Part shown: one piece after another, positions 1 through 50,518 of the stretch
How positions within the stretch are numbered: the first letter of the stretch is position 1
Layout of the letters: each line of letters begins with the position of its first letter
Virus record (IMG/VR): IMGVR_UViG_3300044675_002404
Span: 1-50,518 of that record
From: a virus
Direction: 5' to 3' (one strand)
DNA length: 50,518 bases
The notes under the pieces: generated by a model
Told to the model about the DNA's origin: nothing
Databases searched by the model: none
Seen by the model: only the letters and a program-made list of their open reading frames with translations
Position numbers and translations under genes: made by a program

Positions 1-2828
1 GCAGTTTCAAAGTTAGATTTGGCGACCTTGGCCGCACCTTCCCTATCTATTTCTTCTGCTACGACTTCTTGCGGCTGCGCCCCGCCTTCGACAGGCTGAT
101 TGCCACCGCCTGTTTGACCGCCGCCTGTTTGCTCTTGGGGCGTGACGACCCGATCTTCCCTGACTTCTGGAAGTCGTCCACCAGTGTCTTTACGTTTTGG
201 CTGACCACCTTCTGTGACTTGCCTTGTTTGAGTGGCATCTGGCTCTCCTTGAGTTTGAACTTGTCTCTCTGCCGCAGCAACGGCGGGAGTCGTGACGGTT
301 GTAGTTGTGCCTTTGATCTTCTTTACACGGCCAGCTTTTGCCGCAGGAACTATCTCCTCTTGGATTATGTTTCCTGCCACATCCTTCTGTTGAACAACAA
401 CAGCGTCAGCGGGTTGGGTGGTAGTTGCAGTCGGCTCGACATATCCAAGCAACCGACCCATCGCTGGCTTGAATCCAACATCTGCAATCAGCTTCTGAGC
501 CTTTGCGCCAATTGTCTTGTCCTTTGAAACAAGAACAGATTCAACCTGTGTCTCTGGGTCTTTTACAGTGACGCGAGTCAATCCTTTGGTGCTTACGCCC
601 TTTAGATCATTCTTGGTCGTGACAACAATCGACTTTGTTCCGATGCGTACTGCTTCGACTTGTGCTGATACCTGTGCTGGAGGCTCTGTAATAAACCCAG
701 CCTCGTTAACTGGAGTGGGTGGAGCTACTACCGGAGCAGCGGCGGTTGCTACCGGAGCAGATGGTGTTACTACCGGAGCTGCCGCAGGAGTAACTTCCGC
801 TGGACTCTTGCGGGTCTCCACAAAATAGAACGTGCCGCCGCCTTCGGCTTTGGAGCGTTTGCCCTGACGGATTCTGGCATCAAGACCCTGACCAGCCAAG
901 TTGGTTTGAGCATAGCCGCCACTGCGCTGGCCTGTCTTTGCGTCCTTCGGGCCAAACAGAAAAGTCTCGGCAGCCTGGGATGAGGGGAATCTGTTCCCGA
1001 CAGGGCCTGCGTCTGTTGTGATGCCGACCAATGGCTCGAAGCCTTGCTGTCTGGCAACCAAGTCTTCAGGAGACAGAGCCACCGTACCAGCCTGACCGCC
1101 TGTCGTCTCTGGCAGGATCACTGGCTGAGCTTCACCTTCTAGGGTGCGGGTCTCAAGATTGGGAGTTACGCTGGCTCGCTGGATGACAGGCTCGATTGCG
1201 CCTGTATCTCCGCCGACTGCGGTGGATGCTGTCTCGCCAAAGGCGGCAAGGACATCAGCCTCACGTTGCTTTCTGGTTTCAGCTCTGGCTTCAGGAGTTG
1301 GAGCCTCAAGGTCAACCAACATGCGCTGGGTAGCCAGTGCCTTGGTGACTACATTCTGGAATCTGGGATCGTCGCCAGACTCAATACCGTTGGCCTGAAG
1401 GATTGGGCCAAGGCTTGGATCATCAAGCATCGAATCGAACAGCTCCTGACGACCATCATCAGAAGTCATGTCGGCCTGAGCTTGATCCAGAATCTGTCGA
1501 ACTCTGTCGGGGGATGTCTTGCCTCCACGGAAAGCGCCGACCGCAGCTCCAATAGTGCCGCCGCCCAAGCCACCCAAAGCAAAAGCGTTGATGTACTCGT
1601 TCATGGCATCTTCGCCAGCGAGATCTTTGCCTGCGCCGAAACGCTCAATGGCTGTCTGGAATAGTTCTTGACCACCCTCAATACCAACACCAGCCGCACC
1701 GCCAATCAACGCACGACCGGGGCGACCAGCGCCGGGGATATTGATCTTGCCAGCCGCAACGCTCAAGCCAAGGCGATCAACCGCCGCCTCAGACAGACCG
1801 GCAACAACGCCAGATCCAAAGATTCGAGCTAGATCACCGCCAGTCAGTTCGCGTCCTTCTTTCCCTGCCTGCTCTTCTGCCTCGCCATAAATACCGCCAG
1901 TTGACTTGATGATGCCGGAGCCAACCAGAGCAGTACCAGCGCCAATGTTCTTGGCGACAGTCTTTGTGGCCTGCTTGAGCATCTGTTCCGTTGCAAACTC
2001 AGCGCCTTCTTTTTCAGCCAGCTTAGCGGCTTCTTTGGCGACCATTCCTTCGATCAGATTCTTGGCAACACCTTGAACGGCCTGCTTTCCAACAGCGCCA
2101 GCGCCAGCGCCAGCCACAGCACCGGCAGGGCCAGCAGTAAGTCCACCGATGGCAGATCCAAGGGCGGATGTGGCGACCGTCTCGACGATGCTGCCGCCAA
2201 GATAACCAACGCCATACTGCGCCCAGTCAACCAAAGCACCAAGATCGCCCTGCTTGGCCTTATCCCAAGCCTTGGTCACATCGTCTGTGTCCTTGGCTGT
2301 TGCGCCGATCTCTTTCATTCGGCTGCCGTACTCTCTCAGGCCATAGTTCTTCAGCGAAGTCATGGCTCCGCCAGTACCAAAGGCTTTCTCACCAGCAGCT
2401 CCAACAAAGCCAAGAGCGCCAAATGCTAAGGCTGGGGTCTGTGCCAGTGCTGTGCCGCCGCCTCGCATGAAGTCGCCGGTATCTTCGGTTGGAGCTTTCT
2501 CAACTGGCGTAGTTGCTGGAGAAGACTTTATGCCCATCAGATCATTGACGCTGAACATCTCGCTGGGCTTTGCTGTCGCAGTCTCCGATGGAGGTGGTTG
2601 ACGGACAGCAGATCCCATGAGATCGTCCAAAGAGAAAAGATTGGCCGAGCCAGTCTGTTGCATTGAAGCCGATGATGACGGGGTAGAGATGGCGGTTCTG
2701 GGTTTTACGTCCCCGCCATAAGATCTGGGAAGAACCTCAGTTCTTAGAGCTTCATCTTTTGACAGATAGAGAGAGTCATTTTCTCTGTCGATGTCCTCAT
2801 CGCCAAATAACGAAAGACCTGTTGCCAT
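1..2828 (-). CDS. Giant ejection/polyvalent virion protein, N-terminal part (runs off left edge)
   Basis: Starts at ATG 2828 and stays open to base 1, so about 942 N-terminal residues are present. Residues 1-120 are charged and disordered and carry two copies of a short F-S-x-x-D-L-M-G motif (about 64-71 and 92-99). Residues about 135-320 are Gly/Ala-rich and hydrophobic (a glycine/alanine stretch near 220-250), resembling membrane-active parts of phage ejection proteins. The remainder is alternating helix and Pro/Thr/Gln-rich linker. It follows two internal-virion-type genes, the place of T7 gp16. If the ends join (4-base overlap GCAG) it continues in frame into the giant frame at the right edge. 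Inference: delivered into the cell with the DNA. The frame is certain, the function moderate. Confidence 0.75.
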   Translation of the reverse strand, partial: MATGLSLFGDEDIDRENDSLYLSKDEALRTEVLPRSYGGDVKPRTAISTPSSSASMQQTGSANLFSLDDLMGSAVRQPPPSETATAKPSEMFSVNDLMGIKSSPATTPVEKAPTEDTGDFMRGGGTALAQTPALAFGALGFVGAAGEKAFGTGGAMTSLKNYGLREYGSRMKEIGATAKDTDDVTKAWDKAKQGDLGALVDWAQYGVGYLGGSIVETVATSALGSAIGGLTAGPAGAVAGAGAGAVGKQAVQGVAKNLIEGMVAKEAAKLAEKEGAEFATEQMLKQATKTVAKNIGAGTALVGSGIIKSTGGIYGEAEEQAGKEGRELTGGDLARIFGSGVVAGLSEAAVDRLGLSVAAGKINIPGAGRPGRALIGGAAGVGIEGGQELFQTAIERFGAGKDLAGEDAMNEYINAFALGGLGGGTIGAAVGAFRGGKTSPDRVRQILDQAQADMTSDDGRQELFDSMLDDPSLGPILQANGIESGDDPRFQNVVTKALATQRMLVDLEAPTPEARAETRKQREADVLAAFGETASTAVGGDTGAIEPVIQRASVTPNLETRTLEGEAQPVILPETTGGQAGTVALSPEDLVARQQGFEPLVGITTDAGPVGNRFPSSQAAETFLFGPKDAKTGQRSGGYAQTNLAGQGLDARIRQGKRSKAEGGGTFYFVETRKSPAEVTPAAAPVVTPSAPVATAAAPVVAPPTPVNEAGFITEPPAQVSAQVEAVRIGTKSIVVTTKNDLKGVSTKGLTRVTVKDPETQVESVLVSKDKTIGAKAQKLIADVGFKPAMGRLLGYVEPTATTTQPADAVVVQQKDVAGNIIQEEIVPAAKAGRVKKIKGTTTTVTTPAVAAAERQVQTQGEPDATQTRQVTEGGQPKRKDTGGRLPEVREDRVVTPQEQTGGGQTGGGNQPVEGGAQPQEVVAEEIDREGAAKVAKSNFET

Positions 2829-2839
2829 TGATTGCCTCT

Positions 2840-4147
2840 TTAATCAGCGAAGATTTGTACGCCGCCGTAGTCAAAATACGAACGCCCTGTTTTTGGATCA
2901 GACTTTTTCGCAGGTAATTTGCCTGATGCGGCGGCCTTGGCAGCACCAATCAAAATCTGCGGATCAGTTTTTGGATTCAAAGAGGCCAGATTGACTGCGA
3001 TATTTCTACCAACAGTATCATTTTGGATAGATAGTTTTGTCGCCTCGACATCTGGCCCAACACTCTCCTCTAGCTTGAGAACCCTGTCGGCGTTCGGGAA
3101 GCTCTTTGTGATGCTCTCTACCTTGGCCCTGACATCAGCACCTTTGACTTGATCGTCTAGAGCAGCCCTCTGAGCGGAACGAAGATCTCTTGTTGCAAGA
3201 GCACCTATGCGCTCGACACCAATCTTCTCTCTCTGAAGAGCAACATCTTCTTTTCGGTTGGCTGCTGCTATTGCAAGATCTTCTGTTCGACGTTGAGATC
3301 CAATGTTCAACTCAAGAACCTTAACTGGATCGAGTTGATTCAAAGCAGAAAGCATTGCCTGCTGGTTCAAAGGTCGGACTTCAACTTTGCCAGTCTTCTG
3401 GTCAACAACACTCAGGTTGTATGTGCCAGTTTTTGCATCGTATGTTGATTTGGTTGGATCAATGGACTTGCCGTCATCAACAAACCCATACACCTTTTGG
3501 AGTGCAGGGATAACAGAGTCAGGTGGTGCGCCAGCCATAACAAGAGCAGCGGCTTTCTTGCGAACAAGCTCGTATCCCTGCTCTTTCATCTTCTCAACGT
3601 CTTGGTCAACCATCATGGCTCGTCCGAAGTCACCTTTTGCAAGGAGAGACTTCTTCATTGCATCACCAATTAGCTGGTACTTCAGATTGTCAGCAGCGGT
3701 CTGATTTTTGTACAAGCCCTCGCCGCCTGACTTGAAGAGGTTCTCCTCTTGCGGAGTAACCGAAGCTGTCTGGGTCTCATCTACGCCTGTCCTACCAAGT
3801 CGTCGAGCCTCTGCTCTGTCGTAACTCATGCCAGCCTTCTGTTCAACAGATTGGGTGGCCTGCTGCTGCGCCTGAAGAGCGGCGGGGTCTGCGAGCGAAG
3901 CGAATTTACCAGTGCCGCGCTTGGCATCTTCCAGAACAGAAAGAGCTTCTGCCTGAGCTTCACTGGCAATCCTAGCCTGCTCTTCTTCTCGCTGCGCCCT
4001 TGTTTGTTCCAAGGCAAAACGCTGGCGCTCTCTTTCGTCTCGCTCTTCTTCGCGCTTCTGCAAGGCATCCATGCGAGACATCTCTTTGCTGGTCTTGTAA
4101 CCCTCGACCGCGCCTTTTACGAAGGCTCCTAATCCTGTTGCCATCAT
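2840..4147 (-). CDS. Internal virion protein, coiled-coil (gp15-position)
   Basis: 435 residues. The N-terminus is small and hydrophobic, then residues about 25-75 are a highly charged Arg/Glu/Gln coiled coil; the rest is mostly helical, without cysteine clusters or enzyme motifs. The start ATG 4147 overlaps the TGA of the preceding gene (ATGA) and has AAGGAG just upstream, so the two are translationally coupled. Its place between the gp14-like protein and the giant protein matches the internal core proteins of T7-like podoviruses. No sequence motif proves this; the role is inferred from order, size and composition. Confidence 0.65.
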   Translation of the reverse strand: MMATGLGAFVKGAVEGYKTSKEMSRMDALQKREEERDERERQRFALEQTRAQREEEQARIASEAQAEALSVLEDAKRGTGKFASLADPAALQAQQQATQSVEQKAGMSYDRAEARRLGRTGVDETQTASVTPQEENLFKSGGEGLYKNQTAADNLKYQLIGDAMKKSLLAKGDFGRAMMVDQDVEKMKEQGYELVRKKAAALVMAGAPPDSVIPALQKVYGFVDDGKSIDPTKSTYDAKTGTYNLSVVDQKTGKVEVRPLNQQAMLSALNQLDPVKVLELNIGSQRRTEDLAIAAANRKEDVALQREKIGVERIGALATRDLRSAQRAALDDQVKGADVRAKVESITKSFPNADRVLKLEESVGPDVEATKLSIQNDTVGRNIAVNLASLNPKTDPQILIGAAKAAASGKLPAKKSDPKTGRSYFDYGGVQIFAD

Positions 4148-5310
4148 GCGCTCCTTTTATTCAGTGCTCTGCGTTTTTGAACAGCCGCTGGAGTGTGAGT
4201 CGCCTTGACCAACTTGTCGAGCTTCTTGACTCCGATTGCTTTTACCGTGTCTGCTGGGATAACGTACTCTCCGTCTGACAGCATGGCTGGGATCTTGTCA
4301 TCAACAGGCCCACCTGGGCCGCTGACCTTGCCTTTGCGACCAAGGCGTTTGACATTTCCACCATCAGCAAAGAAGGAGGAGATTGCCGCAGAGCCGCCAG
4401 CAGATCCTGCGTACATACCAGCAATACCTCCTAGAGCACCAAACATATCTGATTGGTTTGCCATCTGTGCGTTGTAACCCTGCATCCTTGAGCCGAACTC
4501 TTGTCCGTAGATGTTTCCGGCTGTACCGAAAGATGAAGAAGCTCCACCCAGCATATTTCCAGCCTGTCCGTAGGATTTGCTCATGTACTCAGCAGGAGCT
4601 GTGTAGCTTCCTCCTGCTGCTGTTCCTGCTGCTGTGGCTGTTCCTGCTGCTGCCGTAGCGTTGGATGCAAGTCCGCGACCCAGAGCGGCAGCATCGTACA
4701 AACGAGCGCGACCCATCTCCTCGGAGGCGATTCTTGATTTAGTAGCTGCACCAGCACGAGATGCAGCCTCACCTTGACCAAGCTGAGCATTGATTGCAGC
4801 AAAGCGAGCAGAGTTTGGATTGATGCCGTACTTAGCCATCGTGTCCAAAGCCTGCTGGCGCTGAACCTGATAGGCACTGGCTACGTCAGCCATACCCTGA
4901 GAGGCCATCTGTTCCTGTTTAGCGGCAGTATTGAATTCTTCCGCCTCAGATACAAGTCTTTTCTCTAAAGGGCGGAATGTCTCGCGCTCGTATGTCGCGT
5001 ACTCTTCTGCTCGCTTTGCAGTATCAGACATGATCTTTTTCTGAGCTACGGCAATTTCTTTTAGGTCATCCTTGAAGTCAGCATACTGCTCTTTGGAGAA
5101 GTTCAGATACTCCATAGCAACATCTTTTTGCATCTGTCCAACTTCTTTGCTGGCTTCTGCTGCTGCGATCATCCCCGGATTTGGATTAGGTGCGGGTGGC
5201 GAATCACCGCCAAAATCGAGCTGGCAAACAGATGACCCACATGACCCGTTCTGCTCCATAAGATAGTCGAGCTTATATTGAGCGATTTGTTTTTTGGTTT
5301 TAACTTTCAT
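4144..5310 (-). CDS. Internal virion protein (gp14-like) with A-D-G-G tag
   Basis: 388 residues. N-terminal basic helix, a small Cys pair (SCGSSVC), a Pro/Asn-rich turn near residue 40, a long Glu/Lys/Ala helical region, then a Gly/Ser/Ala/Thr-rich low-complexity middle with hydrophobic stretches. The C-terminus carries FADGGNVKRLG followed by GPGGPVDDKIPAMLSDGEY, a conserved block common in phage structural proteins from aquatic viruses. Starts and ends overlap neighbours by 4 nt (ATGA). Inference: part of the internal core or DNA-ejection channel, like T7 gp14. The same A-(D/N)-G-G element recurs at 21351-22905. Confidence 0.65.
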   Translation of the reverse strand: MKVKTKKQIAQYKLDYLMEQNGSCGSSVCQLDFGGDSPPAPNPNPGMIAAAEASKEVGQMQKDVAMEYLNFSKEQYADFKDDLKEIAVAQKKIMSDTAKRAEEYATYERETFRPLEKRLVSEAEEFNTAAKQEQMASQGMADVASAYQVQRQQALDTMAKYGINPNSARFAAINAQLGQGEAASRAGAATKSRIASEEMGRARLYDAAALGRGLASNATAAAGTATAAGTAAGGSYTAPAEYMSKSYGQAGNMLGGASSSFGTAGNIYGQEFGSRMQGYNAQMANQSDMFGALGGIAGMYAGSAGGSAAISSFFADGGNVKRLGRKGKVSGPGGPVDDKIPAMLSDGEYVIPADTVKAIGVKKLDKLVKATHTPAAVQKRRALNKRSA

Positions 5311-5750
5311 TTCATTTCCTTCATGAAGTTCTCTAGCTTGTCTTTCTGTGATCGAAGACGAAGTTCAGGGCCTACCTCAGCCGCCCACTCTGGGCCACCT
5401 ATTGCCGATGCTAAGTACAGAGCGATGTCTGCTATTGAATAGCGGATCACATGAGCAATCTGTTTCGCATGGTCATCGCCTTTTTGAAGCTTGTTGGCTA
5501 CATGCCAGTTGATTATTCCTGTGCTTATAACAGTGGTTACGTCTAGCTGATACCTGCGAAATGCTGGGTTCTTTGGAATATCAACAAGCGCCAGCCAGAA
5601 TGCTTGGTTAATTTCCTCATCGCTTACTGGCTTGTCTTTGTCTACAAGGTTGTCCCAAACATCGACGATTTTTACAATAGACATTACAAGACCAACTGCG
5701 TCCATGTCTCCGCGCATTGCAAACGCAAGGAACTCTATATCGTCATTCAT
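5307..5750 (-). CDS. Conserved phage protein of unknown function
   Basis: 147 residues, acidic N-terminus and strongly helical, with a C-terminal block rich in Ile, Ala and Tyr followed by GGPEWAAEVGPELRLR. No enzyme motif or membrane segment. Starts 8 nt inside the end of the small gene upstream and ends in an ATGA overlap with the gp14-like gene, so it belongs to the tail/ejection operon. I recognise the type only as a small protein that accompanies podovirus tail genes; function unknown. Confidence 0.55.
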   Translation of the reverse strand: MNDDIEFLAFAMRGDMDAVGLVMSIVKIVDVWDNLVDKDKPVSDEEINQAFWLALVDIPKNPAFRRYQLDVTTVISTGIINWHVANKLQKGDDHAKQIAHVIRYSIADIALYLASAIGGPEWAAEVGPELRLRSQKDKLENFMKEMK

Positions 5751-5943
5751 TGAAGTTAAGCCTTGTGATGATCTCGTTAATTTTTGCTACTGTCTGTGCA
5801 AGAGTTGCATCTGTTGGCAACTGGGTTATGGCTCCATCACGAATGCCGGTGATGATCTCTAAGTTCTCTTTCATCGGCCTAAGTATTGTGGCTATGGAAA
5901 TATCCTGAATACTTAGAGTTGTCGGTATGGCTGGCTTTTTCAT
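5743..5943 (-). CDS. Small tail-region protein, unknown function
   Basis: 66 residues. Central part reads like a conserved small phage protein: I-x-R-P-M-K-E-N-L-E-I-I-T-G-I-R-D-G, then a helix ending in K-I-N-E-I-I-T-R-L-N. Starts in a 4-nt overlap with the stop of the nozzle gene. Short, soluble, no cysteines. Probably a minor tail or connector component by position. Confidence 0.55.
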   Translation of the reverse strand: MKKPAIPTTLSIQDISIATILRPMKENLEIITGIRDGAITQLPTDATLAQTVAKINEIITRLNFNE

Positions 5944-7751
5944 AGCTGAGCAAGTTCTTTGGCTGTCTCTGCTATCTTGAATGCTCTCAATGGAACATTA
6001 CCACTAAATCTAAATTGCCATCTGTCACCCTTAAATCCTGACGGCAGTCTATATGTGGATCTATCAGTTATGGATTTGGTTGCGACCAAAATTTCATTGC
6101 AATAAATTTTTACTTGCAATGATCGAGATCCTATGCCCCCGGGAATTTTTTGAAGAATAGATCCGCCAAGCACAATCTGTCCAATAGCAACACTACCAAG
6201 TGTTGAAAGTAAATTAACACCAGATGCGAAGATGGCTTGGTTTGAAGCAATAACAGCATCAACCTCAGCCTGTAGTGTTGTGGCTAGAGTCGCATCCTCA
6301 AATACGGCATCTACTTGTATTGCTGCAAAATTAACTGGCCGTGGAAGCACGAACTGCTTGGATGTCCAGTCATACAGAATGTAGTTTTTAGAGTCCCCCT
6401 CCCACTCATTTACAACACCTTCATACTCAATATACAACTGAGCAGTAGTTGGGTCTACAAAAACAGCATTTGAGTAAATGTTCGTTGTGGTTAATGCTGA
6501 TGCTGCTTCATTTCTATCAAGAATCAGGCACTCTTCTACATCGTTAACCTGATCCCTCCAGAAAAGATAGTACGCTCCATCTAATACAGCGCCCAGCATG
6601 GTATCCGGATACTTCAACTGCCACTCATCACGAGTGAACAGTCCATTTGTTGTTACCCCAGCAAATCCCTGAGAGATCTTTACAACCCCATTGGGTGACG
6701 CATACATCACACCTGTATCATCTGAGACGATTGACCTCTTCGATACACAAGGCTCAAACAAAGGTATCTTTGATTGCGACATCGAAGATGGTGTAGATCC
6801 GCTGATGATAAATGGATTACCTTTTGTTGCAACAACAACAGATTCACCAAATGCGCCAAGGCCTACGATAGGATACTCAACCGTCAAGGAATAAATAACA
6901 GGCCATGCGTGAGGAATGTAAGGCTCAGAGAAGTAGATTTCATTCTCTCTGAACCCAGCCAAGATGCCGTTAGCCATAGCCACGATACCCTGCATATCTG
7001 ATGGAGGGGGATTGTAGTTAGATGACTCAAGAGCACCGCCTAGCTGAGCGGCTGTCAGGGTATCTGAGTATGAAGATGTGCCGATAGCTACATCAGCAAC
7101 TTTTAAGTAAATCGTGGTGGATGTGCCAGATACGACTCGGTAAATTCTCTTCGTTGTTATGTTGTAGTCACCAGCAGGAGCTGTTGTCCCAAGACCAGAA
7201 ACAGTAACAGTCCCGCCGGGGAGAACAGATACAACAGATGACGCAGGAGATGGGGCAGACTCCTCATCAGTGGCTCCAAACTCAGAGATGTACGTGAACA
7301 GATAAACACGGCTCTCTGCTGTGCCAGAGCCGCCGGAGGCAGATACTGTTGGCGCAGATGTTGGCGCAGGAACTCCCATCTCATAGTAGTCACCGGGGTA
7401 GGGCGCTGTGCCAGTCTCTGCGAGTGTTGAGTTTGTTTTCTTTGGAGTCCCGCTGCCTGTGTAGTAGATTGGGTTCTCACCCGTATCAAAAATGGGGCTT
7501 GGAACAACATTGACATCTGTTGCCCACGACAACCAAAGGTCATCTCCAGCGACATCTGTGTGTTTGTAGATTGACTTAACGCTGGCAGCCAAAGATGCTG
7601 CGCCAGCAACAACTCCGGGCTTATTCCACGACCGAAGCTCTCCGCTGTACAGCTTTGTGTTGATTGCTGAGGTCGCTTCATTGTCTTTCAACAAGACAGA
7701 GCTTACCCTCGGCGCAATGCCAGCAAAAGCGGAGATCTTCAGTGCGGCCAT
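5940..7751 (-). CDS. Tail nozzle / tail tubular protein B-like
   Basis: 603 residues, beta-rich, few charged helices. The N-terminus (M-A-A-L-K-I-S-A-F-A-G-I-A-P-R-V, then LL-x-D-N-E-A) is the opening typical of T7 gp12/P22 gp10-type nozzle proteins. The middle has an Ig-like Ser/Thr/Gly-rich segment (about residues 115-235), then repeated propeller-like strands with Trp/Tyr. It follows the lysis cassette and precedes the internal virion proteins. It would form the lower tube through which DNA leaves. Family assignment rests on the N-terminal motif, size and order. Confidence 0.65.
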   Translation of the reverse strand: MAALKISAFAGIAPRVSSVLLKDNEATSAINTKLYSGELRSWNKPGVVAGAASLAASVKSIYKHTDVAGDDLWLSWATDVNVVPSPIFDTGENPIYYTGSGTPKKTNSTLAETGTAPYPGDYYEMGVPAPTSAPTVSASGGSGTAESRVYLFTYISEFGATDEESAPSPASSVVSVLPGGTVTVSGLGTTAPAGDYNITTKRIYRVVSGTSTTIYLKVADVAIGTSSYSDTLTAAQLGGALESSNYNPPPSDMQGIVAMANGILAGFRENEIYFSEPYIPHAWPVIYSLTVEYPIVGLGAFGESVVVATKGNPFIISGSTPSSMSQSKIPLFEPCVSKRSIVSDDTGVMYASPNGVVKISQGFAGVTTNGLFTRDEWQLKYPDTMLGAVLDGAYYLFWRDQVNDVEECLILDRNEAASALTTTNIYSNAVFVDPTTAQLYIEYEGVVNEWEGDSKNYILYDWTSKQFVLPRPVNFAAIQVDAVFEDATLATTLQAEVDAVIASNQAIFASGVNLLSTLGSVAIGQIVLGGSILQKIPGGIGSRSLQVKIYCNEILVATKSITDRSTYRLPSGFKGDRWQFRFSGNVPLRAFKIAETAKELAQL

Positions 7752-8219
7752 TTAAGCAACCAATCCATTCAAGTAAGTCGTCTTACCGGCAACCTTGGTG
7801 GCAGTCAACTCCTGCTTTTTCAAGTTGTTCGGATCGTAACTGACATGTACCCAGCCAGAATCAGGAATACCCGAAGTGTAGAACTCAAGAATCAACTGCG
7901 TATATTCGAGATTATCCATGATCCACTGTGCTAAGTCAGCATTTGCTACGCCGGGAATCTCAATATCGGCTGCCATCCCACGGCAATGGTCTGAGGTTTT
8001 TGACCCTCCCACCGCTGCATTACTCTCTGGAGAGCGATAGGCAGAGTTCACCTTCACGCCTTTGCCGTAGTGCTCACGGACAGGTTGTAATACTTTTTCG
8101 CACAAAAGGCGTAGATTTTCTGTCGCCTCTTCGTCGGGGGTATTGTCAAAGCCCATGCGAATGGCTGTCTCGGATTTGCACATTTCGTGCAGGCTGAAGT
8201 TGGCTGTCAGTTGTGTCAT
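7752..8219 (-). CDS. Endolysin, M15-type zinc D-Ala-D-Ala carboxypeptidase-like
   Basis: 155 residues. Shows the peptidase M15_3 signature: S-A-Y-R-S-P-E near residue 59, a putative zinc triad H78 (S-D-H-C-R-G-M-A-A-D), D85 and H125 (S-G-W-V-H-V-S). Such enzymes cut peptide bridges of murein. No signal peptide, so release depends on the holin at 8695-9015. The stop lies directly against the ATG of the nozzle gene and the start overlaps the Rz stop. Lysis role well supported. Confidence 0.88.
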   Translation of the reverse strand: MTQLTANFSLHEMCKSETAIRMGFDNTPDEEATENLRLLCEKVLQPVREHYGKGVKVNSAYRSPESNAAVGGSKTSDHCRGMAADIEIPGVANADLAQWIMDNLEYTQLILEFYTSGIPDSGWVHVSYDPNNLKKQELTATKVAGKTTYLNGLVA

Positions 8220-8698
8220 GGTTTACTCCTTAAGGTTTGGTAGACGGTGTTGTAGGCATCGATGCAGGCGTTGAGCTGTCGGGTGTTGGCATCTCCTTGA
8301 TCGGTGATGGCGACAAGAGATTGAGCAGTCGTTGCGTCAAGTTCGCCTCCTGTTTGAACGCTATCTCCGGCGGGAGGGGTGGGATCTCCGGCGGTTTGTA
8401 CGGGGCAGACGGGGCTTTTGACAGGAATCCGCAGCTTGAGACTGCCAGAGGCAATAGCAGCATCACGCTCCTTTGCAGCAATTTTTGCATCATAGTTGGC
8501 CTTTTGAAGTTTGGTTGCTTGGGTGGTCACAGCAGAGATGAGAGCCTGCTCTTTTGCCCTTGCTTGAGCATTAAGCTCGGCAATCTCTAACTGCTGTCTT
8601 GTAACCTCATCATGCTGGCCTTTATAGTATCCACTGCCAGCGGCAGAAAGAATAGCCAGCAAGATGCCAAGCATGACATAAGGATTGAATATGCTCAT
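8216..8698 (-). CDS. Rz-like inner-membrane spanin (i-spanin)
   Basis: 160 residues. One N-terminal transmembrane segment (about residues 8-25) followed by an Ala/Lys/Glu/Gln-rich coiled coil and a Pro-rich periplasmic part. Topology and position next to holin and endolysin match Rz. A second lipoprotein frame lies wholly inside it (8230-8493). Together they would bridge and fuse inner and outer membrane at the last step of lysis, which implies a Gram-negative host. Confidence 0.82.
   Translation of the reverse strand: MSIFNPYVMLGILLAILSAAGSGYYKGQHDEVTRQQLEIAELNAQARAKEQALISAVTTQATKLQKANYDAKIAAKERDAAIASGSLKLRIPVKSPVCPVQTAGDPTPPAGDSVQTGGELDATTAQSLVAITDQGDANTRQLNACIDAYNTVYQTLRSKP
8230..8493 (-). 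CDS. Rz1-like outer-membrane lipoprotein spanin (o-spanin), nested in Rz
   Basis: 87 residues, in another frame and entirely inside the Rz gene. Two Met codons, a basic start, a hydrophobic stretch and the lipobox LAVSSC give a signal-peptidase-II site; the mature part is Pro-rich (KPPEIPPLPPEI), typical of Rz1. The complete nesting mirrors the lambda Rz/Rz1 arrangement. Recognition is by architecture, not by similarity search, but a lipobox plus a Pro-rich tail at exactly this place is strong. Confidence 0.85.
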   Translation of the reverse strand: MMQKLLQRSVMLLLPLAVSSCGFLSKAPSAPYKPPEIPPLPPEIAFKQEANLTQRLLNLLSPSPIKEMPTPDSSTPASMPTTPSTKP

Positions 8699-9015
8699 GG
8701 CTTTGGAGGTTCGTCGTTATCTGTTGCCTCTGCTGTGGCAATAGCCTTAGCAGTTGCAGAGACAGCGGTTCGGCCAGCAACGCCGCCAAGAACACCAGTG
8801 ATGAACACCATGATGGTATTGATCTGTTGGGTGTACACCTTGTCTATCGCAGCCATACCGCTCATTGGTTGGGTTACAAATGAGACAGAATACAGAAACA
8901 TAGCGACAGATCCAAGAAGGATCATGGTCAATGAAAAGATTACGATAGCCCAGATCCTGACTTCAATTTCTTCAGGAGTCAGGCGGTTGTTAGGTTTGTA
9001 TCCAATGGTTGGCAT
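8695..9015 (-). CDS. Holin-like membrane protein
   Basis: 106 residues with two clear hydrophobic segments (about 22-46 and 66-84), a soluble N-terminus with Pro/Glu and a charged C-terminal tail ending in DDEPPKP. Overlaps the Rz start by 4 nt. Size, two-helix topology and position in the lysis cassette fit a class II-type holin that would let the endolysin reach murein. Not assigned to a named family. Confidence 0.75.
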   Translation of the reverse strand: MPTIGYKPNNRLTPEEIEVRIWAIVIFSLTMILLGSVAMFLYSVSFVTQPMSGMAAIDKVYTQQINTIMVFITGVLGGVAGRTAVSATAKAIATAEATDNDEPPKP

Positions 9016-9200
9016 TATTTTTTCTCCGGTTCAGATTTAGTGAGTTGCTCAGGACAAGTACCAGTGGCGGTACAGATTGGTGGCTTACATTCAGCATTCT
9101 GCCAATTCTGCGGGTCTTGGCAAGGATAGCGGAATCTGTCCTCACAACCAACCAACAGAACCAACAGGACTGATAAGCCCCAAATACAGTAAATGTTCAT
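9015..9200 (-). CDS. Small cysteine-rich lipoprotein
   Basis: 61 residues. Signal peptide with lipobox LLVGC (Cys at about residue 19), then a short domain with further Cys residues (RYPCQDP, ECKPPICTATGTCPE) and a Lys/Glu tail. Would be exported and lipid-anchored. Shares its terminal base with the holin start. Such small C-rich lipoproteins are common beside lysis genes; possible roles are lysis control or superinfection exclusion, neither shown here. Confidence 0.7.
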   Translation of the reverse strand: MNIYCIWGLSVLLVLLVGCEDRFRYPCQDPQNWQNAECKPPICTATGTCPEQLTKSEPEKK

Positions 9201-9484
9201 TTTTGTTTCTCCCTTTCTTTCTGTTCAATCTGTCTTCTCATTTTCTCAACCTTCTCAACCTGCTGCTTTACCTCGTGCTTTGCCTCAAGGGTCTCAAGAA
9301 GTAGCATAGCCATGATCGGCAACAATAATGCGACAAGAACACAAGCAGCAATCCATCCCACTACGCTCTCCCAGTCTTGGTCACGAACACGATTAGCATC
9401 CACAGATACAGGAGGCAAAGGAAAGCTACCAACAGATATGCCTGTTTTTCTTGTAGGAGGCGCTCTTTTTCCTTTCGTTGCCAT
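9197..9484 (-). CDS. Single-pass membrane protein with coiled-coil tail
   Basis: 95 residues: a Pro/Lys-rich N-terminus, one transmembrane segment (about 45-66) and a charged coiled coil of Glu/Lys/Gln/Arg to the end. The first 124 nt lie inside the end of the upstream gene in another frame. The Shine-Dalgarno upstream of ATG 9484 is weak, so a later start is possible. Unknown function; topology resembles an accessory spanin or holin-control protein. Confidence 0.6.
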   Translation of the reverse strand: MATKGKRAPPTRKTGISVGSFPLPPVSVDANRVRDQDWESVVGWIAACVLVALLLPIMAMLLLETLEAKHEVKQQVEKVEKMRRQIEQKEREKQK

Positions 9485-10050
9485 GCTTCTGCGTCCCGCC
9501 TTTTTCTTGCCTTCTCTTGCTCTGCCGCAATAATGTCCTTCATGCTGAAAACTTCGCTATACAGAGCGCCCATTTCGGGAGGAGATTGATAAACCATGCA
9601 CTCTCGTATCTGGACTACAAGTCTTTCCATCTCCTGCTGAGCCAAGACTCTGTTCAGAGCTTCTTCCATTATGTTCACATCGTCAGCAAAGACTACTGTC
9701 CTTGACTTCTCCTCGGAGTCCCTGATATGCGCCTCTAGTTGTTCTTGTAGTTTAAAGAACTCAGTAAGGTTCTTAACAATGTCAGCTTTGACTTGAGTTT
9801 CGTCAACAGCAACATACTCAGACTTCTTGGTCTTTGCAACAGATTTTGGCGAATCTGTCTTAGGGGCTCCGCCAAATAACTTCTTCAGCGTACCCCAGAT
9901 TCCCTGTACTTCTTTACCAATGGCTACTACGTCATTGGCTGTCTTCCTAATCTCTACAAATGATTCTTTGGCTTGCTTGTAAAGATCGCACCCCGCCTGT
10001 ATATTTTTTACAAGGCCAGCGGCGAGAAGACAGATTGAGATTGGATCAAT
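9361..10050 (-). CDS. Membrane-anchored helical protein, probable ATT start
   Basis: An open frame of 229 codons that has no ATG, GTG or TTG near its beginning. The frame opens right after an in-frame TAG. The best start is ATT at 10050, one base after the stop of the upstream gene and about 7 nt after AGGA. It would read (M)DPISICLLAAGLVKN, a sensible hydrophobic start. Then follow Lys/Glu-rich helices, Met-Glu-Glu helices and a C-terminal transmembrane segment (about residues 205-222). The first GTG is at 9678 and would discard 124 residues of good coding sequence. No stop codon interrupts 9361-10050. Function unknown; lysis-cassette neighbour. Confidence 0.65.
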   Translation of the reverse strand: MDPISICLLAAGLVKNIQAGCDLYKQAKESFVEIRKTANDVVAIGKEVQGIWGTLKKLFGGAPKTDSPKSVAKTKKSEYVAVDETQVKADIVKNLTEFFKLQEQLEAHIRDSEEKSRTVVFADDVNIMEEALNRVLAQQEMERLVVQIRECMVYQSPPEMGALYSEVFSMKDIIAAEQEKARKRRDAEAWQRKEKERLLQEKQAYLLVAFLCLLYLWMLIVFVTKTGRA

Positions 10051-10051
10051 T

Positions 10052-10249
10052 TTATATTCCTAGTATTTTTCTTACTATGTCGGCAGCAACACCCGGGCCA
10101 AAAAGAATTGCAACAATGACAATATAGAGCTGTATCTCTATGTTTCTCATGCGAGTTTTACCGGCATCGAGCTTATCCTCTATGCTCTTATATCTCTGAG
10201 AGCAGACGGCCTCATGCACGGCAAGCTTTGTTTCTATTGATTCGTCCAT
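10052..10249 (-). CDS. Small membrane protein (XhlA/holin-accessory-like)
   Basis: 65 residues. A charged N-terminal helix (ETKLAVHEAVCSQRYKSIE) is followed by one hydrophobic segment with G-P-G (about residues 43-58) and a short Lys-rich end. Cytosolic amphipathic helix plus one membrane helix is the XhlA-like layout. Ends one base before the proposed ATT start of the next gene. Likely part of the lysis or membrane module. Confidence 0.6.
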   Translation of the reverse strand: MDESIETKLAVHEAVCSQRYKSIEDKLDAGKTRMRNIEIQLYIVIVAILFGPGVAADIVRKILGI

Positions 10250-10252
10250 AGG

Positions 10253-11362
10253 TCACCTAAAAAACTTTCCGACCATCCAGCAAACTATTGAATATCGATT
10301 GCCTTCTTCCACATCTTCAACGCCGTGCATGATGAAGCTTGGGAATACAAGGACTGTGCCTTTGCTTTGCGGGGGGTAATACTTTTCGTGCCCGTTTTGT
10401 AAGTAAAACCTTCCTCCTTTGAAATCGTCATTGAGGAAAGCAAGTACTGTAAGTTTACGACATTCATCCCCGTGTGCCAAGAAGGTGTCTACATGCGATG
10501 TGTACCGCCCACCAGCAGGGTAAATCAGGAATTCAGCTTGGTTGGCATGGGTAATGTCAAACTTCCATGCTGAATGGTTTGCCGCAAAACCAGCCGCTGC
10601 CAATCGACCACCAATATCTTTGTAGGTGGGTAACATAACCCTCTCTACATTACGGATGGAAGTGTCAACAGCGCCAGCACCTGTGCCAATAACGGGCGGT
10701 TGTTTAGGTACTTCAGTCTTTGTGTACAACTTGATTAGTGAATCGCAAGCTTCTTTAGTCAATATGTCTGTGTAGACCCATTGTTGAAGTTCTTGGCTGG
10801 GTAAATTCAAACTAGGTCGTTTATCAAATTTCCATTCTTTGTGTGGCCCATCAGCATCAACGTAATGCAAAAAAACCTGCGCTTGCCAATTACCTTTAAA
10901 TTTTTTGCGCCAATGGTGCTTTTCCATACCACGGTAAAGAACGGCATCACCCACACCCATAGTAATCTTGGAAGCGTTTTTCTCGCCTTCATCGCCCATG
11001 TAGATAGGCCATGCTTCACCATCAAAACCCAAGGTCAGGGTTGCGCTAATTTCGCAAGATTCCCTATCTGTGTGGATCTTTAGCTTTTCCCCAGTTTTGT
11101 ACAGCCGAGCATAGCTGTAAGTAGGATAAAGGCGTTTGCCTGATGCTTTTTCAAAATGCGGCAACAAATCAACAAGAAGTTTGTCAAATGCCATCGCACC
11201 ATGAATTGCTTCTGATGTTGGGCATTGACTGTCTTTGGTGGTTTGTTTTGCATCAACCAACCGTTTCAGTTCGGCAGTCAATTCATTGCAATTACCAATA
11301 TCAAGGAATTCCTTGAGATGTACATACTTATCTATAGCAAACTGAGACAGTTGGTTACACAT
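10253..11362 (-). CDS. Tandem 2OG-Fe(II) oxygenase (two prolyl-4-hydroxylase-like domains)
   Basis: 369 residues with two separate 2-oxoglutarate/Fe(II) dioxygenase signatures. Domain 1 has H97-T-D99 (K-I-H-T-D-R), a strand G-D-A-V-L-Y and a distal His at 149/150. Domain 2 has H290-V-D292 (Y-T-S-H-V-D-T), G-G-R-F-Y, distal H346 (I-M-H-G-V-E-D) and Arg356 to bind 2OG. Domain 2 is canonical; domain 1 lacks an obvious 2OG-binding Arg after its last His. Both resemble P4H-type enzymes that hydroxylate proteins. Sits between fibre and lysis genes, so virion proteins or host surface proteins are plausible substrates. Confidence 0.82.
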   Translation of the reverse strand: MCNQLSQFAIDKYVHLKEFLDIGNCNELTAELKRLVDAKQTTKDSQCPTSEAIHGAMAFDKLLVDLLPHFEKASGKRLYPTYSYARLYKTGEKLKIHTDRESCEISATLTLGFDGEAWPIYMGDEGEKNASKITMGVGDAVLYRGMEKHHWRKKFKGNWQAQVFLHYVDADGPHKEWKFDKRPSLNLPSQELQQWVYTDILTKEACDSLIKLYTKTEVPKQPPVIGTGAGAVDTSIRNVERVMLPTYKDIGGRLAAAGFAANHSAWKFDITHANQAEFLIYPAGGRYTSHVDTFLAHGDECRKLTVLAFLNDDFKGGRFYLQNGHEKYYPPQSKGTVLVFPSFIMHGVEDVEEGNRYSIVCWMVGKFFR

Positions 11363-11562
11363 TAAGCCTCCACTGGTGGTTCAGGAACAGGAATGGGTTT
11401 AATTGTTTCGTCAGATGGGTCATACCAAAACTGATCTGCTACAACATTAGCTTCACAGTCAACCCAAAACAATGGTGGTTGTTGTTCAACTTCTGTTTTA
11501 TTTACCCAAGCCACACGATAACCGCTGTATCTTGGTTCATCAGGCGAAATAAGCGCTTTCAT
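11362..11562 (-). CDS. Small tail-associated protein, unknown
   Basis: 66 residues from ATG 11562 (a TTG one codon upstream is less likely; GAGGAG lies about 8 nt before the ATG). Contains Trp/Tyr-rich segments (Y-R-V-A-W-V, P-L-F-W-V-D-C-E, D-Q-F-W-Y-D-P) and a Pro/Val-rich tail. The stop shares bases with the oxygenase start. Small proteins of this look often follow fibre genes; a chaperone or cap role is conceivable but not shown. Confidence 0.55.
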   Translation of the reverse strand: MKALISPDEPRYSGYRVAWVNKTEVEQQPPLFWVDCEANVVADQFWYDPSDETIKPIPVPEPPVEA

Positions 11563-12194
11563 CAATAAAACTCCTCAACAACAACAACACCAGCGCCGCC
11601 AGTGCAAATACCTGGGTTTGCTGGGTTTGAAAATGCTCTACCCCCAAATCCAAAGCCCGCCCCATTTTGTACCGCAGTAGAATTAGGGGATAACGCACCA
11701 AGACCAAGCCCAAATCCTGCGTTACCTGCACCTACGCCGGGATTGCCAGCTTGCCCCCTACATGCCAAAATTGTTGGAGTTGTAGACATTGATCCACCTA
11801 ATCCTGGCGCACCCGCAGTAACTCCAGCACCACCAGTTGCTGTTGCTAAAGCGCCAAAACTTGACGGCGTTCCCGATGGAGCCGTAGCGTTAGGCCCTGG
11901 AACTGCCGTGCCTCCAGTTCCAACAGTAATAGTAACAGGGCCTGGAATTGATGGTGCTTGTAAAAATAAATATCCAGCCGCACCGCCACCACCAGAACCA
12001 ACGCTAGTTGGGGCAAAACTAGCGCCACCGCCTCCAGCAACAATTGTTACTTTTACAGCTTTAAGCGTTGCTGGTTTTGTCCAAGGTGATGGTGATGTGT
12101 AAATACGCACAACGGGTGCCGCCCCCGCCGCCGAAGCTTGTGTAGTTCCATCAGGAAACAATACGCCTGGTGCGCCAATACTTGTTGTTGCCAT
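11562..12194 (-). CDS. Glycine-rich tail fibre tip / adhesin
   Basis: 210 residues, about a third glycine plus Ala/Pro/Thr, with blocks such as VAGGGG, VGSGGGGAAG and GAGFGFGGR. This composition is typical of distal fibre adhesins built from polyglycine-II-like sheets. A short N-terminal segment (F-P-D-G-T-T-Q) resembles the collar motif seen at fibre joints. Follows two other fibre genes. It probably contacts the host receptor. The two strands here both read as long frames because of the GGN codons; only the minus frame is in operon order. Confidence 0.7.
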   Translation of the reverse strand: MATTSIGAPGVLFPDGTTQASAAGAAPVVRIYTSPSPWTKPATLKAVKVTIVAGGGGASFAPTSVGSGGGGAAGYLFLQAPSIPGPVTITVGTGGTAVPGPNATAPSGTPSSFGALATATGGAGVTAGAPGLGGSMSTTPTILACRGQAGNPGVGAGNAGFGLGLGALSPNSTAVQNGAGFGFGGRAFSNPANPGICTGGAGVVVVEEFY

Positions 12195-12204
12195 GCTTTA
12201 CTCC

Positions 12205-12882
12205 TTAACTACCTGAAACTGAACCGCCAGCGGTAATAGCGCCAGCAGATGAAATGGTGACAATTGTTGTTGTTCCGTACTTTATAACAAGATCGCCACT
12301 CTCTTGCAGGATCTTAAAGTTTGCGGTATTCAAAGAACCTGTTAACGAGAGAATATTAGAAAACTCTGGGGTTCCACTAAATATTGGATTTCCGCTAAAT
12401 GTCATGTTTCCCGGAATAGTTCCAAAAACAGGAGCACCACTAAACGTAGGATTACCAGAGAAGGTTGGATTACCAGAAAGCGTTGGGCTTCCCGTGTATG
12501 TTCCGGACATAGATCCGCCACCACTTAATGCAACAGTGCCGCTAAATGTTTTTGCGCCGGAGATGGTTTGTGTTCCATCTAACTGAACAAAGTTCTCAAG
12601 GGCTGTTGAGATCAGCCGAAGCTCAACCTTATCTCCAGCCGTGTATGCGCGAGCAGATGACCCACCCTGCGCCCTGACAATGGTGAATGTGTCGGAGGAT
12701 CTAGCAGTAACCTTGACAAACTCAATTTGATTGCTTGAATTAACCAGTGATACAAAAAAGAATCCGCTCGTCGTTGCTGGAAACAAAGCACCTGTCCCCG
12801 AGGCAACAGTCATCGACAGATCTCCAATAAGTATTGAAGCTCCGAGGGTTGTGGTTGCGTTGTTTGTAAATAAAACTGGCAT
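12205..12882 (-). CDS. Tail fibre/spike protein with FSGxP repeats
   Basis: 225 residues. N-terminal Thr/Ser-rich beta domain, then Q-L-D-G-T-Q-T-I-S-G-A-K-T-F-S-G, which is the usual trimeric phage-fibre repeat, leading into short tandem units of the form (T/I)-F-S-G-(N/A/T)-P (about residues 125-175). Ends in a beta segment. A trimeric fibre stalk is the natural reading. The stop is 10 nt from the next start; its own ATG overlaps the previous stop. Confidence 0.7.
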   Translation of the reverse strand: MPVLFTNNATTTLGASILIGDLSMTVASGTGALFPATTSGFFFVSLVNSSNQIEFVKVTARSSDTFTIVRAQGGSSARAYTAGDKVELRLISTALENFVQLDGTQTISGAKTFSGTVALSGGGSMSGTYTGSPTLSGNPTFSGNPTFSGAPVFGTIPGNMTFSGNPIFSGTPEFSNILSLTGSLNTANFKILQESGDLVIKYGTTTIVTISSAGAITAGGSVSGS

Positions 12883-14858
12883 TACGCCCTCTCTTTCAGT
12901 TGTTTCTCTAACTCAAGGACTCTCTGAGCTAATTTAATACAAGACACCAGTGCCGCATTTCCGTATGCCAAAGATAAATTTTGATCTTTATCCGCAGTCA
13001 CTACTTCCGGAAGAAGCTTTTGCCAATCCTGAGCTGATGATCCAGCCTGCCTCGCTCCACTATCAATCATTGTGTATGTGCCAGCTTTAACATTTGCTAA
13101 ACGATCAACAAAATCAATACCAACATCTTTCCAGTCCTTCTTAAGTCTTTCATCAGAGCTTGCCGAAACACTTCCACCGACAGTTAAATTGCCCGTGCTT
13201 GGATTGAATGAAAGTTTTGTGCTGGACGTTGTTGCCGCCGAAAATGTCCCTGAGTTAGATGCCGACAATGTCGGGTAATACGCTGCGTTTGTTGTTGTGT
13301 CGTCAGTAATATTTGCTCCGCCAGCATTGGCCCATGCAAATGCTGATCCATCCCACTTCAGAAACGTATCAGTTGTTGTTGGCGCAACTGCAAATGCAGA
13401 TGCCCCAGATCCTGTTTGATAAGCAATACGATTGGCTCCGCCACCAGCAAGATTTGTTGCTGTTGTCGCTGTGTCTGCATTACCGACCAATGCCGCCGTA
13501 ATTGTTCCAGCGGTGAAGTTGCCGCTTCCATCTCTCTGGACTATTGCCAGCGCCGTGTTTGCGCTTGTCGAACTTGTCCATGTCGGAACAGATGCGCCGC
13601 CAGATGTCAGAACCTGTCCAGCAGTGCCAGCAACGGTGAAGTCAAAAGATGTGGCCGTGCCGTAGGCAATACCACCGGCAACAGGAGTTGATGGGATCAA
13701 GCTATTTTTAACGGCTTGTGCGATACCCGGCCTTACATCTGTATCAGACAGATATTGTGGGTGGTCATCATCTGTTAAACCGGACAGGTTTCCGTGGTCT
13801 GTAATCAAAGATGGGGCCACTCCAGCAGAAGAGATACTCCTGAGGTCTGTGATGCCCCTCAATCTTGTATGGGGGGTATTCGAGTAAGTGTTGTTGGATT
13901 GAAAGATCAGCTTGTATAACGGCCTGAACTCAACAGATGGGAATCCTGGCAAGTCCAAATCCTCAAACACAGCAGCTTCTGCATTGTTTAATGTGGATAG
14001 ATTTGATTGGCTGATTATGCCAACAACTGGATAGTTAAGGTTATTGGTTGCAAGAATCCACGTACATGTGAAGTCTGTATTGGTTACATCAACAAGAGTC
14101 CAAACACCTCCAGTAAACAGGTTGTACTGTGGCCTAGCTGTTCCCTGCTTAACGGGATAGTCGGTTGGAGATGTGATTCTCCACTCACTTCCTTCAAGAT
14201 ACAGAATTGGTATGCGAGCTGGGCTGTTGAGATCTTGCTCAAATGTATTTGCTGTTGGAGTGTTGGACGAAACAATGTCAATCTGCATGTCCTCATCAAA
14301 GAACGTGCCGCCTTCTATCGTTATCTGTGCATCTGCATCTGCACTTCCGTTCCCAGACAAGGTGTATCCGCTGGCTGCAAATCCATTTGCTATTGCTGCG
14401 CCGCGAGTTCTGTGAAGGTACTCGTGTGTTTGCCAGTCAAGAGTAACACCATGACGCTCATCGGCAAAGTAAACAGCCTCGTTGTTTGTTGCGTTCCAAT
14501 AAACATAAGATGTTGGCGCATCTTCATCCCACGTGAAGAATGACATCTTTGTTGACAACACGCCAGACGAGCTGAAGTAGATGTAATGAAGGCCAGCAGT
14601 GTCTGGAATAACAACCGTCTGTGCTGTTGTGTAGGTGTACTTTTCGCCCTTGCACCAGACAACAAAGTTCGCGCCAACGGGGGCTATCGTAAATGTTCGC
14701 GTACCCGCATTAAACGAAATCGTTGACTGTGTTTTATCGGCGTGGCCCATAGGCTCGCCAGTAATAGTCTGCGACTCATTGATATTGTTTAAGTTGGCAT
14801 CCATCTCCGCATTTGTTAGCGGAGATCCTTTGCCAGAGCGAGTTGTGATTGCAACCAT
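12882..14858 (-). CDS. Tail fibre with C-terminal S74 intramolecular chaperone
   Basis: 658 residues. The N-terminal part is beta-rich and anchors to the tail; residues about 365-560 contain Asp-His/Thr/Ala/Gly fibre repeats (L-T-D-D-D-H-P-Q-Y and others). The last ~95 residues show the S74 signature: S-D-E-R-L-K-K-D-W, then A-Q-D-W-Q-K-L-L-P-E-V-V and L-S-L-A-Y, followed by a coiled coil. This domain trimerises the fibre and is usually cut off at the Ser of SDERLK. Main receptor fibre candidate. Confidence 0.85.
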   Translation of the reverse strand: MVAITTRSGKGSPLTNAEMDANLNNINESQTITGEPMGHADKTQSTISFNAGTRTFTIAPVGANFVVWCKGEKYTYTTAQTVVIPDTAGLHYIYFSSSGVLSTKMSFFTWDEDAPTSYVYWNATNNEAVYFADERHGVTLDWQTHEYLHRTRGAAIANGFAASGYTLSGNGSADADAQITIEGGTFFDEDMQIDIVSSNTPTANTFEQDLNSPARIPILYLEGSEWRITSPTDYPVKQGTARPQYNLFTGGVWTLVDVTNTDFTCTWILATNNLNYPVVGIISQSNLSTLNNAEAAVFEDLDLPGFPSVEFRPLYKLIFQSNNTYSNTPHTRLRGITDLRSISSAGVAPSLITDHGNLSGLTDDDHPQYLSDTDVRPGIAQAVKNSLIPSTPVAGGIAYGTATSFDFTVAGTAGQVLTSGGASVPTWTSSTSANTALAIVQRDGSGNFTAGTITAALVGNADTATTATNLAGGGANRIAYQTGSGASAFAVAPTTTDTFLKWDGSAFAWANAGGANITDDTTTNAAYYPTLSASNSGTFSAATTSSTKLSFNPSTGNLTVGGSVSASSDERLKKDWKDVGIDFVDRLANVKAGTYTMIDSGARQAGSSAQDWQKLLPEVVTADKDQNLSLAYGNAALVSCIKLAQRVLELEKQLKERA

Positions 14859-14861
14859 TTA

Positions 14862-15311
14862 TCAGCTTACAGTTACTGTCCATGTGATAGACATAGCGTC
14901 ATCTGTTCCCTTGTTCACAACAGAGAACACAGTTCGACAAAGCATATCTCCGCCAGAACTGTTGTTGAAGATGCCTGCTTCTGTTACAGCACCAGTGCCA
15001 GTCCCTGCTGGGAATGATGCGGTGTACGTGACCACAGCCCCTGATGATGTGGCGGTAGCCAAAGAGACTCTAGCCAACTGAGTCTCCATCGCCGTATTTC
15101 CAATCGCTGCGGCAGTAGTGCCAGATCCAATAGCCATGTGACTCATTGCCACAGGGCTATTTGTGGTGGTTTTTAACATGCTCGCGGCAATAAATGTCTT
15201 GCCGGTGGTCAAAACAAGGTTTTTTACGCTTCGTGTTTCTTTGATGGAACCGTCTTTATCGGTAACAACAATGTCCACATGACCAGTGATTTTGATTTTC
15301 TCTTCTACCAT
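14862..15311 (-). CDS. Phage tail/fibre-type beta protein
   Basis: 149 residues, Thr/Ala/Ser-rich, predicted all-beta. N-terminal strand block K-I-T-G-H-V-D-I-V-V-T-D-K-D-G, then V-K-N-L-V-L-T-T-G-K, A-I-G-S-G-T-T and V-T-E-A-G-I-F-N; this set of short motifs is common in small phage tail-tip and fibre proteins. Sits directly upstream of the large fibre gene. Exact role unknown. Confidence 0.6.
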   Translation of the reverse strand: MVEEKIKITGHVDIVVTDKDGSIKETRSVKNLVLTTGKTFIAASMLKTTTNSPVAMSHMAIGSGTTAAAIGNTAMETQLARVSLATATSSGAVVTYTASFPAGTGTGAVTEAGIFNNSSGGDMLCRTVFSVVNKGTDDAMSITWTVTVS

Positions 15312-15323
15312 GATTGACTCCGC

Positions 15324-16295
15324 TTAAAAAATGTAACTTGCTCCAACATAATCTTCTGCAAAATATGTTGGGTCTATGTAATCTTGGTTGCTCAGCAACC
15401 CGCTGTCCGCTATACCTACAGAATCTGTTCTTGTTTTATCGAAACTCTTTTGCTCTGCATCTGATGTAAAAATTATATTTTGTACGCTGATTGAGAATGT
15501 GAATGTAAGGCCATCAGCCGCTTCTGCCGAGTCATTTATTGCAAATCCATCAGCAAGCGTCTTCGATATATCAAAGGCAATAGCATCAGCAGGAACAACA
15601 GAATCTGCGATGAGTTTTGCAATATCCCTAACAGCAGCATCCGCTATAGATTGAGTCTCGTTAAATAATTTCTGGCTGTTTAAATATGTTGCATCTCCAG
15701 ATGAAACAGAGTCTGTGAGATATTTTGCAACTGATCGAGATGCTAACTCTGCAATTAAAACCGCATCTGATGAGTTTTTATCAAACGATCTTGCTAGGAC
15801 TTCAGACATCAAAACAGAGCTTGCCGCCTGCTTTGCAAAAGCCAAAACAGTGCTATCTGAGATTGATTGTGTGTCAGCAAAATCGCGCAAGAATACGAGT
15901 GTTGGAACAAGTATGTCTGACAAAGTTATTGTGTCTGCAAGAGACTTTCCAACATCACTGAAGATAAAGTCGTCAATGAAAAAGGAATCAGATTGCGATT
16001 TTGCAAATGCAATAACAGACCCATCATTCAATGTGACAGATTCCGCTATGTATCTAAACAAGCCAGAAACATCAATTTCTGCATCTAGAAATAGATTGAT
16101 GTACGCTATGTCAGCAGCCGGTATCGTGTAGCTCGCTACAGCCAGTGGGCTGACATAAGAGGTGGTAATGTTTGGGGCAACCCTAGATACTTCTGCTAGT
16201 GGAATCACCCTGTCCGATTCAACAATCGCATCGACGAGCGTAACACTTAGCCTTGGTCGGGCGTTCGTTACCGAAGCCGTGACCTTGCTTGCCAT
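15324..16295 (-). CDS. Repeat-rich tail protein (Asp-Ser helical/solenoid repeats)
   Basis: 323 residues. From about residue 85 onward it consists of roughly ten imperfect repeats near 22-26 residues long, each around (K)-x-(L/S)-x-D-(S/T)-(V/I)-x-x-(S/A)-D, for example K-S-L-A-D-T-I-T-L-S-D and K-Y-L-T-D-S-V-S-S-G-D. The C-terminus ends in an aromatic Y/F-rich segment. Such repeats form extended stalks or solenoids. No enzyme motif. Lies between adaptor and fibre genes. Confidence 0.6.
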   Translation of the reverse strand: MASKVTASVTNARPRLSVTLVDAIVESDRVIPLAEVSRVAPNITTSYVSPLAVASYTIPAADIAYINLFLDAEIDVSGLFRYIAESVTLNDGSVIAFAKSQSDSFFIDDFIFSDVGKSLADTITLSDILVPTLVFLRDFADTQSISDSTVLAFAKQAASSVLMSEVLARSFDKNSSDAVLIAELASRSVAKYLTDSVSSGDATYLNSQKLFNETQSIADAAVRDIAKLIADSVVPADAIAFDISKTLADGFAINDSAEAADGLTFTFSISVQNIIFTSDAEQKSFDKTRTDSVGIADSGLLSNQDYIDPTYFAEDYVGASYIF

Positions 16296-16627
16296 TAGAA
16301 GTCCTCGCGGATCTTAAATTTCAAAAGATCATAGACAGTTTGAATCTGTCCATCAGAGAACGTAATTTCAATCTCGCCCTCGTAATCTCCTGCATCCCCT
16401 GTCAGCATTGCTGGGGTAGAAGCTGGGTAGAAGGCAACCTGTCCAGCAGCGCCTGATGTAACGGTTCCAGTCACGGTAGCTTGGAGTGTTGTGCTCCCGA
16501 CTGGGCGGAACTTCAAAACGACAGTAGCTCCAGTAATATTTACAGCAGCCCCTGTAGTCTCATCTGTGATCGTGCAGACAATGGCTGGACGAGTATCGCC
16601 TTGAACAAGTTTGATTTTTTCTGTCAT
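16295..16627 (-). CDS. BppU-like N-terminal Ig domain tail protein
   Basis: 110 residues, one beta-sandwich-like domain: L-V-Q-G-D-T-R-P, then I-T-G-A-T-V-V-L-K-F-R, G-D-Y-E-G-E-I-E-I-T-F and a terminal strand K-F-K-I-R. This resembles the N-terminal domain of baseplate upper proteins (BppU/DUF2479) that couples receptor-binding parts to a tail. Overlaps the adaptor stop by 4 nt. Assigned from motif layout only. Confidence 0.6.
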   Translation of the reverse strand: MTEKIKLVQGDTRPAIVCTITDETTGAAVNITGATVVLKFRPVGSTTLQATVTGTVTSGAAGQVAFYPASTPAMLTGDAGDYEGEIEITFSDGQIQTVYDLLKFKIREDF

Positions 16628-17274
16628 GGCTTCCTCAACTTAACTTGTAAAGTAGATCGCACATTGCCGCGCAAAGCTCTCTGTCTTGCGTCATTCAATC
16701 CAGTCATGTAGCGAACTTGATTGAAGTTTGCTGACTCGTTGTTTGAGTATGGCTTTCCAGGCGTCAGCATCAGCCTTGCCTTTGCACCAAACCCCAACGT
16801 CTCACCCCAAATTTCAAACAGAAAATCAACAACCTCTGTCACTGTTCTCAGGGGAACGAGAGCCACTCTCATTGTAATAGATGCTGCATACTTCTGATCC
16901 GGAATTGGCAGAATTGTGAAGGTATCAACGTCCTTCTGTGTATATCCGGCGGGTGGGCCGCTGCTGGGGTTGTAGCCAGTTATGTTGGTTCGGTACGCAT
17001 CTGGCACACCAATACCATCAGGAGCCAAAGCCTCAAGCTCCTGCCCAAGATACCAAACCTTCATGATCTTCTGAATTCGGTAGTCTTTTGGTGGCTCCAG
17101 ATCGTAATCTGTTATGCCCTGCAAAACCGTGACCGCATCCATTGTGTCTTGATATATCAGGCTCTTCTCGCAGAACTCAATAATCGTGTTGCGAAGAGCG
17201 CGGATAGCCATATCGGACGTACATCCGGGTACGTCAGGAAGGATCTCTGGTAGGAATGATTCAAGTGTCTTCAT
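16624..17274 (-). CDS. Head-tail adaptor / tail tubular protein A-like
   Basis: 216 residues. N-terminal helices (S-F-L-P-E-I-L-P-D-V-P-G-C, then A-L-R-N-T-I-I-E-F-C) followed by beta strands and P-P-K-D-Y-R-I-Q-K-I, G-Y-N-P, I-L-P-I-P, a pattern seen in T7 gp11-type adaptor proteins that bind below the portal. C-terminus is Arg/Lys-rich. Coupled by ATGA overlaps to both neighbours. Function by layout and order. Confidence 0.65.
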   Translation of the reverse strand: MKTLESFLPEILPDVPGCTSDMAIRALRNTIIEFCEKSLIYQDTMDAVTVLQGITDYDLEPPKDYRIQKIMKVWYLGQELEALAPDGIGVPDAYRTNITGYNPSSGPPAGYTQKDVDTFTILPIPDQKYAASITMRVALVPLRTVTEVVDFLFEIWGETLGFGAKARLMLTPGKPYSNNESANFNQVRYMTGLNDARQRALRGNVRSTLQVKLRKP

Positions 17275-17618
17275 GTGATTCCCAAAAGTCCAGATTTAAA
17301 CTTCTGATATAGGGCGGCTGATCTTCCGTCCACGGCAAACTCGTCATCTCTCAACTCTGAGCGGTGGACAACGTAGTCAACCATAGCAAGCAGGTAGTCA
17401 TCAGAGATTGGAATCGTAGAGACTTCCGTGTAGCTTGCGAAAGAAGTGGTCAGGTTTGACAGAAACAGATCTGGCCTGACCCGACGAGCCTCGATAAGAG
17501 CCGAGCGAGCGTAGCTCAACAACTGGGCCTCCGTATAGCGAGGGATTGGGTTCAACTCAGTGACTTCATCATTGAGAATGATCCGCGCATCGTCCATTAC
17601 ATTTTGAAATGTTGCCAT
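17271..17618 (-). CDS. Head-tail connector-like protein (DUF6682-type)
   Basis: 115 residues, mostly helical: M-D-D-A-R-I-I-L-N-D, then R-Y-T-E-A-Q-L-L-S-Y-A-R-S-A-L and D-Y-V-V-H-R-S-E-L. The same arrangement is found in small podovirus adaptor proteins (DUF6682-like, recalled rather than searched). Its stop overlaps the start of the larger adaptor. Likely part of the neck. Confidence 0.6.
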   Translation of the reverse strand: MATFQNVMDDARIILNDEVTELNPIPRYTEAQLLSYARSALIEARRVRPDLFLSNLTTSFASYTEVSTIPISDDYLLAMVDYVVHRSELRDDEFAVDGRSAALYQKFKSGLLGIT

Positions 17619-17623
17619 TTATA

Positions 17624-17935
17624 CTACCAAAGTACCTTTCTAGCCCAGTGGTTTGCACTGAACACATCATCCTTGGTGGGCTGACCGCTTTTATTTTTGA
17701 TGCCTGCTGATCGCGCAAGGTAGTTCTTACGGCGCTCAGGGTCTTTGTGTTGTGTGAAGTCTTCCATCCCTCGAAGTCCAAAGCGAACAAGCTTCACTTC
17801 ATCGCCTTTCTTGGCGAGAACGACCTTCTTTTGCTTTGCACCAGCAGGGGCATTCTTTGGCTTGTTGAAGCCATCAAACTCTTGTCCTCGATAGACGAGC
17901 TTGCCACCTTCGCGTTTTATGTCCTTCGCCTTCAT
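17624..17935 (-). CDS. Conserved basic phage protein, unknown
   Basis: 103 residues, strongly basic. C-terminal half has V-R-F-G-L-R-G-M-E-D-F, then K-D-P-E-R-R-K-N-Y-L-A-R-S-A-G-I and S-A-N-H-W-A-R-K-V-L-W, a block I recognise as recurrent in phage and virus proteins but without a known role. Starts in an ATGA overlap with the micro-gene at 17932-18099. Perhaps nucleic-acid binding given its charge. Confidence 0.6.
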   Translation of the reverse strand: MKAKDIKREGGKLVYRGQEFDGFNKPKNAPAGAKQKKVVLAKKGDEVKLVRFGLRGMEDFTQHKDPERRKNYLARSAGIKNKSGQPTKDDVFSANHWARKVLW

Positions 17936-18099
17936 GCGGCCTCTTTAAACAGTTTGATGGTGATCTCGTCCTGCACGGAAACCTCGTCGTCAGTTGGCTT
18001 CTTTGGCTTTGGCTCGTCTACGACCACCTCGTACCCCAGCTCCAGCAGCTTCTCGTCGTAGACCACTATCCTGCCCGTGCGCTTGTTTCTCATGAACAT
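17932..18099 (-). CDS. Short protein (55 aa), duplicated at the start of the glycosyltransferase
   Basis: 55 residues starting M-F-M-R-N-K-R-T-G-R and containing V-Y-D-E-K-L-L-E-L-G-Y-E-V, then a Pro/Lys linker and an acidic end. GGGAG lies 6 nt before ATG 18099, and the stop overlaps the next start (ATGA). The first ~30 residues match the N-terminus of the glycosyltransferase just upstream (R-N-x-x-T ... Y-D-x-x-L-L-E-L-G-Y). The glycosyltransferase frame runs 110 nt into this gene in another frame. Likely a small head or neck accessory protein. Confidence 0.65.
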   Translation of the reverse strand: MFMRNKRTGRIVVYDEKLLELGYEVVVDEPKPKKPTDDEVSVQDEITIKLFKEAA

Positions 18100-19024
18100 G
18101 TGATTCTCCCAACTGGAATACTGATTCTGGCTTGATTGACTGCAAAGACTCGCAGTTTTTTACGCATCGCTCGTCCCAGCCGTGGTCTCTTCGCCAATAA
18201 CACCCTGTGCATGGCATGTCAGAGCTTATCCCAACAACAGATTCTCCGCAATCAAAAACAAAGTCTCTTGTGGTTGGGCCAAGGACAGCAACTGTCGGTG
18301 TGCCAAGCAATCCGCCAATGTGCGCCATGCCACTGTCGTTGCCGTACATGACGGTGGCGCTGCCGATCAGTTCAAGGATCTCTGAGGCTGGCCGATTCCA
18401 GTAAAGCCGAGATGATGGGATCTTTTCAAGAGACTCTCGATCTCTACCTGAGCCTATGGTTACGACTACGTACCCTGCATCTGTTAACAGATTAGACAGA
18501 TCTGTCCATCTGTCGGCGTTCCAAGAGCGCACCGACCAAGCACCTGTAGGTACAAGAACGGCCAGCTTCCCAGCCTTGGCGTACTTGGTTACCATCTCTG
18601 GCCTCTTGGCTGTGCAGTTTGGAATCTCGTAGTAACGGCGCAGGTTCTGGACGTACCAGTTTGGTCTTGAACTGAAGCTCTTGTCCCTACCGGCTCGTAG
18701 CTGGCCTTGGTAATCAAGGTTTGCATCTGCTGAGAAATCTGTCTCTGGGCAAATGCTGACATTGGGGTGCGAAACAGCGGAGAGCCAATCGCCATGCCTC
18801 GTGTGAAGCGTAACGTTGAACCCTTGATCTGCTATTCCGCAAGCCGCATACATTCCACAGACAGCGTCCCCAATCCCCAACGCAGAGACATAGAACGTAA
18901 CGTCTTTCGTCCGCTTCGGCGGATCTTGCGGATCATCCTCATACTCTGCGTAGTATCCAAGCTCAAGCAGGGATCTATCGTAAGCATGAAGCTTGCTGGT
19001 TTGTGTATTGCGGATGTATAGCAT
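17990..19024 (-). CDS. Glycosyltransferase family 9-like, fused to a duplicated small-protein N-terminus
   Basis: 344 residues from ATG 19024. Residues 1-40 copy the small protein at 17932-18099. The rest has GT9/heptosyltransferase features: A-L-G-I-G-D-A-V near residue 45, V-P-T-G-A-W-S-V-R-S-W near 160, then G-N-D-S-G-M-A-H-I-G and G-T-P-T-V-A-V-L-G-P-T. These bind the sugar nucleotide in ADP-heptose:LPS transferases. The last ~36 residues (after about D-S-G-L) overlap the next gene and look like out-of-frame translation. No Shine-Dalgarno precedes ATG 19024 and a terminator sits just upstream, so expression should be low. May modify LPS or virion proteins. Confidence 0.75.
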   Translation of the reverse strand: MLYIRNTQTSKLHAYDRSLLELGYYAEYEDDPQDPPKRTKDVTFYVSALGIGDAVCGMYAACGIADQGFNVTLHTRHGDWLSAVSHPNVSICPETDFSADANLDYQGQLRAGRDKSFSSRPNWYVQNLRRYYEIPNCTAKRPEMVTKYAKAGKLAVLVPTGAWSVRSWNADRWTDLSNLLTDAGYVVVTIGSGRDRESLEKIPSSRLYWNRPASEILELIGSATVMYGNDSGMAHIGGLLGTPTVAVLGPTTRDFVFDCGESVVGISSDMPCTGCYWRRDHGWDERCVKNCESLQSIKPESVFQLGESHVHEKQAHGQDSGLRREAAGAGVRGGRRRAKAKEAN

Positions 19025-19052
19025 AAAAAGGGAGGAGGCCGAAGCCTCCCCC
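19025..19052 (-). terminator. Rho-independent terminator after the coat gene
   Basis: Read leftward: a G/C stem GGAGGC / GCCTCC closed by a UUCG tetraloop, extended by GGG/CCC with one bulged T, followed at once by five Ts. It begins 18 nt after the coat-protein stop and ends at the ATG of the glycosyltransferase. It would limit transcription into the glycosyltransferase, adaptor and tail genes, giving most transcript for coat protein. Confidence 0.85.
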
Positions 19053-19069
19053 AATTCCTCGGCAACTGC

Positions 19070-20068
19070 TTAGGCTTTGGAAACCAGTGCATTGACCAAA
19101 GCTTCGGGCTTGGTCACTTTGTAGCCGTAGACATTCAAACCACGAACGATGTTACCGAATGTGGATTGAGCGCGGATGGTCTCGACGTTTGCCATTTGTG
19201 AAGCAAAGGAGATTGCATCGCGTGTACCGGCAAGGATGTTCCAACCACGAACGTCAGCAGCAGTACCTGTGCCACCAGTAGATGAGTCGGAACCCAAGTC
19301 AGTGGCGTAAGGCAGGTTGTTGGAGACGTACAGGGTGAAGCGGTCGATCATGCCGAGCTTACCGTTACGCAAGGGAGACTGGCTGTCGCCGGTCAAGTAC
19401 GCTTGCTTCAGGTCAGAGTTCTTAATCAAGGCGGCCATCCATGAAGGAATAACCAACCAACGACCAGTCTCAGGAACGTCTTGCTCGTCCAACACTTGGC
19501 CCATGTCCAAAATCAAGTCCAACACGTTGGTCTTGCTGATGGCGCGGGTAGCGTAGGTAGCACCCAAGTTGATGTTGCCAGAGATAACACCGGCTGTTGC
19601 ACCCTTGTTTGCTGAGGCTGCGCCTGCTTTCACACCATTCAACACATCTGCGTCGATAGTGATCTTCATTTGCTCGCTGGCATCGTTGGTGAACATGTCC
19701 ATCAACTTAACGTCGGCTTGAACGGCATCAACGTCATCCAACACCACGGAGAAGTATTGACCTTGGTCAATGTTCAACTCTAAGGGAGTAGATGTGGGGA
19801 CTTCGTTCGTCAGGTTCATACCTTTTGTGTATGAACGGATAGTGATGGTAGGGATTGAACGGATATAGACTTTATCGCCTTGACCCTTGATCTCGCCTTC
19901 CCAGTCGTTGTTGGTGATCTCTGCAAGAACGGTGCTCTTGTAGAACTTAGCTTGCAACTTGCCAGACCAAACTTCAGGGATGAACTTGGTTGTGCTGGCA
20001 GTTGAATACTGGGGATATGCTCCGCTAATAAGGGCTGCGGAACCTGCGCCTGCTATACCTAATGACAT
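19070..20068 (-). CDS. Major capsid (coat) protein
   Basis: 332 residues. N-terminus A-G-S-A-A-L, then F-I-P-E-V-W-S-G-K-L-Q-A-K-F-Y, the opening of a podovirus-type HK97-fold coat protein; later I-T-I-D-A-D-V-L-N-G, E-T-G-R-W-L-V-I-P-S-W and L-Y-V-S-N-N-L. It follows the scaffold gene by 34 nt with AAGGA 7 nt before the ATG, and is followed by a strong terminator, as expected for the most abundant product. Confidence 0.88.
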   Translation of the reverse strand: MSLGIAGAGSAALISGAYPQYSTASTTKFIPEVWSGKLQAKFYKSTVLAEITNNDWEGEIKGQGDKVYIRSIPTITIRSYTKGMNLTNEVPTSTPLELNIDQGQYFSVVLDDVDAVQADVKLMDMFTNDASEQMKITIDADVLNGVKAGAASANKGATAGVISGNINLGATYATRAISKTNVLDLILDMGQVLDEQDVPETGRWLVIPSWMAALIKNSDLKQAYLTGDSQSPLRNGKLGMIDRFTLYVSNNLPYATDLGSDSSTGGTGTAADVRGWNILAGTRDAISFASQMANVETIRAQSTFGNIVRGLNVYGYKVTKPEALVNALVSKA

Positions 20069-20102
20069 GATTTTTCCTTAAAAAAAGATTGATTTGTTTG
20101 GG

Positions 20103-20987
20103 TCATCGAATACGACCCTCGAAAGATGCTGATGCAATATCAGCTTCAATGGCACTTGCGTCTGCATCTGAAATAGTTCCTCGTCTCACCCTGTCGTAGA
20201 AAATTGTGATTTCTGCGCGAGTCCAAATCTTCTTCGCTTGCGGTGTCGAAGGAGCTTGGTTTGTTGGTGGGACAATTTGCTGTTCCATTGATGCGGCGCT
20301 TTGTGCCGCCCACGATTGTGATGTCTTCTTATACATGTTGAAGAACTTCGCAGCTCGAACTGGATCACGTTGATTTTCTGCTTTGCCGAGAAGAGCCTGT
20401 CTGGTTTCTCCTGTAAGGTCATCAACACCATCGAGCCAATTTAAAAAATTAGCGTCAGCGTTAAGGGCCTCCCAGTCGGGAACCATTTCAGTCAATGATT
20501 TAAAAAAGTTGTCCTGTACGACATGTGATTGAACAGATTTGACAGAATCAATTTCGGATCGGAGTTTTGCAATCTGTGCGTCCTTCGATGCCAGCTCTTC
20601 TCTGGCGACTCGACGGGCTACGTCAATCAAACCTTCACCGTATTGCTCGATCTCTTCTGGCTTAACCAAAAGCTCGACAGGTTTTGCGTTCTTCATATCT
20701 TCGAGTTGTTCTTCGAGAGACTGAAGGCGACCTTTTAAATCTTTATTCTCGTGTGCAAAGCGAGGAACTTCAGCGTTGTACTTCCCTTGTAAAACCTTGA
20801 ATCGGTGTTCCCAGCTTTCCTCTTGAGGAGGAGGCATGGAGTCAATAGAAGGTTGGGGAGTTGGAGGGTCTTGCGATTCAACCGGAGGTTGAGGCATTTG
20901 CTCCATCTGGCTCTGCTTCTCTATCTCTTGCAAAATTTCATCGGCTCGCTTTTCAGCGGCGATTACTGCACGTGGTAATGTAGACAT
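20103..20987 (-). CDS. Scaffolding protein
   Basis: 294 residues from ATG 20987, which has GGAG 5-6 nt upstream; an upstream TTG at 21056 keeps the frame open but lacks such a site. Acidic, Gln/Pro-rich N-terminus, long coiled coil in the middle (L-K-G-R-L-Q-S-L-E-E-Q-L-E-D), acidic Trp-rich segment, and a basic C-terminal helix ending G-R-I-R that would bind coat. Immediately upstream of the coat gene, the usual scaffold place. Confidence 0.8.
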   Translation of the reverse strand: MSTLPRAVIAAEKRADEILQEIEKQSQMEQMPQPPVESQDPPTPQPSIDSMPPPQEESWEHRFKVLQGKYNAEVPRFAHENKDLKGRLQSLEEQLEDMKNAKPVELLVKPEEIEQYGEGLIDVARRVAREELASKDAQIAKLRSEIDSVKSVQSHVVQDNFFKSLTEMVPDWEALNADANFLNWLDGVDDLTGETRQALLGKAENQRDPVRAAKFFNMYKKTSQSWAAQSAASMEQQIVPPTNQAPSTPQAKKIWTRAEITIFYDRVRRGTISDADASAIEADIASASFEGRIR

Positions 20988-21060
20988 CGTTTCTCCGTGA
21001 GCCGAGACAGTCACATTCGAGTCTTGCGGTATTCGAGTGATTTGTTCGGTGTTCAACGGT

Positions 21061-21098
21061 TGCTGGGAAGGCCAGCACCTGTTGCAGCAAAATGCTGC
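21061..21098 (-). promoter_or_regulatory. Twin hairpins in the gap before the scaffold gene
   Basis: The gap between the small gene ending at 21118 and the scaffold frame holds two adjacent perfect inverted repeats: GCAGCA/TGCTGC with an AAA loop (21084-21098) and TGCTGG/CCAGCA with a 5-nt loop (21061-21077). No T-run follows, so they are not classic terminators. They may be RNA processing or attenuation elements that set the scaffold:portal ratio. Confidence 0.5.
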
Positions 21099-21117
21099 TA
21101 GACAGTCCTAAGACTAT

Positions 21118-21351
21118 CTACCGCAACTTTCGGATAACCTCTTCGGCATCCTTTGATTTTTCTAAAAACTCACTCACAGCCTGCGCCGCTCCTTGCTGCC
21201 AACGACATAGGACTTCATCCTTTGTGCTGGCGCTGTCGCGGTATAGGTCTTGCAGTGAGGCCACCATCCATTGCTGAATGGTCTCAAACTGAGGGTTGCC
21301 CTTAAGTGAAGCAAGGGCGTTTAAAACTTGTATTGATGGCTTCTGAAGCAT
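21118..21351 (-). CDS. Small helical protein between portal and scaffold, unknown
   Basis: 77 residues, all helical, with Q-V-L-N-A-L-A-S-L-K-G-N-P-Q-F and W-x-x-A-S-L-Q-D-L-Y-R-D, ending in a charged helix. A short protein with this look is often found between portal and scaffold genes in podoviruses. Its start overlaps the stop of the preceding gene. Function unknown. Confidence 0.6.
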   Translation of the reverse strand: MLQKPSIQVLNALASLKGNPQFETIQQWMVASLQDLYRDSASTKDEVLCRWQQGAAQAVSEFLEKSKDAEEVIRKLR

Positions 21352-22331
21352 TAGATCAAGCCAGCTCGCTTAGCCTGCGCTCTCTCCATCGCTGTCAGGT
21401 TACCAGCATCAATGCGTGATTGAAGGTATCTGTTTTCAGCGCGACTCATAGCGGTACTTCCATCGCCACTGTAAACCTGCGAAGATCTTGGCCCGAGGCC
21501 GACAGGGATTTGGTTTCCTTGAAGATCGAATCGACCAACAACTCCGGGGATGGACTTACTAGTCTTGTCCCGCAAGCGAGTCATCTCATCGCCAGTATCA
21601 GTTGCAGCTTCTCTCATTCGAGCGCCACGAGAGCCGCCGGATGCGCGGACTTGTTTCTCGCGCATTTGAGCAGCAGTCTCTTTTGTTTGCGATGGCGTAG
21701 CAGGCATAGACCGAGAGGAAGACTTGGCGACAGAAGGCTTGGCTGTTTTGGCGACAGAAGGCTTGTCGGTTTTAACGGCAGCAGGCTCTTCTGTCATCGT
21801 CATGGTTGACTCAGCCTTTGGCTTTGTCAACGTATCACGGACATCCTTCATGTATGAGGGCTCTGTCGTTGTCTCTGTCTTCATCTCCACAGGCTTGGCA
21901 GTGTCAGAATCTTTTTTGCCACTGTAGTAGGTAGAGGCCATAGAGTCAGGAGACATATTTGACTCATTCTCTTTGGAGGCAGTAGATGACTTGCCTTCTC
22001 CGGAGAAGAAAGACTTGATACTGTCAGCGGCAGAGCGAAGGCGTTCCATGTTCTTTGCGCCTTCAGCCATTCGACGGTCATAGCTGCCAGGATCTACCTT
22101 GCCGGTACGAAGATCGGTATCACCAATCTCATCGTCAGAGCGAGTACGCACAGAACCACCATCAGCAAACTTGCGAACAGTAGGCATTGGCTGACTAGGC
22201 ATGTTGTGGTTGGAGACAGCAATCTTCGAGTGAAGGCTGGTCATGCCAACCTTCAACTTGGAGTGCATAGTCGAAGGGGCGGTGGGTGAGCTTGTCTTGG
22301 CGTAGCTCTTGTTTTGCCAATCAGGTTTCAT
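21351..22331 (-). CDS. Disordered Ser/Lys/Thr-rich protein with F-A-D-G-G tag
   Basis: 326 residues, low complexity: Ser, Thr, Lys, Glu and Met rich, with no folded domain visible until a short helical C-terminus (R-A-E-N-R-Y-L-Q-S-R and M-E-R-A-Q-A-K-R-A-G-L-I). Residues near 54-60 read K-F-A-D-G-G-S-V-R, the tag seen in the gp14-like protein. Contains K-P-S-V-A-K-T-A-K-P-S-V-A-K direct repeats. Shine-Dalgarno GAGGG 7 nt before ATG. Perhaps a capsid-internal or assembly protein; no function can be assigned. Confidence 0.6.
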   Translation of the reverse strand: MKPDWQNKSYAKTSSPTAPSTMHSKLKVGMTSLHSKIAVSNHNMPSQPMPTVRKFADGGSVRTRSDDEIGDTDLRTGKVDPGSYDRRMAEGAKNMERLRSAADSIKSFFSGEGKSSTASKENESNMSPDSMASTYYSGKKDSDTAKPVEMKTETTTEPSYMKDVRDTLTKPKAESTMTMTEEPAAVKTDKPSVAKTAKPSVAKSSSRSMPATPSQTKETAAQMREKQVRASGGSRGARMREAATDTGDEMTRLRDKTSKSIPGVVGRFDLQGNQIPVGLGPRSSQVYSGDGSTAMSRAENRYLQSRIDAGNLTAMERAQAKRAGLI

Positions 22332-22411
22332 TTCTTTTCCCTCAGCTTATTTACTCGTTCCATGAACTTGGCGACCAAAGCCTTGGCCTGCTCAACAATC
22401 TTGGCGATCAT
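22328..22411 (-). CDS. Micro-protein, 27 aa, basic amphipathic helix
   Basis: 27 residues (M-I-A-K-I-V-E-Q-A-K-A-L-V-A-K-F-M-E-R-V, then N-K-L-R-E-K-K). Fills exactly the space between two genes: its ATG overlaps the TGA upstream and its TGA overlaps the ATG downstream (ATGA both sides). One side hydrophobic, the other basic. The double coupling argues for translation; a role may be only to pass ribosomes on. Confidence 0.45.
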   Translation of the reverse strand: MIAKIVEQAKALVAKFMERVNKLREKK

Positions 22412-22905
22412 TTGCCACCCTTCAAGCACTTACCTGCGGCAGCGCACTTCTTTGGCATGGGGCAACCAGCGCAAGGCTTGAATGCCTTGCCGCCATTTGC
22501 CATTTTTGCTTTGCCGCCATTTGCCATCTTCATGCCGTACTCTTTGGCTTCTGACATCATGATCTTCTTGCTGGCTCCACCTTTTTTCAGGGCGGCCATT
22601 TCTTTTTTAGCGTGACCACCATTTGCCATTTTTAACATGCCTCCATTTGGAGACTCTGGCATAGCGCCGGTAGCTGGCATGGATCGAGTGGCTGGCATGG
22701 CTCGGGTAGCTGGCATATCTCGGGTAGCTGGCATTGATCGAGTGGCTGGCGCACCTCGGGTAGCGGGAGCTGGACGAGGAGCTGCCATAGCCCGAGGAGT
22801 AGTTGAAATTCGAGTGGTAAGAGGCATAGTAGCCCCTTTAACCTGACCGCCGTTGGCGTAGCCTGCGGGGATCATGCCCTTCTTGGCAACTTTTTTGGTC
22901 ATCAT
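22408..22905 (-). CDS. Repeat protein: MPATR and MANGG repeats with C-terminal Cys cluster
   Basis: 165 residues, basic. Residues about 40-82 hold six or seven copies of the hexapeptide (R/A/S/D)-M-P-A-T-R; residues about 13-140 carry four copies of (Y/M)-A-N-G-G-x-(V/A)-K. The C-terminus has C-A-G-C-P-M-P-K-K-C-A-A-A-G-K-C, a possible metal site. Coupled to the portal gene by an ATGA overlap, with AAGGAG upstream. Expressed beside the portal, but no function is known; the A-N-G-G units connect it to the A-D-G-G tags of other proteins in this block. Confidence 0.65.
   Translation of the reverse strand: MMTKKVAKKGMIPAGYANGGQVKGATMPLTTRISTTPRAMAAPRPAPATRGAPATRSMPATRDMPATRAMPATRSMPATGAMPESPNGGMLKMANGGHAKKEMAALKKGGASKKIMMSEAKEYGMKMANGGKAKMANGGKAFKPCAGCPMPKKCAAAGKCLKGGK
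22664..22774 (-). repeat. 18-bp tandem coding repeats (M-P-A-T-R units)
   Basis: Read leftward, about six degenerate copies of an 18-bp unit encode (x)-M-P-A-T-R. On the plus strand they appear as alternating GTAGCTGGCATxxxTCGxG words. Third positions differ between copies, so the array is old or under protein-level selection. Copy-number change by slippage is likely. Confidence 0.75.
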
Positions 22906-24926
22906 GCTGATACTCCTTGTTGGGGTTGGACTGTATTCATAGCCGGAGGCGCTTGGTCTCCAGCGGGGTTTGTTGCCTCTGGTGCTGCAATCTGTTGTTG
23001 TGGCATTGTGGCCTGCAACTGTTGCATTGCCATCTGAATCCGTTCTTGTTTGAACTTCATCATCTCTGTCGATGGAACCAATCTGTCGGTATCCATCTGT
23101 AAGCCCATCGCTGTCTCGCGCAACAGATACGCCGCACCCTCTGGGCCAACAATCTCTAGAGCGATCTGGTTGCTGAGCACAAGATTCAAGAACTCATTAC
23201 GGCGAACTTGGATCTGTTCCTTGGCGATCAGTCCCATTGCGCCCTTGGCTACAACACGGAAGTCACCCTTGATGTATGGATCAGGGTTGTAGATCATGTT
23301 GTGAATGTAGAAGCGGTTGACAACCATGACGACAACATCGTCGATTGTGCCGACCGCCATCTTGATTCCCTTGGCGGCGTTGTCCATCAACATAGACAGA
23401 CCAGAAGCTGTGCGGCCTGCGCCACTTGCTCCAGAGCCAGAACCGTAGATGTAATTTGGGATACCTGTCACTTCGTCCGCTTGTTTGGCGAACTGGTTAT
23501 AGATGCCCATCAACTCAGCGGCCTTCATCTCAGGCATAAAGAAGCGAACACCCGGCTGCCCACCACCAGTTTTATCCGATGTGGTCTGCCAGATCTTCCA
23601 AGGATACATCTGGGTGATGTCTTCGCCATCAGCCAATCTGTCCACAGCCACTTCAACCTGAGGGCCGGAGCCGATACCCATGTTGTTTGCTAGGGCGCGA
23701 GCCGAGGCGTTGCACATGATCTGCACATCGCGCATGTTCTCAGGAAGACCCATGCCCCAGAAAGCTGAAGGAATGGTTCTCCATGAAGCGATCTCGTAGG
23801 GGCGCTCACCGAGGGGGTCTGGATTTAGAACCACCTTGATGGTGAAGTTTGCCACTTGCCAAGCATTGATCTCATAGACCTTGTTGGGTTCTACGTCCTT
23901 CATGCCCCACTGCATGAGTAGGTCGCCCATGACTGGCCCCCAGAATTCCAGTGCTTCGATCAGGTGATCGTTGTGCATTTGGGAATTCGTCTTGCCTTCG
24001 AGGTCGTCGCGCTGCTGGTCTCCGAACTCGTTGTATCGGTAGCCAGTTCTTGCGTATCGGATGATGACTTGATCTATCTCGTCGTCCGAGTATCCGGGGA
24101 CACCCTTCATGGACTCTAGAGTCTTGGCCGACAGACGGTGGCGCTGGATCAGGAATCCGTCATCCACGCCCATTGAGTTGGCGCTTGGGAAGATGTCGTA
24201 GGGAGAAACCCTTGAAACCTCACGAATCATATCGTTCACAACGATAGGCATGAAGTTTGGCCCCCACTGGAGTTGCTTCTTGCGGCGAACGCTTGGGCCT
24301 TTGAGGATGGCCGTGGGGAACGTCACGAAGTCATCAATGAAGTCCTGCATGGCAGGCTTGAACTTACCAACATCCAGTTGATCTTGGATGACCTGAGCCA
24401 TTCTCTCTGCGGTAGCCTTGGCTTCTTCCTTGACACGAATAGAAATCATGTCGTGGACTTCGTTCATCCGCTTGCGGAATGTCTCTGGGTGCAGTTGCTG
24501 CCCAGCAAGAACGTAATCTTCTGCCTCTGTCCGAACCAAGTCGATGATCGACAGACGGACTTCAGGAGGAATCTGTGGTTCCTGAGCAGGTACGAGATCG
24601 AAAGGGCGGTCTGCTTGGAGCATTACGTCCTGAATCCACGACTTGGCGGCGGCACATTTAACGTCTGTCAGCATCATGAAGATGTCTGATCCACCAGTTT
24701 CAGCTATGTCCATAGCTTTGTCTGGATCATATTCACCACGCCGCTGGCGCTCGCACTGGAGTAGGCGCTCTGTGATGTCTTGTTTAGCCATCTTCGCTTG
24801 AGTCCAGCAGGAATTAATGTGACCAGAGATGCCCATAGCGATCAGGTCGGAGTTATCCACGCCTTGTGCTTGGACGGCGCTGATGTCTGCTTCGACTGGC
24901 GCGGCTGCCTGATACACCTGTGTCAT
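22902..24926 (-). CDS. Portal protein
   Basis: 674 residues, P22-like size. N-terminal helical wing (E-R-L-L-Q-C-E-R-Q-R-R-G-E-Y-D), then V-K-C-A-A-A-K-S-W-I-Q-D-V-M-L, D-F-V-T-F-P-T-A-I-L-K-G-P, V-S-P-Y-D-I-F-P-S, and a C-terminal stretch rich in Gln/Pro. The helical stem region with Y-G-S-G-S-G-A-S-G-A-G-R-T-A-S is typical of podovirus portals. Lies directly after TerL. It forms the dodecameric DNA channel at one capsid vertex. Confidence 0.88.
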   Translation of the reverse strand: MTQVYQAAAPVEADISAVQAQGVDNSDLIAMGISGHINSCWTQAKMAKQDITERLLQCERQRRGEYDPDKAMDIAETGGSDIFMMLTDVKCAAAKSWIQDVMLQADRPFDLVPAQEPQIPPEVRLSIIDLVRTEAEDYVLAGQQLHPETFRKRMNEVHDMISIRVKEEAKATAERMAQVIQDQLDVGKFKPAMQDFIDDFVTFPTAILKGPSVRRKKQLQWGPNFMPIVVNDMIREVSRVSPYDIFPSANSMGVDDGFLIQRHRLSAKTLESMKGVPGYSDDEIDQVIIRYARTGYRYNEFGDQQRDDLEGKTNSQMHNDHLIEALEFWGPVMGDLLMQWGMKDVEPNKVYEINAWQVANFTIKVVLNPDPLGERPYEIASWRTIPSAFWGMGLPENMRDVQIMCNASARALANNMGIGSGPQVEVAVDRLADGEDITQMYPWKIWQTTSDKTGGGQPGVRFFMPEMKAAELMGIYNQFAKQADEVTGIPNYIYGSGSGASGAGRTASGLSMLMDNAAKGIKMAVGTIDDVVVMVVNRFYIHNMIYNPDPYIKGDFRVVAKGAMGLIAKEQIQVRRNEFLNLVLSNQIALEIVGPEGAAYLLRETAMGLQMDTDRLVPSTEMMKFKQERIQMAMQQLQATMPQQQIAAPEATNPAGDQAPPAMNTVQPQQGVSA

Positions 24927-24936
24927 GGTTTATTCC

Positions 24937-26373
24937 TCATGCCCATGCTTTGCTGGACGCTTTTTTAATTACCCGTGCTCTCACTTCTACTTTGCCGCTA
25001 CGAGCTGCTAAACAGAGGTACTGGAGTGCATCGTGTGGATGACTGAATCTATCTTTGACTGGTCGGTCTCGGTATCTTTCACCGGCGACCTTGAGTCGTT
25101 CATACCTGTAACCGCCGAGGAACCCCTTGCGGAGTTGGCGGCAGTTTGGCGAGAGAAGAAATCCAGGTTCTCCCCCAGCCAGCTTGTTGAGGAAGTAAGC
25201 AACCGATTCTCTGCGTGGTATGAAATCGTTTGTGTTTGTTGGCTCACTTGCAATCCCAGCCTCAAGAAGTTCTTGGTAGCAGGTTCGCTCGTCCGCTTGA
25301 GACCTATGCGTTCCGGCGGGGTCACCAACAGAGATGAACCGCATTCCGGAGTAGGTCGTCATCAGGGCTGGCTTGACGATTTCCTGAGCAAATTGTCTGA
25401 TGCCCATGTCTTCAGCTAGGAACTCTTCAAGAATCACAAGCTGCCCACGGGCAGTAATCTGTCCGACGATGCAGGCTGGTGTGAGTCCGAAGTCCCATCC
25501 AAGATACAGAGGGAGTCCTCTGTTCACAAGGATCTCTTCTTCCGAGGTATGGATTCTGTCGTTGTACTCTGGGTAGACAGGCTTTCCGTCAGCGGTGGTT
25601 CCGTACTGGCCGAGGACAAAGACTTTGATCCAGTCGTCGGACTTGCCCTTAATCATCTTCAGGTAATACTCATACCCTTGAGGAAGGTTGAACACATTCT
25701 CCGCATCCGGATTCGGCTTGTATTGAACATCATCGCCCTCTTGAAGACGAATGAGACCACCCGGTTGGTTAAAGAATTCCCATCCTTCGGGGGTGTCTTC
25801 TTCTGCAATCTTGTAATACCAGTGATCGTCGTCAGGCGGGTTGGTATCGAGGATGACGCATGGATGAACGGGGCCGCCGCCGTGAGTCTTCGCGGGGTAA
25901 CGACCGATCCTCTGTGTAACCATGTTGAAGACTTCATGCGGAACCTCTGAGGCTTCATTGATCCAAGCTCCAGTAAGTTCAAGAGATCTCAGTTTGCCGG
26001 TTTCGGAAGCTTTGTCTAAAGCGATGAAGATGACTTCGAGATCCAGTCCGTTGCCATCTCCACAGTCCTTGATCTTCATGTGAGCTGTGATCGGGGCATC
26101 CCACTTGATCGGAGCCAGCTCGTCATTGAACCAAGTCTGCCAAGTCTTGATCGTGGTGGACTTGAGTTCGGGGTAGGTATTGCGGATAACAGCCCATCGA
26201 GCCTTGCGCCAACCATTGTGTGGGGTTTGCTTGAGGGAGTGCTTGACAATCTCCATGCAGCAGGTGGAAGACTTTCCGGAGCCGACCGGCCCTTTGATTC
26301 CTCGGACATCAGCCTCAGAAGTATGAAAGTCGGCAGCCACTTGTCCTGGCGGCATGTACTGGATAACAGTCAT
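24937..26373 (-). CDS. Terminase large subunit
   Basis: 478 residues. ATPase: Walker A G-P-V-G-S-G-K-S-S at 28-36; Walker B within L-T-G-A-W-I-N-E-A-S-E-V near 135-145. RNase-H-like nuclease: Y-L-G-W-D-F-G-L-T-P near 290, I-S-V-G-D-P-A-G near 347 and S-H-P-H-D-A-L-Q-Y near 440 supply the acidic residues. It packages DNA through the portal and cuts it. The start overlaps the TerS stop by 4 nt. Confidence 0.93.
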   Translation of the reverse strand: MTVIQYMPPGQVAADFHTSEADVRGIKGPVGSGKSSTCCMEIVKHSLKQTPHNGWRKARWAVIRNTYPELKSTTIKTWQTWFNDELAPIKWDAPITAHMKIKDCGDGNGLDLEVIFIALDKASETGKLRSLELTGAWINEASEVPHEVFNMVTQRIGRYPAKTHGGGPVHPCVILDTNPPDDDHWYYKIAEEDTPEGWEFFNQPGGLIRLQEGDDVQYKPNPDAENVFNLPQGYEYYLKMIKGKSDDWIKVFVLGQYGTTADGKPVYPEYNDRIHTSEEEILVNRGLPLYLGWDFGLTPACIVGQITARGQLVILEEFLAEDMGIRQFAQEIVKPALMTTYSGMRFISVGDPAGTHRSQADERTCYQELLEAGIASEPTNTNDFIPRRESVAYFLNKLAGGEPGFLLSPNCRQLRKGFLGGYRYERLKVAGERYRDRPVKDRFSHPHDALQYLCLAARSGKVEVRARVIKKASSKAWA

Positions 26374-26651
26374 TCAGGCTTTACGAAAGTTGAACCAATC
26401 ATGAATGTAACACTCTTCGCATCTGTCTCGTGCTTGATCGAAGCCAAGTTCGGCAGGGTCTTGTCCAGCAACATCTCAATCGCTTTGATCCGAGCCGCAG
26501 TCAACTTGGCGGTTCCCTTGCCGAGAGCAAAGTTTTCTAGAGTGGTGACCAAGCTTGACACTTGAATCTTTTCACGGACAGCAACGGCGTGTTCTTCCCG
26601 AAGCTGCTCCCGACGAGCACTCACTGCTTCAGTAGATTTCTTTGTTGCCAT
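26370..26651 (-). CDS. Terminase small subunit-like
   Basis: 93 residues: a basic N-terminus, a charged helix and then K-L-T-A-A-R-I-K-A-I-E-M-L-L-D-K-T-L-P-N-L, the short helix pattern found in small terminase-type proteins of podoviruses, and a beta tail. First gene of the late block and overlapping TerL (ATGA). Probably recognises the packaging site. Function inferred mainly from position. Confidence 0.65.
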   Translation of the reverse strand: MATKKSTEAVSARREQLREEHAVAVREKIQVSSLVTTLENFALGKGTAKLTAARIKAIEMLLDKTLPNLASIKHETDAKSVTFMIGSTFVKPE

Positions 26652-26833
26652 TGTTTCCTCTTGTAGTTTGTTGGCTACTCGCTACGTCTGTTGTACGAAC
26701 CCCAAAGATTACAGCATCCGCTTTGACCAACACGAATGGAGACTGTATGACGTTTGCCATCGATTGCCGAAGCGTTCTTTGACGGTACTCAATCCCCATA
26801 CGTCTTGAGATGGTTTGTCCATCATTGGCAGGG

Positions 26834-26862
26834 AATATACCCACCCGATCCGGAATATGCAA
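26834..26862 (-). promoter_or_regulatory. Late leftward sigma70-like promoter
   Basis: On the minus strand: TTGCAT (26862-26857), 17-nt spacer, TATATT (26839-26834). Start would be near 26827, about 175 nt before TerS. Best leftward promoter in the control region and well placed to drive the packaging/structural genes. A palindromic 12-mer (26890-26901) lies about 28 bp upstream of the -35, a position suited to an activator or repressor. Confidence 0.65.
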
Positions 26863-26888
26863 TACCTTTTCCGGCATTCCTGATTACA

Positions 26889-26990
26889 ACTCTGATCTCA
26901 GAGACACTTGCCAGTAGAGTGGGTTATTGGGTTTATGGGTTATTGGGTTGCATCGTGTTTTCAGCTCTGATTTCAGAACTGATTACAGAG
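26889..26990 (+). repeat. 12-bp palindromic repeats TCTGATTTCAGA (iteron/operator-like)
   Basis: TCTGATCTCAGA at 26890-26901 (within a 14-bp palindrome 26889-26902), TCTGATTTCAGA at 26966-26977 and ACTGATTACAGA at 26978-26989, the last two in direct tandem at a 12-bp period. Between them lie G/T-rich words: TTGGGTTTATGGGTT at 26926-26940 and GGGTTGCATC at 26945-26954. The same words and the same tandem 12-mer occur at 40785-40850 inside the initiator-like gene. Candidate replication-initiator or regulator sites. Confidence 0.65.
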
Positions 26991-27544
26991 AATTTGAGTA
27001 TTTCGTAGAAAAAATAATTACTGGTGTTTGTATAGACCCCGGTGTTTTTGAGACGAGGACATGAAAAAGGTTTAGTGTTTGTGTATTACCTATAGCTAGA
27101 GGCTCAGGACGCACGCAACGCATGGCACGGCCACGCCACCCCCCTGCCCCTGATCGCACCCGAGGGTCATAGCAGGCGCACGCCGTCCCAGAGGGACAGA
27201 TCTGTCGATTTTGGTGAGCTGTAGACCGTGATTTCCCCTGATTTTGCCCTCTAAAGAGGGTAGATGTACGTCATGGCATGGGCGCATGAAGGGATGGATT
27301 GACGTTTTCCGTAGGAAAGTGTGGGCAATTTACTGAATGTCCAATTTCCCATACCCAAAATTCCAATCTATTCAACGCCTTGCATAATGCACGTATTGAC
27401 TATTGCTCTCGATTTCACCCCTATATGACCCATTAGCGAAGCAGTGCCTGTGATGCCTGCTCTAAGGCTTTGCGGCTTAGAATCGAGGTTCAACCCCAAA
27501 ACAACACCCTTTTCCAACTATTTTACGTAGTAATAGGGGTCGAA
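26991..27544 (+). other. Control region without convincing genes
   Basis: About 550 bp with no credible coding sequence. Contents: a GC-rich stretch at 27105-27195; hairpins GTCCC/GGGAC (27185-27197), CCCTCT/AGAGGG (27247-27260), TTTCC/GGAAA (27306-27318), TCTAAG/CTTAGA (27461-27481), CTA..TTAC/GTAA..TAG (27518-27536); a 12-bp palindrome GACAGATCTGTC (27195-27206); and weak rightward promoter-like pairs (TTCCAA-16-CATAAT at 27361-27388; TTGACT at 27396 with TATATG 20 nt later). Rightward transcription of the early genes probably begins here, but no single start stands out. Confidence 0.5.
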
Positions 27545-27694
27545 ATGAAAAAAAGACTTGACACAGCGTCAATAGTCTGGTCAACTGCAAAACGTCGATT
27601 CGGCAACAACCCGATGAAACCACCAGTAAGTGCTGTAAGCACCGTGAAACGTATAGGTGAAGTCCAGTGGGGACTAAGCGAAATTTCTCGGTGA
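27545..27694 (+). CDS. Small basic protein (49 aa), unknown
   Basis: 49 residues starting M-K-K-R-L-D-T-A-S-I-V-W-S, followed by F-G-N-N-P-M-K-P-P-V. AGGGG stands 6 nt before ATG 27545. The stop overlaps a GTG that opens the next short frame (GTGA). Basic and soluble. First plausible early gene of the rightward block; no family recognised. Confidence 0.45.
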   Translation: MKKRLDTASIVWSTAKRRFGNNPMKPPVSAVSTVKRIGEVQWGLSEISR

Positions 27695-27783
27695 CGCAAC
27701 GAACCGAAGGTTCTCGACCTGACACTCAGTACAAGTGGACTCCGGAGGAGCTAAAGCTCCGAAGGGATGGTTCAAGGCTTTAG
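27691..27783 (+). CDS. Micro-ORF (30 aa), GTG start
   Basis: 30 residues: (V/M)-T-Q-R-T-E-G-S-R-P-D-T-Q-Y-K-W-T-P-E-E then L-K-L-R-R-D-G-S-R-L. Opens in a GTGA overlap with the preceding small gene, which would couple it. The whole frame is built over hairpins (27701-27713, 27747-27760, 27773-27791), so the sequence may be kept for RNA structure instead. Confidence 0.3.
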   Translation: MTQRTEGSRPDTQYKWTPEELKLRRDGSRL

Positions 27784-27887
27784 CGGCCTTGTGTCCTAGA
27801 GGGTAAAGGGTTTATCCCTTTACAAATAAACCCCGATCTGTCGTGATGACGTTATCGGTGGTCAATAACTCTCCGAGTTTCAAGGGC

Positions 27888-27941
27888 ATGGCAGTCTCTG
27901 ACTGTTATGCACTGGACGCTCTGTCCTTCTTTCCGGCTTAA
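27888..27941 (+). CDS. Possible leader peptide (17 aa) before the ATPase gene
   Basis: ATG 27888 with AAGGG just upstream reads M-A-V-S-D-C-Y-A-L-D-A-L-S-F-F-P-A and stops at TAA 27939-27941. That stop lies inside the hairpin CCGGC/GCCGG (27933-27947), 41 nt before the ATPase start. The layout resembles a leader peptide and attenuator, but there is no T-run. Confidence 0.25.
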   Translation: MAVSDCYALDALSFFPA

Positions 27942-27981
27942 AGCCGGTCTATCGCAACTCACCGCATCGAAAGGAAATCCA

Positions 27982-29133
27982 ATGCGTGACTCACTCGTTC
28001 CCCTCTCCAAGCCCGAAATCCTGTGGATTTTTCGTCACCTCAACGGTGGAACCGTAGGTTTCAACTTCGAGACTGTCCAAAAATTGGACTTGATCGACAA
28101 GCTTCTCTTGACCTTCTCTGAAGGTCAGATCTCCGAGGCCATCGCCAATGGTCTCCCAACCGTAAACCCCAAAGGGGTTGCAATGACTGAGGAAAGTCGC
28201 CCTATGCCTCCCGCTACCAAGCCTTCGGCTCCCAAAGCATCAGACTCTGATGCCCTCGACGCTCTCCGCAAATTACTGTCTCCGACAGTAGATGAAGCAA
28301 CTGTCCGACAGATTGTCATGGCAGAGGTCAAAAAAGCAATGGACGATAGTCCAGTGGTCAAGATCGAGGTCGTTCGACCTGACGGTTCAGCCCACAAAGT
28401 GGAGGGTCACACTCGCCCCGAATTCAAGGATGTGTTGCTTTCAGCATCCTGCGGCTTGAATATCCTGTTGGTTGGCCCTGCCGGTTCCGGCAAGACTCAC
28501 TTGGCTCACCAAGTAGCTGAAGCTCTTGGTAGACCCTTTGCCTCGGTGTCCTGTACCGCCGGAATGTCAGAGTCAGCCCTTCAGGGCTGGTTGATTCCCT
28601 CTGACGGTGGTGCTTTCCAGTATCTGTCCAGTGACTTCGTGAAAATGTACGAAGAAGGCGGTGTTTTCCTGTTCGATGAGATCGATGCCGCTGACAGTAA
28701 TACATTACTGTTCGTCAACCAAGCTTTAGCTAACGGTTCGTTTTTCCTCCCCATTCGTAAGAATGCTTCGGTGGTGAAACGTCACCCCGATTTTGTCTGT
28801 ATTGCCGCCGCCAATACCTTCGGTACTGGGTCAAATCAGACTTATGCCGGTCGTGAACGACTCGATGAGGCGACTCTCGACAGATTCCGTGCCGGAACCA
28901 TAGTCCTTGACTATGACCAAACCTTTGAACGTAAGGTAGTGGCTCCCGACCTGTTGGCTTGGGGTTGGGCGATTCGTAAACGAATCACTGAGGCAAGGCT
29001 CAACCGAGTCATGTCAACTCGATTCCTGCTCGATGCAACGAAGTTGCTGAAAGCCGGTAAATCTGTCAAGGCCATTCAAGATACCTACTTCGTAGGTTGG
29101 AAGTCTGACGAACGTAGCAAAGTGGAGGTTTGA
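27982..29133 (+). CDS. CobS/MoxR-like AAA+ ATPase
   Basis: 383 residues from ATG 27982 (AAGGA 6 nt upstream; an earlier in-frame start lacks one). N-terminal helical part, a Pro/Lys linker (70-90), then AAA+ core: Walker A G-P-A-G-S-G-K-T at 165-172, Walker B V-F-L-F-D-E at 228-233, sensor N near 278 (A-A-N-T-F-G-T-G), arginine-finger region L-D-R-F-R near 300. Closest in layout to CobS, the cobaltochelatase ATPase, as carried by many phages. Followed after one base by a vWA gene, the usual MoxR-vWA pair. Real role in phages is unknown. The gene is unusually rich in nucleotide hairpins. Confidence 0.88.
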   Translation: MRDSLVPLSKPEILWIFRHLNGGTVGFNFETVQKLDLIDKLLLTFSEGQISEAIANGLPTVNPKGVAMTEESRPMPPATKPSAPKASDSDALDALRKLLSPTVDEATVRQIVMAEVKKAMDDSPVVKIEVVRPDGSAHKVEGHTRPEFKDVLLSASCGLNILLVGPAGSGKTHLAHQVAEALGRPFASVSCTAGMSESALQGWLIPSDGGAFQYLSSDFVKMYEEGGVFLFDEIDAADSNTLLFVNQALANGSFFLPIRKNASVVKRHPDFVCIAAANTFGTGSNQTYAGRERLDEATLDRFRAGTIVLDYDQTFERKVVAPDLLAWGWAIRKRITEARLNRVMSTRFLLDATKLLKAGKSVKAIQDTYFVGWKSDERSKVEV

Positions 29134-29134
29134 A

Positions 29135-30001
29135 ATGATCTACAGCAAAGCTGACAACCTGACCGCTATCCTTTGGGATAGCGTTACCGAACCCGAAGCC
29201 ACCCTAAAGGGTGAGTGGAAGGTTGAATCCAACAAGCCCAGTGCCGAAGAGCACTGGAAACGCAAATCCGACACCGATTGGCTTGGTGTCGCCACTGTCG
29301 CAGAGCTACGCTCTGTTCTAACAAAGGGCTACCCTGCCGGTGTCGCTAAGCTTTCCAAGCTTACTGTCGGTGACTTACCCGCTCCCCAAGATATTCGCCG
29401 CCGCCGAGTCCGCTCCGATCAAGGCGACGAGTTGGATATGCAGGCCGTGTACCGAGGCGACCTGAGCAGGGCTTGGTCTAGAACCAAGCGACAGAGCAGA
29501 ACATCTGTCCGATCTGTCTCGATTGTGATCGACTTAGCCGGTAACGCTAACGTGACTTCCGAGCAGTTGTTTTGGCGAGGTGCGGCGGGTCTTCGACTGG
29601 CTGATGAATTGACAACGGCAGGCTACTCTGTAGCTGTGTACGGTGCGGCAGGTGCTACCAACTACACATCAGATGGCGGCGATGACGTATGTCAATTCGT
29701 CGAAATCAAGGCGGAGGATGCCCCGATGGACATGGACAGATTGGCTTCGCTGACTTGTCTCTCAGGGTTCTTTAGAACCTCGCTGTTCACTGGGATTATT
29801 TGGGCGGCTGACAAGCTGAACAAGCGGGTTTGCAGTGGTCTAGGTCGATCAGATAACACCCTCATTGCCAAAGGCATCAAGCAGTTGCCCATCCCACAGG
29901 AGGCAATCATTCAACCGGCACTGAAGAACAAGGATACCGCCGAGGCTTGGCTCAAATCTGTTCTCGAACAGATCGCCAACCCCGAACTGAAGGCCGCATG
30001 A
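29135..30001 (+). CDS. vWA-like partner of the ATPase (CobT-like)
   Basis: 288 residues. N-terminal 1-80 with W-D-S-V and A-E-L-R-S-V; a basic segment (R-R-R-R-V-R near 88-93); then a vWA-type fold opening S-I-V-I-D-L-A-G-N-A at about 129-138. The metal-site motif D-x-S-x-S is degenerate here (D-L-A-G-N), so metal-dependent adhesion may be lost. GGAGG is 7 nt before the ATG, inside the end of the ATPase gene, indicating coupling. MoxR/CobS ATPases act on client proteins through such partners. Nucleotide hairpins continue through this gene. Confidence 0.75.
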   Translation: MIYSKADNLTAILWDSVTEPEATLKGEWKVESNKPSAEEHWKRKSDTDWLGVATVAELRSVLTKGYPAGVAKLSKLTVGDLPAPQDIRRRRVRSDQGDELDMQAVYRGDLSRAWSRTKRQSRTSVRSVSIVIDLAGNANVTSEQLFWRGAAGLRLADELTTAGYSVAVYGAAGATNYTSDGGDDVCQFVEIKAEDAPMDMDRLASLTCLSGFFRTSLFTGIIWAADKLNKRVCSGLGRSDNTLIAKGIKQLPIPQEAIIQPALKNKDTAEAWLKSVLEQIANPELKAA

Positions 30002-30091
30002 CAGGGTGGCAGGGTCATCCCTGCCTCTCTGCCTGTCCATTCAATCGAGTGGATAGACAGAGGCATCCCGCCTCACACGAAAGGAACACAC

Positions 30092-30352
30092 ATGATTAGC
30101 GATCACGTTCACATTGCAAGGTCTGTCTCTCTATCTCTAACAGCGGATGACTGGGGGCTTTACCACATAGATGGCAGAGATGCCGCCGCTCTTTGCTTGA
30201 ATCAAGCTGTCTCTGTCGCATTAACTTGGTCTGACAAACCATTAGCGAGGGTCAAAATTGCAAAGGCTCTCGAAGAGTACAGCAAGTGGGGTGCGAATGA
30301 CACCGAAGGCCATGCCACTGTTCAACAGATTTGGGATTTGTTTTACAAATAA
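30092..30352 (+). CDS. Early protein, unknown (86 aa)
   Basis: 86 residues, soluble, alternating short strands and helices: S-L-T-A-D-D-W-G-L-Y-H-I-D-G-R near the middle and A-K-A-L-E-E-Y-S-K-W later. AAAGGA 8 nt before ATG 30092. Between the vWA gene and the M-G-L-D-M-Y-L protein. No family recognised. Confidence 0.55.
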   Translation: MISDHVHIARSVSLSLTADDWGLYHIDGRDAAALCLNQAVSVALTWSDKPLARVKIAKALEEYSKWGANDTEGHATVQQIWDLFYK

Positions 30353-30370
30353 CTCACGAAAGGAAACATC

Positions 30371-30823
30371 ATGGGACTGGATATGTATTTGAGGGCGAAG
30401 CGGTATCTCCGCTCATACAACAACGAGGATCTATCTGCGATCAAAGCAATCGCTGACCTGAACATCAAAGGCACTGTCGGAATGGAACCCAAAGAGGTTT
30501 CATTCAGTGCGATGTACTGGCGAAAGTCTAACCACATCCATGCTTGGTTTGTGGACAACGTACAAGATGGCGAGGATGACTGCAAGCCTTACGAGGTAGG
30601 CCACGAGCAACTACATGAGCTACTGGCACTGTGCAAACAGGTGCTGGAAGACAAGGGCTCTGCCCCTGATCTGTTGCCGCTCCGTAGTGGGTTCTTCTTT
30701 GGGTCTGACGAGTACGACAAGTGGTACTACGACGACCTGCAAGAAACAGTGGACAGATTAGGACAGATTCTGTCTTCCGATGGTGCGGATTATCTCGACT
30801 TTGAATATCAATCAAGCTGGTAA
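30371..30823 (+). CDS. MGLDMYL-family phage protein
   Basis: 150 residues. Opens M-G-L-D-M-Y-L-R-A-K-R-Y, a start shared by a widespread family of small phage and bacterial proteins of unknown role; also Y-W-R-K-S-N-H-I-H-A-W-F, then a helix and F-F-F-G-S-D-E-Y-D-K-W-Y-Y-D-D-L. Acidic, soluble. AAAGGA precedes the ATG. Conserved, function unknown. Confidence 0.7.
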   Translation: MGLDMYLRAKRYLRSYNNEDLSAIKAIADLNIKGTVGMEPKEVSFSAMYWRKSNHIHAWFVDNVQDGEDDCKPYEVGHEQLHELLALCKQVLEDKGSAPDLLPLRSGFFFGSDEYDKWYYDDLQETVDRLGQILSSDGADYLDFEYQSSW

Positions 30824-30840
30824 CAGCAAAAGGAAACAAA

Positions 30841-31077
30841 ATGAAATTAACAGTTGACACCTTGGACAACAGCGTGAAGAGCGCAGTAATTGGCATTGGC
30901 AAAAACAATGGCTACATCGAGGCTTTCATTGATGGTGATCGAGTCTGCATCAATGTAGTTAGTAGGCATGGTGATGTTGTTTCCGAGGAATCTTATTCCT
31001 TGGCAATGCTCAGGAGCAATGGAAGGGCGCAAGCCCACAGAGAGCAACAGATTGATGATGCTTTGTGGAGGCCGTGA
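30841..31077 (+). CDS. Early protein, unknown (78 aa)
   Basis: 78 residues, beta-rich first half (A-V-I-G-I-G-K-N-N-G-Y-I-E-A-F-I) and a helical, Gln/Arg-rich end. AAAGGA precedes ATG 30841; stop TGA 31075-31077 overlaps the next ATG. No family recognised. Confidence 0.5.
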   Translation: MKLTVDTLDNSVKSAVIGIGKNNGYIEAFIDGDRVCINVVSRHGDVVSEESYSLAMLRSNGRAQAHREQQIDDALWRP

Positions 31078-31274
31078 TGAAAACATTTGTAATGTTTGGT
31101 GACATGGAATTCTTTGGCGGTGGGACGCTCATTCATCGAGTGTTTCACACTGAGGTGATGAACCTCGATGATGTAGAGGACAAGGCGCTGGAGTTGGGTG
31201 GATGCGACTACGTAATCCCACATTACTTCGATGGCACGATCACATTCATGAAGTACGGAAAGGAGCAGACATGA
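31077..31274 (+). CDS. Early protein, unknown (65 aa)
   Basis: 65 residues from ATG 31077, which shares a base with the preceding stop. Contains F-G-D-M-E-F-F-G-G-G-T-L-I-H-R-V-F-H and a short helix. Ends in an overlap with the next start (ATGA). Acidic, soluble. Unknown. Confidence 0.5.
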   Translation: MKTFVMFGDMEFFGGGTLIHRVFHTEVMNLDDVEDKALELGGCDYVIPHYFDGTITFMKYGKEQT

Positions 31275-31438
31275 AAAGATACAAAGGCATGGTGGTGTTT
31301 AGGTACTACCAATTCATGGACGTTGAGGCTGAGTCGGTAGAGGAGGCAGAGCAAGCCATGTACTCCGAGTTCAACATGAACAGAGCGAATGGCGAGAGTG
31401 AGATACACGACTTACAGGAGGTGACAGATGGAGAGTAA
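31271..31438 (+). CDS. Early protein, unknown (55 aa)
   Basis: 55 residues from ATG 31271 (AAGGAG about 5 nt upstream). One beta strand pair (Y-K-G-M-V-V-F-R-Y-Y-Q-F) followed by an acidic helix (V-E-E-A-E-Q-A-M), like half of a small alpha/beta fold. The start of the next zinc protein lies inside its end. Confidence 0.5.
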   Translation: MKRYKGMVVFRYYQFMDVEAESVEEAEQAMYSEFNMNRANGESEIHDLQEVTDGE

Positions 31439-31571
31439 AGAGGAGTGTCCATGTTGCGACCCATGCAACCCTGAGATGGACGAACAAGGGCGACCCTATG
31501 TTTGCTTTGCCTGTGGCGACACTGGATGGGTCAATGTTGAATCAAAAGAAAAGGAACAACCATGCGAGTAA
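31428..31571 (+). CDS. Zinc-ribbon micro-protein (47 aa)
   Basis: 47 residues: M-E-S-K-E-E-C-P-C-C-D-P-C, then C-F-A-C-G-D-T-G-W. Cysteines form two CxxC-type knuckles about 20 residues apart, as in DnaJ-type and transcription-factor zinc ribbons. Overlaps neighbours on both sides (11 and 10 nt). AGGAGGTGACAG precedes the ATG, a strong ribosome site. Likely binds nucleic acid or a host polymerase subunit; target unknown. Confidence 0.6.
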   Translation: MESKEECPCCDPCNPEMDEQGRPYVCFACGDTGWVNVESKEKEQPCE

Positions 31572-31753
31572 ATGTAATGTTTGGCTTAGGTCATGCCGCT
31601 GACAATGAGCGGGACTATGAATCTGTTCGTCTGTTGCAGTCTCTCGTAGAGACCCTGACGAAACACCCCGAACCGTTGAAGGTGGGTGATGTGTTCATCC
31701 TCCGTGACGTTAACGGCAACCGTGTCGGTGTGGCTGACGTATTCAAGGAGTGA
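31562..31753 (+). CDS. Early protein, unknown (63 aa)
   Basis: 63 residues: a small domain with V-N-V-M-F-G-L-G-H-A, one helix, and a C-terminal strand pair G-D-V-F-I-L-R-D-V-N-G. Its ATG lies within the end of the zinc micro-gene; AAAAGGAACAACC upstream. Unknown. Confidence 0.5.
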   Translation: MRVNVMFGLGHAADNERDYESVRLLQSLVETLTKHPEPLKVGDVFILRDVNGNRVGVADVFKE

Positions 31754-31755
31754 CC

Positions 31756-31983
31756 ATGAGCGAGGATAGAAAGGAACTGTTAAGCCTTCGTGTTGCTGTG
31801 GCTCGTATTGCTCAAGCCCTACGTGTCGAGACAGATCAACTCAAGGTGAGGGGTAGACCATACGAGGAGCTTTACATACTCGCAGAGTTCAACGAACGAG
31901 GCTGGAATTATTTAGCCGGTGAGTGTGTGGAGAAGATCATGGACAAGGAATTACAAAACTTACTGACTGGAGGCGAAGAATGA
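31756..31983 (+). CDS. Early helical protein, unknown (75 aa)
   Basis: 75 residues from ATG 31756, chosen over an upstream GTG because AAGGAG sits 6 nt before it. Mostly helical: E-L-L-S-L-R-V-A-V-A-R-I-A-Q-A-L, then Y-I-L-A-E-F-N-E-R-G-W. Ends in an ATGA overlap. Unknown. Confidence 0.5.
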   Translation: MSEDRKELLSLRVAVARIAQALRVETDQLKVRGRPYEELYILAEFNERGWNYLAGECVEKIMDKELQNLLTGGEE

Positions 31984-32255
31984 CTATGAAATATTTCACA
32001 CAAGCAGAGCTTATCGTGGCCTGCATCATCGCCGAAAGGCGAGGCTATAACAGACAGTTGGAGACAGACAAGATATGGTCTGACACCAAGCCAACAGACA
32101 GGTTTCCTGTCATGTTTGCAATGATTCATGAACACGCTGGAGGTCTGCCAGTAGATGCCCACATGAGATGTGTCATCAGTGTTAACGGTGACAGCGTAAC
32201 CATCGACACCGACATGGAAATTTTTGAACTACTCAACGAAGGGGAATCACTATGA
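31980..32255 (+). CDS. Early protein, unknown (91 aa)
   Basis: 91 residues. Helix A-E-L-I-V-A-C-I-I-A-E-R-R-G-Y then a small beta sheet with D-S-V-T-I-D-T-D-M-E-I. GGAGG 6 nt before ATG 31980 and ATGA overlaps at both ends make it part of a tightly coupled set. Unknown. Confidence 0.5.
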   Translation: MTMKYFTQAELIVACIIAERRGYNRQLETDKIWSDTKPTDRFPVMFAMIHEHAGGLPVDAHMRCVISVNGDSVTIDTDMEIFELLNEGESL

Positions 32256-32677
32256 AGCTAAGCGAAGTAAAGACAGATGCACCGATCAATCTGTTGTTCC
32301 ATGATGGGATTGACGAGATCGAGAATGACCGTGATGACACGGTGACCATCGACCCAATGCAGACACTGGCTATGGCTGAGTCAGTCATCGATTCACACTG
32401 GAAAGAACTCAAGCACAACCTAGCATTCATGCACAAGTTTCGCATGGTGTATGGTGACTTGGGTTTGCCCGACCACCCACTGCATCTACACGGCAATGGC
32501 GTTAAGCACGTTGTCGGATTGATTCTGTTGACAGATGCGGCTCTTAACCTCGGACTCAATCCTCTTTGGAAGTTTCCTGAGTCGTACCTACACCCCAAGT
32601 ATCAGCTTGGGTTAGGCGACCTGATCGTTCATTACATGAACCTCATGGACAAACAGAATGCTGTTCAATCCGCATGA
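32252..32677 (+). CDS. Early protein, unknown (141 aa)
   Basis: 141 residues, helical with several His: M-K-L-S-E-V-K-T-D-A-P-I-N-L-L, later H-L-H-G-N-G-V-K-H-V-V-G-L and H-P-K-Y-Q-L-G. No complete enzyme motif. Starts in a 4-nt overlap and its last 20 nt overlap the next frame. Unknown. Confidence 0.5.
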   Translation: MKLSEVKTDAPINLLFHDGIDEIENDRDDTVTIDPMQTLAMAESVIDSHWKELKHNLAFMHKFRMVYGDLGLPDHPLHLHGNGVKHVVGLILLTDAALNLGLNPLWKFPESYLHPKYQLGLGDLIVHYMNLMDKQNAVQSA

Positions 32678-32912
32678 GATTATCGGCAGGCTGGTGCTTG
32701 CCGCAATGATGGGAGGTGCAGGGGTGAGCATGATGCCACCCCCACCTGATACACCACTCACGACCCAGCAGATACAACAGGCTGGCAAAGAGCGATCTAA
32801 GGCGAAGGCTAAGGAATCGATAGAGCGAAAAAAGAAACGTAAACAAAGGAAAAAAAATGACAATGCAAAGCATTCAGTTGGCTACTGTAAGCGGTGTGGT
32901 ATCTATGATTGA
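32658..32912 (+). CDS. Possible small exported or membrane protein (84 aa)
   Basis: 84 residues: short hydrophobic segment (I-G-R-L-V-L-A-A-M-M-G-G-A-G-V), Pro-rich turn, then a very basic Lys/Arg helix and C-K-R-C-G near the end. Overlaps both neighbours (20 and 56 nt) and lacks a good ribosome site, so it may not be real, although the layout (membrane segment plus basic tail) is protein-like. Confidence 0.4.
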   Translation: MLFNPHEIIGRLVLAAMMGGAGVSMMPPPPDTPLTTQQIQQAGKERSKAKAKESIERKKKRKQRKKNDNAKHSVGYCKRCGIYD

Positions 32913-33102
32913 GAAGGTGGCTGACGAGGCTATCAAGAACGGAACCCAAGCACCTGCTGGGATGATGACCGCGATGGAAGCTGTCTGCAATCTGTTGGAG
33001 TCTCGCGGCAAGGGTGACAAAGCTATTGCTGGTGCAGTTGCCAAAGTACGTACAGCCTGTGGCATTCAAAAGAAAGGAACCAAAGATGAAAGCTTGGCCT
33101 AA
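32857..33102 (+). CDS. Early helical protein, unknown (81 aa)
   Basis: 81 residues, helical: V-S-G-V-V-S-M-I-E-K-V-A-D-E-A-I, A-M-E-A-V-C-N-L-L-E-S-R-G-K-G, A-I-A-G-A-V-A-K-V. AAAGGA with good spacing before ATG 32857. Ends overlapping the next start. Unknown. Confidence 0.5.
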   Translation: MTMQSIQLATVSGVVSMIEKVADEAIKNGTQAPAGMMTAMEAVCNLLESRGKGDKAIAGAVAKVRTACGIQKKGTKDESLA

Positions 33103-33301
33103 GCACAACGTCAGCATTGATGCTGACTATGAACCTCCGTCTGTCAACAGATGGACTAGCGAAGATGATCTTGCTCAAAGATTATTTGCGCCGCCACCCA
33201 TCGAACCTAGCTACGAACCATATGGGTTTGGCGAGGACATATGGATTGGTGTGTTGATTGTTCTGTTACCCGTAGCTGTATTTGTTTTGCTCACACACTG
33301 A
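33086..33301 (+). CDS. Small C-tail membrane protein (71 aa)
   Basis: 71 residues from ATG 33086 (AAAGGA 8 nt upstream). Soluble Trp/Pro-rich N-terminus and one C-terminal transmembrane segment (I-G-V-L-I-V-L-L-P-V-A-V-F-V-L-L) ending at the terminus, so tail-anchored. Early expression suggests membrane takeover or superinfection exclusion, as inference. Confidence 0.55.
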   Translation: MKAWPKHNVSIDADYEPPSVNRWTSEDDLAQRLFAPPPIEPSYEPYGFGEDIWIGVLIVLLPVAVFVLLTH

Positions 33302-33312
33302 AAGGAAATCAC

Positions 33313-33666
33313 ATGAGAGCTTTTTTAATTAACCCCTTCAAGCAAGAGATCACCGAGGTCAACTACACAGGAGACTTCCGACAGATCTACGATCTGATTG
33401 ACGCACAAACCTTCGACGTTGCCCGACTGAATAGCAAGGGCGATGGCATCTATGTAGATGATGAGGGTCTGTATGCGGAAGATCAGCGGTTCTTTCAGCA
33501 CAAGTTCTACCCCAACCCACTGGCTGGCAAGGGTCTTGTGCTTGGCTGTGACATGGACACTGGCGAGTCTGCCGATGCCTCGATGACACTGGAACAGTTG
33601 ACAGATGATGTGGAATGGGTGATGCCCATTCGAGTAAATGGGGAGGTTGTATGGATCGCTGCTTAA
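33313..33666 (+). CDS. DUF3846-like protein
   Basis: 117 residues: R-A-F-L-I-N-P-F-K-Q-E-I-T-E-V near the start, Y-D-L-I-D-A-Q-T-F-D-V-A-R, then G-D-G-I-Y-V-D-D-E-G-L-Y. This sequence pattern matches the DUF3846 family common in phages and plasmids (from memory). AAAGGA before the ATG. Function unknown. Confidence 0.65.
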   Translation: MRAFLINPFKQEITEVNYTGDFRQIYDLIDAQTFDVARLNSKGDGIYVDDEGLYAEDQRFFQHKFYPNPLAGKGLVLGCDMDTGESADASMTLEQLTDDVEWVMPIRVNGEVVWIAA

Positions 33667-33689
33667 ACAAACTAATGGGAGCAACAAGC

Positions 33690-34400
33690 ATGAATTTCAA
33701 AACACACAACGACAAAGAGACTTTAGAGGACGCAGTTAACGGAGTATCCCTAGTGGGTGAGGTGAAGGCTACCTATAGGGAGCTTCGCTCTCTGTTCGGC
33801 AAGCCACTGGAGTGGGAGTGCGACAAGGTGGATGCTCAGTGGATTGTCGAGTTCTCTGACGGAACCATTGCGACTATCTATAACTGGAAAGATGGAGTGG
33901 CGTATCTTGGTGAGGCTGGTCTGCCCACCAAGAAGATAACAAACTGGCACGTTGGTGGTCTTTCCTCTGCGGCTCACACGATGGTGCAGATTGCTATCGA
34001 TCTGTCGAGAGAGAGCGAAGAGCAACCCAAGGATGATGTTGAGAAGGCGTTTGAATCCGCATTCGCTGTGATGGAGAACATTCAAAAGACCAAGGGCGAG
34101 GACTACGCACTGATGGTTGAGCTTGTCATCCTCACACTCAAGCGTAGACAACTCATGGATTTGTTGTTGCAGATGCTTTCCGATATGACAGAGATGCCGA
34201 AATCTGTTCGCAAGGCTTTGGAAAAAATCGACGGTGAGATCTCCATACGGACAATCTCTAAAGCGTGTGAGGCATCCAAGCTGGAATTCAATACAGATGC
34301 ACAAGCCAAGGAGCTTATGGACTGTGCATCTAGTGTTATGTCATGCGAAGAGCATGGCATAGAAGATCTCATCAAGGCTATGAAGAAGGACGGTCTGTAA
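33690..34400 (+). CDS. Early protein, two-part (236 aa), unknown
   Basis: 236 residues from ATG 33690 (GGGAGC about 9 nt upstream; ATG 33675 is possible). Residues about 20-95 hold a common phage domain, V-K-A-T-Y-R-E-L-R-S-L-F-G-K-P and Q-W-I-V-E-F-S-D-G-T-I-A-T-I-Y-N-W-K. The C-terminal 130 residues are helical and charged and look like a separate domain. Function unknown. Confidence 0.6.
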   Translation: MNFKTHNDKETLEDAVNGVSLVGEVKATYRELRSLFGKPLEWECDKVDAQWIVEFSDGTIATIYNWKDGVAYLGEAGLPTKKITNWHVGGLSSAAHTMVQIAIDLSRESEEQPKDDVEKAFESAFAVMENIQKTKGEDYALMVELVILTLKRRQLMDLLLQMLSDMTEMPKSVRKALEKIDGEISIRTISKACEASKLEFNTDAQAKELMDCASSVMSCEEHGIEDLIKAMKKDGL

Positions 34401-34630
34401 TGCTCAGTCTCCGCCTAGAGCGGGGACACGTATCTCTCACCGTTGCATCGCAACTCATGGGAGTATCCCGTCAGCGTGTGCATCAGCTTCTCAAGGCTGG
34501 TCGCATTGCTGGCGCATTCCTCATAGACTGCGGAGACGGTCGAGAGATATGGTGCATCCCACGCAACTCACTCAACGTAAAGGACAAACAGAATGAACAG
34601 ATACGAAATCCAACACCTCACACTGTGTGA
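34400..34630 (+). CDS. HTH DNA-binding protein (MerR/excisionase-like)
   Basis: 76 residues. Helix-turn-helix V-A-S-Q-L-M-G-V-S-R-Q-R-V-H-Q-L-L-K-A-G-R (about residues 14-35), followed by a wing-like strand and a Lys/Asn-rich tail. Typical of small excisionase or regulator proteins. Shares a base with the preceding stop. Could regulate the early genes. Confidence 0.7.
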   Translation: MLSLRLERGHVSLTVASQLMGVSRQRVHQLLKAGRIAGAFLIDCGDGREIWCIPRNSLNVKDKQNEQIRNPTPHTV

Positions 34631-34799
34631 CGGCTGGATAAATACTTGGACAGATGACAACGAAAAGCCAGTCACATTCTCTTCTGAGGATGAGGCTTAC
34701 ATGGAACTGTGTGCATACCTAAAGGATGCACTCGAAGCCGTGGCAGTGGGTGATCTCACGGATGTAAAACTCAGCGACTACAGGGTGAAGCTATGCTAG
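34593..34799 (+). CDS. Early protein, unknown (68 aa)
   Basis: 68 residues, acidic: a strand Y-E-I-Q-H-L-T-L-C-D-G-W-I-N-T-W, acidic helix, and a short end. Overlaps the HTH gene by 38 nt in another frame; AAGGAC before ATG. Unknown. Confidence 0.5.
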   Translation: MNRYEIQHLTLCDGWINTWTDDNEKPVTFSSEDEAYMELCAYLKDALEAVAVGDLTDVKLSDYRVKLC

Positions 34800-34927
34800 A
34801 TGTTATATGGACACTCATCCTTTTATTCATTGGCGGTTCATCTGTCGTTGTCATCGGTGCGCTATCTATATGGATAGCTGACGCAAGCTATAGGCGAAAG
34901 GTGCGAAGGGAGAACAAGCATGATTGA
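34793..34927 (+). CDS. Small membrane protein (44 aa)
   Basis: 44 residues. One long hydrophobic segment (I-W-T-L-I-L-L-F-I-G-G-S-S-V-V-V-I-G-A-L) with basic end R-R-K-V-R-R. Starts inside the end of the previous gene and ends inside the start of the next (7 and 8 nt), so translation is coupled. Unknown. Confidence 0.5.
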   Translation: MLDVIWTLILLFIGGSSVVVIGALSIWIADASYRRKVRRENKHD

Positions 34928-35267
34928 AGTATTGAAACAGATGGTAGAGGCGTTAGAAACGGCGTGGACATACGACGAAGACAATGCTGATGGCTATTAC
35001 TTTGAAGCCATTCAAGCAGGGAAGCAAGCCATTGCAGAGTTGGAAAGCCAAGAGCCTGTGGCGTTGCCTTGTTGCGGTTACACGGATGCAAGTGCAGTTA
35101 AATGGAATCCCCTTAACGGCGTTGTGCAATGCCACAACTGTGGGCAGACCTACACCCACCCACCACAGCGCACAGAGCCTGTGAGTGATGACATTGCATC
35201 CATCATTGCGTGTCGAGATATGTTGGATGCACAACCAATCCCAAACCTAAAAGGAGAAACAAAATGA
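34920..35267 (+). CDS. Zinc-finger early protein (115 aa)
   Basis: 115 residues. Two helices and A-E-L-E-S-Q-E-P-V-A-L, then C-C-G-Y-T-D and, 20 residues on, C-H-N-C-G, a zinc-ribbon. The E-P-V-A segment is frequent in E. coli-type Ea22-like phage proteins. Preceded by a GGGAG site. Function unknown, perhaps host-polymerase or DNA binding. Confidence 0.6.
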   Translation: MIEVLKQMVEALETAWTYDEDNADGYYFEAIQAGKQAIAELESQEPVALPCCGYTDASAVKWNPLNGVVQCHNCGQTYTHPPQRTEPVSDDIASIIACRDMLDAQPIPNLKGETK

Positions 35268-35500
35268 ATTTATGTTTTTGGAGAACAGATCAATACTCAT
35301 CTTTTACTGAGGCAAAAAAGATGGGCGGACTGCGTGAGATCGGTGGCTTAGAAACCGAATACCGAAGCCTGTATGAGGTGGGTGGTGACTTGGCTGATAC
35401 GCTGGAAGCTATATCCATAACCGCCGACATGATGGGTGGCAAGGGGGCGATTCGATTCGTGCTATTGGATAACGATGGAACTTTTTTAGATGCTTGCTAA
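35264..35500 (+). CDS. Early protein, unknown (78 aa)
   Basis: 78 residues: W-R-T-D-Q-Y-S-S-F-T-E-A near the start, then G-G-D-L-A-D-T-L-E-A-I-S and a strand R-F-V-L-L-D-N-D-G-T. Strong AAAGGAG 6 nt before ATG. Overlaps previous stop by 4 nt. Unknown. Confidence 0.5.
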   Translation: MNLCFWRTDQYSSFTEAKKMGGLREIGGLETEYRSLYEVGGDLADTLEAISITADMMGGKGAIRFVLLDNDGTFLDAC

Positions 35501-35512
35501 GGAGAAGATCAA

Positions 35513-35698
35513 ATGATAGAAATGATTCGCACATTCTATGGACGAGTGTGTGGATTGCACATTGATAAGAGGACAGTCGTCGTCGAATCTGTTGCTTGGT
35601 TCTGCCCCAGGTGTAAGAAAGTGTGGCTCGGCAGGGAAGAAGCCACATCACATAACTGCAAAGGAAATCAAAATGGAAATAACAATCAAGGTTGGTAG
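35513..35698 (+). CDS. Zinc-finger micro-protein (61 aa)
   Basis: 61 residues with W-F-C-P-R-C-K-K-V-W and H-N-C near the end, a C2HC-like site, and an Asn/Gly tail. AAGGAG precedes the ATG. One of four small zinc proteins in the early and replication blocks. Ends inside the next gene. Confidence 0.55.
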   Translation: MIEMIRTFYGRVCGLHIDKRTVVVESVAWFCPRCKKVWLGREEATSHNCKGNQNGNNNQGW

Positions 35699-36101
35699 TA
35701 TTGCTCATCGCATTCTTTCGTTGCTCGCAACTAACGGAGAGATGACAGTCGAGAGTATGAAGAAGACAGGCGCACTGGCTGGTAAGTCACTGGTAGACAT
35801 AGAGAATGTTCTGTTCCAAGAACTTCTTCCGGCTGGCATGATTCTCCTTGCGACAGACAACAAGATATGGAGTCTGACCAACAAGGGACTGGACGCAAAG
35901 ATAGAACTCGGCAATGCCGACAAGCTATACAAGATGCCACGCAAAACCGTGATGGCACAACAGAACGATCTGTTCGCAAGAGGAAACTATGTCGGGGAAG
36001 AACTCCGTGATACCTGTCTGCGCCGTGGGGCATACGATGCCTATGATTTACCATCACGATCACACAACTCATTCACATACAGAAAAGGAGTGCAAGCATG
36101 A
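35673..36101 (+). CDS. Winged-helix-like early protein (142 aa)
   Basis: 142 residues from ATG 35673 (AAAGGA upstream). N-terminal half reads like a winged helix: I-A-H-R-I-L-S-L-L-A-T-N-G-E-M-T, M-K-K-T-G-A-L-A-G-K-S-L-V-D-I, I-W-S-L-T-N-K-G. C-terminal part Arg-rich with E-E-L-R-D-T-C-L-R-R-G-A-Y. Probably binds DNA; no family name. Confidence 0.6.
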   Translation: MEITIKVGSIAHRILSLLATNGEMTVESMKKTGALAGKSLVDIENVLFQELLPAGMILLATDNKIWSLTNKGLDAKIELGNADKLYKMPRKTVMAQQNDLFARGNYVGEELRDTCLRRGAYDAYDLPSRSHNSFTYRKGVQA

Positions 36102-36268
36102 ATGAAGATACAGATTTGTCCATCGCAAAAGTCTGCGAAGAGTTTCGCCCAAGCAAAGACATGGCTATGGTCGTAATGACTAGGGCTGAATACGAGTCAG
36201 TCGTTAAGGCTATCGCTTCAAAGGCTGTGGAGTATGGCTTCTACGATGGCCTGTCCCACTGCGACTAA
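36098..36268 (+). CDS. Last early rightward protein, unknown (56 aa)
   Basis: 56 residues: M-N-E-D-T-D-L-S-I-A-K-V-C-E-E-F and A-E-Y-E-S-V-V-K-A-I-A-S-K-A. AAAAGGAG lies 8-10 nt before ATG 36098. It meets the leftward block tail to tail; the two stop codons overlap by 4 bases, with no room for a terminator. Confidence 0.5.
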   Translation: MNEDTDLSIAKVCEEFRPSKDMAMVVMTRAEYESVVKAIASKAVEYGFYDGLSHCD

Positions 36269-36759
36269 GCGGCAAGCTCGAAGCCGCCATCGGTAAACAT
36301 CTGTTCATGTAATCTTTCAATGGCTCGTACCTGCACTGGCATCCAAGCACGAAGAACAGCGTTGCGCCAGTTGCAGACTTGCCTGTAGCTCACGCCCCTC
36401 TCCTCTGCAATCTTCCGTATGCTTGGTCTCTTGGTTGACCAGTGCATGAGAATGATCTGCAACTCACGGACACTAGGTACAGTACCGCTTACATGATGGT
36501 GCAAATATCCTGCGAACCCACGTATCGCATCAGACCTAATCCGACCCCTCCCATACATCGACAGAATCGAATCTCTCTCCACCTGATGAAGCCTGCCCAC
36601 CATAGACTGGATCATCGCTGCTTGTGCGTGTAAGTCCATAGGCGACAAGTCATCCTGACTCGTGCCTCTCGTGCCAAGCAAATCTGTTCGGCTGAACTCC
36701 TGCCTCTCGCTGACATTGAACGAGAACTTAATCGCCTGCTCGACACTGTGAAATCTCAT
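36265..36759 (-). CDS. HTH regulator-like protein (164 aa)
   Basis: 164 residues from ATG 36759 (AAGGA 6 nt upstream; a TTG two codons earlier is less likely). Middle helices with H-Q-V-E-R-D-S-I-L-S-M-Y-G-R-G, and a C-terminal helix-turn-helix R-P-S-I-R-K-I-A-E-E-R-G-V-S-Y-R-Q-V-C-N-W-R. Reminiscent of sigma-like or antiterminator-type late regulators. Last gene of the leftward replication block, a usual place for a late activator. Confidence 0.65.
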   Translation of the reverse strand: MRFHSVEQAIKFSFNVSERQEFSRTDLLGTRGTSQDDLSPMDLHAQAAMIQSMVGRLHQVERDSILSMYGRGRIRSDAIRGFAGYLHHHVSGTVPSVRELQIILMHWSTKRPSIRKIAEERGVSYRQVCNWRNAVLRAWMPVQVRAIERLHEQMFTDGGFELAA

Positions 36760-37151
36760 ATCCAATCCTTGTCTTCGGTGATCGTTACATGGAGACCGCC
36801 ATCTTTAATTGGCTGTCCAAGTTTAATCCACAAGGATGTTATCTGCCTGTCATTCTCATAGGCTATCCCCTGTAGCGCATCTAACGCTACCTTCTGTGCG
36901 TTATCTATATCTATTCTCCGCACACCCAATCCCCACAACCTGTCTTTCTTCTCTCGCTTCTCTGCATCCGCTGGCCTAACTGGATGGAGAACCAACACCA
37001 CCGCCACTGGGACAGTGAACAGTTGCAACTTATTGGCTTTGGCTATCCAGCCAACCTCATCCTTGTACGCAATGGCGGCACTGCTCCTGACCATGCGCCC
37101 ACGAAAGTTTCTCCAGTACACGTTCGTGCTGATCGGGTACGGCAAGATCAT
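36756..37151 (-). CDS. rusA: RusA-like Holliday junction resolvase
   Basis: 131 residues from ATG 37151, in an ATGA overlap with the previous stop. RusA features: P-I-S-T-N-V-Y-W-R-N at the start, then R-R-I-D-I-D-N-A-Q-K-V-A-L-D-A-L-Q-G near 75-95 with the conserved Asp residues, and Y-E-N-D-R-Q. Cuts branched DNA formed in recombination and before packaging. Neighbours are HNH-like and HTH genes. Confidence 0.85.
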   Translation of the reverse strand: MILPYPISTNVYWRNFRGRMVRSSAAIAYKDEVGWIAKANKLQLFTVPVAVVLVLHPVRPADAEKREKKDRLWGLGVRRIDIDNAQKVALDALQGIAYENDRQITSLWIKLGQPIKDGGLHVTITEDKDWI

Positions 37152-37672
37152 GTCTGTTCTTTCTTCGGCCTGCCAACCTTCTTCTTGGATGCCTCGATCT
37201 TGTTCATGATCTCCTCCATAGCCTTCGTGCTTGGGAGAGATACGACCTGACCAAGCATACCCATCATTGCCTGCTCCCATCTCCGTGAGTCTCTGACGTT
37301 CTTCAGTGGTATCCCAACAAGACCGCCGTTGCTGGTGTCGGGTTTGACGAACACAGTCTCAGGATGCTCGCACCTACCAAGCCCATACTGTTCGTCTCTG
37401 TAGATTGGAGTGCAGTCTTTGCAGTGTTCGATTGTTACTGTTGCCCTGCGGTCGGGCGCACTGCTATGCACGAATGCAACCACGTACTCAGACCACTTGC
37501 GCTGGCTCTCGTAACAGGTCGGCTTGTCTTGCTTGGCTACTCCCGCAACAACCAATCTGTCGAACTCTTTCGCAACAAACTCAGGCTCGTGTCCGAGGCA
37601 GTACCCGTAAAACCCCGATGGTTGCTCGCAGCCGACTGTCTGACACTTCCGTATTGTTCTACTCTTTTCCAA
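37148..37672 (-). CDS. Zinc and AT-hook DNA-binding protein
   Basis: 174 residues starting at TTG 37672 (GGGG about 10 nt upstream; no ATG is available until far inside). Two cysteine/histidine groups, C-Q-T-V-G-C ... C-L-G-H and H-C-K-D-C ... C-E-H, then a C-terminal AT-hook K-K-V-G-R-P-K-K. That combination implies minor-groove DNA binding. Role in replication or recombination is inferred from neighbours. Confidence 0.65.
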   Translation of the reverse strand: MEKSRTIRKCQTVGCEQPSGFYGYCLGHEPEFVAKEFDRLVVAGVAKQDKPTCYESQRKWSEYVVAFVHSSAPDRRATVTIEHCKDCTPIYRDEQYGLGRCEHPETVFVKPDTSNGGLVGIPLKNVRDSRRWEQAMMGMLGQVVSLPSTKAMEEIMNKIEASKKKVGRPKKEQT

Positions 37673-38000
37673 GATGAAGCACCCCTTCTCTTATTGCCTG
37701 CAACAGAGTCAAGGCGGCGTGTTCTAACTGTGATCCGTTGACATCCTCCCACGCATGGACATCATGATGCAGCTCATCATGGCAAGGCCGACAGATTGGG
37801 ATGACCCACCAGTCTGGAACCTTCGTACCCATACCCTTGAACCCAGCCCCATGCGGATGATGCGGGTCGTCTGCGGCTGTGTTGCAACTCACGCATCTGA
37901 GAGTCTTCACCCACTTTGTGTAGGCTGGAGACTCCATGCGTTCGACGTACCCATTGGTGAGTGCTTGTTTGAAAGTAAGGTACGGAGGAATAACCTTCAT
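37659..38000 (-). CDS. DUF968/HNH-like nuclease
   Basis: 113 residues from ATG 38000. Core: L-R-C-V-S-C-N-T, then D-P-H-H-P-H-G-A-G near 58-66, W-W-V-I-P-I-C-R-P-C-H-D-E-L-H-H near 80-95. These Cys/His clusters match DUF968-type HNH proteins found beside RusA in lambdoid and other phages. Expected to nick or cut recombination DNA. Confidence 0.75.
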   Translation of the reverse strand: MKVIPPYLTFKQALTNGYVERMESPAYTKWVKTLRCVSCNTAADDPHHPHGAGFKGMGTKVPDWWVIPICRPCHDELHHDVHAWEDVNGSQLEHAALTLLQAIREGVLHLGKE

Positions 38001-38335
38001 GCCCCATAACCCTTGCGCTCTATCCGTTCGTTCGCCTGTGTTGTCTGCCACACTGCAACTCCCAGCCTCAAGATCTCCAACTCCCATTTAAGTTTCTCTG
38101 AAATCTCTGTTGCCGTGCGAAGGTCAATCAACATTTGAAGATACTTCGCATCAGCCCTTGCTTCTCTGTCCTGAGCGGCGGCTGTCTTGAATCCTTGAAG
38201 CTCATACTCTTTCATGAGGATTGCAAGCAACGACTCTCGGTACTTCTCAAGGTAATTCCTTTTCGCCTGAGCCTCTGAGAACAGACCCGCCTTATCCCGC
38301 ATCTCAGCGAGTCTTGCTTCTGCCTTTTCGTACAT
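37997..38335 (-). CDS. Helical protein in replication block, unknown
   Basis: 112 residues, entirely helical and charged, with E-K-Y-R-E-S-L-L-A-I-L-M-K-E-Y near the middle. Overlaps the nuclease start (ATGA) and the previous end by 32 nt. No family recognised. Confidence 0.55.
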   Translation of the reverse strand: MYEKAEARLAEMRDKAGLFSEAQAKRNYLEKYRESLLAILMKEYELQGFKTAAAQDREARADAKYLQMLIDLRTATEISEKLKWELEILRLGVAVWQTTQANERIERKGYGA

Positions 38336-38567
38336 TCTTCACCTCCGCCTGTACACTGTAGTTTGCTGGGATTTGGAACAGATTCTTCTCTTCCGTCTTC
38401 TTTCCAATCTCTTTGCCTGTCGTTAAATCTTTCGCCCAGATAAGCTTTGATCCAGGGAACCTGGCGTTAACCTGATCCATCAACTTGGCTATCTCTGGCA
38501 TCTGTTCTCTGTTCTTTTTCTTTTGCTCTTCTCGGATCTGGTCTTTGATGTCAGCAACATCTTTCAT
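38304..38567 (-). CDS. Basic protein in replication block, unknown
   Basis: 87 residues, Lys/Glu-rich: Q-I-R-E-E-Q-K-K-K-N-R-E-Q at the start, then K-L-I-W-A-K-D-L-T-T-G-K-E-I and a basic tail. AAGGAG precedes the ATG 38567. Unknown. Confidence 0.55.
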   Translation of the reverse strand: MKDVADIKDQIREEQKKKNREQMPEIAKLMDQVNARFPGSKLIWAKDLTTGKEIGKKTEEKNLFQIPANYSVQAEVKNVRKGRSKTR

Positions 38568-38578
38568 GGTTTATCTCC

Positions 38579-38890
38579 TTAATGAATTCCGATGGCAGCC
38601 AACCCTCTTGCTACGGCAAGCGCCCTTGTTTCGTGAAGCGACCTTATCTGTTCGCACAACTTCACAAAATCCTCCCCAGACTTTGGAACCCCCCAGTCCG
38701 AGACAAAATCTGCGGCCTGATTGAGGGCGATCTTCCTTATTGCGGCAACATTCGCAAACGTATTTGGATTCTCCTTGGTCATCTCAAGATCAAACGAGAG
38801 CTGGTGGACTGCCTGCTTATAGGATTCCAGCATTGCATAGGCTGACTCAAGCTCCATCATTAAATCATGCGCCGTTGGTGCATTGCTCAT
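38579..38890 (-). CDS. Helical protein after the helicase gene, unknown
   Basis: 103 residues from ATG 38890, in an ATGA overlap with the helicase stop; an upstream start would lie inside the helicase gene. Helical: L-E-S-A-Y-A-M-L-E-S-Y-K-Q-A and I-R-K-I-A-L-N-Q-A-A-D-F-V. Might assist the helicase, by position only. Confidence 0.55.
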   Translation of the reverse strand: MSNAPTAHDLMMELESAYAMLESYKQAVHQLSFDLEMTKENPNTFANVAAIRKIALNQAADFVSDWGVPKSGEDFVKLCEQIRSLHETRALAVARGLAAIGIH

Positions 38891-39834
38891 ATTGCTACTC
38901 CTTCTTCCTGCATGTATCTGTCGTATCTGTAATAAGTCGGATGGCTGGGTGACTGGGAGTATGAGCAAGCGCCAGCCCTGTAGAACAAACCAACCTTGCC
39001 CTCCCAATCTCCGTGTCGATTCTTATCACACACCAAGATTGCATCAGGCATACCCTCGTCCACCTCTTTGCCAGCCTGAACCTGTTGTTCCTTGCGTTTG
39101 TTTCTCCACACGGTGAAGCACTGATCCACCTGATCTACGATTGCGCCACTGCCCTTTGCGTCCATCTTGTTTGGTATCTGCATCTCATCTCCAAGCTTGC
39201 GGCTGTGATGGATGATGTGGACATGGACGTTGAAGTCCAAAGCAAACGCACACACGCTATCAACGAAGTTCTTCTGACCGTTGTAGTCATCCTCGCCTTT
39301 GACAACCTTCATGAGCGAGTCAACTACGAAGTGCTGAATGTCAAGCTTCTTCGCTGCGTACCTCATGATTGCCAACAGATGCGCTGGATCTGTCTGTCCC
39401 ATCTTGTCGTACAGCCAAAGTCTTCCTGTCGCATGGTTGATTACCGCATCGACGAATCTATTCGTTGGCTGAGGAGCGCCAGCCGCCTGCTTACACATGC
39501 GAGCGAGTGTGGCTCTTGGCTTCATCTCGAAGCTTGCGATACAAACCTTTTGGTTCTGATGCAAGAAGTCCAGCATGACATGGCTGGTCAATAGAGATTT
39601 ACCGTGACCATTGATACCCATCCACAAGCTCACCTCTCCAGCCCTGAACCTGATATGGTCGTGCGTCTTAGGCCAAGGAAGAGTAGCTCCCTTAACCATC
39701 TCCCCGCCATTCAGTAGTTCGATGGTCTCGTCTCTGTATGCCTTTGGCTCAGAGATCTTGTCCTTATCGTGCGGCTCACTGGCGTACTCAGCAAAGTCAA
39801 TGCTGTCAGCCGAAAAGATCATGTTAGATGACAT
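38887..39834 (-). CDS. DnaB-like replicative helicase (RecA-type core)
   Basis: 315 residues. Core: R-F-R-A-G-E-V-S-L-W near 62-71, Walker A G-I-N-G-H-G-K-S at 73-80, F-E-M-K near 100 (S-F-E-M-K-P), Walker B I-Q-H-F-V-V-D-S near 165-172, H-I-I-H-H-S-R-K near 200 and a C-terminal R-finger region. No primase or N-terminal domain, so it is only the helicase half of a T7 gp4/DnaB-type enzyme; host primase would be used. Follows the initiator gene in the same operon. Confidence 0.82.
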   Translation of the reverse strand: MSSNMIFSADSIDFAEYASEPHDKDKISEPKAYRDETIELLNGGEMVKGATLPWPKTHDHIRFRAGEVSLWMGINGHGKSLLTSHVMLDFLHQNQKVCIASFEMKPRATLARMCKQAAGAPQPTNRFVDAVINHATGRLWLYDKMGQTDPAHLLAIMRYAAKKLDIQHFVVDSLMKVVKGEDDYNGQKNFVDSVCAFALDFNVHVHIIHHSRKLGDEMQIPNKMDAKGSGAIVDQVDQCFTVWRNKRKEQQVQAGKEVDEGMPDAILVCDKNRHGDWEGKVGLFYRAGACSYSQSPSHPTYYRYDRYMQEEGVAI

Positions 39835-40288
39835 TTTTTATTCCTTGAAAGAACGGTATCTCGTATGGGTACAAACCTCTGTACTTGACTTCCTCAGAGT
39901 GGGATGGAAGAGATAAGTATGGGTCGCCATATATCTCAGGGGTGTGCTTCATGTGTGCGCCTTTCTCGACACTCACGTTCCACAGAAAAAGTGATCCATG
40001 AAATCCATCGCTGATGGAATCCTCGCCAACAGATTTGTTCTCGGCAATCGCAAGCGCGGTATCTTTGATTCGCTCCTGACTACAAGTGCTGTCGTAGACC
40101 AAACATATCTGAAGGTCACGAACCCATCGCCATTCATAATCTCTGGGGTGGACAGATGACGACAGAAAGATCTGCCAGTTGCCATCAACAAGATCCCCAA
40201 CCAAGGACACAAGAACCATTTCGTTTGGCTTGAAACCAAGCATCCTTGATTCCCAAATCCTGTCTGCTCCATCAGGTAATAATTTCAT
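39824..40288 (-). CDS. Replication-block protein, unknown (154 aa)
   Basis: 154 residues, alpha/beta: M-K-L-L-P-D-G-A-D-R-I-W-E at the start, V-L-V-S-L-V-G-D-L-V-D-G-N-W-Q-I-F, D-Y-E-W-R-W-V-R-D-L. Overlaps the helicase start by 11 nt. No enzymatic motif seen. Confidence 0.5.
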   Translation of the reverse strand: MKLLPDGADRIWESRMLGFKPNEMVLVSLVGDLVDGNWQIFLSSSVHPRDYEWRWVRDLQICLVYDSTCSQERIKDTALAIAENKSVGEDSISDGFHGSLFLWNVSVEKGAHMKHTPEIYGDPYLSLPSHSEEVKYRGLYPYEIPFFQGIKNVI

Positions 40289-40298
40289 GCTGCCATCC

Positions 40299-40496
40299 TC
40301 ATTTCTTCATCTCCCTAACGTATATGGCTAGGCCACTCACGGTGTCAGCACCAAAGGAGGTGAGCTTCTCAATGTGCTGTGCTACCTCTTCAATGACCTC
40401 GCTACGGACGTTATCAAGGCATCTTTGAATCCCATCCATCTCTTGCTCCAGTCGAAGCAAGTCAGCCTCAAACTTTAATTGTTCTTCCGTCTTCAT
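40299..40496 (-). CDS. Short coiled-coil protein (65 aa)
   Basis: 65 residues: a helix L-K-F-E-A-D-L-L-R-L-E-Q-E-M-D, then V-I-E-E-V-A-Q-H-I-E-K-L. ATGA overlap with the initiator gene. Perhaps a dimeric cofactor; unknown. Confidence 0.5.
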   Translation of the reverse strand: MKTEEQLKFEADLLRLEQEMDGIQRCLDNVRSEVIEEVAQHIEKLTSFGADTVSGLAIYVREMKK

Positions 40497-41170
40497 AGCA
40501 TCCCCTCAAAATGAACACTGGTTTGTTCTGCCGTCTCATCCTCCCACCTACGCTGGTTCAACCACGTACTGGGGAACGGAATGAATTGACCACCGTCCTT
40601 TGTCCAGTCAGTTGTTTGCTTGGATGCGTTGACAGATGCAAGCATCTTGGCAAGGACGGTCTCATCAGGATTGATCTTTGTGAACGCCTTCAGTGCCTCA
40701 GCCTTTGCTATCTTGCGAGGGTAGGCTGACCAAAAGGAATCGAACCACTCCGTAGGTAAGGTGGGCTTAAGGGTTCTTGGGTTCTTGGGTTTATGGGTTG
40801 CATCCTGAATCGGTTCTGGTATCTGTTCTGATTTCAGTTCTGATTTCAGAGATTCTTTCTTGCTGATCTTGGCTTTGTTGGCTCGTCTCGCAGACTCAGC
40901 CTTGCCGTGGTACTTCTCGATCTCGAAGTCGCAACGATCATTTCTCCAGCCATCGTCAGCCTTCGTGAAGAACTCGTGCAACACACGATCAACGTCTTTG
41001 GCATGGTCGCGCATGGCGATCAAACGAGCGCAGTCTTCTGATTCGAGGGGGAGTGGCTTCTCTTCTGTGTAGTACACATCCATCAGCCTGCGGTACGCGA
41101 GGTCTTCGGTTTGGCTGAGATGCCTTGTCTTCGTCAGGTAGTCCCTGATATGAAATTGATAGCTGAACAT
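40493..41170 (-). CDS. DUF1376/replication-initiator-like protein
   Basis: 225 residues. Residues 1-80 are DUF1376: Y-Q-F-H-I-R-D-Y-L, D-L-A-Y-R-R-L-M-D-V-Y-Y, R-L-I-A-M-R-D-H. A basic linker (95-130) is followed by W-F-D-S-F-W-S-A-Y-P-R-K near 140 and P-F-P-S-T-W-L-N-Q-R-R-W-E-D near 200, the helicase-loader/O-protein-like C-terminus. First gene of the leftward block and upstream of the helicase, so it likely loads DnaB at the origin. Its linker DNA carries the 12-bp repeats that also occur at 26.9 kb. Confidence 0.75.
   Translation of the reverse strand: MFSYQFHIRDYLTKTRHLSQTEDLAYRRLMDVYYTEEKPLPLESEDCARLIAMRDHAKDVDRVLHEFFTKADDGWRNDRCDFEIEKYHGKAESARRANKAKISKKESLKSELKSEQIPEPIQDATHKPKNPRTLKPTLPTEWFDSFWSAYPRKIAKAEALKAFTKINPDETVLAKMLASVNASKQTTDWTKDGGQFIPFPSTWLNQRRWEDETAEQTSVHFEGML
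40785..40850 (+). repeat. 12-bp tandem repeat and shared words inside the initiator gene
   Basis: TCTGATTTCAGT (40827-40838) and TCTGATTTCAGA (40839-40850) in direct tandem, with TTGGGTTTATGGGTT (40785-40799) and GGGTTGCATC (40795-40804) just before. All four words recur in the same order and orientation at 26926-26989. On the coding strand they encode the basic linker (L-K-S-E repeats). Lambda keeps its origin iterons inside its O gene, so this may be an origin. Confidence 0.65.
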
Positions 41171-41346
41171 TTAATCCTTTCTCACCTTTCTTTTGATACC
41201 CCGAAGGGGCAGGGAACACTGGTCGAAAGGAACAAACTACCAGTGCTTTCAGTTCTTAGAGCGACCAAGAACCTACCCTGCGGGACGGAGTGTCACGCAT
41301 CTGAAAATAAAAAGCAAGCATACCCATGTGGTTTACTTGGTTTTTA
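41171..41346. other. Divergent control region between initiator and recombination genes
   Basis: About 175 bp between the leftward initiator gene and the rightward promoter. Holds a hairpin CCCC-GAA-GGGG (41201-41211) that lies 30 nt before the initiator start on the minus strand, where it reads as a UUCG-looped leader hairpin. No clear leftward promoter was seen; transcription of the leftward block probably starts in or near the operator. Confidence 0.4.
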
Positions 41347-41375
41347 TTGTAGAAAACTACAATACATTGTATAAT
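41347..41375 (+). promoter_or_regulatory. Rightward promoter with operator palindrome over the -35
   Basis: TTGTAG (41347-41352), 17-nt spacer, TATAAT (41370-41375): near-ideal sigma70 promoter for the annealing protein, exonuclease and SSB genes. The -35 is half of a perfect inverted repeat TTGTAG-AAAA-CTACAA (41347-41362), an expected repressor site. Start near 41382; AAAGGA and ATG follow at about 41440. Confidence 0.75.
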
Positions 41376-41447
41376 CGTGGTGAAAGACAGCATTATTTGC
41401 TGGATTTAAACTGCAATCTCTTTACACTGCGTCAACAAAGGAACACT

Positions 41448-42224
41448 ATGTCAGACCAAAACAATGAGTTTTTGAGCGTATGGAACGCCTCATGCACAAC
41501 CGACCCGCGCCACGTTAAATCGTTCAGCAGGGGCGGCGGCTTCTCCGGCACAGCCATCAATCACACCTACCAACTTCGCAAAGCCACTGAGATGTGGGGG
41601 CCAATGGGCGGCATGTGGGGGGTGTCAATCATTGAGCAGGGTCTCATGCACGGCACACCAATCATCGTCGATGAACTCACTGAGGAGTGGACGTTGGACA
41701 GTAAAGGTGAGCGTGTACTAACTAAGTCAATCGTACACAAGCACTGTGTAGCCAGCGAGTCTGTCCATTTTGTCAGGATAAAACTGCGCTACCCGATCTT
41801 CGCAAAGAACGACTTGGGTCAAGATGTCCACACCGGCACTGGTGAGGTGGAGCACTTCGGTCAGACAACCTTTGTCGGCAAGAACAAGAATGGCTACTTC
41901 ACAGACGAGGAAGCCCCGAAGAAATCCTTAACAGATGCTATCGGCAAGGCTCTGTCAATGCTGGGATTCTCTGCTGACATCTACCTCGGCCTGTTCGACG
42001 ACAACAAATATGTCAACGACCGCAAGGCAGAAGCCGCCAAAGCTGGCGCACCCAAAGCTGAGATCAAGGCCAAGATGACAGCCGAACAGGTAGACGCATT
42101 GAAGCGCAGGCTGTCCGAGTGCAAGTCAAAAGATACCCTCCGTGGTCAGTTCGCTCTTCTGTCTGAGGACGAGAAGGCTGTGACCGAGGAGTTCTGCAAA
42201 GCTCTCGCCAAGGGTTTGGAATGA
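41448..42224 (+). CDS. ssDNA annealing/recombination protein (Rad52/ERF-like)
   Basis: 258 residues from ATG 41448 (AAAGGA upstream). Central part Y-Q-L-R-K-A-T-E-M-W-G-P-M-G-G-M-W-G, then F-T-D-E-E-A-P-K-K-S-L-T-D-A-I-G-K-A-L-S and L-G-F-S-A-D-I-Y-L-G-L-F-D-D-N-K-Y-V, the segment typical of phage annealing proteins of the Rad52-like group (Sak/ERF and relatives). C-terminus is a Lys/Ala linker with a helical tail. Coupled to an exonuclease and SSB, the standard recombination pair. Confidence 0.75.
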   Translation: MSDQNNEFLSVWNASCTTDPRHVKSFSRGGGFSGTAINHTYQLRKATEMWGPMGGMWGVSIIEQGLMHGTPIIVDELTEEWTLDSKGERVLTKSIVHKHCVASESVHFVRIKLRYPIFAKNDLGQDVHTGTGEVEHFGQTTFVGKNKNGYFTDEEAPKKSLTDAIGKALSMLGFSADIYLGLFDDNKYVNDRKAEAAKAGAPKAEIKAKMTAEQVDALKRRLSECKSKDTLRGQFALLSEDEKAVTEEFCKALAKGLE

Positions 42225-42841
42225 ACCCGAACCAAAAGACAGAACAGTGGCACAAGGACAGAGAGGGGAAGCTGACAGCTTCTGCTTTCGGCCAGGCAGC
42301 AGGACTCGGGCCTGGGTCACGGCAACTGTTGTGGCGAAGGATGATGGGGTTGGAAGAGCCATTCGTTGGAAACACGGCAACAGATTGGGGTGAACAGAAT
42401 GAGGCTACGGCGATTGAGGAATACCGTAATCGACACATGGAAGAGAACGCTCGCCTCGATTTGGTGGGGTTCGTACCCCATCCGGAGATGGCTTGGCTTG
42501 GAGGTTCACCCGATTTTCTTGTTGGGGATCAGGGGTATGGCGAAGTTAAATGCCCGTACTCCCAAACCCTCTACCCCGAAATACCACCGTACTACATGGC
42601 GCAGATCCAAGGCGGGATGCAAATCACAGGAAGATCCTACTGCGACTTCGTGGTATGGACACCGGAAATAATGTCTGTCACAAGAGTGGACAGATCGGCA
42701 GAGTATTGGGACTGGCTGCATCTGCGGCTGGCTGACTTTTGGTGTTGGGTGGTAGCCCAAGTAGAGCCACCAAGAGAAAAGAAATCCCAACCACCAAAGC
42801 TCGAATCACATGCAACTTTTCTTTACAAATTGAAGGATTAA
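42221..42841 (+). CDS. YqaJ/lambda-exonuclease-like recombination nuclease
   Basis: 206 residues. W-H-K-D-R-E-G-K-L-T-A-S near 10-21, W-G-E-Q-N-E near 57-61, G-S-P-D at 95-98, E-V-K at 108-110 and Q-I-Q-G-G-M-Q near 128-134: the D-...-E-x-K catalytic set of YqaJ-type exonucleases. Degrades one strand to give ssDNA for the annealing protein. Four-nt overlap with the previous gene. Confidence 0.88.
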   Translation: MNPNQKTEQWHKDREGKLTASAFGQAAGLGPGSRQLLWRRMMGLEEPFVGNTATDWGEQNEATAIEEYRNRHMEENARLDLVGFVPHPEMAWLGGSPDFLVGDQGYGEVKCPYSQTLYPEIPPYYMAQIQGGMQITGRSYCDFVVWTPEIMSVTRVDRSAEYWDWLHLRLADFWCWVVAQVEPPREKKSQPPKLESHATFLYKLKD

Positions 42842-42843
42842 AA

Positions 42844-43236
42844 ATGGCAAATCTATCAGGTGTTTTTCGTGTTGGTCGTGACGCAGAGATCCGCAAAACC
42901 TCTAGCGGAGAGGATGTCTGCAACTTATCTCTAGCCTATAACCACGGGCGCAAGGGTGAAGACGGAAGTCGACCAACCCAATGGCTGGACGCAAGCTTAT
43001 GGGGCAAACGTGCATCCACTCTTGCTCAGTACCTAGTCAAAGGCCAGTTGATATATGCCGTAATCAATGACCCTCACATCGAGGAGTTCAAGAAAAAAGA
43101 TGGCGGAGCTGGCGTAAAGATGGCTGGATCTGTCGGAGAGATTGAGCTTATCTCTGGCGGCACAAAGAAGTCTGGTGACTCAAAGCCTGCGCCGGAAAAA
43201 GAATTCCCTGAGCAAGACGACGACCTCCCCTTCTGA
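42844..43236 (+). CDS. ssb: Single-stranded DNA-binding protein
   Basis: 130 residues. OB-fold start L-S-G-V-F-R-V-G-R-D-A-E-I-R, then V-C-N-L-S-L-A-Y-N and T-Q-W-L-D-A-S-L-W-G-K-R-A; disordered Lys/Pro tail ending in the acidic tip E-Q-D-D-D-L-P-F, which recruits host proteins. Three nt after the exonuclease stop. Confidence 0.9.
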   Translation: MANLSGVFRVGRDAEIRKTSSGEDVCNLSLAYNHGRKGEDGSRPTQWLDASLWGKRASTLAQYLVKGQLIYAVINDPHIEEFKKKDGGAGVKMAGSVGEIELISGGTKKSGDSKPAPEKEFPEQDDDLPF

Positions 43237-43238
43237 CC

Positions 43239-43559
43239 ATGCACCCAATCGTTCAAGTCATGTCCGACAACAAGGAGCTATTCAGTGATGACTTCATTGC
43301 ATGGCTCCCTGAGAATCTCCATGTATGGGACGCATTCGTTGGAGAGGCCAACAAGGTTCGTAGCAAAGGATTCAAGCACTACTCTGCCCGAACCATCATC
43401 CATGTGTTGAGACACCACTCTGCCGTAGCCGAGACTGGCGGCGAGTGGAAGATCAACAACAATCACAGTCCGTACTTAGCACGACTGTTCGACCTCATGT
43501 TCCCTCACTATGTGGGGATGTGGGAGTACCGAGAAACAAAGAAAGTAAAACAGAAATGA
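43239..43559 (+). CDS. Conserved phage protein, unknown (106 aa)
   Basis: 106 residues. F-I-A-W-L-P-E-N-L-H-V-W-D-A-F, then A-N-K-V-R-S-K-G-F-K-H-Y-S-A-R-T-I and L-R-H-H-S-A-V. A recurrent small protein beside phage replication genes. The leading six residues may be dispensable as a second ATG follows. Unknown. Confidence 0.6.
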   Translation: MHPIVQVMSDNKELFSDDFIAWLPENLHVWDAFVGEANKVRSKGFKHYSARTIIHVLRHHSAVAETGGEWKINNNHSPYLARLFDLMFPHYVGMWEYRETKKVKQK

Positions 43560-43762
43560 AACAGCAACGCATCTATATCGTAGGCCACGGCCAAACCATT
43601 CGTTTGGTTCGTGCCTCTCATCGTTCACAGGCACTGAGCCATGTCGCCAAGTCTTTGATTAACGTCAAGGTTGCAAACCAAGACGAACTGGTCGAGGCTC
43701 TTGGCCGACAGATCGCAGTAGAGAATGCCTCCGATGGAGAACAAGGGGAGTTAGAGCTATGA
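43556..43762 (+). CDS. Early protein, unknown (68 aa)
   Basis: 68 residues: strand R-I-Y-I-V-G-H-G-Q-T-I-R-L-V-R-A-S, then a helix and an acidic end. Overlaps both neighbours by 4 nt. Unknown. Confidence 0.5.
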   Translation: MKQQRIYIVGHGQTIRLVRASHRSQALSHVAKSLINVKVANQDELVEALGRQIAVENASDGEQGELEL

Positions 43763-43974
43763 AAGAAGTGATCGGAGTCGGTGAGATTGCGCGAATGCTT
43801 GGGGTTGTACCTGAGACAGCCCGACAGTGGTGCGTCTCAAAAAAGATTCCGGCATTTCGGTTCGATGAGAACGGTCGGTGGAAAGCCTATCGAGAAGACA
43901 TAGTAGACTGGATTGATGGGCATCGCAACGCTACGGGCGGCGAAACACCTTCGTCTTCTGAGCAATCTTCTTAG
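43759..43974 (+). CDS. Excisionase-like HTH protein
   Basis: 71 residues. MerR/HTH_17-type helix-turn-helix: I-A-R-M-L-G-V-V-P-E-T-A-R-Q-W-C near 9-24, then I-P-A-F-R-F-D-E-N-G-R-W-K-A-Y-R and D-I-V-D-W-I. No integrase accompanies it, so it is more likely a regulator, perhaps of the 41347 operator. Its last 44 nt overlap a gene on the other strand. Confidence 0.75.
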   Translation: MKEVIGVGEIARMLGVVPETARQWCVSKKIPAFRFDENGRWKAYREDIVDWIDGHRNATGGETPSSSEQSS

Positions 43975-44320
43975 GCTGTGCTACGAACTGCTTCCCTTGT
44001 TTGTTGCCTTGCGATTTGGCTTTGTTTGTTGAAGCCTTCTCGCTGGGTGACAAGCTGTCCCAAGCTTTTGCGGGGAGGTATCTTTTTTTACCCTCGGAAG
44101 GCTTGCCATCGGAGGTCTTCCAATCCTCCTTCGTCCACTTAGACAGAGACTTCTGTTCTCCAGTCTTTCCACCAGAGTACCCGCCGCCAGCAGCTTCGTA
44201 CTTCTGAGCTACCAGTTGAGCTTTACGGGCAGACCACTCGCCAGCGTCACCGCCCTTGCTGCCAGCCATTACCTGCTTCTTGATGCGATCACGCAACTCA
44301 GGCTTTGTGTATGTCGTCAT
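43931..44320 (-). CDS. DUF5872-like basic protein
   Basis: 129 residues from ATG 44320 (GGAGGAG upstream). Conserved run K-S-L-S-K-W-T-K-E-D-W-K-T-S-D-G-K-P, then R-Y-L-P-A-K-A-W and a basic tail. Looks like the DUF5872-type proteins known from phages and large viruses (from memory). Last gene of the late leftward block; ends tail to tail over the HTH gene. Function unknown, probably nucleic-acid binding. Confidence 0.65.
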   Translation of the reverse strand: MTTYTKPELRDRIKKQVMAGSKGGDAGEWSARKAQLVAQKYEAAGGGYSGGKTGEQKSLSKWTKEDWKTSDGKPSEGKKRYLPAKAWDSLSPSEKASTNKAKSQGNKQGKQFVAQPKKIAQKTKVFRRP

Positions 44321-44943
44321 GATGATCTCCTCCATCTTCCTCTGTCTGCAAGCTCTTGTATTGTTCTCTTCCTGACGATGAACTCAATGGCGCACTCGAC
44401 TCCGGGGAACATTGTTTGGTCTAAACGCTTTGCCCCGTACTCATAGCCATCGCTTATGAGTTCCATCTTAATTACTTCCGCTGCCTCACCAAGATCGACA
44501 AACAGATCTGTTACGTTGATGGACTGATCTGACCAAGAGTATTTCTTGTGCGTGGTGAACGTCCATTTGTGGTCTGAGTTATAGGTGCTTGGGAATACAC
44601 CCTGCTCATACAGATCCTCGTCGGGGACGGTGACAATGAGATGGCCTCCACGCTTCAAAAGATTGAACCAAGCCTTGAGGCCAGCCCGTGGATTGACAAG
44701 ATGCTCTAGGCAGTGGCTGCTGTGAACAAAGTCTAGGGACTCAGCAGGAACACCAGCCATGAACTGTGCGTCCCCATCTTCTAAGTCCCATATCCTGACA
44801 TCGCCCATGCCGCTGAACATATCTCGATGCGCCGAGATTGGATCTGGCCTACCGCCGATGTCTACTCCATTCCCAACAAAGTAACGCTTCGCAAAGTTCG
44901 GGTCACGAACTCTGCGGGTCATGGATTTACTGCACTCTTTCAT
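44317..44943 (-). CDS. SAM-dependent methyltransferase (class I)
   Basis: 208 residues. Glycine motif G-V-D-I-G-G-R-P-D-P near 26-35, acidic D-L-E-D-G-D-A-Q, then L-D-F-V-H-S-S-H-C-L-E-H-L near 70-82 and L-L-K-R-G-G-H-L-I-V-T-V-P near 96-108: the Methyltransf_11 pattern. No DNA-recognition domain or DPPY/NPPF motif, so small molecules, sugars or proteins are likelier targets than DNA. Sits after the giant protein in the late block; with the glycosyltransferase and oxygenase it may form a modification set. Confidence 0.8.
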   Translation of the reverse strand: MKECSKSMTRRVRDPNFAKRYFVGNGVDIGGRPDPISAHRDMFSGMGDVRIWDLEDGDAQFMAGVPAESLDFVHSSHCLEHLVNPRAGLKAWFNLLKRGGHLIVTVPDEDLYEQGVFPSTYNSDHKWTFTTHKKYSWSDQSINVTDLFVDLGEAAEVIKMELISDGYEYGAKRLDQTMFPGVECAIEFIVRKRTIQELADRGRWRRSS

Positions 44944-47900
44944 TTCTTGGCTGCGATACGAATGTCCTCGACATCCTTGGCTATCTGGATGCGAAGCTGT
45001 TGCAGTCTTTCAATCTCAAGCCGCTTCTCTGCGCCACTCATCTTGGGATCATCTTCCACTATCCTCACCTGTTTACCAATGGTTGACATCATGTTGGTTC
45101 CTTTGGTGTACAGCTTGGCTAGGGCAATCTTGTCGCTCTTCTCCACGAACGCTTCCTTGGCTTTCTCAAGCTGACCTGAGTTCAGGAAGTGGCTTACATC
45201 TGATGTTGCGGTTGCGATGTCCTTGGCGTTCTCATAGAACGATGTGACATAGCGAGACTGTGACTGAGGAACTGTCTTGACATAGTTGCCCACAACCAAG
45301 AAGTCATCAATACGCTCGTACCGTGACGATGCGCCATCTTTGAATGGAGTAGCCGCCACATTGGATGCTGTCTGAATTACTGTTCCGACCCAGCCAAGGT
45401 ATCCCTTGAGCAAGTAGTCGTACTGAATTGGCGATAGCTGCGTGGACTGTGTGCCGATAGCCCCGCCGGTAGCCTTAGAAGCAAACTCAGCGAACAGACT
45501 GTTGACAGTTCCAAGTGCAACAGCAGCTCCAGATGTTCCAGGGGAGACACGGTTCTGGACAGATATTCTTTCCATGCCCATGCTTTCGATGGGCCGGTCA
45601 GTGAATCCATCTTTGTTACGGGCGATGTCGTAGAGAGGGCGGATGGCCTGCGGGATGGGGTTGATGGCGAAAGTGTCATGCAACACAGCCAGCAATCGTT
45701 TTCCAAAGACTTTGCCCTCGACCTGTGAGTCGATCATCTGTTCTGTCATGCGCTCAACCAGAGTCGCAATCGCACCCATCTCGAATGGCTTGGGGATGCG
45801 GACGGCTGTTTGAGTTCCGGGGATCTTGAACCAGAAGAAGGCATCACGATCCCAGTCTTCACGCTTCTTCCAATCCTCATCGTCCTTCTGAGACAGATAC
45901 AAGATCATGGCAGCAGTCACGACAGCTCCGGTGACAGTGGCAAACTTTGCCGCCTTCTGTCTCTCGGTGTCTGAAGCTTTGCCTGTCAACACCTGCATGG
46001 TGGGGTCGAGTCCATCACGACCCAACTTGTACAGACCCTGAAGTCTGGCGTTGAAGTACGGCAGAACCTGAGCCGCATAGCGGATGGCAGACCAGCTACC
46101 TTGCAAGCTGAAGTCCTGCAAATCTCTTGCGGCGTAGGATGCCTCAAGGTGCGAGGCTCCCTTTGCGCGGAGTTGTTGGTACAGCGCGAGGCGGTTGGCA
46201 TTCTCAGAGGCATCGCTCACCTCGTCGTACTTGTCTTGCATCTTTCCAAAGAAGGAGGCCACCTTCTCTGGTGTGTCCAAGATGTCAGCTTTGTTCACAC
46301 CCGTCTTGAGCAGGCGCTTCACTGATGCGGACTGATCTCCGTCGAAGGCGTTGCCCATAGCAAACAGTCCGCCACCAGCAAGAGCCTCGGCACGTTCCGT
46401 CTTGTAGGCTCTCCATCCCTGCATCACGTTGCCCATTGGGTTGCCACTGAGTTCAGACAGACCGATAGACTGGATCGAGTCTCGGATCAAGTTGTTGATC
46501 TTGAAGGTGGGAGACAAGGAGATGAAGCGAGTCAACGTAGTTTTAAAGCCACGCATGATGTCCATGCCCCATCCGTAGCTGGGCATCTGAGCAACAGCAG
46601 ACAGTGATGTCAGAAGGAACTCGTCGTCGATGCGGTAGAAGGTTTCTTTGCCCTTCTCCATAACTTTAACAGCGCCCTTCTCTTGTCTTTCCAGCTTGGT
46701 AACGATGTCGCCCATCTGGGTAGCGGAGGTCAATGCTTCCACTGCCGCTTGGTTTTTCATCGAGGCTGACAGGATGTGCGTCCAGTTCATCAGGACGTTC
46801 TCCATCAGGTCATTCAATGGACGCTCGCTTCCCTTCAACTTCTTGGATAGATACTGACCAACAGCTCCAGAGCTGGTCTGGGCTGCGGACAGGCTGCCGT
46901 CATCTTCCATCTGTCGATAGAACGGGATGTACCAGATGTCTGCGGAGAAGCGTTTATACCCTTCGGCATCAATCAACCCGGTATCCCTGGCGACATCCAG
47001 AACAGATCTGTTCAGCTCGTTCATGTTCTTCAGGGTCTCGGCGTAGATAGCAAGACGAGACTTACCATTCTTCATCGTACCCATGTTCAGGCCACGCAAA
47101 GACTTAATGTCTTCAGGGCTGAAGAAACGCTCGCGCTCGTCTTTCGACAGAGCCGCTGCACGGTTGGCCGCAATCCAGAGCAGGAAGCGATCAACCTCGC
47201 CGCCCACAGGATCAAGAACCTCCAACAGTCCCTGTGTTCCTTTCTTCACATTCAGTGCGCCGTCATCATTGAAGACTTGACCGTAGTGCAGAAGAGCGGA
47301 GACAGCACCATCCTGAGAACCAGACGACATGCGAAGCATGAGGTAGGCTTTCTGACTGATGTCACGAACAGAGCGGAACTTGTCGAACGTACCTTGAACG
47401 ATACGCATTGCGAAGTTTGGACGGAGGCGATCCAGTCTCTCCTTGATTGTGGGAGGAGAGTAGAAGCCTTTGTTCAGCGCACGTTCGCGGGTGTCAGGGC
47501 TGACATCAGAGAACTGATCTTCGTAACGCTTGCGGCTGAACATTGGAAAGCCATCATTGGCGACCTGCTCTTGTAGCTTTTCGGGTATGACAAAGCCAAG
47601 CTGTTGTCCCGTATCCTCAAGCTCCATTACGGTGACCGAATCTTTCCCGACGATAGACTTAGCGACAGAAGGAACAATGGTGTTGTAGAACTCGCGCATA
47701 CCTGCGCCACCAGCATCAAGATTTTCTCCACGAATAGCTTTAACGGTGTCGTCAACTTGCTCACCGACACCATCGACCATCATCTTGGCTATGTCTTTTC
47801 CATACGTCCGGCGGATTGACTCCAATCCCATCTGACCACTGCCTTGGCCTACCTCATTCCCATCCTTTAAGGCGGTCACCTCAAATGTTTTGCCGTCCTC

Positions 47901-50518
47901 GTATGGGTCATAGTAAATCTCATCAATGGATCTAGATAACCTGTATCTGTCGTTCTGCTGGTCTCCGGTTGTCCATGAAACCCTGTCTATGCCTTTTGAC
48001 TGTGCATATGCGATGGCTCTTTTCATCAAAAGAGATACCCAAGACTTAGTTTCTCCGACAAATGGAGCGACCGGAACATCATCCAAATTAAAAGCAGACT
48101 CTGGTAGTCTAGCCCGTAAGAAAAACTGATATTTTTGTATGGCCTCACTTTCTGACACACCTTCAGATTCAGGCTGAGTGTTAAACCACTTTAGAAACTT
48201 CTTTCTTCCCTCTGTCTTAACCTCGCCAGACCGAATTGCATCCCGCCAACGACCATACAAAGTCCTTTTAACTTCTATCTTTTCAACAAAGCCACGCTCT
48301 CTACCCTCTTGCGCCCTTTGGCTTTGTATCTCTTCAAGAAATAAAACGCTGTTTCCGTCTTTATCTTTTCTTATGTTTCCACGAATCCAGCCAATCTGCT
48401 TGCCGTCAGACAAGTCGCCAAAGTGAATGTCATCATCTGACTTATATGGGTCAATAGATGGCTCGGTCAAAATAAGCTCAAAGTAATCCTTGCCATTGGG
48501 AAGAGTGAGTTTTTTATGCTGCGGGCCTGATGCCTGCATATCAGCTGGGTATCCAAGCTCGGCCAGCAATTCTTGCCTGCTTAAATTTACATCCTCAATA
48601 AACTCATCACTAGCTGCGACATACGCATCTCGAAGATCATCATCGGATATATACCTCCCAGATCCGGTAAGGATGATATCGTTAAGCTGAACCTTATTCC
48701 CTGCAATCCAGTTAAGAACGGTCTGCTTATCGACCTTGCCTTCTTGTAGATCAAACCACTCATTGATACCAGTCCACTCGATCTCAGCATTCTTGATACC
48801 AAGCTGTGCCTTGTTTGAGTTGAGCCATGACTTCCACTGCTGGGCTGGCATAGATGTTTGTTTGACAGATTCAAAGCCACGCTCCATTGCAGAGTAGAAG
48901 GTCTCGCCTTCTGGCTTGCGACTGAACATAGTTGGCGCAGCCTCTTCCGCTGGCTTGCCGTACTTATCTTTCACGTACTCAACAGCAAGCTTGTAGTCGC
49001 CTTCAAGATTATCAAATTCCCCAGCCAAGGCTTTTTGCAGAACGTCTTGATTGTCCGCATCTTCAAGATACCGAACTCTTCTGTGCCAAGGATAGTGAGC
49101 AGCAATGATTTGATTTGGCTGTACGTCCTGAAGAACAAACGGAGCATCCCACTGATCTTTGGGAACAACAAACTCTAGCGTTGGCCTTGTCTCTACTGGG
49201 CCATAGAAAGGTGTCTCACCAGCGTAGATTGCTCTCGGCCCTTCAATACCCTTAGCGTACTTAATTGATAAGCCTTCCTTGGCGATCTTATCCAAGGACT
49301 CCGTATCTGTCTGATGGTATAGGCGAACATACCCATCTGGTATTGGTTGAGTGCCGAATTCCGCAGGAAGATCCATCCTCTTCTGAGAGAAGGATGGCAA
49401 ACCTGTCGGCTTTGCTGGAGCTGTTGGCTGCTTCTGTTCAAAGTCTGCCAGAACGCTGACGATTGCCTGGCGTGCGGCGGCGACATCTGTCAACAGATTC
49501 TTGGAGTCCAGAGTCTGCTTGCTGCGGATCTTGCTCATTACCGAATCAAGGAAGTCCACAACAATTCTTGCAAGCTGCGTGAACATGCTTGGATTCTCAT
49601 CAGCCATCATCTGCCAGAAGGAGGACTCACCGAATCTGTCTCCAACGATGTCGCCAATAGCTTCCTCCAGAATCAATGCTGGATCTTTCATGCCCTCTTT
49701 GTTGAGCTGCGCTCGATAGGCATTCATGCCACCCTGATCCAGATAAGGCGACAGATGTTTCGTCAGTGCTGTATAAATTTCTTTATTACTGAAGCGCAAA
49801 GCATGAACCATCTCGTGGCCCAAGACCCGAATGTGTGGTCGGGTGCTGTTTACATTGATGAAGATTGTGTCTGATCCGCTGAGGACAGCGCCATCTATGA
49901 AGTCAACACTTCCCTTCTCCACTGCAAAATATACGAGCTTCTTTCCGAACAGATCGGCAATGCGTTGCATGGAAGGGAGGCCGGGAATCTTTCCAGCAAG
50001 ATTGCCGATAGGTACTCTCGCTGCGGTAAAGCTGTCTGTGCTTCCTTGTGCTGCAAGGTATCCTCTGACATTTTTGTTGAGGTCGTCAACGGTTTTGAGT
50101 TTGCCATATGCAAAGTCCCTTCCTGTTGTGGTTGGCTGTGGTGCTCTGCTTAGGCTGTACTTCGCGCCAGCGCCAGCACCAAGATTGCTTTCAACAATCT
50201 TCTTCATGCTGTTGATTGCGCCCATAAGGTCGCCGTCATCAACCATCTTGTTCAGCTTAACAACGTCTTCAAAGTCGAGTCCGCCGTCTTCGTCTGCTCT
50301 GTTAATGCGATCCTTAACACGAGCCTGCATTACAGGGTCAACTGCTGGCTTTGCTGGCTCTACTGGCTTTGCCTGCTTTGCCTTGTACTCTTTAACTAGG
50401 CGGTCGAACTCACGATCAGCATATACGATGGAGCCTTTTTTCCCTTGCTCGCTAAGAGTGTCTGATGTGTTTTGACGATAGGCATCGAATGCCGCATCAA
50501 TATCGCCTCCGTATGCAG
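44940..50518 (-). CDS. Giant polyvalent/ejection protein, C-terminal part (runs off right edge)
   Basis: Open from the right edge to TGA at 44940, about 1,858 residues. A zinc metallopeptidase motif H-E-M-V-H-A-L-R lies at 49803-49817 with a downstream Glu-rich E-E-A-I-G-D. An ADP-ribosyltransferase-like domain follows (R-L-Y-H-Q-T, near 49330-49050). Then an E-W-T-G-I-N-E-W-F-D domain (near 48850-48600), seen in phage polyvalent proteins. The C-terminal third is helical with a hydrophobic stretch near 45890-45945, like LPD38-type ends. Linkers carry F-S-R-K/F-S-Q-K motifs (48915-48929, 47529-47543, about 49380) and Y-S-L-S-R (about 50140). The frame joins the left-edge gene with a 4-base overlap. 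Confidence 0.75.
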   Translation of the reverse strand, partial: AYGGDIDAAFDAYRQNTSDTLSEQGKKGSIVYADREFDRLVKEYKAKQAKPVEPAKPAVDPVMQARVKDRINRADEDGGLDFEDVVKLNKMVDDGDLMGAINSMKKIVESNLGAGAGAKYSLSRAPQPTTTGRDFAYGKLKTVDDLNKNVRGYLAAQGSTDSFTAARVPIGNLAGKIPGLPSMQRIADLFGKKLVYFAVEKGSVDFIDGAVLSGSDTIFINVNSTRPHIRVLGHEMVHALRFSNKEIYTALTKHLSPYLDQGGMNAYRAQLNKEGMKDPALILEEAIGDIVGDRFGESSFWQMMADENPSMFTQLARIVVDFLDSVMSKIRSKQTLDSKNLLTDVAAARQAIVSVLADFEQKQPTAPAKPTGLPSFSQKRMDLPAEFGTQPIPDGYVRLYHQTDTESLDKIAKEGLSIKYAKGIEGPRAIYAGETPFYGPVETRPTLEFVVPKDQWDAPFVLQDVQPNQIIAAHYPWHRRVRYLEDADNQDVLQKALAGEFDNLEGDYKLAVEYVKDKYGKPAEEAAPTMFSRKPEGETFYSAMERGFESVKQTSMPAQQWKSWLNSNKAQLGIKNAEIEWTGINEWFDLQEGKVDKQTVLNWIAGNKVQLNDIILTGSGRYISDDDLRDAYVAASDEFIEDVNLSRQELLAELGYPADMQASGPQHKKLTLPNGKDYFELILTEPSIDPYKSDDDIHFGDLSDGKQIGWIRGNIRKDKDGNSVLFLEEIQSQRAQEGRERGFVEKIEVKRTLYGRWRDAIRSGEVKTEGRKKFLKWFNTQPESEGVSESEAIQKYQFFLRARLPESAFNLDDVPVAPFVGETKSWVSLLMKRAIAYAQSKGIDRVSWTTGDQQNDRYRLSRSIDEIYYDPYEDGKTFEVTALKDGNEVGQGSGQMGLESIRRTYGKDIAKMMVDGVGEQVDDTVKAIRGENLDAGGAGMREFYNTIVPSVAKSIVGKDSVTVMELEDTGQQLGFVIPEKLQEQVANDGFPMFSRKRYEDQFSDVSPDTRERALNKGFYSPPTIKERLDRLRPNFAMRIVQGTFDKFRSVRDISQKAYLMLRMSSGSQDGAVSALLHYGQVFNDDGALNVKKGTQGLLEVLDPVGGEVDRFLLWIAANRAAALSKDERERFFSPEDIKSLRGLNMGTMKNGKSRLAIYAETLKNMNELNRSVLDVARDTGLIDAEGYKRFSADIWYIPFYRQMEDDGSLSAAQTSSGAVGQYLSKKLKGSERPLNDLMENVLMNWTHILSASMKNQAAVEALTSATQMGDIVTKLERQEKGAVKVMEKGKETFYRIDDEFLLTSLSAVAQMPSYGWGMDIMRGFKTTLTRFISLSPTFKINNLIRDSIQSIGLSELSGNPMGNVMQGWRAYKTERAEALAGGGLFAMGNAFDGDQSASVKRLLKTGVNKADILDTPEKVASFFGKMQDKYDEVSDASENANRLALYQQLRAKGASHLEASYAARDLQDFSLQGSWSAIRYAAQVLPYFNARLQGLYKLGRDGLDPTMQVLTGKASDTERQKAAKFATVTGAVVTAAMILYLSQKDDEDWKKREDWDRDAFFWFKIPGTQTAVRIPKPFEMGAIATLVERMTEQMIDSQVEGKVFGKRLLAVLHDTFAINPIPQAIRPLYDIARNKDGFTDRPIESMGMERISVQNRVSPGTSGAAVALGTVNSLFAEFASKATGGAIGTQSTQLSPIQYDYLLKGYLGWVGTVIQTASNVAATPFKDGASSRYERIDDFLVVGNYVKTVPQSQSRYVTSFYENAKDIATATSDVSHFLNSGQLEKAKEAFVEKSDKIALAKLYTKGTNMMSTIGKQVRIVEDDPKMSGAEKRLEIERLQQLRIQIAKDVEDIRIAAKK

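Follow-up and report, generated by a model that had tools for sequence, protein, structure and literature searches.

The virus record IMGVR_UViG_3300044675_002404 comes from a virus that infects bacteria, and its 50,518 bp are the whole stretch of DNA analysed here (the window). A composite two-part repeat is present twice in this window, once between genes (site A, 26921-26989) and once inside the gene of a DUF1376 protein (site B, 40771-40850). These two places raise the question of whether one replication protein binds both and, if so, what each of them does. At each site the minus strand carries 12-bp near-palindromes (TCTGAAATCAGA), then GATGC, then 8-bp iterons (ACCCANNA); order and polarity are identical at the two sites, which lie 13.8 kb apart. 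A preliminary description of this DNA had reported the same repeats in the same order at two loci, the second of them within a DUF1376/O-like gene, and both observations are borne out. The block limits that it gave (26926-26989 and 40785-40850) are correct at their ends, but both blocks start slightly earlier. The features are collected in Table 1.

Table 1. Positions of the repeat blocks and of the genes and elements discussed with them
Feature	Position	Strand	Remark
Site A, 8-bp iterons AACCCAATAACCCATAAACCCAATAACCC, 3.5 units	26921..26949	-	near-invariant in 25 aligned sequences, flanks changed
Site A, GATGC spacer between 12-mers and iterons (GCATC in the preliminary description)	26950..26954	-	matching element at B, GATGC/GACGC
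Site A, tandem 12-bp near-palindromes TCTGTAATCAGT TCTGAAATCAGA GCTGAAAACAC	26955..26989	-	
AT-rich candidate unwinding element abutting the site A 12-mers	26981..27020	.	instability and conservation
Promoter-proximal 12-mer pair TCTGAGATCAGA GTTGTAATCAGG	26879..26902	-	stays beside promoter in relatives
Candidate late promoter TTGCAT-17-TATATT, ahead of terminase genes	26834..26862	-	kept in relatives
Terminase large subunit, late operon downstream of site A	24937..26373	-	
Site B, 8-bp iterons AACCCATAAACCCAAGAACCCAAGAACCC, inside DUF1376 gene	40771..40799	-	8-bp period crosses reading frame
Site B, GATGC spacer and tandem 12-bp near-palindromes TCTGAAATCAGA ACTGAAATCAGA ACAGATACCAGA ACCGATTCAG	40800..40850	-	synonymous constraint
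DUF1376 protein, 225 aa, proposed origin-binding initiator	40493..41170	-	PF07120; PHROG primosomal / replication initiation
DnaB-type helicase, same operon as DUF1376 gene	38887..39834	-	
RusA-like Holliday junction resolvase	36756..37280	-	
YqaJ-type exonuclease	42221..42841	+	recombination gene as in recombination-dependent replication

The repeats were counted in the window and in shuffled sequences. TGGGTTTATGGGTTGCATC with up to three mismatches occurs twice (0.00 expected), and the tandem 12-mer pair CTGANNTCAGNNCTGANNTCAG, also with up to three mismatches, occurs seven times against 0.43 expected, five of the seven lying within A or B. The lone TCTGATTTCAGA with up to two mismatches is found 16 times where 7.9 are expected, a modest excess over chance, so the signal lies in the tandem arrangement and not in the single 12-mer. 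In a motif-free comparison of 120-bp windows over the whole genome, site B shares the most 8-mers with A (24, the runner-up sharing 5; z 18.7). The window and the genomes G001, G002 and G004 each contain exactly two 8-bp arrays, of the same polarity. The ends of G001 overlap and make it a closed circle, so the count of two arrays holds for a whole genome.

The match of the site B protein to the DUF1376 domain (PF07120) is strong (E 5e-24, 85 bits against a Pfam gathering cut-off of 30.1). Site B lies where its gene codes for the linker, with disorder predicted (residues 112-136, pLDDT under 50 in the protein model), after a predicted winged-helix-like domain. Synonymous codon identity among 18 related genes is 0.918 at B and 0.665 in the rest of the gene, which places B first of 196 blocks. 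Since eight is not divisible by three, the array cannot be a peptide repeat. Iterons under DNA-level constraint in the middle of an initiator gene are the arrangement of a lambda-type in-gene origin.

The preliminary description held that repeats absent or scrambled in close relatives would speak against initiator sites. Both copies are kept in relatives, and their motif type changes in concert. In one clade the ACCC units have given way to ACCA/ACCT, at site A in L038-L042 and at site B in L022-L025 and L079; here the A contigs are tied to the B contigs through neighbouring genes that they share, not through a common contig. G058 combines GATA(T/C)GAAATCA 12-mers with AACCANN iterons of 7 bp, at A as well as at B within a single genome. 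In G016, G-rich units of 12 bp precede the small terminase gene, occur just ahead of the DUF1376 gene and recur in its linker. When B is sought as the best genome-wide match to A without reference to any motif, it is recovered in 6/6 same-genome pairs, from whole or near-whole genomes (the window, G001, G002, G004, G058 and G016), with z of 10-22. The A sites of L060, L062 and L063 have AACGGACGTT dyads with ACCCATT iterons, and those of G062 and G067 have ACCCAGTCGGG dyads with AACCAAT iterons; both types are known inside the DUF1376 genes of other phages. The conservation and the concerted motif change support initiator sites at two loci, one of the two options of the preliminary description, and one protein as the probable binder of both. 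The other option was operators that couple replication to the late promoter.

The second copy is not universal. Methylophilaceae phage P19250A and Pseudomonas phage psageK9 resemble the window in having dyads followed by AACC iterons in the same DUF1376 linker; they differ in that the iterons are 7 bp long and a search of either genome for a second array found none. Searches for a second copy in G057, which has a diverged initiator, and in G059 likewise gave none, so the family can do without the second copy. The diverged DUF1376-like initiator of G057 (38173-38865) has a linker with AGCTNAGCT repeats and a TTCATC 6-bp tandem.

The in-gene array is a common property of DUF1376 genes. A chain of at least four AAC triplets at exact 7/8-bp spacing is present in 49 of 59 such genes and in 0 of 71 control ORFs, which are other long ORFs of the same loci and never have more than two AAC in a chain. 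Synonymous shuffles destroy the array in 42 of the 59 genes (p of 0.05 or less). In 25 records a single 7-bp array was found, inside the DUF1376 gene where checked. A scan of all viral contigs for three tandem AACGNNCGTT found at least 80 stretches; among the 80 listed, 55 have a DUF1376 match at the array, others lie in weak DUF1376 or Lin1244_N genes (PHROGs: replication initiation or primosomal), and two are A sites. A literature search, with most subscription journals outside its reach, found no paper tying DUF1376 or YdaU to an origin. In the AACGNNCGTT class (G021, G024, G030, G032, G038, G047 and G048) the linker pair is accompanied by a second dyad pair at a distance of about 200 bp; that of G048 falls within the sequence coding for the DUF1376 domain.

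In the Lin1244_N phages G070 and G069 the composite, here with short repeats of the AAAGTAAAG type, is present within the gene and again at a non-coding locus. Their twin arrays are of opposite polarity to each other, unlike those of the DUF1376 phages.

Site A has leftward late genes on one side and a rightward operon on the other, and is upstream of the terminase and late genes. Across 25 aligned A sequences TTCTGAAATCAGAGCTGAAAACA.GATGCAACC... is nearly unchanged, while the flanks get inserted or replaced. In the late promoter proposed in the preliminary description, TTGCA...TATATT is conserved in relatives but lies under the threshold of a consensus scanner, no site having reached it in a sigma-70 -35/-10 scan. 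The promoter-proximal 12-mer pair lies about 16 bp upstream of the -35 box and is confined to the window's own clade. An insertion of about 90 bp in L029 and L054 separates the iteron array from this pair, which stays with the promoter. The full array at A is present in G058, L060, L062 and L063, but the pair is not. For the window's clade the pair suggests an added regulatory role of the same protein at the late promoter, through which replication and late transcription may be coupled.

The region around A produced no match as a nucleotide query against an annotated phage collection, and Rfam reported nothing at its gathering threshold for the window and 12 relatives. Site A was also considered as a packaging signal (pac), an identity that was set aside, since the block recurs within the DUF1376 gene and varies along with it.

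Variable, exchangeable hairpin-like modules (CAAGACGCATGGGGATTG...CAGTCTCCATTCGTGTTGG and others) occur in the leader that runs from the late promoter to the small terminase gene (26660-26830, minus strand). Their number and content vary among the close relatives L029-L054; they have no Rfam match and their folding z-scores are mixed. More distant relatives (L056-L063, G057, G058 and G062) have a conserved CCTCAAGCGG...GGTGAGG...ACCGCAG...GTCTCCT upstream of terS and after the late promoter. This element is possibly a structured RNA, with no Rfam match in those searched. On the other side of A, the first genes of the rightward operon (27907-30001) encode a MoxR/CobS-like AAA ATPase and then a DUF7192 protein, and both recur in those relatives whose sequence extends over this part.

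The AT-rich segment beside site A is the second least stable place of the window, which equals the top 0.01% of 40-mers. This core is kept in most relatives and replaced in L042 and L047. In 5/5 genomes checked A adjoins or overlaps an extremely unstable 40-mer (top 0.05% or better). The region of B is less unstable than that of A: it ranks within the top 0.4-3% in four of these genomes and within the top 0.02% in the fifth, G016. GC skew had been put forward as a further check. Both the total skew and that at fourfold sites follow gene orientation, and no origin is indicated by them.

The N domain of the DUF1376 protein is modelled as winged-helix-like (H-H-H-beta-beta). All its structure matches are weak (Foldseek E never below 0.9, VIA Z about 5-6) and comprise many unrelated winged-helix proteins and no specific relative; they weakly indicate a winged-helix-like shape of the model, not a relative. 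The sole sequence match in the PDB, a weak one to LTV1 (E 0.0009), was taken as chance. The dyad class is tracked by the N domain in 32 of 40 cases and by the C domain in 20 of 40, or in 24 and 19 when identities are under 65%, so a somewhat better fit to the N domain is only suggestive.

Two further features of the window concern other genes. An 18-bp tandem repeat array of CTGGCATGGCTCGGGTAG type is found at 22656-22799 inside a leftward ORF of the structural region. A single leftward ORF of 1796 aa occupies 44940-50330 and is conserved in relatives.

In-gene origins are known in phages. The lambda origin is one region in the middle of the O gene, with four iterons and an AT-rich tract (PMC7466680). 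The comparison with lambda O made in the preliminary description is apt in that iterons and a putative AT-rich tract lie in the middle of the presumed initiator gene; it also fits the location in the linker, the predicted winged-helix-like N domain and the neighbouring DnaB gene. The window differs from lambda in that each site has two classes of repeat and a further copy exists in non-coding DNA.

In the Bacillus subtilis phage SPP1, oriL is in gene 38 and oriR is 12-13 kb away, both are bound by G38P, and oriR is a proposed place of fork stalling and of the onset of concatemer synthesis (PMC6316719, PMC3485210). SPP1 and the window share two similar sites with direct repeats, one in the initiator gene and one intergenic among late genes, and both phages encode a helicase and recombination genes. 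The AT-rich unwinding element of the SPP1 origins has a strong candidate counterpart at A in five genomes and a moderate one at B in four of the five. The window has candidate initiator-binding repeats in the presumed initiator gene and in a distant non-coding region, with binding predicted here and demonstrated in SPP1. The window also differs in its 12-bp dyads and 8-bp iterons, in its proposed DUF1376 initiator (G38P in SPP1) and in the 12-mer pair at the late promoter. SPP1 oriL/oriR is a closer precedent than lambda for the pair of sites. In Vibrio cholerae, RctB of chromosome 2 recognises 12-mers and 39-mers, and a distant site, crtS, affects initiation (PMC5395669, PMC11711613). The parallel is a single initiator acting on two site types, 12-mers among them, with a remote locus in addition; the differences are the bacterial chromosome, the 39-mers and, in the abstracts of both sources, the lack of any described in-gene origin.

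We consider it probable that A and B are two loci bound by one protein, most likely the DUF1376 protein, and that they are origins or origin-like nucleoprotein sites. By analogy, twin origins as in SPP1 are the most likely form of this. The repeats, their conservation, the constraint at the DNA level and the concerted change at both loci are observed, and the identity of the binding protein, the firing of either site, its direction and the division of labour are inferred. The winged-helix domain of the DUF1376 protein would read the 11-12-bp near-palindromes, which differ between phage lineages, and a complex of the protein would nucleate on the adjoining 7-8-bp AACC-type iterons. The AT-rich DNA beside the iterons would then be opened for the DnaB helicase from the same operon. 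Site A, the copy near the late genes, might serve as a second origin or a late one, or else as a barrier to forks that sets off the change to concatemer synthesis. The 12-mer pair upstream of the late promoter may let the same protein also affect late transcription.

The possibility that A is a fork barrier or a titration (handcuffing) site, which would restrain or redirect initiation at B without being an origin in its own right, is a serious one, although we hold it tentatively. It is a sub-case of the two-site model, so its probability overlaps with that of the model and the two cannot be added. The stalling of forks proposed for SPP1 oriR, through bound G38P, is in its favour, as is the shared polarity of A and B in DUF1376 genomes. 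The window also encodes the RusA-like resolvase, the YqaJ exonuclease and, in addition, an exonuclease-family recombination gene. A study of ectopic copies of the lambda origin asks whether these interfere with proliferation (PMC4488673). The two Lin1244_N twins, with their opposite polarity, argue against it.

It is unlikely that B alone is an origin and that A serves mainly in transcriptional control, the initiator activating or repressing the late promoter and perhaps the rightward early genes too, so that late expression follows replication. Such a role would suit the position of A, flanked by divergent operons and followed by a conserved late promoter, and the conserved 12-mer pair is placed like an activator site. 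This pair is limited to the window's clade, however, and is parted from the array by the insertions in L029 and L054. Site A moreover has every part of the composite, iterons included, and the most strongly unstable DNA, which is beyond the needs of an operator.

We regard it as quite improbable that some other protein, such as a phage repressor or host factor, binds the repeats and that their place inside the DUF1376 gene is incidental. The iterons do co-occur with more than one type of C-terminal domain (G059). A scan by DNA motif alone nevertheless found most of the listed arrays in the linkers of DUF1376 or Lin1244_N initiator genes, and the array types change together at both loci and follow the N domain of the initiator to some extent. 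That the repeats of B encode a protein feature, their likeness to A being chance or a recent functionless duplication, is scarcely credible: linker peptides such as NHKPITTN are common in the DUF1376 family, but periods of 8 and 7 bp run across the reading frame, the choice among synonymous codons is frozen at B, the array is lost on synonymous shuffling, and A is non-coding yet conserved.

Two loci bound by one initiator thus remain the preferred reading. The window would thus have an in-gene phage origin, of a known kind, with a second, co-evolving, non-coding copy, and the main interpretation of the preliminary description is well supported. Evenly balanced, in our judgement, is the wider proposal of a general and undescribed origin design. 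DUF1376 and Lin1244_N initiators would carry a two-part origin, of lineage-specific 11-12-bp dyads and short iterons, in their own linker, several lineages would independently keep a co-evolving non-coding second copy, and twin origins would be recurrent, with origin specificity readable from sequence.

DUF1376, a domain of unknown function, thereby gains a concrete and testable role. The replication origins of many uncultured phages would be predictable from sequence alone, and the twin-origin layout of SPP1 would recur with unrelated motifs. This bears on why a phage keeps two origins and on how theta replication switches to concatemers.
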